Assembly: GCA_025201365.1 (NCBI GenBank)
Contig: JAIXMF010000094.1
Location: 1-41,373, forward strand
Origin: Syncephalis plumigaleata
Lineage: Eukaryota > Zoopagomycota > Zoopagomycetes > Zoopagales > Piptocephalidaceae
DNA: 41,373 nucleotides
Reading direction: 5' to 3'
Part shown: piece by piece, positions 1-41,373 of the stretch
How positions within the stretch are numbered: position 1 is the first letter of the stretch
Layout: every line of letters begins with the position of its first letter
Translations under genes and position numbers: made by a program
Notes under the pieces: generated by a model
Seen by the model: the letters and a program-made list of their open reading frames with translations, nothing else
The model's database searches: none
What the model was told of the DNA's origin: nothing

Positions 1-442
1 TAAGCAAAAGTTCTGTAATCCTTCAGTTACCGCGGTCACACCTCATTGACCCCGTGACCAAGTAATCACATTCTTCCTTTGTACAATAGTAACTGATCAT
101 TTGTACATGCATCCATTTACATCATCTCATACTGGTGAATATGCGCTGTAGATTTACTCTCGGATAATAACTTGTATTTATTATAATTTACAACAAGTAG
201 AATGCATTACAAATGACGTAACTAGTCAATCATAGCTTGTAGTTGAAATAAAGTACATATGGCTTGCGGTAATACTTTCATCAGGCTGTGATACATCATC
301 TCGATTGATTCTAGTCTCCAATGATATTGCTGTATAGCCTCACATTTATTGCTGACTATTACGATGCAACTACTGTTCAATGCTATTACTCGTCTATGAT
401 AACTACTTAGAATATCTTGATGTATCCAAATGACATCATTTG
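1..442. other. Intergenic, no gene seen
   Basis: AT-rich sequence at the window edge. No open frame of useful length, tRNA-like or snRNA-like motif was seen on either strand. The right part is presumably the 3' flank of the minus-strand GPS2-like gene. Confidence 0.5.
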
Positions 443-808
443 TTAGTCTCGTTCAGGTAATATTGCACGTAACGCATTGAATAGCTGATGCTTCTCCTCT
501 CGTAGCATTCTCAATCGTTCTTCTAGTGCTTCTGCTTCTGCTTCCAATGCTTGACGACGTTGTTCTCTATCCTCACTCGATACTCTTTCTTCATTATCGG
601 TAGACTTGACCTGGTCATTGTTGTTTGTCTCGTTAGATTCCACTATCGTTTCTGACAATTCAGTATGCTCATTTTCAGTATCACACTCTGCTTTATACAT
701 TTGTCGATAGAACGAGAATTTGATGGCAGATTTCGGTGACTCACTCTCCAACACCAACACTTTATCTTCTCGATTAGTTTGACAATCTACAGGCGGTGTC
801 TCTGACAT
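443..808 (-). CDS. GPS2-like corepressor subunit (121 aa)
   Basis: Single-exon frame. The start chosen is the ATG at 808 (protein begins MSETPPVDC); the frame is open upstream but low in quality. The last 40 residues form a charged helix ending LREEKHQLFNALRAIL. This closely matches the EEKHQLFLQLKKVL segment of animal G-protein pathway suppressor 2, a subunit of the NCoR/SMRT-HDAC3 complex whose helical N-terminal part binds TBL1 and the corepressor. In fungi the related assembly is the Set3/Sif2-type histone deacetylase complex. The N-terminal 80 residues are acidic, Ser/Asn-rich and probably disordered. Human GPS2 is much longer (about 327 aa) and carries this helix near its N-terminus; here the helix is C-terminal, so this is at best a reduced or rearranged homologue. 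What is seen is the motif; the role in a deacetylase complex is inferred. Confidence 0.6.
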   Translation of the reverse strand: MSETPPVDCQTNREDKVLVLESESPKSAIKFSFYRQMYKAECDTENEHTELSETIVESNETNNNDQVKSTDNEERVSSEDREQRRQALEAEAEALEERLRMLREEKHQLFNALRAILPERD

Positions 809-1030
809 GATGTGTAAACGAACAAATGTGAATGCAACGCGAAAAGAGAGAAAGGAAAATGAGATTGATTTGATTTGAAAAAAATCAACAATAAATACAT
901 ACAGTTGTTTTTCCATCCAATTAGCGCATTTATCCTTTAACGTTTGCAGTTTATTAATAAATAAATTTGCACATTCACTGACACCATTATCACTGTAGAA
1001 ATGCCAGTTGATATAGCATGATAATAATAA

Positions 1031-1190
1031 CAATTCAGTATTAGTAATGGATCATTTATTGATAGTGTTAAATATCATCATCAATTCTATAAGGTAGATG
1101 ATACAAGTGTACTAGTATAGTTGGATATTGCCATGTCATGTACTAACAAGTAGTAATAAACTAGTATGATAGATAAATTATGATGATAAT
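1031..1190. repeat. Short dispersed repeat R2, copy 1
   Basis: This stretch resembles 3150-3310, sharing in order the blocks CAGTATT..GGTAATAAATG, GATACAAG, ATATTxxCATGTCATGTACT and AGCTAGTAT-like ends, at roughly 70% by eye. The two copies flank repeat copy A. Part of the unit recurs at 32795-32880 after repeat copy C. It has no coding potential and its class is unknown. Confidence 0.5.
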
Positions 1191-1485
1191 GCTTACGGTT
1201 AATTGCATCGAGAGCAACGAGTGAACAAATAGAATACACGATAAACAATGTCATAAACAAGCAGTAACTAGTAGAATGACTGACTTGTCACGAACGAGCA
1301 AGGAATGAGCAAGGAAGGGTGCATGAACATGTATGTCAGTTTATTTGAAGAAGCAACATATGCTTGTAGGTAGATAGAGTATGTAGATGGCAGTAAACAA
1401 GTAAAATACAAATAAAAACATGACGTAAGGGTGGCATACAAACAGATGACGGAAAAGAGCGGTAAAAGTAAAAGGTGCATGTCGG

Positions 1486-3150
1486 TATAGATCAAATGAT
1501 TCATGTTTATTAATATTGCTAGTGGACACTTGTCAATGATGGATGCCAATGAGTGTTGGCTGTAAGCATTAGCATGGTTGATTATCCCGGTATACTGTCA
1601 TTGTTGTTGAATATTAGTTGATTGACATTTAGAATGGGAATTAGTACATATTGTCTGGATGTTGTCACTTGTATTAGCAATGAATAGAAATGTCAACTTA
1701 CCGAATAGAATGGAAATAGTATGTAGTCAATGTCATTGGCATTTGGATGTTCTAATTGTAAAATTGTTAGTGTATTGTAATAAATGAACTTACCTGTAAT
1801 TAATAATTATGAATGAATGAATGATAATAAAGCGTTAAGATATGTTATGTCCCCATCATATCCGCAGCCGCACCCTCGGCCATGCTGGATGGTCACGGAC
1901 ATGCTACGTTAAAACAGTTGGAAAGCCTTGCGACAATATATATATCGCTATATTGTTGAGTGCTAATGTAACACCATTCGCTAGTCTTTTTCAGACAGCT
2001 GCTGAATACTATCAATCCATTGCTGGAGACCGTATTATAAACCATGGATCTATAGCAGAGATCATTAACTGACCGTCAATGCCATAGAGCCATGGCGCAG
2101 CTAGCATTATAATGCTTCACAAATGAGCATTACAATAGCATCAAGCAATAGGCACTATGGAGGGCAGGTATACGACCATTTATTATCAATGGCCATACAC
2201 GCATTGACAATACAGTGGTGGTGTCGGCGAAGCATCACCACCATAGACAATGGTTGCCGCATCCATAGTGTTTCGCAATATATTCAACTGTAGTACGTAC
2301 AAAAGGGATCAGTAGATTAGCACATTGATACAAATGTATCTGTGCTAATGGGACATAACATAATAAATGAAGGGATTGGGATATGGAGATATGAATAAAA
2401 GTACAATTAGAATGCGATAGGATAGCGCGAATAAAGAATGATTAAACATACACAAAAACATATCATTAAGTAAGGTCAGTCACCACAATACCAAGTAAGC
2501 TAGGCTCCCTTCTCCCAGCGAAGGCAGCAACATGATGATCAAATATCACGGCAAAAGCGTAACTTATATGATATTATGATGGCAAATTGACCTAAACACA
2601 TATCAATACAGAATAAAGATATGTATCCAAGTATTTGCAAACCTATACATTTCATAATACTCACATAATAGAGAGGCTACCCAGCTACATTAGCAACTTA
2701 ATGACCTGTAGAAACAATGAAACATCAGAAACGATGTCAAGAACCTCATATCAATTTGGCAATGATTTTTCTACGATCATGAAAAGACATTTCCCGTTTT
2801 GCAGTAGCTTCATATTATGTAAATATACGGATGTCCGCAAGCAAGTAATGTAGAACACCGAAACCCGTTACAGGTATCGATATTACACTGAGCTGGAATA
2901 ATGTCATCTACGCTCATTACCACACTCAGCGCTACGCTACACGCAAACAGTTTACAGAGCACTGACCTATTTCGCTATGTGTATGTTTAAACAAAGAAAA
3001 GAATAAATAGTTCATTTGAATGACAAAGAAGAGAAGAAGAAGAGAAGCGAAAAGTAAAGAGAAGAGTAAAGAGAAGTGGTGTGAGTCATTGAATAGCTCA
3101 CTATGTAGTGAGTGCTAAGGACACCGTCTGATTGGCCATTGTGGTTATAC
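1486..3150. repeat. Dispersed non-coding repeat R1, copy A
   Basis: About 1.7 kb that aligns along nearly its whole length with 30605-32235, and over its first part with 6013-6270. Shared landmarks are GATGGATGCCAATGAGTGTTGG near 1535, TTATGTCCCCATCATATCCGC near 1845, a CCCTTCTC..AGCGAAGGCAGCAAC block near 2510 and CAGTTTACAGAGCACTGACCTATT near 2950. No protein-coding frame is shared between copies, and no clear terminal repeats were found. On the minus strand it keeps consensus splice donors at 1793 and 1701 that are also kept in copy C. It could be a decayed non-autonomous element or a duplicated untranslated region. Confidence 0.7.
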
Positions 3151-3310
3151 AAACTTCAGTATTTGGTAATAAATGTTTCAGTGATAGCGATAGCAATCGT
3201 CTACCTTATAGCACTGTTGACGATACAAGCGTAGCAGTATAGCTTGATATTCACATGTCATGTACTTGCAAGCAGCAATAAGCTAGTATAAAAATACGAT
3301 ACAAAGCATA
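3150..3310. repeat. Short dispersed repeat R2, copy 2
   Basis: Partner of 1031-1190. This copy ends in a TATAAAAAT element (3287-3295) and so appears to supply the core promoter of the WD40 gene that starts at 3564. Confidence 0.5.
3287..3295 (+). promoter_or_regulatory. TATA box of the WD40 gene
   Basis: TATAAAAAT lies about 270 nt upstream of the ATG at 3564, with no other plus-strand TATA-like element closer that looks as good. It sits inside repeat R2; the matching position in the other R2 copy is degenerate. Confidence 0.4.
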
Positions 3311-3563
3311 CCGTGTAGTATACGAATGCTATTCGCTTTGCAAACATATACTCGAACTACCTTTCCTTACCATCGTATATTTTGTATACATCCGTGCAAT
3401 ATTCTCCGTTTCGTTTATATTTCTTTCCTTCTTTTTTTGTATAGTTTACGACCACAATACCTTTCCTTGCCTGTATATTCCCTATCACATTCCACAACCA
3501 TTTATATACATACCTTTCTTGTAGCTTTATACGCTATAGCAGCATTAAGCTAGCACGCCTACC

Positions 3564-5603
3564 ATGGAGCAAGTGAGTGACAGAGGAGCTACGGCTCGAG
3601 GGAGAAGACGCTCTCGGCGAAACCGACGAAACCGAACGGCCACTGCTGCTGCTGCCACCTTACGATCTCCTTCATTGTCGTCGCTGGATAGAGTGGCATC
3701 GCGACTATCACCACCACCAACGACAACAGAAGCATCATTAGTATTAGCAACAGAAGCTGCAGCACTAATGGAGGCTACAGCCGCAACCATGGCGGTTGCA
3801 AAATTACCGGCTTCAACGGCGACCGCCTGTGCGATGTCAGCAATACTGACGGCAGCAGCAACAGCAACAAAAGAGGCTACCACGGCAAATCTATTGACCG
3901 CTGCAGCTGCATTGCTGCCATCTTCATCATCTACACCAGTAACAGCAGACGTAACATCATCGCCATCTTCATCACCATACTCATCAGCAGCAACAACAGC
4001 AACAACAACAAGTGCATCAATAGAGGTTAGTTCATGGCTATTGTCACAAGCAGGATCATCCTCCGATAGGGATACATATCTTGTGTCGGAGACTTCGACA
4101 GAGTCCGCTATTAGTAAGTGATGATATCATCTAATTTCTTTATTATAATGATTACTAACAAATTAATACTTAGGCCATTATTATGATGTTGATGATAGAG
4201 ATGCGCATATTGCCTTGTTTGGTGAGGACCCGTATTATCGACCTCATACGGTAATACTAAATACACCTCCGTTCTATTCAAGCTATCGTCGAGCCAGCCT
4301 ACCATCAATTCTTATGACACCTAATGGAGATATAGAATCGCAGTGGTCGTTGACCAACAATTACGACGGAGATAGTCGACTAAGCAATGCGTCAGCACAT
4401 AGTTATCAATCTGACGTAGTTCGTGTGTCCCGTACCACTACGCTAAATTTCGGTTCACCATCTCGATCGACCAATTACCGACATTACGATATATTCGACA
4501 ATATAGATTACACTGATGTACCACGTGTATCACCGAGACAGTTTGCATCATCATTGGCCGCGTCGAGTAATATCTTCAGACCAACTAGTCTTAGTGTTTT
4601 GGCACAACCACGCATGCCATTAGTGTCGGCATCATCACGTCCAACCAAAGTGTTACATGCGCCAGGAATGGCCGATGACTACCATCTAAATCTACTAGAT
4701 TGGTCTAGTAGCAATTTATTGGGTGTGGGACTGGGACGAGATGTTTACATATGGAATGCGGCAACAAGCGCTGTAACAAAACTAGGCGAAGTAGACCGTG
4801 ATGATTCGGTTACATGTCTAAGTTGGGAGCCGCAGGTAAGTAGTATAGAATATTTTATTATACAATAGAAACATTGATACTTATCATTTATTTAGAACGA
4901 ACATTTGTTCGTCGGTACAGAAAAGGGCATAGTTAAATCATGGGATGTAGAGAGCGAAACTATATTACAAGAGTACCAACAACAAGATCACCGCATATGT
5001 GCGATGGCGTGGCGCGATTCGATACTTATATCGGGTGGACGTGGTGAAGGACTTACACAACGAGATATACATCACCCACTGGCCGCGATGCAACCATTAA
5101 GAGGACATCGTGGGGAAGTATGTACTTTACGCTGGAGCCCATCCAACACACAACTAGCCAGCGGTGCCGATGACAATCAGGTGCTTATATGGGACAAGCG
5201 TCGTTTCTCTAGACCCTTACGGCAATTTCAAGAACATAACGATACCGTGAAGGCTATCGCATGGTCACCACATCAAGAAGGATTGCTAGCCACGGGTGGT
5301 GGCTCACAAGATAGATACATTCGATTTTGGGATACACTCGATAGTCATCCCATTAAGAGTGTCGACACACAATCTCAGGTATGCAATCTTGCATGGTCAC
5401 GTCATAGTAACGAACTGGTATCTACTCATGGATACGCGCAAAACGACTTGCGCATCTGGCGTTATCCCGATCCACAACAAGTGAATACATTCAATGGACA
5501 CGCAAAAGGTGTTCTTTACATGGCAATGTCACCGGATGGTCGTACGGTGGCAACAGGCTCGCCCGATGAATCTATTTGTTTATGGGACGTATTCAATCAT
5601 TAG
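3564..5603 (+). CDS. Divergent Cdc20/Cdh1-family WD40 protein (639 aa)
   Basis: Exons 3564-4113, 4174-4835 and 4896-5603 join in frame; intron 1 has a perfect TACTAAC branch point. Residues 1-30 are basic (GRRRSRRNRRNR), and about 28-150 is an Ala/Ser/Thr low-complexity tract. From about residue 340 the protein follows the Cdc20/Fizzy family: KVLHAPGMADDYHLNLLDWS opens the propeller, followed by blades with RGHRGEVCTLRWSP, VKAIAWSPHQEGLLATGGG and NELVSTHGY, the most diagnostic family strings. Members activate the anaphase-promoting complex and recruit its substrates. No DR(F/Y)IPxR C-box is visible in the N-terminal half, and the chain ends DVFNH rather than in an Ile-Arg tail, the two elements that normally dock these proteins on the APC/C. 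It may be a meiosis-type (Ama1/Mfr1-like) or neofunctionalised paralogue. Confidence 0.85.
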
Positions 5604-5892
5604 CGTATTAATACGCTTTAAGCCAACATAGCACCATCTAACTTGATCATCCATTAATGATAATGCACGACAATACTTTGCAATTACTAACATTTGACTT
5701 GATACAAATATGTGCAATCATTACCAATAAACAATTACATTTTTAGTGAAATAGTCAATCGTATGAATCAATGTACAGCTTGTCTTTATTGTTATGTGTA
5801 TAATGGTAGTAGAGTGGAATAAATGACTTGCATTACTGATGAAAATGCCGGAATAGTAGAATGAGTGATGTAGAATGAAATGAGTGTATGAA

Positions 5893-6270
5893 ATGATTGA
5901 TGCTGGATGAAAGAGAGGAACGAGTAGACTAGAATACAATGTTTATCTGGCAAGTAGAAGATAATGAAGCAATAATGGGATAGGAAGGGATACAGTAATG
6001 ACATGTTGATAGAGATCAAATTGATTCACGTTTATTAATACTGTTAGTGGGTACTTGTCGATGATGGATGCCAATGAGTGTTGGCTGTAAGCATTAGCAT
6101 GGTTGATTATTCCGGTATGTTGTCGTTATTGTTGAATATTAGTTGATTGACATTTAGAATGGGAATTAGTACATATTGTCTGGATGTCGTCTCGTGTATT
6201 AGCAATGAATAGAAATGTCAACTTACCGAATAAAATGAAAATAGTATGTAGTCAATATCATTGACATTTG
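5893..6270. repeat. Dispersed repeat R1, copy B (partial)
   Basis: About 380 bp homologous to 30485-30865 and, from about 6013, to 1486-1745. It preserves the minus-strand GGTAAGTTGACATTTCTATTC donor context (cttac at 6222-6226). It is truncated compared with copies A and C and lies just downstream of the WD40 gene. Confidence 0.7.
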
Positions 6271-6956
6271 AATCAGTACTTGTACATGATGATTCGCTTG
6301 TTGTTCGTAGATTGCTTCTAAAGCAGAATGGATTACATATTTATTCAATAAATAGCTAGATGATCGAATAAATCAGTTAGTATTTAATGTTTACGCAATG
6401 GAATAATGGATTAATAGACCATATGAACTTGTATCAATGTATTATTGACCTGCATATTTATGCATACATGTATTGTTTGTATTGCTTTCATTGAAATGTG
6501 TTAGTTTACGTACAATCTTGTTAATCAAGAGTATCGGACATGTAGTGTATATCTTATTGGTATTAATGCAAGAGTAGAAGCAGAGTGCAGTAGACTACCG
6601 CAAACAAAATGAAAATGGATAAATAATAGGCCACCACAGGTAAGGATAAAGCGGTGAGCTGTATATAGGATAGTATTGATTAACACGGTAAATAAATCAC
6701 ATAAAATACCGTAAGCGTTAACATGATTATTATTTATTCGTAAAAGCAAAAGGATAACTGCGCAAATTGGATGGAAAAGCACTGTATATGAATTATCGTT
6801 ACATATTGAAGATACTTGATTGATATCAGTATTGACTAATGTTCTATTATATATACATATGGTATTATTACTAGATAATAAGTAAACTTTTGCATTGATA
6901 TAATTAATTCAACAAATAGATGCGTGTATAATCCACATCAATCATTGTCATGTTTA
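6271..6956. other. AT-rich intergenic DNA
   Basis: No convincing gene, RNA or repeat was seen. It contains the 3' flank of the minus-strand Tctex1 gene. Confidence 0.5.
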
Positions 6957-7710
6957 CTAAACAGCGAGACAAAATGCATTAACAATGGTGTACATGCTTT
7001 TAGATTCATACTTGTATGTAATATAGCCTAATAAACGTGTAATCATAGTATTAATTACTATTTCTATTATTACGCGTATATACGTATCTACAACTTACCA
7101 TCTCGTGTATTATCCCAGTAGCATGCATTGGCAGCATGAATACCGGCATCCGTACGTTGCAGTATAACACATGTCACTAGTATATTTGTATCAGCATTAT
7201 ATCATAATCATTAGTATTCTATATATTCTACTTACCAATATACTTGTAGGACATCTTTAACTCGCCTAATTTGACTAGGGATCGTTCAACAATTGCTGCA
7301 TTCCAGCCTGCTAGACGACTATGCTGATAATGCTCACCACTTAGTACATCTTCCGTTACCTATTCCCTTCGTGTCAATAGATATGTCGGTACAAGTATGT
7401 AGAATCCATTTACCTCTTTGATGATAGCTTCCACTTGTTCAGCTGGATATGTACTCTATTACGTAAGTTAGCCGAGTATATTCCTTATTGTTACATACTG
7501 CCACTATTACTACAATAGTAATACTCTTACCTTTGGCAGTGGTGGTGGTGGTGGTGGTGCAGTAGACGATGATGTTTCTTCTGTAGTCGAGTCAGGCGTT
7601 GCATTCGCTTCATCCCTTACATCTGAACCAGTAGACGACTTTGACCTGCTCATCTCCATATGTACGGATTCAAAGGTGTGCGTTTCAGACAATATCGTGT
7701 TGTCTTCCAT
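6957..7710 (-). CDS. Tctex1/DYNLT-family dynein light chain (164 aa)
   Basis: Five exons on the minus strand: 7710-7531, 7455-7414, 7359-7236, 7176-7099 and 7027-6957, all with GT-AG introns of 54-75 nt, joining in frame. Residues 1-60 are Ser/Thr-rich and end in a run of seven prolines. The remaining 105 residues are a Tctex1 domain. The family string YKYIVTCVILQ.. followed by AGIHAANACYWD and a C-terminal SMYTIVNAFCLAV closely parallels DYNLT1/3 (YKYIVTCVIMQ, AGLHTASSCFWD, MYCIVSAFGLSI). DYNLT dimers bind the dynein intermediate chain and link the motor to cargo. The Pro-rich extension is absent from cytoplasmic DYNLT1, so a specialised or axonemal-type paralogue cannot be excluded. Confidence 0.88.
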
Positions 7711-7936
7711 TGTGCTATAATACTATCGATATAACTAGGGTAATACGGTGGATGACGAGATAGGTGCCAGTGCAAGTGCAAGATAGACGAGTGGAGAAGT
7801 ATACGCAATAAGTAGAGGAAAATTACACCTTTGTGCATGAGATACATATATCATCCACCACGTCATGACTTTTTCTTGTCGCTCGCTTCACCATCTATTC
7901 ACTACTGTTTGTAATCCCTTTATCGTAGTCGACACA

Positions 7937-9058
7937 ATGCCAGAACAAGCAACAGCAACAGCAACAAGTGCAACAGCGGGTGCAGCAGCAGCAGTGAGCA
8001 GTACAGGAGCTCAAAATGCTGAGCGACTATTGCTTCTATTAAAGAGTACTCGCGGTGCCAGTTGTGTTAATCTTATTCAACAGGTTCTCTCAGCACCTGG
8101 TGTTTATGTATTTGCAGAATTCCTCGAGGCTGCCAATGTACAAGAGGTACATAGTAGCACAATTAGACAAGCATTATTACTGATAGAAACATGTACAATA
8201 GCTAGCCAAGGATGCTTCACATGCTGCCTACGTGGAACTACTAAAGATATTCTCATATGGCACTTTTAGTGATTATTTCGGTAAATAAGCCTATATTTGA
8301 CTATTAGCAATCATCTATCTAATCGAATATCGGTAATAATAGAGAGACAGAGTACATTGCCCGTCCTTGATAGTAAGCAACTATCGAAGTTACGTCAATT
8401 GACAATTGTTTCATTGGCAGCACAACGACAAGTAAGCATATATATATATATATATATATATAGTCAAATACTACTACTATTATTATTATTGCTAAGCAAA
8501 TACCATCTACTAATGTTTTATTTCCATTATAGACATTGCCATATCATCAGCTAATGCAAGCTCTTCATCTAAGTGAACTACACGAAATGGAAAGCTTAGT
8601 GATTGAAACTATTTACGGCGGCATTCTACGTGGTCGACTCGATCAACGTGCCAATGAACTACATGTCGATTACGCCATGGGTCGTGATTTATCGCCTGGT
8701 CAATTGGACACACTAGCACAGACAATCGATACATGGTAATGATCTCGTCTTATACTCAAGTTACTCGATTAATATGTATCTATTTATTAGGTGTGATAAG
8801 ATTGATCATGCACTTCATGGATTGGATGAACGATTGGCACTTGCCCGTGATGCAGCCAAGGGTAACGTGCGACTTAAGCAGAAACACGAAGAAGAATGTG
8901 AAGCGACCAAGCAAGCAATAACCGCTAAATTCAATAGTCAGCGTGGTCGTGTAGCAGGAGCAGGAGCAGGAGCAGGAGGAGCAGTGGGAGGTAAAGCAAA
9001 TGAACCTCGACTTGAACGTGTACCCAGTGCAGGTTACAAGCGTTCCTCGCATAAATAA
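7937..9058 (+). CDS. CSN7: COP9 signalosome subunit 7 (282 aa)
   Basis: Exons 7937-8146, 8202-8280, 8343-8431, 8533-8735 and 8791-9058 join in frame. The ATG at 7937 is preferred over an in-frame ATG at 7865 because the homologous part begins just after it. After an Ala/Thr-rich start, the chain follows COPS7 closely: [46 protein letters not shown] and [14 protein letters not shown] are the PCI/winged-helix signatures (about residues 25-190). A helical tail and a basic Gly/Ala-rich end ([13 protein letters not shown]) follow. Human COPS7A is 275 aa, so it looks full length. The COP9 signalosome removes NEDD8 from cullins and so controls SCF ligases. A (TA)n microsatellite lies in intron 3. 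Confidence 0.93.
8438..8462. repeat. (TA)n microsatellite in a CSN7 intron
   Basis: Uninterrupted TA dinucleotides just after the donor of intron 3. A similar (TA)n tract lies in an ataxin-10 intron at about 14992-15014. Confidence 0.9.
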
Positions 9059-9241
9059 TAGGAATAAATAGGATGATTCGTATATATTTATATTTATATA
9101 TTTATTACTATCAATTAAGCATAATGGCATGCCATATCATATGGATATACTAGAGAAAAAGTTACAGGAATCAACTTAGCAGTGGTATTGTTCTTATAGA
9201 GGATTGGATGTATGACTACTAGTCAGTCAGTCAGTCAGCTA

Positions 9242-10427
9242 CTAATCCATATTCTGCATAAGACGTGCTAGTTGCGACTGCATTCTAGCCAATCTATCCT
9301 TGACCTGTTGTCGTTCAGCATCACCTAGATTACGTACATTCGAGGGAGATATGGCAGGATCCAGTTCCAATACTTGATCCTTGCCTAAAGGTAGTGTAAT
9401 AACCGTTTCAGGTGAAGTGATCGGCACGAGTGATGGCTCACGTCGTAATGTAAGTCGTTTTGATGTATGTTTCGATTTAGTCTGAGCTACCGGTGTTGTC
9501 AAGGCCGTCTTACGACTATTCGCCTTATTCATCGCTCTACTTGTCATGAGTGGTGTTTTCGGAAGACGACTACTTAGTTTAGGTGTTGCCATTTGTGCAG
9601 TAACACTAGTAGCGGTTGTGGTTGTAGTAGTTGTAGTAGTAGCAGCAGCAGTAGTAGTAGCATTAAATGTCAATGGTGGTGGTGGTGGTGCATTCATGGC
9701 AGATTGAGCTGTACGTGATCGTGTATTAATGGTACGTTTACGTGCCGATCGAGGAATACGCGATGGTCGCATTGAACGCGTAACTGGTCGTGTGCTCGTT
9801 TGTTTCACTACCTTTTTATCATCTTCACAATCAGTATTGGTAGTACTGGTAGTAGTAGTGGATGATGTAGTATCTTTTGCTTTACGACTAGTATCAGGTG
9901 TAGATGGTTGGACAATGTCTGACTTCTTTATATCACTGCTAGATGCAGTATTGAGTTGTGCCAAATATTGAGGTATATTACATTGATGTTCCTCGTAGAA
10001 TACGCGTACAGCCATTTGTCGCACTTGTACAGGCATCATCGCTAGTCGTGCTTCATACTCGGCTCTAATCGATGCTACGAGTTCTTCGGTTCGTTTCTCT
10101 AATGCTGCACACTTCAACACGACTATTCAGTTATTATTATAAGAAGTTAATAGATATATCTTAGTCATACATGTACACATACTATTATTATTATTACTTA
10201 CCTTGTTCGTTGTACTCTCTCTGCCAATCCATAGTTTCTGTTGTTCCAGTATTCGTACTATGTGTATTTGTTATAGTACCTTCACTTGTGGTAGTAACGG
10301 TGTTCATCGATGATGTCACAACAACACTTGAACTCTCATTACTAGTTGTTGTGCTGCTGTTTGTTGTTGTTTTCTTACGACTAGTGGTGCTTCTAACCGT
10401 ACGCTTACGTGTTTTACGAGCAGCCAT
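9242..10427 (-). CDS. Borealin-like chromosomal passenger subunit (368 aa)
   Basis: Two minus-strand exons, 10427-10202 and 10122-9242, join in frame. The N-terminus is basic (MAARKTRKRTVR) and Ser/Thr-rich. The segment spanning the intron (DWQREYNEQ through LEKRTEELVASIRAEYEARL) matches the Nbl1/borealin N-terminal helix that bundles with survivin and INCENP. The middle is long, disordered and Thr-rich with SR(I/L)PKTP-like basic motifs. The C-terminal 60 residues (VITLPLGKDQVLELDP.. then VKDRLARMQSQLARLM) resemble the dimerisation/nucleosome-binding end of animal borealin (FLTVPVGGGESLRL..). Borealin targets Aurora B to centromeres. A two-domain borealin is animal-like; ascomycete yeast Nbl1 keeps only the N-terminal part. 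The family call rests on short helices, hence moderate confidence. Confidence 0.7.
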
Positions 10428-10822
10428 TATGAGATATGAGACAATAACAACAAGAAGAAAGGACAAGATGTGTCGAATCAACGGTAAGAATGTAAAAGGT
10501 AAGTAAAAGAAAGGGAAAATCCACGTCTCTATTATTATTAATTCATTAACAATGACACGATTATTATTATAATAATGACATCTTCATTTTTACTCTTTTC
10601 GAATTATTTATTATTATAATTAGAAAGAAGCAAATAATATGATGAACTAGAATATAAAATACTTCGTATTAGCAGAGTGCATAGACGAAGTAAAAGTGGA
10701 TTTGAATATACAATGCATGGTTTGTGTGTGCGTATGTGTGTGTGTCTGTTCTTCCTACTAAAATTATTATGTACATACACAATAGTAGCACGTTATAGGA
10801 TGATATTACGTTGATCTAGCTA
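10428..10822. other. Intergenic between borealin and the HbrB gene
   Basis: 395 bp holding the borealin 5' flank and the 3' flank of the HbrB gene. It is AT-rich with a short GT-rich (TGTGTGTG) stretch near 10725-10750. No gene was seen. Confidence 0.5.
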
Positions 10823-12324
10823 TTAGCCTAGACGTCGACCGGCAGGTGGAATAGGCCCGGTAGTTGATCGTGTCCATCGACGATACGTAGCATTGGGACG
10901 GCGTAGATCTCGTTGTTGCGACATGATAACGTGCCATCGTCGCATTAATGCATGCCATACATGAACGGCACGTCGTCGTTGTTCCGGATTAGCCGAGATA
11001 TTACAAATGATTCCCGTCATTTGTACGATACGAGCCATGGTCTCTCGTGTTTCACCATCAGCAGTGGCGGGTATCTTTGTGAATTGCGCTAATCATTATT
11101 AAGCGTATTAGTCATGTATATCTTAATAAATAAATATGTATATATATACTGTTGACTTACCTATAATCTGTTCAGAGATGGGTAGAAACACTTGATCGCG
11201 GAAACTTGTCAATATTTGTTCGCGTAGATTAAACGATTCAGGTACACGACGATTCAATAAGCTTTGCAATGGCATAAATACACAGAGTAAATAGGCTAGG
11301 ACATCAGTGTGGAAAAAGTGCCATGTATCCGCTAACCAGGGGAGTAGTGCATCCTCAGAGGGTAGATGTTGCAATTGCGCATTCAGGTTCAACATGCCAT
11401 GATTAAGAATACGAGTGAAATCCACCAGTAGTGTTGAACGATCTCGTTCATAGATGCACTGTCTTCATTGTAGAACACACATATAAATTACTTGAGAATA
11501 ACATCAGTAATGATAGCATCATCATCTACTTACTTTACCAATGCAGCCAAATCCTCCATACAGCCGTGAACAGCCTCGCCATTGAATAAAGGCAGTACAG
11601 TCATGCCGATCCGTGTCCAGTCGTCAATCATAGCTGCATCGGTGGCTTGTGCTACATCAAGCACGACACCGCGCGCATCCAATGACGATAGCGATTTTAG
11701 CGAGTTCGACGATGCATTATTACTTAGGAAGGCGTCCTTTCCCGTAGATTCAGGGTAGCCGTTCACCGGGATGCCTAACGTGTTAATAGCATTTATATTA
11801 CTACACGGTGTTGGTAAAACCATTGGTATCGCGCCATTACCTCCTGCACTAGCCACTCTCATCAGCGTATATTGATCGCGGTCTGCTTTGCCATAGAGTG
11901 GGTGTGCCCGTGTATTGCTAGGGGTCAATGCGTCGCGTTCCACCGAGGATGTAGTACCAGCTCGTGGCTTACCCTTACGCATACCGCTCGTCAACATGGG
12001 GATATCCGGCGATAGCGTGTGCATCGAGTAGTTGACATACTCGTCGGGTGAGAGACCAGCCGACGCGGGTGACTGATACGACGGCGACTTCTTCTGGGAT
12101 CTCGGCGATTTCAACGTCATCTTTGCTCGTTGCGTTATAGGCGACATTAGCAAACGACTCGGCTTGCCCGGTCGTAATGATTGCGCAAGCGACGCTTCAC
12201 CGGATGAGCCAGTACGTCCTCGCATTAAATATCCATCGCCAGCTGTTGTTGACTGCGATATAGCAGAGGAGGATGCAGGTGGTTTCACCCGTGCCGATGC
12301 CGCAACAATATCGAAAATATCCAT
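10823..12324 (-). CDS. HbrB/PRR5/Bit61-family TORC2 subunit, paralogue 1 (452 aa)
   Basis: Exons 12324-11534, 11462-11161 and 11088-10823 join in frame. The first 225 residues are Ser/Pro-rich and probably disordered. The HbrB domain begins around residue 240 with VLPLFNGEAVHGCMEDLAAL. It continues LLVDFTRILNHGMLNLNAQ, WHFFHTDVLAYLLCVFMPLQ and the FRDQVFLPISEQI helix, the order typical of the family (W-x-F-F-x-T-x-V-L-x-Y ... FRDxVxLP). HbrB in Aspergillus, Bit61/Bit2 in yeast and PRR5/Protor in animals are accessory subunits of TOR complex 2 at the plasma membrane, with Rictor/Avo3 as partner. Both introns lie at exactly the same positions and phases (2 and 1) as in the duplicated genes at 19224 and 35976, showing common descent. 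An in-frame upstream extension reaches 12426, but the ATG at 12324 is preferred. Confidence 0.82.
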
Positions 12325-12911
12325 GGTAATTGATAAGGTAAGATAATAAGCGAGAACAATAGCAAGAATTACCGTGTTGAGTGCAGATGTGGAACAGCGT
12401 ACCGGCGCAGCACCAGAACAACGCAATTACAGTAGCCACAAGAGTATCCTTAACAATAAAGAATTAATAGCCGTATACGCAAATGAATAAGTGATGTAGA
12501 GCAAAAGTAAAGTGATAGGAATAGTGGGAGAACAAGAGTGAGGAGAAGGAAAAGAAGAGTAAACTTTAAAAAAATACTTTTCTGAGACTGTAAACATTGA
12601 GGATATTGTGAGGAGAGAGTGAATGAATGGATAACCGTTTGAGTAATGCGTGGTGTGTCAAGTGGCATCTCCTGTGTTTTATGAGTGAATGTAATAAGCC
12701 ACTACTACTACTGTCATCATCATCATCATCATCATTGATCATTGATCAGGAAAAGAAAAACAAGATAAACAATTGAAATAGAGATGGAGTTTGAAATGAG
12801 TTAACTATTTGTTGGTTGCACTCGTGGCAAAACAATACTGCGTGTTATCTCTTTAGTTAGTATCATTTTTTATTTGTTTGCTATTCCATCTACACTTACT
12901 TTGTTGTTGCA
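12325..12911. other. Divergent promoter region
   Basis: About 590 bp between two divergently transcribed starts (HbrB paralogue 1 on minus, transporter on plus). It includes a (CAT)n tract near 12714-12736 followed by a doubled TGATCAT. No further gene was seen. Confidence 0.55.
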
Positions 12912-14420
12912 ATGTTGACAAGAGCCGCTACTCGACGTCAAAAGGAGGATTCCAGTAGTCCTGATGAGGACACGCCGTTGCAAGCTGCTTCGTCTATTGA
13001 ACCATCTGTGAAGGAAAAGAAGAGTGCTACATCCAGTGATTACTCGTACATGTGGCTTGCCTCTTACTTTTTCTTCAATCTTACCTTAACCCTATACAAT
13101 AAGGCCGTGCTACAAACGCTCAAATTCGGTTTTCCATGGACACTCACTGGTATACATGCGTTTTTTGGCACGCTAGGTGCTTGGCTACTAGCTCAGACTG
13201 GTGTGTTTACACCGGCCAAACTTAGTGCGCGTGAATACTATGTGATGATACTGTTCTCCATTCTGTATACCATTAATATCGCAGTGAGCAATGTATCATT
13301 GTAAGTAGTGATGCTTGTTTGTTAGTTTATTTGTCTTTGTTAACCAATTAATGTAAATAGACATATGGTGACCGTACCTGTAAGCGATAAATAGATATAA
13401 CATCAGACAATACGTGCAATCCACTAATCTTCGCGTAGTTTCACCAAGTAGTACGAGCCATGACACCTGTGTTCACCGTGATACTATCCTGGTGGTTCCT
13501 AGGTCGTACCTATTCCGCTATGACATTCTTATCCCTTGTACCGGTAAGTGTTTATTAGTTGTTCATTGTAGATTATTTAACTGACACGCTATCATAGTTG
13601 ATTCTAGGCATTTCCCTAGCTACATTTGGCGAATACAATTATACGGCACTTGGTGAGTACACTCGGTACAAGCTAGGATAATGGAAATGTCATGTCATAC
13701 TCATACTTATACTATAAATAGGCTTTTTCCTAACCGTATTAGGAGCCGTTCTAGCAGCGATAAAGACCATCGTTACCAATCGAGTACAAGTGGGTGGATT
13801 AAAGTTACATCCGCTCGATTTACTCTTGCGTATGTCGCCCTTGGCTTGTATTCAAACGGTGATTTACGCGTTCATCACGGGTGAATCAACTGCATTAGCT
13901 CAGTTCATCTCAACGGAAATGAACTGGCGAGTGGCAGTAATACTATCAGTCAATGGCATGATCGCTTTCATGTTGAATGTCGTCAGTTTCACCGCCAATA
14001 AAAAGACATCAGCGCTTACAATGACAGTGGCCGGTAAGTGTTTCTTTCTTTATTTGTTAAATGAGTCGAATCTACTGATTCATCCTAAATTAACACGATA
14101 CCACTTGCAGGCAATGTCAAGCAAGTACTATCGATTGTCATGGCTGTATTCTTGTTCAATCTCACCATTACAGGAATAAATGCCTTGGGTATTGCCATTA
14201 CATTATTAGGTGGTAAGTTGGATTGAAGTGTTATATTTCATCTAATAATTCATCATTGAATAATACATGTATATAACGGATAATACGATTAATAGGTGCA
14301 TGGTACACGTAAGTCATTATTTACTAATTAAATTGTTTCGATGATTAACCAATACTATTCATCTATCATAGGGCAATTGAATACCAAGAGAAACAGCGTA
14401 AAGTACAAAAAACCGAATAA
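12912..14420 (+). CDS. Triose-phosphate-transporter family (SLC35E-like) membrane carrier (347 aa)
   Basis: Eight exons: 12912-13300, 13361-13379, 13439-13543, 13598-13652, 13722-14033, 14111-14212, 14296-14308 and 14372-14420. All join in frame. A 45-residue hydrophilic N-terminus precedes about ten membrane segments. Family signatures are FFFNLTLTLYNKAVL in the first helix, FHQVVRAMTPVFTV, and KTIVTNR plus TALTM-like (SALTMTVAGNVKQVL) in the second EamA/TPT half. The size matches the usual 320-400 aa. Fungal members sit in Golgi or ER membranes and exchange nucleotide sugars or phosphorylated metabolites; the substrate cannot be told from sequence. Exons 2 (19 nt) and 7 (13 nt) are unusually small, yet both restore conserved family residues (HMVTVP and GAWYT). 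Confidence 0.92.
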
Positions 14421-14456
14421 AGCATAGATTTTTTGTATTGCTCGTGATTTATTCGT

Positions 14457-16441
14457 CTACTCGTTTTGCCTTTCCAATTTCTGTAATTGTGGCTTTCCAT
14501 TCTCGTCCAATGCTACCTTGAATCCTGCTTCAGCCAAGGCAGGATGTTGTGATGCTGCCACCGGTGTTAATTGCGCAACAAGCTCTTGATTGGCCATATT
14601 GTCCTCTAGAAGACATCGAACAGCCATAATGGCATATTCACGTATAAATGGATTACGATCATCCATAGAACACTGGCCTAGTATTAGAGCTAGTCCACCC
14701 AGTTCTCTAATCTATTGATAATAACAATACGAGAATGATTATTGACAATGCGACAACTATCGTTATCATCAATAATGCTTACCTGATCCTGAATGGTGAC
14801 TTGTTGATATGCCACATTACCTAAAAGTCGTACTGTATCTCGTTTGACGCAGTTGAAACCATCGAAATCAATTTGACTTGATGCCGATGTTGCTTTATTA
14901 GCACTGCTATTTGATACAGGTGTAGCACGCGGAATTGCTTGTTCAGAAGCACCCAATAGTTCTATACTCCATTAGTTAGCTTATATTACTATATATATAT
15001 ATATATATATATATCACTCTACCAATAGTACGTGGTATTAATCCTTCAAGTTGACCAATGAGTATCGGTTGTACCAATGACTGATGAATTAATATTTGTA
15101 AAAGTAATAAAAGACACGCACAGTGATCATCAAATGGCATAGTCAATGATGACGATGATGATGACGATGATGATGATGCTGTTGTATCTGTATCATTAAT
15201 AGCAGAAGAAGAAGAACGTAATAGCTTGATCGATTGTAGGGCAATATCCTGATACAATTCATGGATTGCATTCATATTCTCTGATTCGAATAAATAATCG
15301 GTATTTGTGTTAAGATGAGCATCTATAAATTTGAGAGCAATCGCTAATGGTGATGATAACCAACGTGTTCTAATACAGAATAACATTCATTCATTCATTT
15401 ACTCATTCATTACTTGACTAGTGTTCAATTGATTCACTCACCTGTTATGAGGAGAATAGAGTGTTTGTACTAGTGGTGACAATAGATTATGCTCCATATA
15501 TGTAATAATAAGCGTATGTAATAGTTCGAAATCTTCATTTTGCTCATTCTTATGCAAATGATCAGCCCATGATAGAATATCACCCAGTAGCCATGTTACA
15601 TCCTGTATTAACAATCGACTAATACGTGAACTGAATTTACACGAATTAACCAGAAATACAAGGAATACCATTCGTGTTGATGCATCATCTGTATAAACTA
15701 TAGATCTAACTCATTCATAGTAAGTTGACTGTTTAACGACGTAGCAACATCTATTCAGTACCTAAGTGCATCACTATCCTTTGTAAGATACGTGTGCCAT
15801 AACTGCCAGGCAACTTGTTCATTATTAGCGATTAGATTGCATAACGACTGGACGGCCACTTTAATGGTCAGTTGCTCTAAAAGAATAGTGCATTTGCATT
15901 GTTATTATAGATTCTAATCGTATCACTCATTGTACCTGTTGCCATATCGTTACTAGCTTGAACGGTAGTTGGTACAGTGGCCATCACTGTAAGTATCAAC
16001 GTAACCAATTGATGTTCCCTGTGAACAAGTGATAGAATCAATGACATGAGCTATAACGACATCCACTACAGTCAATACATACATGATAGCCTGTTGATTT
16101 TGCGGTGAATTCGGTGCAAGTCCTCGTAATAATCGTAATACAGCAAGTGTAGACGCTATATAAACTCGTGAATCCTTCTGCCATTCATTGTTCAATATCT
16201 CAGCAATGGAATGAAGCAACAGCCACGCAGATTCATCTTTGGCAAAGCTTTCACTATATTAATAGTTGCATTGCGCGCTAAGTAGATTCGTTAAATAGCT
16301 AGTTAATAAATACTATTACCGTGTGGTAGACAAGCATTCCACTAGTGATCCAATACACGTTGCCACTTTAACGTCATTATCAGGCTCATTTTGCTTTAAA
16401 CGTTCCAGCACTTGTTCATTCAAAATAGTAAGCAATTCCAT
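14457..16441 (-). CDS. ATXN10: Ataxin-10 / Ctr86 family armadillo-like protein (511 aa)
   Basis: Eight minus-strand exons: 16441-16320, 16253-16083, 16018-15936, 15876-15762, 15705-15442, 15369-15023, 14961-14783 and 14711-14457. All join in frame to 511 aa (yeast Ctr86 563, human ATXN10 475). Helical repeats include LRLLRGLAPNSPQNQ (the family's LRNLCAGxxxNQ). The diagnostic C-terminal ataxin-10 homology region is also clear: VKRDTVRLLGNVAYQ, IRELGGLALILGQCSMDDRN and PFIREYAIMAVRCLLEDN. An acidic/Ser-rich insert with nine consecutive serines lies in exon 6. Family members are cytoplasmic scaffold proteins with roles in cytokinesis and survival; the molecular activity is not settled. The gene stops 37 nt from the end of the convergent transporter gene. 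Confidence 0.92.
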
Positions 16442-16859
16442 ATTCGAAGGAGAAAGAATTGGATGATTTTTAATTCGAATAATAATAAATAATAAGCAAA
16501 TGTGAAAAATAATGGAATAGTTTTAGTAAGCTATGATGAATTGACAGGAACATTTAGTAAAGGACAACATGGATGCTTGTTTTATTCAATGCATTGTTAT
16601 AATGGCATTCGAGATGATTCAGATAGCAATCTTCAATCAAGCAGAATGAAATGATGCCGTAGTACATGTGCTACCGAGCAACATCTTCTATGCATTGAGA
16701 AGCATTCATCAGTTTGTACAGTTTGATGTCTCAATTGCTACTATAGTTGATTTATTCAATTAATCATCCAGTTCATAGAAAGTATTAGCATGTATTATGG
16801 TTTAATGACGTATAAACACTACACTTACTAACTAATATAATATGATTTATTGATGTTAG
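16442..16859. other. Intergenic, AT-rich
   Basis: Holds the ataxin-10 5' flank and the 3' flank of the F-box gene. No other feature was seen. Confidence 0.5.
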
Positions 16860-18492
16860 TTACAATTCACCGTATTCCTGTATAATTTGCATGCGGTTGT
16901 AAACGGAGCTACATAGTATACCAACCATTGTATATATCTTTATCTCTTCTCTCGGAATTGCAGTCTTTGATTTGCGTAATACTTTTTTTGTATTAATATC
17001 CACAAGTAATTTAGGATCTTTCAAATCCTGGGGTGTAATTAAGTATAAGCTTCCTATGACATGATGATATGACTCCGCGCCTGGAAATCGTAATATTTGA
17101 TCGTCACTACAAAATACATCTGTCCATATTTCCTCAGGGATACCCTTTAAATATTTACATTTAAATCCGAGCTGTAGCACTGGGATTGGCAGATGGTTAT
17201 CAGATATAGTATAACAGTTTTGTGGCGTGTTACATTGGCCGCCTAATGCTGCATCATGAATTATAAAGGAATAGTCTTCCTCGTCTCTAACTAGCTGTAG
17301 TATCATGTGTGAGTCAGGTGAATTAAAAGCGAATTCTAGACGATCTGGCAGGATTTCATAAGGTAATTCAAACCAGCCATTTCGCAATTGTACAACAGGA
17401 TTATTGCTCGAGAACTGATAAAGTGCCCATTCAATACGATCTGTTTTATCACCTTTGACTAGTCTTGCCGTGTATACTATTGCTGTATTATTGGTTGTTT
17501 TGTAGAAACGAGTTGCATGCCATGTATTACCAATGTTTCCTGGACACATGATACTATTTTCTATATCGAATACCATTATCTCGTCTGAATATATTTATTA
17601 TTAGTATTACATATATTGTATCATTATACAATTTCTGCGCCTACCTTTAAAAATTAATATATCATCGACTGTCTCTTCTAATTGACGCACTAGCAATACC
17701 CATTTCCCTTTAATTTTTTTTCACTTCATATGGTGCTGGAACATCGAATGTAGTTAAAACGTCATCATATTTGCGGGTAAATATTGCTACATTATAGTCG
17801 GTATCGTACTCGTATCTAAAAGGAAATACGGCTATGTAATGATCACCCGGGACAAACTCATAATCAGTATCGGTACCATTATCTAGCGAAACAGCATTGG
17901 GTAATGTAGGGAATGTACTTTCACATTCAATATTATTGCTTGATCTAAGATTTGAATGTGGTAGAAGCTCCAAAGCATAATAATTTTGCGTTCTAAGTTT
18001 GTCTGAATGCTCCCCTCCTATAATCGCTAGATTATTAAACGTAACTCGCGTGTGATGCCTTATTTTATCCGGGTACCGTCCCATATAAATACGCGTGGTC
18101 TTGCATCGTCCATATCGCCAATTATTCTCGGTGCTCACTCGTCGACGATATGTGTTGTACCAGTCCACATTCTCTAGTAGATCGGATCTTTTCTCCGATG
18201 TACATGGATTGTTGACATCCGTGCGTATACACCATAATAAGAATTCCATTTCTTTGTCGTAATAGGTCCCCGATAGGAAATCCCTATGATATAGTTGTTG
18301 CCATAATGCTCTATCATTTCGAATACTGCTTCTTAACGAGCGACAACATGCTGATAAACGCACTAATTCGATATGACCCAGTAGACTACGGAAGATACGC
18401 TGATCCTGAAACGGAAGACTATTCAGACAAACTAGTAATCTACAAGACGAGTTGGAATTACTCGATATCTCAGTAGTAGTAGTAGTAGACAT
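16860..18492 (-). CDS. F-box protein with an apparent one-base frameshift
   Basis: Two minus-strand exons, 18492-17645 and 17584-16860. The N-terminus after a Thr/Ser stretch carries an F-box-like helix set (about residues 20-70: LPFQDQRIFRSLLGHIELVR, LSACCRSLRSSI, LWQQLYHRDF). This is the motif that binds Skp1 in SCF ubiquitin ligases. The rest (about 450 aa) is beta-rich with no recognised repeat and is likely the substrate-binding part. The frame closes early at an eight-adenine run (17714-17721). Immediately beyond it the next frame continues in coding quality to the donor at 17645, which joins exon 2 in phase. One base fewer in the run would give a 523-aa product. This is either a homopolymer sequencing error or a real disruption. 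An alternative start lies at 18537. The same signalosome-SCF pathway is represented by CSN7 in this window. Confidence 0.72.
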
Positions 18493-19223
18493 AGTGGAAT
18501 GGAATAAGAAAGGCGATATGAGATAGAGAAATACCATTACTTTTAAATGTTCAAGAAAAGGAGGACAAGAACAACGAAGAACCAAACAACAACAAACAAC
18601 TTATCCATGATGGTTATTGCTACTCACATCTAAATACATGAGTTTTAGTATGTTGTTTTATACAGTATAATAATAGTAATGAAGAAGAAAGTCATATATT
18701 GTACTAAAACGCAGGGCACTTGCCATTTATAAACAGTCGTGTTCGTGTGTCCATTATACGAATGGTCGTCTGCAATGTTCACGCGAACAAACACATACAA
18801 GCACGCTCATTCACTCATTCACGAGTCACATGTATACAGACCCGCACGGCCAACGAATGCTGAAGGCCCTTGAAATGCAGCTGACATGCGTGCATCTCAA
18901 CTTGTCCCGTCTCTCTTCGCTCTTCTCTTCTCTCTTTCCTCTCGTCCGTTCACTCGCTCACTTTTTGTTCTTTCTCTCGCTTTCTTCGTTCCTTGCTCGT
19001 TTGTTCCCGTCTTCTATTCCTTATTTCTCCTTTTTTTCCATTGTTAATAACAACAACAATAATAATAATACTTTCCATAATACCTGCCATCTTTGTTTAT
19101 ACACGACACCATCAGTTCTTGTCATATCTTTGTTCAAATTGTTGTAGAGTCTCCGTCATTTATTAGATATACTATCACCATCATCATCATCATTATCATA
19201 TCATCATATCACCATCATTCAGC
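18493..19223. other. Upstream region of HbrB paralogue 2
   Basis: Contains TATAAA at 18728-18733, a long pyrimidine-rich CT tract (about 18905-19035) and a (CAT/ATC)n stretch (about 19170-19215) just before the ATG at 19224. Such CT tracts are common in fungal core promoters. Apart from the final 20-50 bp, none of this is present upstream of the duplicate gene at 35976. Confidence 0.5.
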
Positions 19224-21126
19224 ATGGCCCTATCCCGGTTTTTAGCCTCAAACGAGGAAACAAAACTAAACCCCGAAAGCCCTACTAGTAACCAGTTCCA
19301 TTTCCTATTAAATGACGACTACGTGGACCCTGTGCCGGAAGGTATTATTATAGACGATCAACCAATCGAGTTTCCACATCGTCGTTCAATTGACATGTCA
19401 GAAACCGAGCATGAGTCATTCGCTGTTGATGCCATTGCTGGCAGTCTATTGCTCGACGAACGATGTCGATACATGTCCAACACCTCTGGATGGTCGTACT
19501 ATCGTGCAAGCAAGCGTGGACAACAGTCGCCCAATCCTTTGTATCGCGATATAGACACGGAATCACTATCGGATGATGACTACGTACCAGGAGCCGCGCT
19601 TAATAGCACCTGCTCAACTCCCACTTCCACCGAGGGCATTCTTTCATCCCGCGGTGGATTCCGTCTTTTACGACCTCGAGGCTCGTTCTTCTCCCTTCAT
19701 TCAAACTCGTCCGATCGTAGTAAGAAAGCCGATAGAAAGCGACAGCGTCCGAATCTACGAGTAGATACATCGGGCAGACCGCAACGAGAATCGTTCTTTG
19801 ATATGCTAAGCGATCAAAGTGGCAGTCAACTATTCGGCTGTTTCAAGTCTAACTCGCATAACGCGCTCTACGACTGTCGTCCACGCACCTCGTCATTACC
19901 TCATGTTGATCGAGGTCGAAAAGTAACGGATTTATTCCCGTTCAGTAGTAGTAATAATAATAATAGTAGTAACAACAATAACACCGGCCATAGTAATACT
20001 ACTCAGCAAGGACGACCACGACGATCTTCTGATCAGCATTTAGCACCAGCACCTGAGAAACGACGTCCCAAACTTGCCATTAGCGTGCCCAACCTACAGA
20101 ATCGCATCCAACGTTGTGCATCCTCATTGGGCTTGCTACGTAGCACCTCGTCCATTCCACATTCGCCTGCCTCGGATGTAGGCCAGACACCCGTTACACC
20201 AGATCAAGGCTACTACTCGCCCGGTCTATTCAGTATGAGTGACCTGGATGGTGATAGCACTAAAGGACAGGTGACGCGGAAGCAGACCGACAATCAAGAT
20301 ACGTACACGGCCAATGAAATCGACGAATACTACGACGACGAGTTTCCCGGTGCACTGCCAGTTTCAGCAACCGATTCCCTCGATGCCGGCAATCTAATTA
20401 GCGAGGTCATCTCGGCTAATAAAGACTATGGCGCACCAGACGAATGGCAGGATGTGTTCATTAGACTTATGGCTTTATTTAACGAAGAGTATGTCAGCGC
20501 TTGTCTCGAGGATATTGCCCTCGTGGTAAGGTAAGCTAATCGTTCATCGTATTGTACGCATTGCCGTTCCACCCGCGCTAATCCATCCAATAGACGCTGC
20601 GCTGTACGAAGAATCCCTGAAAATATAAAAGATAGCATTACTACATTTTTAGATGCTGGAATGTACGCGTTATACTCGCGAATTGCAGGGTTGACCGGTC
20701 CCACACTACTCGCGGAAATGGCACGTCTTTGGCGGCATTTCCACTCGCACATAATGTCGTATCTAGGAGCGGCATTCCGCGGAATACGTCACTTTTCAGT
20801 GCGCGACCTATTGTTGTGCAGTTTTCGTGATCACATATTCCTTCCGATGGCCAAGCCACTTGAAGGTACGCGCTACCATCATATAAATGCAAATACAATA
20901 CTAATGCTCATGCGATGTAGATGCGTTTTCCCTTTTAAAAGCCGATGATAACATTCGACGCAAAGAGGAAGCTGCCAGTGTAGTGCAAATGTGCGGTCTA
21001 CTACTCAATGCATCGCGATCATGTCCCTGTCAGGCTGATGTGGCCGCTATTTGGAAGCGACTAACCGCCCAATGGCGATCAGTCAGCGTCAAGCATCTCC
21101 CTATTCCATTAACTGCATACGTTTAG
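19224..21126 (+). CDS. HbrB/PRR5/Bit61-family TORC2 subunit, paralogue 2a (594 aa)
   Basis: Exons 19224-20530, 20594-20865 and 20921-21126 join in frame. Residues 1-400 are largely disordered and Ser/Arg-rich with an Asn/Ser tract near residue 245. The HbrB domain starts around residue 410 (RLMALFNEEYVSACLEDIAL). It continues with SITTFLDAGMYALYSRIAG, WRHFHSHIMSYLGAAF, LLLCSFRDHIFLPMAK and a C-terminal helical part ending LPIPLTAYV. Intron positions and phases equal those in the HbrB gene at 10823-12324, and aligned segments (CIYERDRSTLLVDF / CAVRRIPENIKDSI) support paralogy. TORC2 membership is known for the family; the specific role is inferred. The gene lies in a direct duplication; its copy is at 35976. 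Confidence 0.82.
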
Positions 21127-21750
21127 CCCATTTCTTTCTTTTCTCTACGTTTATTATATATCGAATCTAACGTGTATTTTTATCATTTATTCGCAACATT
21201 TTTTTATTAGAAGCCATTGCTTCTCAATTATGAGATCATTAAATATACTAGAACCCAATAAATATCAGGCTGTATTGAGTTACACGCATCAACAAATATC
21301 AATACTAGATTAATAATACTTTGTATGTTGTATTGATTGGCCGTTATCTCCAAGTTCATGACTGTTATTGGCAATGACATGCTTCGTAAATGGCAAATGC
21401 GAGCAAGCTAGAATGAGCAATCGAATGATAATATTATGCCCTGTCTATGCAGAAACAAGGTATTCAAATGAACTAGACTGCTACTACATCCACATCAAGT
21501 ATTAATAAAAGTAATGATATCAACATGAATGAATCCATTATTAGTGTCGTAAGAAGAATATACCATTGGTGATTAGTTTGACTAATAAATATTTATTTAA
21601 TATGCTATATAATTTATTTACTATAGAATGAATGAGCAAATGAACACATTACATCGTGCAATACAATAAAGCAACAAGCATGATTACACCTGACATTTAC
21701 TATCGTTGTTATTTGTTATTATTATTTATTGTTATTATTAGAATAAAAAG

Positions 21751-21937
21751 GCGGTTCGGCGCACTCGGTCGAAGGTGAAAAGACCGGCGCACCGTCCGAC
21801 AGTCCGTTGCAAGCAACTGCAACTGCCGACCTTCCCAAAAATCGGTCTGATTACTTCTCTCCGTTGGAGAGATATCAGCAATCAAACTGATAAGAACAGA
21901 TACTACACTTGATCTAAGCCAATGGCTAGAGAGGATT
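21751..21937 (-). ncRNA. U2: U2 spliceosomal snRNA, copy 1
   Basis: Read on the minus strand, the RNA begins (A)ATCCTCTCTAGCC with stem I AGCC/GGCT. It continues with the nearly invariant U2 5' region AGATCAAGTGTAGTATCTG followed by TTCTTATCAGTTTGAT. GUAGUA is the branch-site recognition element that pairs with the UACUAAC seen in this window's introns. Stem IIa CTCTCC-AAC-GGAGAG follows, then an Sm site ATTTTTGG (21842-21835). The 3' half contains a GGTGCGC..GTGCGCC / CGGTC..GACCG hairpin before a T-rich end. A length near 187 nt fits U2 (human 188). The exact 3' end is estimated. The gene is transcribed convergently to the HbrB gene, about 625 nt from its stop. Confidence 0.95.
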
Positions 21938-22061
21938 ACCCGTCCATCATTGGCTGTCGTGGCTCGCGCGCCTTTAATCGGCCGTATTACTAGTGGGATC
22001 ACCACCTCGGCAACTGGCCTCCTTGAACCAATGGACACACATGCACACACACGCGCACTGG

Positions 22062-22446
22062 TATAAATATGTCAACCACACCATCACCCATGCTACAAAT
22101 TGCTTTTTCATTTTTACTCTTTTTTCCCCTTCTACTATTCTTTCGTTAATAAAGCGTTTACACCGCGTATTTGTTTATTTATTAGTTTATTCGTGTTCTC
22201 GTGTCAGCCATGTCTCTACCCTCTACGCCTTCATACTCGTTGTGTGTCGTCGTGCCACTATCGTTCTGGTGGTGGTGCGGCCAATGACCTCAAGGATCCA
22301 CGCGTTAGAGGGAGAATAAACACGCCACCTTCGCTGAAGGCGCCGACGTATCCATACGACTGAGGCTGCTTTTTGGTATTAGGATGGCTACATGCATTCC
22401 TACTTGCATCATCAAACTGAGCGGTAGTTCTGCAATGGCAGTTGCT
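22062..22446 (+). other. Conserved non-coding tail of the duplication, with TATA and hairpins
   Basis: A TATAAATA box (22062-22069) is followed by about 300 nt kept in both copies of the duplication although no reading frame survives in both. It contains a CCTTC-GCT-GAAGG hairpin and a CGTA-TCCA-TACG hairpin close together (about 22325-22360), then a T5 run. It could be an uncharacterised small RNA gene, part of the divergent U2 regulatory region, or merely young duplicated DNA. No known RNA family was recognised. Confidence 0.35.
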
Positions 22447-22733
22447 GCTACAGATACATATATCCATTAGTTTTGTAGATATAAATAAAGAATTGTAACA
22501 TTTGAACATCAATCATTCGAATGGTTTAATGTCTACTATTTCATGTGTAATAACCACACCAATGCTAAAGTGTAATGCTAGATCGACTACATCCTCTAAT
22601 GTATACCCAGTAAATAGTATGGAGTATACAACAACGATATTGCTATGTAATAAAATGGCCATAATGATGTTTATTAAGATGTGCAATAATAATAATGATA
22701 ATAATATGGTTTTCATACAAGCAATACTGGTAG

Positions 22734-25023
22734 TCAATCGCGTTTGATACTTGCATTCATGATCGTTTGGACTTGCTCGTCATCCCATTCCGTGTCGTTT
22801 TCATTGCGATATAAAAGGACATTTGGAACGCATAGGTACACGTACTAGTGAAAGAAGGAGATATCGTTAGATGGATACAATCAAACAGTAGAGCAGTTGT
22901 ATAGGTTCATAATACTTACATCACGATATAGACCCTGCATCTTCATTTTAACAAAGCATTTGAGCTCAACTCGTGGCTTTATGAAGAAGCGATATAGGCC
23001 GGAATCTACCGGTACAATGCGACATAGATCGTCACGAACAATCTGCCATCCCTTCCCGTTGTAGTGAAGACCAAGTGCTCGGATTAAGCTGTGTAAATGG
23101 CACTGAATTGCCGTATGGTATATTAAATCGTACACCTGTGGACACTCGACCATTAGCATGCTATGTATCATCTAGACAGCCTTCTTGGCAATACTCACCT
23201 TGTCCAATGTGCCGGCAATACAGCAACTATCGGGCAATACATCCAATTGCTCGTTTAGCGTATGCTTTAGTGTTTCCTGATGACCCATAACGCCACCAAA
23301 ATCACGTACTACAAATCCAACTAGCTTGCCGGTTTGTTTGTCAAAACGAGCCAGTGTGTTTTGACCATGAGCCTCAAAGGCAAATCCATACTTGTGCGCG
23401 GGTGTCAAGAATGCCTTTAGATAGAGTGCTGCGTATCTGTATCAATTACATCGTGTATTAGCATTATGTGGTGTCGCATTAGCACATGTCAGCTACCTTT
23501 CGAAAAAGGCCACTCGTTTAGCCTCGGTATCCAGATTGAATGCCGTCACGACAAATGGCACGCCATTGGCATTACGCTCAACAAGTGCAGCACAAACGAT
23601 GACATGCTCATTGTCTCCCGTCTTCTGGATTGCCTCTTCGCGGATAATGCACGACAAATGCTTAGCAACATCCGTGTCAGGATGTGTAATGACAGCGCTG
23701 GCCACCTCCTTTGCAACCTTGAGGATATCGGCATTGTCGGCCACCAGCTTGTCAAGCAGCCCGATCATACCGGGTCCCATGTGTGTGGACCATGGCGTGA
23801 TAGTACGCAGTGCCGACGTCACTTTAATACCCAGGCATAGCTTGATGGCCCATTCCGGATGCTCAACGGGCACCACTGTACGTAGCGATGCTTGTGCTTT
23901 GGCGGGCAACGTACCAGGCAGCAGTTTGACCTGTGGAAATCGCGCAAAGATATTCGGCAGTTGACGTGGATGCGCTGGTAGCACCGCATAGCGTGATGCA
24001 TCGGGAATGGCCGCTCGCGTCTCCTTGGGCATCAATCGGCTGATGTGGTGCTCATAGTCACCGCGTAGTGTGACGTCATCACGCGGCACACTCACAAAGC
24101 AAACATCAAGCATGCTGAGATCGTTCCTACTGGAAGTGCTTCCAACGGCGGTAGAGCAAAACGAGCCTTGTGCATCTAGGTATACAGTTAGCGCGTCTTT
24201 CTTTCTCCCCACTTGATGTTGTCTCGTGCATTTGTCTATTATTGTTATGTAACTTACAGGATGCGTAGCATGTCCTTCAACGATACTTTGTTCCCATTGA
24301 ATTGGCGTAGATGCCAGTGTAGGAGTGGCATTTCTATGCTCAAACGCATACTCCACTTGATTCATGGAACTGGCTAGCTCACCACATAGTTCGGCAGTGG
24401 ATTCGCTGGACTGTTGCTGCCAATGGCCCACAGCTCGCATCAATTGGCAAGCATCGAGGGATTCGGTCAATAGCACAGACTGACCATCGATATCCTACAT
24501 TAGCAATTATATAGTGCATTAGCGAGCATGCTACTTTGACTAAGCAATAACACCAACCTCACTAGACAAGGTAATAGCATGTTGTTGTCGTTATTATTGA
24601 CATCTTCATTTGACACGACAACATATGCCACTGTTTCCAGATCTTCTGGATGTAGGAATGAAACATGCGGCAAACGGCCTTCTTCATGCTTATCAACAAT
24701 GGGATAATGGTATAAAGGAACCATAAAATCGCCAGTCTTTACCGATCTTGATGCTGGCTCATGGCTTGGTGTGCGTATCCAGCACCATAGACGCGATGAT
24801 GATGACGATGTCGTGCTTGACGACCGGTGATGACATGGCAATCGACCAGTTGCTCATTGACGACACAGCTGAGCAGACGCGAGAATGTGGCATGATGTGC
24901 CTGGTGGGTGTTTATAAAAACGAGCAGGTACAATGGACTTGCTCGTCTTCTTGCGGATAGATCGCTACTATTCAACAAGTGGCCATGACTAACCGAGGAT
25001 ACAAGCGTTGGCATGGGTGACAT
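22734..25023 (-). CDS. IucA/IucC-family NIS siderophore synthetase, frame broken twice
   Basis: Six minus-strand exons: 25023-24563, 24494-24258, 24175-23497, 23436-23199, 23135-22920 and 22844-22734. The ATG at 25023 is preferred over an in-frame one at 25173. A TATA-like element (about 25158-25165) and a GATA site lie between them. Family marks in order: FSRLLSCVVNEQL, EGHATHPMHKARFALPPLE, YAVLPAHPRQ, KLCLGIKVTSALRTI, EAHGQN and VVRDFGG (ATP- and substrate-binding residues). These enzymes adenylate citrate or similar acids and condense them with amines, as in rhizoferrin and aerobactin synthesis. About 647 aa are expected (family 580-650). The frame shifts by one base in exon 1 (between about 24780 and 24860) and again in exon 3 near 24116-24126. 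This may be sequencing error or recent decay. Multiple introns show the gene is nuclear. Confidence 0.85.
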
Positions 25024-25093
25024 TCTGACGATGGAGGAATAGCAAAGTGAAGAAACGAGTGCACGACGTGAGGATACGTTAAACGTTGACGGA

Positions 25094-25102
25094 ATCTGAT
25101 AA
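25094..25102. promoter_or_regulatory. ATCTGATAA GATA site (iron-type)
   Basis: A perfect match to ATCWGATAA, the element bound by fungal iron-responsive GATA repressors (Urbs1, SreA, Sre1, Fep1) in front of siderophore genes. It lies 71 nt upstream of the preferred start of the siderophore synthetase. Confidence 0.6.
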
Positions 25103-26246
25103 GAACGGGACAGTTGTAATGGCAGAGCAAGTCGAGCCGGTAGGAAACAGCGCCATTTATTTAAGCCATTCATTTATGTTCTCAGCACTGGCAACCTCGG
25201 CTAATTCGAGAAACGAAACGAGTAAAGCACAGGCTAATAGGGAAGACCAATTGTAAACAGGCAAGAAGCAAGTACGAACGAGCAAAACTCGCATTGTTCC
25301 TTGAACAGTCGTGGCAGTATTTCTCATTGGCGTGCTTAGAGCCTTGGTGATTGCTTTTCGTTACACGCATGCTATACACGCCCCTTTTTAGATGTACAGT
25401 CGACGGGATATTATCGATGCGAGAACCCCTTTCGCATAGGATTACTTGTTTAGACAGAGTGGCATTAGCCGTCTCATCTGATAAGCGTCATATTCTCACT
25501 TACTCATTCGCTCATTCATACATGTGTTGCATAGTAATTCATCTGTTGCTGAATAGCAATAGCCTGCTTTATTACAATGCATCAATGATTATTTCTAATT
25601 GTTGCTCTCGCTACTCTATCAACCAAAAGTGAAGCTGTTTAAGCATATCCATTGAGCTGTAGAAACATTCAAGGTGTTTATACTCAATATTAGCATAGAA
25701 AATGAACAGGTTACAGTAAGGCAGGTCACTATGGCTATGACACCCATGTGTTACATTTTTAGCCAAGTTATGCGGCATGATGACGGATTAAAATAGTCTC
25801 ATCTGATATTCTCGGTCGCAGCATCTGATATGATTTTGTCGTGAATGAAACACGAGTTCGGGTATTATCGGAAGTTCGGCTTTATTGCTAATGAAGAGTG
25901 TCCAGTAGAATGCAACGAACAAGTAGTACATGCTGCCATTATCATCTGAAAATCAAGCAAAGATGGGTGGTATGGTGCGCGTAGAATGTTCTTCGTAGTC
26001 ATGACGTTCTTCTATCTGATGACATGTGTGTTCTTTGCTCCATAACATCAGATATCCACCATCATGCCACCACAACATATCATATTCCTGCAGTAAGGCC
26101 TCTATCTTGCCGATACTTCATATTGAAGTCAACAATACGCACAATAAATATTAATACAATTGTATGAATCTGTTTATTGTTACTCTTGTTACGATGAATG
26201 TTAATGAACTCATTACAACATACGTTCTACTCTATCTGTAATATGC
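25103..26246. other. Long upstream region of the siderophore synthetase
   Basis: About 1.1 kb without a convincing gene between the synthetase start and the 3' end of the GPATCH4-like gene. Its only visible structure is the set of ATCWGAT motifs. Confidence 0.5.
25476..25484. promoter_or_regulatory. Second ATCTGATAA GATA site
   Basis: A second perfect ATCWGATAA about 450 nt upstream of the siderophore synthetase start. Shorter ATCWGAT cores follow at 25801, 25823, 26014 and 26047. Confidence 0.55.
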
Positions 26247-27464
26247 TTATTCTTTGGATTTCTTTCGTTTCTCCTTCTTTACTTTCTTCTCTTTCTTCTC
26301 TTTCTTCTTGCTTTTCTTCTTTGATGAACTATCCCGAGCATCCATATCTTCATCGACGTGTTTTCTCTTCTTTTTCACTACTTTTTCCGTATCCATTCGC
26401 CTTTGTTCCAAGCAGGTCCCATCACTTCCAGGCTCATCCGCTTTCATTATTACTGGCGACATTGACGTAGTCAGCACTTCTACACGCGCTAATTTGGCCG
26501 GTTGCTCAACTCGTGCACCTTTACGCGCTGTACGACCCTCACATGCTGCGAACAATTCGGCATCTGTAATGCGAACACTGTAGTCTCGTCCATCATCATC
26601 ATCATCATCATCATCCGATTCTGAGCTAGAACCATTAGATGTAGCGTCATCGACCGGTGCCGTTTTGTTTACGTTTGATGGCAGTCCATTGGACCCACTG
26701 TAGTCTACATGTCAGTACAATCGTTTACTCTTCTCTTCATTGCATTAACCTACACTGTACCCGTCAATCCACCACTGCACTTGCCACAAATGTACCACGC
26801 ATCCATATAGGCATTGCTGCTGGTTTCGTTGCTACTTTAGCCGTATCTTCTACATCGCTCTTATCCTCCGTATCCGCTGCTTTTTGCTCTTTTTCTCCTT
26901 CTTCTCTTTCTTCTTCTTTTCCTTCTTCTTCTCTTTATTGTGCTTCGATGGTCGCTCTGTACTAATAATACCCATACGATTTCGTTCTACACCGCCTTTA
27001 CTCGAAGTACTGAGCATGACCTAGCATTGCCATTCAGATGCGATTAATCCTCGATTGCACCAACGCTCCCTATTGCCACTTACACCGCTGTCGCCTTTCT
27101 CCACTTTGATTGCACTAGAACTCTTGTTGTACACATGATCCCACCATGCAAATCCCCAAGTATCGCTACCGGAACCCAACTATATTATGGCAACAAGTAT
27201 ACTCGATGTTATTCATCCATGTTAATTGACAATAGCCGTAAGTAACACTACATACACCCTTCGAGTCGTCTTTTTTAGCCAGCGATATGGCGCGAGTGAT
27301 ACCCTCTCCCTCACGACCTAGACCTTTTCCACTAATACATTCATATTAATACATGTACATAGCCAGTTGTCGTCATATGCTATCCCTTACTCCTTCCAGC
27401 CGTATTTGCTGAGCTGTTTAGCTGCAAACTCGCCATAACGATGCTCGTTGGTAGGCACTGTCAT
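26247..27464 (-). CDS. GPATCH4/Tma23-like nucleolar G-patch protein, apparent one-base frameshift
   Basis: Exons 27464-27391, 27331-27256, 27179-27084, 27020-26781 and 26704-26247 on the minus strand. The first two exons encode a G-patch (YGEFAAKQLSKYGWKDGKGL, then GREGEGITRAISL). Exon 3 carries the GPATCH4-specific FAWWDHVYNK (human HWWNELFNK). Exon 5 carries AACEGRTARKGAR (human QACEGRTAHKAAR), an Asp8 tract and a Lys-rich nucleolar tail. Known members act in the nucleolus; human GPATCH4 stimulates the helicase DHX15 in ribosome biogenesis. In the Lys/Glu-rich part of exon 4 the frame is lost next to a five-base homopolymer (26881-26885); one extra base would keep it open to the next donor. 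The exon 4 donor (26781/26780) is a non-consensus GTGCAG, so that boundary is uncertain. Confidence 0.82.
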
Positions 27465-27727
27465 TACAAGTAGGTTACTTGTTGCAAAGATATAAAAATA
27501 AAATAAAAATAAAAGTAAAAATTCAGCATTTGATGAAATGGCATTGTTGTGTGCATGTGTTGCAATGTAGTATGAATCCATTGCTTCTTTAGTCTCTCCT
27601 CAGTTCCTCACCATCACAACCGACGATATTCCGTTCTCTTCCACTTATCAACCAGTTGCTTTTCAAATCTTACTTTATTCGCTGTCAGACTCAGCCATTG
27701 CCAACACAGCCTGTGCCGTGATTCACT

Positions 27728-28077
27728 ATGCGTTTCCTTATTAACCGTGCCAATCGAGTTGTTGAACGTCAACGCTTCTTCCAGGTATTGCATATATCCT
27801 AATATTGTCGCGTCAGCTGAATTGAAGCAACTACTACACATCAAACACTCTGCTAACCACTTCTCTGTCACGCGCAGACTGGACCCTTGTTTGTCTGGCA
27901 AAAGACCAGTCGTGATCGTGCCGTCAATCTTGTGTTTGGCACTTTGATTACTGGTGGAGTTATTGCATCCACTGCCGGTCTAGCTAGCATGGCCACCGTA
28001 AGTGCTTTCCAGTTAAATGGATAAAAGGGGAGGTATACGCGCTATTCAGCTAACATCTATTTGTACAGGGCAAATAA
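27728..28077 (+). CDS. COX7: COX7a-like small mitochondrial membrane protein (61 aa)
   Basis: Three exons, 27728-27784, 27878-27997 and 28069-28077; the last holds only Gly-Lys-stop. The N-terminal RVVERQRFFQ is the conserved Q-x-x-FQ motif of cytochrome c oxidase subunit VIIa. A short loop with SRD and one transmembrane helix (LVFGTLITGGVIASTAGLA) follow, ending MATGK. Length and topology match COX7a (about 55-60 aa), a peripheral single-helix subunit of complex IV that also contributes to supercomplexes. A different small inner-membrane subunit is possible. Intron 1 has a GCTAAC branch site and intron 2 a CAGCTAAC branch site. The gene is divergent from the GPATCH4-like gene, with 263 nt between their starts. 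Confidence 0.65.
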
Positions 28078-29712
28078 TTGCTATTGCCGCTGTTGGCATC
28101 GACTTACTTGCCGTTCATTAGCAGCCGGATCTATCATGCATACATTGTCTAGTATAGCTGGATGTGGATGTCCATTGATTCATTATGGCTATACGTCGTT
28201 GCATACACGTTTATTTGCAGCATGTCATGTTAATGCGGTAAACAAGATCATTTCCATACTTTCATACTCGTCTCCATTAAGTATCAATGACCATAATTAA
28301 TCAAAGTGATTCCCTATACTATTGTGCAAATGTTTGTAGTCATTATTGATCAGAAATACTACAAATAACACTAGTGACAAGAAGCAAAGAAGGCAATGCG
28401 AGCATCATCATCATTACATAGCATGATCATTGATGGTAAGAAGTAGTTGCTACGAACAATTGCATTAACACGACAATTGAGCAATGACAAACTAATGAAC
28501 GAGCGTGTCATTACATGGCAGTAGAATGGTGTATAATTGCAAACTAACTCATTGGTAGCTATTTAAACAATATCATGGAGGTACAGCTTTTATTCCCGTT
28601 CATTGTCCATAGTGAATGGATTGTATTGCGTATACATTAACTGCACCAGCAATGCTAATAGTATATGACTGACCATACATCTTTATTGTATTGAGCAGTG
28701 CTGCTTCAATAGAATATGAATTCATCGATCGTAATTAACAGCATGCCTATAATATCTGAATAAACCATTCAGCAACTGGCAAACAATTGCATAATATCAT
28801 TATGTTCATGCTATGACATGCTAGTATCTAATCGATTACACGTATCTCGACAATGTACTTTGTTATTTACGAATAAACTAATCAACGAGCAACCAAGTTA
28901 GTCTACAGTCATTCCAATATCATGAATAGCTTGCACATATGATTATGAAGTATGCGAATATTGTAATAGCATGCTCACAATTATTCCATTCATTCGATGT
29001 AATGTAATTGCTTATTTAGCATTGAACACTCTATCCATCGATAAAGAAATCAATATAAACAACAAGTATATGAGCAAATCTGATGCAAATGAATAGTACA
29101 CTCACAAATATCATAATTAATTTACAATAACGATTGGCGCTATTCATAATGAGTATTCTTTAATGCTATTCGATAGCTACTGTAGATTTGTCTATAGATT
29201 GTAAGCATGGTTGATCCGGTCAAGTAGACGGTGTTTAGCAATACTACGGAGGTGTAAGCAGCATGATAACCGCTCTCTCTATTAGCAATTTGGAGGTCGC
29301 TGAAAGGAAGGAAACAAGCATAGAGCTAGTGGAAACACGATATGCTTTATTAATCTATCCTTAAAAAGGGCCATGGCACAATACGACAACATGGTCAACC
29401 GACAAACGAGATAGTTATTCCAACTTTGCTGCCTCGCTTATTTCGCATAACACGATGTTGCTGTTACAGCATGGTGCTAGATTTAAGGAAAGATTGATTT
29501 GCCTTTTACTATGTACATCGTTTAATCCCCTTATTAGATTAGGAACGTGGTTTCTTATGACGCACATTTGTTTGACGTGTATTGATACAATGAGGACTTC
29601 ATGGTTAGTAAAAGAGAAAAGAGGATACTATGATTATTGAAAACATGTACCCCAATGAATACTGAAAATGTTGTGTAAGTGGTTAACACGCGAATAGCAA
29701 CGTCATCTCGAA
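28078..29712. other. Long AT-rich intergenic region
   Basis: About 1.6 kb with no credible reading frame, tRNA or snRNA, and no match to the other repeats in the window. It is the longest featureless stretch here. Confidence 0.5.
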
Positions 29713-29860
29713 CATAAAAGCAGCGTATTGTTTGTGGCTTTATTCGATACTTTACACTCATCTACAACGACTGCAACGACCACACCTTCGCCTATCGCTC
29801 TTCTTTCAAGTAACGTTTAAACTTATTTCTAACGGATTATCGACAGTTCTATGCAACAAC

Positions 29861-30271
29861 ATGGTCTCCTTCCGGTCATTATCGTTCACCGCCATCGTAG
29901 TCTTGGCCATCCTTGGTAGTGCCAATGCTGCTCCTATGAATCCACTTCCTGGTTCCCAGTCTCTAACTGGCGGACAGGGCAACTTACAACTGCAAGCAGG
30001 GCAGATAGGAGGCCTAACACGAGCACCAAGCCAGAGACTGTTAAAAAACCTGCAACCCACATCCCAAGTGACACCAGCGGACCGGGATCGGATAATAGCG
30101 GACAATGATAAGATACTAACGAGCAATATTAAGGTACTAGCGGAAGGTATCAAGAGAATAGCGCTAAATAAGAAGAGAATAGCGGGCCTGGATCAGATAA
30201 TAGCGGACAATAATAAGATACTAGCGGAAGAGAAACAGCAATTAGAGAATCCGCAACGACCACGTCAATGA
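29861..30271 (+). CDS. Small secreted coiled-coil protein (136 aa), unknown
   Basis: Single exon; the ATG at 29861 is chosen because it opens a textbook signal peptide (VSFRSLSFTAIVVLAILG-SANA, cleavage before APMNPLP). The mature 113 residues are cysteine-free. Residues 24-75 are Gly/Gln/Pro-rich, and about 76-130 form an amphipathic helix with I/L spacing every 3-4 residues. The helix contains a near-repeat, IIADNDKIL and IIADNNKIL, encoded by two almost identical stretches (30086-30118 and 30191-30223). A TATA-like CATAAAAG lies at 29713-29720. No family was recognised. It could be a secreted effector or cell-wall protein of a host-associated fungus; that is only a guess. Confidence 0.7.
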   Translation: MVSFRSLSFTAIVVLAILGSANAAPMNPLPGSQSLTGGQGNLQLQAGQIGGLTRAPSQRLLKNLQPTSQVTPADRDRIIADNDKILTSNIKVLAEGIKRIALNKKRIAGLDQIIADNNKILAEEKQQLENPQRPRQ

Positions 30272-30484
30272 TCTAATACAAGATATACGCCAACGACTGA
30301 TTTAGCTACTGTTTTGGATTTCTAAACTGATTTTAATGATATTGCTGAACAATAATAGAACAGTATTTTGGATTAATAAACAATAGATGAATTCAAATAA
30401 CTAGTGTGTGTATGTAGTACATTATGTAATCATTGTCATTTATATTGGAATGTTTGGATAGGGAAACGAGCAATGTAGGATGGG

Positions 30485-32235
30485 ATGATTGATGCTAGAT
30501 GAAAGAGAGGAACGAGTAGGCTAAGATACAATGTTGATTTGACGGGTAGAAGATAATGAAGCAATAATGAGATAGGAAGGGATACAGTAATGACATGTCA
30601 ATATAGATCAAATTGATTCACGTTTATTAATATTGCTAGTGGATGCTTGTCAATGATGGATGACAACGAGTGTTGGCTGTAAGCATTAGCATGGTTGATT
30701 ATCCCGGTATACTGTCATTGTTGTTGAATATTAGTTGATTGACAATTAGAATGGGAATTAGTACATATTGTCTGGATATTGTCACTTGCATTAGCAATGA
30801 ATAGAAATGTCAACTTACCGAATAGAATGGGCATAGTATGTAGTCAATGTCATTGACATTTGGATGTTCTAATTGTAATATTGTTAGTGTATTGTAATAA
30901 ATGAACTTACCTGTAATTAATACTTATGAATGAATGAATGAATGGATTGTAATAAAGTAATAAAATATGTTATGTCCCCATCATATCCGCTATCTTCGGA
31001 CCGGGCCTTCCCATCCATAAGTGAAGCGCCATGCTAATACAGTTGAATGTCTTGCGACAAATATCACTATATTACTAAAAATTAATGTAATTGCATTTGG
31101 AGTACGTGCCTATCAACATATGTACGTCCACCCACCACAGGTGAACATACATCGCTTCGTGTGGTTGTGCAAATTAATACTAGCAAGTAACCATTACTGT
31201 TATCGTATTAATTACGAAGCCGTTGATAGGGATGTTGTCGTCACAAATGCGCTTACATCAACATTTAGCAATAGGGACTACGGTGGCCGGTATATGGGCA
31301 TTGATCACAAGCGGAAACACACACACTTGTGGCAATGACCATATACACATTGACTGATATGGACGATGATTGTTGGCTAGGCGACCACCGCCATAGAACA
31401 ATGCTGCCACGGCCGTAGTCGTTCGCGATATATTCAACCGCGCACATGCAATGGGATCAGTAAACTAGCAATGTAATGTATCTAAATACATATGGGCTAG
31501 TTTGGACATAACATAAAAAGGGAGGGAGGATTTTGATGTACACAGGCATATTACAGTTTGAATAGAATAGCGCGAATAAAGAGTGATTAAACATACACGA
31601 AAACATACCATTAAATAATGTCAGTCACCACAGTATCAAGTAAACTAGACTCCCTTCTCCAGCGAAGGCAGCAACATGATGGTCAAATATCATGGCAAAG
31701 CGTCGTTTAAGTGATACTATGGTGGCAAATTGACCTAAACACATATCAATATAGAATAAAGATACATGTTCAAGTATTTGCAATCCAATACATTTCATAA
31801 TACTTGTATAATAGATGGACTATCACGCTACATTACAACTTAATGATCTATAGAAACAGTGCAGCAGCTGTCCCAGATTATAGCCAGGATCCCTCAATGT
31901 GAGATAAATATAAATATTACCTGGGACAAGGACAGACGCTGCATGTTTCTGCAATCTCTTTCCCGAACAGTTCCCGGAACTAGTCAGCATGTAGTTAGCC
32001 TCAAAAGAGTCACATGAAACAGGACGAGCGGAAAGAGAATTGCATCGCGATAGCATCGTATTATACAAGCATACGAAAGCCCGCAAGCAAGCACGAATAG
32101 AAGACCGAAAGCCCGTTACAAGCTCCGTCTCACGCTGGCCGTGATAGGATTTCACCACTTCCAGTATTACGCTGCACGCAAGCAGTTTACAGAGCACTGA
32201 CCTATTTTATTATGTATATGTACAAACAAGAAGTA
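30485..32235. repeat. Dispersed non-coding repeat R1, copy C
   Basis: Longest copy of the family. It aligns with copy B from 30485 and with copy A from 30605 to about 32235. The middle (about 31850-32090) is highly diverged from copy A. It lies just downstream of the secreted-protein gene and is followed by a purine minisatellite. It keeps the minus-strand donors at 30910 and 30817. Confidence 0.7.
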
Positions 32236-32237
32236 GT

Positions 32238-32465
32238 AGTGGAAAAAGAGAGAAAGTGAAGAAGAAGAGTAATGAGATGAGATGAGAAGCAAGAAGAAGT
32301 AATGAGAAGAGAAGAGCGAAGAAGTGAGGAAGAGACGAAGAAGAAGCGAAGCAGTGGAGTGAGATGAAGTAATGAAAGATGAGGGATGAGCGAAGCGAGG
32401 AAGAAAGAGTAAAGAGAAGTGGATAGGAAGAAGCGAGGAAGAAGCGAGGAAGAAGCGAAGCTAAG
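32238..32465. repeat. Purine-rich minisatellite (GAAGAAGCGAG-type)
   Basis: About 230 bp that is nearly all A/G on the plus strand, built of irregular GAAGAAG, GCGAGGAAGAA and AATGAGA units. The corresponding place in copy A (about 3020-3080) has a much shorter version, so the tract has expanded in copy C. Confidence 0.85.
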
Positions 32466-33129
32466 CAAGCTGTAGAATCGAGCGCTATTTATTTGTTAAA
32501 ATGACGTCGTTAATCGTCATTTGGTGATTCAAGTAAGTATTAATGATGCCTCATTGTAATTCATTTTGAAATTTAGTATGTCAATAACCATCCACTTCAA
32601 TAATCCAACTTGATCATATCCTTGTATTTCATTTCATTTTATTTCTTATATATGATCTTTTTACTTGAGCATTGCATAATAGTGTTTATTATAATAAAAT
32701 CAGGTATGACAACGTTTAAAAAGAGAGAGAAAGGATATATCTAGTATGTGCAAAGGGCGCCGTCATTATTACCATTTAGACTGCACGCTATTCTGTATTT
32801 GGCAATAAATGCTTTATTGATAGTGATAGTGCTACATTCTACTTCATTTCTTAGTTTAGCATCTACGATTATTTTATTACGAATGATTTGTCAAGGAGAT
32901 TAGTCGAGACAGCAGAGTCTATTAATGTGTGTGCTGATATGCCGTTTATCAAAGGTGAAACGGTAAGTAACGCTAAAGTGGCACGTACCTGAATGAGTGG
33001 GACCAGCTCAAACCAGGTGGAATCCTTATTGGTAGAGATGTAACGACGAACCAGTCATCAGTAGAAGTATCGCAAGCCATTACTAATGAGTGTCGTTTCT
33101 CGAGTTCATGTCATTCACGTCTAGTATGT
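32466..33129. other. Intergenic, includes a partial R2 repeat
   Basis: AT-rich. 32795-32880 resembles the start of repeat R2 (CTGTATTTGGCAATAAATGCTTTATTGATAG-type core). Nothing else was recognised. Confidence 0.45.
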
Positions 33130-34140
33130 ACATTTCCTATGTTGATCAATCTACTTCTAAATTGCTATTTTGCGGACGATTGTTATTGTTATTGCTATTG
33201 TATTGCTGACGACGATTATTGCTGTAGGTATTGTTGCGATTCCTCTGTAAGCAATTTCTCGCAATGTGGCCTAGTTCGTCACACGCATAGCAACGTCGTG
33301 CATTACTACTGTTGTTATTACACCTGTGGTTGTAATTGTTTCGAATATTCTGGAATCCTAAACTGTTTAGTGCTTGAACTAACGCATCAATATCCATAGA
33401 TGTGACATTGCTATTATCTTCCTTTCTTGCTTCGTTTGATACTCTTTGACTTCTGCAGTGTTGCCGAGAATAATAAAGGGCGCGTGTGGTGAGGATGTAT
33501 CATCAAGACTGCAAGGATTTGCTCGAAGGGACTCAGTCAAATCATATACCGGAAGTGTTTGTTGGAATGCCGCAATGAGTTCTTCGTCTATTGCGCTGGG
33601 GATACGACTACGAATGACCGTGAACCTGGTAATATGTTCTTCTAAGTCGAGATTATCCGTCCACTGCAAACTAGATAACTGCAACCGAGCGATGGAAGCT
33701 GACCGATTGCCTCCATAACGTACGAGGATATCCTTTTTAAACTGCTCCCAGGTCTTAGGTGCCTTGGGACTAGCACGCATGGATTGATGCCACATTGCCG
33801 CTGACCCTCCTAATCACTGAACAGCCCAAACTATTTTCTGTGCTTCGTTGTAGTCGCTAATTTTCCATACTTGTTCGACAAGGTTGCACCAACGGTCCAC
33901 AGGAAACCCATTTTCTCCTGTGAACTTCGGGACCGATGATAAAGGTGATCGATCAGTCTGCACCATTGATTATAACAATAAAGCAATACCTTACTGAAGT
34001 GACTGACGCTTGGAAATGAAGACGATATGTAAACAATAATACTGATAGACTTGCTGAAACCTTTTGACGAAAGTGGTATCAATAATACGGTGGCAGTAAA
34101 AGAGAGAACGGTTGCCACTAGTGTACCAACTACAATTGAC
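33130..34140 (-). mobile_element. Ty3/Gypsy-like retrotransposon fossil, Gag part only, broken
   Basis: On the minus strand the remains of a retrotransposon Gag are visible: a Retrotrans_gag-type helical region (around 33400-33900, with a W-E-Q-F-K style motif) and, 3' of it, a CCHC zinc knuckle (CYACDELGHIARNC, near 33260-33305) in an Asn/Arg-rich tail. No protease, reverse transcriptase or integrase and no LTRs were recognised nearby. The element is clearly not whole, with at least two breaks in the remaining part. It looks moderately old: the motifs are readable but most of the element is gone. Confidence 0.75.
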
Positions 34141-34589
34141 ATGAGATGTTGACTAATGAATCCTTCTCTTTAATAGAACATAAGAATATTTATATAGGTG
34201 TCATTCGTATATAGTGTGAATAAATTATGCTCCTTACGCCATGTGCAAAGTGCTGATCGACGAATTCTCATCAACTTGCATGGACGCGCATTTTAATGCA
34301 TACATGCTAAATTGAATTGCTCTAGCTTTAATTACGACCTATATGCCTACTTGTCTCGTTTATCTTATAGAATTGAATATAGTAGTTATCGCTATCAATG
34401 AAGCATGCATGACTAACACTGATTTATCATTATTATTACGCTTGACATTGTTGCGTTCCGTCAATTGGTATTTTTACGGTGATAATGGATATTGATCACG
34501 TCAACCTATTTGCATTCTCATTGTTACTTGATAGATCATTATATTTTACATGGGCTACATTGTTCTGCCACGTTAATAGCAATGCTTAG

Positions 34590-35723
34590 CAAGTATTCTC
34601 GTTCAATAAAGGTATGTCGATAAGAAGTGTACATAGCATACTCAACGGTAGAACTAATATCTGTCTTGTTTATTGTAGTTATTCAAGAACTGAATCGCTT
34701 TACCAACTCACAACTATCGGCGTTCTACTTTGAATCTATCAAGGAGCGGCTTTACGTTGGCGACAAATTATCGTTGGCACGAAGATCAGCACAGACTGCC
34801 GTATACTGCGTAAGTCATTGATACTTGGTATGCAATTGTAGCTAAGCAAGGAATACTGCATAGATAATTGAGATGTACACACGCACACTCGCACCAATTA
34901 CTTGTCATTTAGCCGAGGAGATTCAGCTTTTCTTCTCGTCGAGTTGGTCGACACCACTTGATAGCGTATTCCAGTCAGGATGGATATCTCTGGTAAACAC
35001 TTGCAATCACTGAGCTATGTATGGTCTAACACTCGAGCATTGGTATGAATAGGATGGTCGTTGGCATAATACTGCTTTGGAGCAAGACTGGACAGTGCTA
35101 CGACGCCTTCGTAGTCAGTACTACCAGCTAGTCGAGAAGGTGCGACAGGCCAAGTAAGTGCTATCTGCAGTATAGCAAATGATTTATTTACAAATTTCAC
35201 TGACTGACAGGGGAATCAAGACAAGCGAGCAAATCGATCTGTCACTAGAACTGGAAGACAGTGCAATGTCTCCACTAGGCCAATTACTACAGAAATACGG
35301 TAAGACGACAATAATAATAACAATACTGATAGTGATATTGGTTGTATATATTTTATTAAGCAATACGCATTAGCATCACAACTACTTGAACTGCTCTTAT
35401 GTGTATCGGTTAATGTTGCTGCACAGTCGACATTAACCACGAGAAATGACAGTGTCCTTATTAGTGAGACGATATCATTACCAAGTAAGTATGGAGTATG
35501 CAGTATGAATGTGGCATGACAACGACTATTGATCGACAACGTAATAGACACTATGAATGGTGCATCTGGTCAAATGATTCTACGTTTATCGGCACGACAT
35601 AAATGCCCTAGATGTTGGAGCTATCGATCTGATCAACCGGAATGTCTATGTAATCGATGTCAACTTGTTGTGAACAATAACAAGGGACACGCCATTGATG
35701 CTACTATGTATTCGTATAACTAA
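34590..35723 (+). pseudogene. 3' remnant of mitochondrial-type isoleucyl-tRNA synthetase
   Basis: Seven splice-consistent exons: 34590-34611 (22 nt), 34679-34809, 34864-34992, 35053-35153, 35211-35299, 35374-35484 and 35548-35723. They encode about 252 aa: the anticodon-binding domain (NRFTNSQLSAFYFESIKERL, RRSAQTAVYC, LAPITCHLAEEIQ, SVFQSGW, DWTVLRRLRSQ) and the C-terminal zinc finger CPRCW..CLCNRC typical of bacterial/mitochondrial IleRS. The catalytic domain (HIGH and KMSKS motifs, some 600-700 residues) and all earlier exons are missing from the window. Upstream lies about 450 bp of non-coding DNA and then the Gag fossil. The remaining exons show no break, so the loss is either recent or the 5' part lies elsewhere after a rearrangement. 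The 22-nt first exon is a splice-based inference. Confidence 0.85.
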
Positions 35724-35975
35724 TAGCAACATCCCATCGATGATGTACTAGCAAGCCTATTGAATAACGACCTGATTCATTCGATCATCCTGAACACATG
35801 GAACCAAGTTGTTAGACACATACCAATTATAAATTGTTACTTTATCATATAGTATTCGTGTACGATATTCATTATTAGTTGAATGGATTAGACTGATCAG
35901 CTAGCAATTACTACTACTAATGATACCACCATCATCATCATCACCATCACCGTCACCATATCACCATCATTCAGC

Positions 35976-37872
35976 ATGGCCCTATCCCGGTTTTTAGCCT
36001 CAAACGAGGAAACAAAACTAAACCCCGAAAGCCCTACTAGTAACCAGTTCCATTTCCTATTAAATGACGACTACGTGGACCCTGTGCCGGAAGGCATTAT
36101 TATAGACGATCAGCCAATCGAGTTTCCACATCGTCGTTCAATTGACATGTCAGAAACCGAGCATGAATCATTCGCTGTTGATGCCATTGCTGGCAGTCTA
36201 TTGCTCGACGAACGATGTCGATACATGTCCAACACCTCTGGATGGTCGTACTATCGTGCAAGCAAGCGTGGACAACAGTCGCCCAATCCTCTGTATCGCG
36301 ATATAGACACGGAATCATTATCCGATGATGACTACGTACCAGGAGCCGCGCTTAATAGCACCTGCTCGACTCCCACTTCCACCGAGGGCATTCTTTCATC
36401 CCGCGGTGGATTCCGTCTTTTACGACCTCGAGGCTCGTTCTTCTCCCTTCATTCAAACTCGTCCGATCGTAGTAAGAAAGCCGATAGAAAGCGACAGCGT
36501 CCGAATCTACGAGTAGATACATCGGGCAGGCCGCAACGAGAATCGTTCTTTGATATGCTAAGCGATCAAAGTGGCAGTCAACTATTCGGCTGTTTCAAGT
36601 CTAACTCGCATAACGCGCTCTACGACTGTCGTCCACGCACCTCGTCACTACCTCATGTTGATCGAGGTCGAAAAGTAACGGATTTATTCCCGTTCAGTAA
36701 TAGTAATAGTAGTAGTAACAACAATAGCAACAGTCATAGCAATACTACTCAGCAAGGACGACCACGACGATCTTCTGATCAGCATTTAGCACCAGCACCT
36801 GAGAAACGACGTCCCAAACTTGCCATTAGCGTGCCCAATCTACAGAATCGCATCCAACGTTGTGCATCCTCATTGGGCTTGCTACGTAGCACTTCGTCCA
36901 TTCCGCATTCGCCTGCCTCGGATGTAGGTCAGACACCCGTTACACCAGATCAAGGCTACTACTCGCCCGGTCTATTCAGTATGAGTGACCTGGATGGTGA
37001 TAGCACTAAAGGACAGGTGACGCGGAAGCAGACCGACAATCAAGATACGTACACGGCCAATGAAATCGACGAATACTACGACGACGAGTTTCCCGGTGCA
37101 CTGCCAGTTTCAGCAACTGATTCCCTCGATGCCGGCAATCTAATTAGCGAGGTCATCTCGGCTAATAAAGACTATGGCGCACCAGACGAATGGCAGGATG
37201 TGTTCATTAGATTTATGGCTTTATTTAACGAAGAGTATGTCAGCGCTTGTCTCGAGGATATTGCCCTCGTGGTAAGGTAAGCTAATCGTTCATCGTATTG
37301 TGCGCATTGCCGTTCCACCCGCGCTAATCCATCCAATAGACGCTGTGCTGTACGAAGAATCCCTGAAAATATAAAAGATAGCATTACTGCATTTTTAGAT
37401 GCTGGAATGTACGCGTTATACTCGCGAATTGCAGGGTTGACCGGTCCCACACTACTCGCGGAAATGGCACGTCTTTGGCGGCATTTCCACTCGCACATAA
37501 TGTCGTATCTAGGAGCAGCATTCCGCGGAATACGTCACTTTTCAGTGCGCGATCTATTGTTGTGCAGTTTTCGCGATCACATATTCCTTCCGATGGCCAA
37601 ACCACTTGAAGGTACGCGCTACCATCATACGAATGCAAAAACAATACTAATGTTCATGCAATGTAGATGTGTTTTCCCTTTTAAAAGCCGATGACAACAT
37701 TCGACGCAAAGAGGAAGCTGCCAGCGTAGTGCAAATGTGCGGTCTACTACTCAATGCATCGCGATCATGTCCCTGTCAGGCTGATGTGGCCGCTATTTGG
37801 AAGCGACTAACCGCCCAATGGCGATCAGTCAGCGTCAAGCATCTCCCTATTCCATTAACTGCATACGTTTAG
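35976..37872 (+). CDS. HbrB/PRR5/Bit61-family TORC2 subunit, paralogue 2b (592 aa)
   Basis: Exons 35976-37276, 37340-37611 and 37667-37872 join in frame and encode nearly the same protein as 19224-21126. Outside the Asn/Ser tract (near residue 245, two residues shorter here) only three replacements were found: Leu to Phe just before ALFNEEY, Thr to Ala in the second exon and Ala to Val at the start of the third. Synonymous changes in exon 1 number about a dozen. Introns are likewise conserved. The upstream DNA is unrelated to that of copy 2a and offers a different TATA-like element (TTATAAAT near 35827), so expression may differ. Confidence 0.82.
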
Positions 37873-38482
37873 CCCATTTCTTTCTTTTCTCTACGTTTAT
37901 TATATATCGAATCTAACGTGTATTTTTATCATTATTCGCAACATTTTTTATTAGAAGCCATTGCTTCTCAATTATGAGATCATTAAATATACTAGAACCC
38001 AATAAATATCAGACTGTATTGAGTTACACGCATCAACAAATATCAATACTAGATTAATAATACTTTGTATTTCGTATTGATTGGCCGTTATCTCCACAAG
38101 TTCATGGCTGTTATCGGCAATGACATGCTTCGTAAATGGCAAATGCGAGCAAGCTAGAATGAGCAATCGAATGATAATATTATGCCCTGTCTATGCAGAA
38201 ACAAGATATTCAAATGAGCTAGACTGCTACTATATCCACATCAAGTATTAATAAAAGTAATGATATCAACATGAATGAATCCATTATAGATGTCGTAAGA
38301 AGAATATATCATTGGAAATTAGTTTGACTAATAAATACTAGTCAACGCAATAATAATACAATCTTGATGCACAAATGAACACATTACATTGTGCAATACA
38401 ATAAAGCAACAAGCATGATTACACCTGACATTTATTATCGTTGTTATTTGTTATTATTTATTGTTATTATTAGAATAAAAAG

Positions 38483-38669
38483 GCGGTTCGGCGCACTCGG
38501 TCGAAGGTGAAAAGACCGGCGCACCGTCCGACAGTCCGTTGCAAGCAACTGCAACTGCCGACCTTCCCAAAAATCGGTCTGATTACTTCTCTCCGTTGGA
38601 GAGATATCAGCAATCAAACTGATAAGAACAGATACTACACTTGATCTAAGCCAATGGCTAGAGAGGATT
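38483..38669 (-). ncRNA. U2: U2 spliceosomal snRNA, copy 2
   Basis: Identical over the full inferred length to copy 1 (21751-21937), including stem I, the GUAGUA branch-recognition element, stem IIa, the Sm site and the 3' hairpin. The first difference appears a few bases outside the 5' end. Upstream DNA is also duplicated, so both copies probably carry the same promoter. Confidence 0.95.
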
Positions 38670-38795
38670 ACCCGCCCATCATTGGCTGTCGTGGCTCGCG
38701 CGCCTTTAATCGGCCGTATTACTAGTGGGATCACCACCTCGGCAACTGGCCTCCTTGAACCAATGGACACACATGCACACACACACGCACACTGG

Positions 38796-39179
38796 TATAA
38801 ATATGTCAATCACACCATCACCCATGCTACAAATTGCTTTTCATTTTTACTCTTTTTTCCCCTTCTACTATTCTTTCGTTAATAAAGCGTCTACACCGCG
38901 TATTTATTTATTTATTTGCTTATTCGTGTTCTCGTGTCAGCCATGTCTCTACCCTCTACGCCTTCATACTCGTTGTGTGTCGTCGTGTCACTATCGTTCT
39001 GGTAGTGGTGCGGCCAATGACCTCAAGGATCCACGCGTTAGAGGGAGAATAAACACGCCACCTTCGCTGAAGGCGCCGACGTATCCATACGACTGAGGCT
39101 GCTTTTTGGTATTAGGATGGCTACATGCATTCCTACTTGCATCATCAAACTGAGCGGTAGTTCTGCAATGGCAGTTGCT
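38796..39179 (+). other. Conserved non-coding tail, second copy
   Basis: Same TATAAATA (38796-38803), two hairpins and T5 run as at 22062-22446. Small indels break every short frame shared with copy 1 while the hairpin part is unchanged. Confidence 0.35.
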
Positions 39180-39365
39180 TATGTACGTCTCTTTTATTCT
39201 ATTCTACATATTCCATTGTTCCATTACACATATATTAATAAAAAGTATTATGTTTTATTAACGCTCATGATGTGATGAAAAACTCGATTGTCTCAATTAG
39301 TGTACTTCTCAAACGAGACTGATAGCATTCAGCACATTCATTTGTATTTCGCTTTTCTTTTCAGC

Positions 39366-40103
39366 ATGCCACCATTTCAGCATTTTTTACAACCATTAAA
39401 TGGTATACGAAGACGTTTATCCTCTCTGCCTATCACTTATTTCCTTGTTGTCATACCTGTCGTCAGTGCTTTTGTAGCTATTGCCACTGCACGCTCAAGA
39501 ATTCACACTCATCGTCCATTTGCATCTTCCTCGAAACGAACCATGTCGTCAATAGGTGGCGATAATAATGGCGACGATGCCTATCTACGCTTCCTACAAC
39601 AAGCAAATGCACCACTCACAGCCAATGCGAGTACTCCAATTAGTGGCGAGGTGGCACCTCATGCCAACGTACTAACCACCACTCCTTCTGATGCAGCATT
39701 AGCGACAGCGCAACAACGACTCGATTCTGCTGCTTCTGGTCTTTGCCTGATTACCGAAACGGAATCCGATCTGGCTGTAGTACATATTCCAACGTCTAAC
39801 TTTGAAATTACAACGCTAACTGAGGAAAAGTTTACCGAATTACTTGGTGCTAACCACGAGGAATGCACCTCCATTGATGTCGACGAGTTCTTTGCTAATG
39901 CTAAACATGCGGCAGCTAGCGTAGGACTCACGGAGGATGCCACTCGATGGTCTGCCCTACATCATACGTTAAGCGAGATTCTAGCAACTGTCCCATTAAA
40001 AGCGTGGCAAGTTGGTCGTGCAGCAGATGCATGGGTATACGTTGGTGGTATATTGCCGGGTAAAGGCTTTATCGGTATACGTGCACGCTCTGTAGAAACA
40101 TAA
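39366..40103 (+). CDS. NuiA-like (nuclease A inhibitor family) protein with N-terminal membrane anchor (245 aa)
   Basis: Single exon; the start at 39366 is chosen, with a second in-frame ATG at 39543. Residues 1-60 hold a basic segment (GIRRRLSS), a hydrophobic helix (ITYFLVVIPVVSAFVAIATA) and further basic residues, as in a mitochondrial or ER anchor. From about residue 115 the chain follows the NuiA fold: GLCLITETESDLAVVHI (family LLFMSESEYPFEVF), SIDVDEFFANAK (VDVDSFFTDAK), and a C-terminal WQVGRAADAWVYVGG.. with KGFIGIRARSVET matching VYRVG..VYIIG..AGLKTKVVET. Cyanobacterial NuiA inhibits the sugar-nonspecific nuclease NucA. Eukaryotic members of the domain family have no settled function. 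Inhibition of an EndoG/Nuc1-type mitochondrial nuclease is a plausible inference. Confidence 0.75.
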   Translation: MPPFQHFLQPLNGIRRRLSSLPITYFLVVIPVVSAFVAIATARSRIHTHRPFASSSKRTMSSIGGDNNGDDAYLRFLQQANAPLTANASTPISGEVAPHANVLTTTPSDAALATAQQRLDSAASGLCLITETESDLAVVHIPTSNFEITTLTEEKFTELLGANHEECTSIDVDEFFANAKHAAASVGLTEDATRWSALHHTLSEILATVPLKAWQVGRAADAWVYVGGILPGKGFIGIRARSVET

Positions 40104-40269
40104 AAAGAGCGAGAGGAGTAGGGAATTGTTATTGTACTGATTTCTATTTGGAGATGTTGTTGAGCAGGTCAATAAATACGTGTCTGTCCGTTGATTTTCG
40201 CATCCTTGTGTTATTCTCGTAGTTAGCGTGATTTACTTTTAATTTATTGCAAATACTTTTATTACTACA
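40104..40269. other. Short intergenic spacer
   Basis: 166 bp between two co-oriented genes. It includes AATAAA at about 40171 for the upstream gene and the ERG8 core promoter region. Confidence 0.5.
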
Positions 40270-41373
40270 ATGAGCAAGCGTTGTGTTATTTCAGCACCTG
40301 GTAAAGTGTTGATTACCGGCGGCTATCTCGTATTAGACCCTGCTTATCGTGGTTTAGTACTTGGTACGAATGCACGTTTTTACGCGGCAATACAAATGAC
40401 TAAGCAGCCACCAGTGGTAAATCCTACACCTTCAATACGTACCAACGAGTATTCGAGGTTTATTCACGTTAATGCACCACAATTCATTGACGCCACTTGG
40501 GTGTATCATATTCAAACGCGTGAAGAAGACTCGAATAAGGTCTGGAAACTAGTGGACGTGTCCGAGTAAGTAGCGTGTACTATTATAATGGAAGTGCCCG
40601 TTAAAACGAACTGCATTGTAGACAGTACGGCTACACGGCCGGTAATAATCCATTTATACAGGCGGCGCTTCGTTTGTCACTTGCCTACGCGGAGCACAGT
40701 ATTGGAGGAAATATATGGAATAAGTATCAGGCATCTGATACTATTAAGATCACTATGTTGGCAGATAATGACTTCTACTCGCAACATGATCAGGTATAAA
40801 TGAAATGAAATGGAATAGATGATTGCTTTCATATACTAACATCAGTGATAGTTAGTGGCACGACAATTGCCAGTATCAAGACAGGGTTAGAGGCGTTACC
40901 TCGTTTCTGTCCAACAGGTCGACCACTACGTCAAGTGAACAAAGCGGGCCTAGGTAGTTCGGCGGCATTGACCACATCATTGGTGGGAGCTATACTGGCA
41001 TTTCTTGATGTTTGCCAGCCGGATGATGTGCACGGTCGTAGAATTGTGCATAATCTTGCGCAGGCATGTCATTGCTACGCTCAAGGGAAGATAGGTTCAG
41101 GATTTGACGTGTCATCGGCAGTTAATGCAGGGCATGCATATCGACGATTTTCACCAGCCATACTGGATACATTTCTCGCGGTGAGTGTGCAGTATACATG
41201 GGATACTGTAAGATCATCTAATAGAGTTATGCTGCTAGGCGGATGAGCAACGACAAAAAGAACTTATCCACTCGCTAGTATGGGACGAGCAACGACAGTA
41301 GGTAAAAGATGAACATAATGAATGCTAGCTATAATCGTATTACACTGATTAGATGGGATAGCAAGGTGCAGTG
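40270..41373 (+). CDS. ERG8: Phosphomevalonate kinase, 5' part (window edge)
   Basis: Exons 40270-40565, 40622-40793, 40852-41180, 41239-41297 and 41353 to beyond the edge. Recognisable GHMP-kinase signatures: N-terminal SAPGKVLITGGYLVLDPAYR, QYGYTAGNNPFIQAALRLSL, NDFYSQ, the ATP-binding GLGSSAAL loop, and HNLAQACHCYAQGKIGSGFD with the family-specific AYRRFSP. The enzyme phosphorylates phosphomevalonate in the mevalonate pathway to sterols. In exon 3 the frame entering from the acceptor (LVARQLPVSRQG) closes at a TAG (40888-40890), and the neighbouring frame continues LEALPRF with full family resemblance, so one base seems missing there. The remaining joins are in phase. The C-terminal third lies outside the window. 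Confidence 0.92.

Follow-up and report, generated by a model that had tools for sequence, protein, structure and literature searches.

Introduction

The closest described system is the human RNU2 tandem array (Liao et al. 1997; Pavelitz et al. 1995, 1999; all listed in PMC3795722), in which repeated U2 units are kept alike. The title of Liao et al. 1997 reports rapid intrachromosomal homogenisation and rare interchromosomal conversion of U2. A second parallel is provided by interlocus gene conversion in human segmental duplications, where sequence is exchanged between paralogous blocks, in short stretches according to the relevant part of PMC4467073. In addition, allelic contigs can mimic segmental duplications when the two versions of a polymorphic region are assembled apart, as outlined in the summary-level text of Kelley and Salzberg 2010 (PMC2864568). 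Ploidy bears on such cases: three of the four Zoopagomycota covered in the pertinent section of Ahrendt et al. 2018 (PMC6784888) are not haploid, and a review (PMC10386755) states in its passage on ploidy that diploids among zygomycetes are commoner than expected.

The Syncephalis plumigaleata locus analysed here shares features with all three systems and departs from each of them. In contrast to the listed work on the RNU2 tandem array, it displays two blocks separated by about 17 kb, together with one part copy in inverted orientation, and the unit includes a protein gene. Where PMC4467073 describes short stretches, conversion here would extend over nearly the whole 3.1 kb block, and unlike the case set out by Kelley and Salzberg the allelic pair contains a true duplication. 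The homogenisation pattern named in the title of Liao et al. 1997 is the one that we infer for the S. plumigaleata blocks. Among the literature titles listed none concerned this HbrB–U2 locus, the one paper matching the species name being, by title, an Olpidium phylogeny.

Extent and edges of the duplicated block

The window, the whole 41,373-base stretch analysed, is one complete contig (C378) that duplicates part of S. plumigaleata contig C329. It carries a direct repeat at 19173-22446 and 35924-39179 with 96.7% identity over 3280 alignment columns (BLAST, followed by a base-by-base comparison), a similarity far beyond chance. Each copy comprises an intact HbrB-domain gene on the plus strand and a full U2 snRNA gene on the minus strand, in convergent orientation. 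Copy W1 (19173..22446, plus strand, type a) and copy W2 (35924..39179, plus strand, type b) differ at 85 of 3249 columns. A divergent patch lies at 21590..21637, between the HbrB and U2 genes, where types a and b disagree at 17 of 38 aligned columns and a further 12 columns are gaps; a partial third block copy begins within this patch. The left edge of copy 1 (19173..19223) consists of an (ATC)n microsatellite and a leader reaching up to the HbrB ATG. The microsatellite stops about 20 bases ahead of the ATG, the left block edge dissolves within it, and upstream of this edge the DNA at place 1 is unlike that at place 2. The right edge (22437..22446) is sharp to the base and is followed by GCTACAG at place 1 and by TATGTAC at place 2. 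The direct duplication of an HbrB-domain gene together with a U2 gene, which was the original prediction, is thus real and is found on two contigs. The edges first proposed, 19205-22446 and 35957-39179, were right to within about 30 bases, and their description as sharp holds for the right edge and fails for the left, where the microsatellite lies.

Alignment of the block to the whole genome, as had been suggested, returned four full-length matches, corresponding to two places on each of two collinear contigs. The blocks are in direct orientation and spaced by 16.8 kb on C378 and 18.3 kb on C329. Neither copy shows, within its outer 120 bases, a target-site-like repeat of 4-12 bases or a terminal inverted repeat longer than 7 bases; the longest exact end-to-end inverted match at the block ends is 7 bases and lies away from the very ends. 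Inverted pairs of at least 12 bases, sought in each block with its flanks, comprise 17 and 11 weak pairs, none of them linking the two block ends. The earlier remark that no transposon ends are visible is therefore borne out over these searches.

Two diverged minus-strand pairs, of 94 bases at 77% and 53 bases at 85%, are located elsewhere in the window, away from the blocks. Separately, the right block edge (22423-22446) pairs in inverted orientation with a piece of U2 (21812-21835) at 79% complementarity, and the same pairing recurs in copy 2; it may be a chance event, being one among the 17 and 11 pairs.

The HbrB-domain genes

HbrB-domain gene copy 1 (19224..21126, plus strand) is formed by exons 19224-20530, 20594-20865 and 20921-21126, which are joined through GT..AG introns into an open frame of 594 residues. 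Similarly, copy 2 (35976..37872, plus strand) comprises exons 35976-37276, 37340-37611 and 37667-37872 and encodes 592 residues. Reading frames are kept in both window copies; of the 592 codons compared, 22 differ synonymously and 8 by replacement, with five of the eight replacements located in an Asn/Ser run. Sites that distinguish the types are found at residues 245-255, 453 and 528. The PF08539 match of copy 1 lies in its second exon frame, and the gene product is 98% identical to S. plumigaleata BDF22DRAFT_679420. The latter protein scores 56.9 bits against PF08539 (curated score 22.7), with a best stretch covering only model positions 5-100 of 166.

An older HbrB paralogue is positioned at 10823..12324 on the minus strand. 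It encodes 452 residues, 451 of which are identical to the annotated protein (P0002). It shares 29% identity over 207 residues with the duplicated gene, and the intron positions of the two correspond. Its PF08539 match reaches 85.4 bits over model positions 5-165, and the protein search returned an S. fuscata protein, at 85% across 72% of the query, besides three other proteins. Relatives of the duplicated protein came from its own species only, in word-limited searches, one of which scored the 7999 candidates sharing most words. Solved-structure searches with BDF22DRAFT_679420 and one exon frame of the paralogue gave one match each, with E values of 0.52 and 0.88, which are not meaningful. 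Judged by sequence, the gene at 10823-12324 is the better candidate for the canonical HbrB subunit because of its higher and fuller HbrB match and its S. fuscata relative, and the duplicated gene is probably a diverged HbrB paralogue rather than the canonical one. Thus, of the initial label of a TORC2-subunit gene, the HbrB domain (PF08539) is confirmed, while the older paralogue seems the better fit for the canonical role.

The U2 snRNA genes

The U2 snRNA genes of the two blocks are located at 21750..21936 and 38482..38668, both on the minus strand, and each matches RF00004 with 132 bits over its full length (model 1-192). They are identical at 187 of 187 bases. Five full U2 copies, all identical, were found in the assembly, each covering model positions 1-192 of 192 with 132 bits against a gathering score of 46, and this covariance score rules out a chance U2-like match. 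The fifth identical copy, C329:904006-904192, lies inside a 9.3 kb inverted duplication that is devoid of HbrB and whose breakpoints differ from those of the block; HbrB and U2 are therefore not a fixed unit. Full matches to the other spliceosomal RNAs number one for U1, one for U4, two for U5 and two for U6, against five for U2 plus two shortened U2 matches. Among the five spliceosomal RNA families searched, only U2 has multiplied beyond apparent allelic doubling.

The non-coding parts of W1 and W2 differ by 2.6%, computed without the 5′ edge and the one divergent patch, a rate at which 4.9 differences are expected in U2 where none is observed (P about 0.007). The contrast first noticed, between identical U2 copies and drifted non-coding parts, is correct. 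Its reading as a special sign is unnecessary, as ordinary functional constraint suffices to explain the identity.

Relationship of the window to contig C329

C378 is collinear with C329:774582-817460 except at 30044..30838, where C329 has about 2.3 kb. This stretch contains dispersed-repeat pieces and is a candidate phase-switch site. The flanks pair by position, window 1-30044 with 774582-804603 and 30838-41373 with 806906-817460. Mean flank divergence is 2.67% (901 of 33,748 ungapped columns, with 30001-31000 left out), close to the divergence between types a and b in the block (85/3249). Given this collinearity and divergence, C378 is best read from the alignment as the second allele (haplotig) of the C329 region: it is contained in a longer contig, collinear with it and divergent by a few per cent. 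C329 carries both blocks at the same two places as C378, places that are allelic if the contigs are alleles.

Diagonal identity and signs of conversion

The four block copies match diagonally. Window copy 1 corresponds to C329 copy 2 (811985-815262, 99.6% by BLAST), and window copy 2, over its part 35931-39179, to C329 copy 1 (793725-796973, 99.9% by BLAST), while the flanks match by position. In 3069 interior columns, with the 5′ edge and the last 160 bases left out, the diagonal pairs display 0 and 1 differences; the flanks show at least 18 differences in each of 452 overlapping 3.04 kb windows. At the 93 variable gap-free sites of the four copies, 81 group W1 and C329 copy 2 against W2 and C329 copy 1, one sorts by place, none by contig, and 11 are single-copy changes. 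A conversion tract edge is visible at the right end, where C329 copy 1 stands apart from the three others at three sites. The partial copy carries the flank of place 1; it shares the C329 copy 1 state at two of these sites (22400 and 22435) and lacks it at the third (22359). The gene conversion proposed at the outset thus finds signs in both the diagonal identity and the tract edge.

Sequence of the two contigs alternates, with several switches, in the 9.3 kb inverted duplication (C329:895020-904338), which is window-like at 26.0-29.0 kb and C329-like at 24.0-26.0 kb and 29.0-30.0 kb. As an outgroup to place the phase switch it did not decide, because it is itself a mosaic, and its several switches indicate that recombination may exceed one event.

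Discussion

The locus is most simply explained as a small segmental duplication of the dispersed kind, carried by a fungus that is heterozygous and probably diploid; gene conversion would have homogenised the blocks, and a phase switch or crossover would lie between them. We give this reading a probability of roughly three in four. A 3.25 kb segment, consisting of the HbrB-paralogue gene from at most about 50 bases before its ATG and a whole U2 gene plus some 500 bases of its upstream DNA, would have been copied in direct orientation to a second place before the haplotypes split, joining HbrB at one place to a different upstream region. Gene conversion would since then have made the two places uniform over nearly the whole block, so that one haplotype probably holds a pair of nearly identical type a copies (a/a) and the other a like pair of type b (b/b). 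Both haplotypes appear to have been assembled, one in the long C329 and the other as the short C378. The diagonal match would then be due to a phase switch of the assembly between the blocks or, less likely, to a crossover there.

As assembled, the near-identical pairs are in trans, and closeness within haplotypes holds only with such a switch or crossover. If the contigs are instead correctly phased, one chromosome carries a then b and the other b then a, and the blocks would have moved in trans with no displacement of their flanks, either by a pair of diagonal conversions from homologue to homologue or by a single reciprocal exchange. This is the literal content of the assembly, and it fits an exchange limited to the block, as the flanks pair by place up to the block edges. 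It nevertheless requires two diagonal trans events that take in almost all of the block. Cis events combined with a single switch are about equally economical, U2 genes are known, by the title of Liao et al. 1997 (listed in PMC3795722), for homogenisation in cis, and the structurally different dispersed-repeat stretch at 30044-30838, between the blocks, is a plausible switch place. We consider it doubtful that a two-copy dispersed U2 block was exchanged in trans between homologues, nearly edge to edge, in a correctly phased assembly. Such an exchange would be recent, because 0 and 1 differences in 3.07 kb stand against 2.7% between the surrounding alleles.

It is quite improbable that C378 comes from another part of the genome as a further large segmental duplication. 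Redundancy in the assembly is patchy, as the 8 kb at C329:910001-918000 have no second copy, so that part of C329 is single-copy in the assembly, which suits a separate duplication; of the 2001 bases read at the short U6 contig C327, only 1176 fall in the match to C329. Against it, the C329 alignment takes in all of C378, neither end of which runs into foreign sequence, two long matches to a 6 kb stretch occur in the assembly, and other contigs behave alike (C99 against C24 at 97-99%, C253 against C1 at 95%). More improbable still is an assembly artefact in which each haplotype has a single block that was given two positions: both types recur nearly unchanged on the two contigs, as such an artefact would have it, but the two places have unrelated flanks, each in two allelic versions. 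A duplication invented by the assembly is unlikely because both blocks recur on C329 in the same positions. A mobile or selfish unit carrying HbrB and U2 together is scarcely credible, since two direct copies and one sharp edge are outweighed by the restriction to two places, each on two contigs, the lack of terminal inverted repeats over 7 bases and of target-site-like repeats in the outer 120 bases, the fifth U2 with other breakpoints and no HbrB, and a microsatellite edge that fits copying driven by short homology.

The most fitting reading of the block is thus that of a small duplication of an ordinary kind whose copies gene conversion keeps alike; the initial view that U2 and a TOR gene are linked in a mobile or repeatedly copied unit is not upheld. 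The locus also illustrates that an allelic contig can be mistaken for an independent locus in a sequence scan. On the preferred reading of a homogenised segmental duplication, the C329 haplotype would carry three identical U2 genes, each with its own upstream DNA, and may gain extra dosage of one spliceosomal RNA. If the trans exchange were true, U2 genes would be kept uniform without a tandem array, and together with the mosaic 9.3 kb inverted duplication bearing another U2 the region would be a very active site of ectopic recombination. The four block copies with distinct flanks form a natural experiment on conversion within versus between homologues in an early-diverging, probably diploid fungus.

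Structure of the duplicated block

Self-comparison of the window followed by base-by-base alignment places the two copies of the block at 19173–22446 and 35924–39179, with 96.7% identity over 3280 columns; the direct duplication of an HbrB-domain gene and a U2 snRNA gene proposed in the original prediction is thus real. In each copy an HbrB-domain gene of three exons, intact and plus-strand, converges with a full-length minus-strand U2 gene, the opposite orientations first described. The expected sharpness of the edges applies to the right edge but not to the left, which lies inside an (ATC)n run immediately before the start codon. As anticipated, no transposon ends were found: the block ends show neither a terminal inverted repeat longer than 7 bases nor a target-site-like repeat of 4–12 bases. 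The right edge is 79–80% complementary to a 24–25-base piece within U2 (22423–22446 with 21812–21835; 39156–39180 with 38543–38567) and the complementary arm stops at this edge, perhaps by chance. Neighbouring frames include one resembling IucA/IucC siderophore synthetases (23493–24494, minus strand) and one with a NuiA (nuclease A inhibitor-like) domain (39279–40103).

The window and its counterpart on C329

The window spans all of contig C378, from a genome of 32.6 Mb in 383 contigs, and the HbrB protein of its first block copy is 98% identical to Syncephalis plumigaleata BDF22DRAFT_679420. The fungus is placed in Zoopagomycota; PMC6784888 describes the genus as mycoparasitic and reports, from single-cell data, that three of the four Zoopagomycota studied are not haploid. 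C329, a longer contig of the same assembly, aligns to the window end to end (774582–817460) with a sole break at 30044–30838, opposite which it holds about 2.3 kb with dispersed-repeat pieces. Flank divergence is 2.67% (901 of 33,748 ungapped columns, 30001–31000 excluded). Of the 17 assembly matches to the 6 kb piece 9000–15000, two are long, on C378 and C329, and the remaining 15 span 38–78 bases each. Among short contigs with snRNA or U2-like loci, C99 aligns to C24 at 97–99% and C253 to the long contig C1 with 95% identity in the 2 kb compared. C327, at a U6 gene, matches C329 on one side alone, with 97% identity across 1176 of the 2001 bases compared. An 8-kb stretch elsewhere on C329 has no second copy in the assembly. 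The pattern is consistent with a heterozygous diploid in which part of the genome was assembled as separate haplotypes, and the window is probably an allelic contig.

Divergence between the two contigs is raised to 9–13% at 4501–5500 (average 2.7%), over a CDC20-like WD40 frame; window 4337–5622 also has a 79% relative at C329:890877–892169. A second patch, of about 7%, at 16501–18500 overlaps in part a frame whose weak F-box-like match falls slightly below the Pfam cut-off. A dispersed repeat of about 0.9 kb at 5743–6664, with pieces at 1363–1865 and 30480–30990, has at least 41 genome matches, itself included, and occurs also where the contigs differ in structure.

Diagonal relationship of the block copies

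The flanks of the window copies (W1, W2) and the C329 copies (C1, C2), numbered along the DNA, pair by place, W1 with C1 and W2 with C2, right up to the block edges. Inside the block the pairing is diagonal: W1 and C2 differ at 8 of 3274 columns and W2 and C1 at 5 of 3255, the other four pairs showing 85–90 differences per 3248–3249 columns. Among the 93 variable gap-free sites, 81 are diagonal, 1 sorts by place, 0 by contig and 11 are single-copy changes. Once the 5' edge and the final 160 bases are set aside, the diagonal pairs have 0 and 1 differences in 3069 columns; the lowest count among 452 overlapping 3.04 kb flank windows is 18. The HbrB proteins of W1 and C2 are identical, and those of W2 and C1 are one residue apart. 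A tract edge is visible near the right end of the block, where C1 is unlike the other three copies at 22359, 22400 and 22435; a partial copy whose flank corresponds to place 1 has the C1 states at 22400 and 22435, not at 22359.

Divergence between the two block types, a (W1) and b (W2), is close to that of the flanks, the level to be expected if the types merely represent the two haplotypes. Gene conversion would have left each haplotype with its own type at both places, and one switch between the two blocks, biological or in assembly, would then yield the diagonal pattern. The less likely, bolder alternative is two trans events, with the contigs phased correctly.

The HbrB genes

HbrB proteins are TORC2 subunits. 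A genome search with the annotated protein of the duplicated gene gave 12 matches, ten of them exons of the four block copies and two a distant match in the window (10823–12324, minus strand) with its C329 counterpart. This older gene shares 29% identity over 207 residues and two introns at matching places with the duplicated one. Its model agrees with an annotated protein at 451 of 452 residues, an S. fuscata protein is 85% identical to its product (72% of the query covered), and its match to the Pfam model is fuller than that of the duplicated gene. On these grounds the older gene is probably the canonical HbrB and a better TORC2-subunit candidate than the duplicated gene, for which the proposed domain stands but the proposed role is less apt. 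The duplicated gene looks like a diverged paralogue whose frame is still kept (22 synonymous and 8 replacement codon differences, 5 of the 8 in an Asn/Ser run).

U2 copies and the nature of the unit

As predicted, the U2 copies are identical while other non-coding parts have drifted: W1 and W2 differ at 31 of 1194 non-coding columns (5' edge and divergent patch excluded), a rate predicting 4.9 differences over the 187 bases of U2, against 0 observed (P ~0.007). Of the two causes offered, constraint or gene conversion, constraint is enough to account for this identity in an essential RNA, with no special process needed.

The block has 15 genome matches, of which four are full-length, two each on C378 and C329. 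The fifth (843 bases, C329:903496–904338, inverted) has U2 without HbrB and belongs to an inverted duplication, 9.3 kb long, that corresponds to window 21600–30888 and is a mosaic of C378 and C329. Ten further matches, each 33–112 bases long, are fragments of U2-like or microsatellite sequence. The inverted duplication (C329:895020–904338), about 90 kb off on C329, holds U2 and the IucA/IucC-like gene stretch, and its far edge lies within a dispersed repeat.

At least five full U2 matches, mutually identical and scoring 132 bits each, occur in the genome, at least three on C329 alone. U1 and U4 are each represented at least once and U5 and U6 at least twice, all counts being lower bounds since only the best candidates were scored; among the matches listed, these four never occur more than once on one contig. 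Weaker U2 matches at C24:402567–402716 (52.6 bits) and C99:6966–7115 (41.6 bits, below the gathering score) are shortened, with most of the stem-loop II region missing, and the terminal hairpin of the C99 sequence reads as the C24 hairpin inverted. U6 lies at C329:841430–841551, with the second U2 block of that contig about 27 kb away, and at C327:34870–34991, where similarity to C329 begins about 45 bases past the U6 3' end (2 kb of C327 read).

The suggestion that U2 and HbrB are linked in a mobile or repeatedly copied unit is not supported: the pairing is best read as neighbourhood, and the fifth U2 copy breaks it. The duplication itself is genuine, modest in scale, and shows signs of gene conversion.
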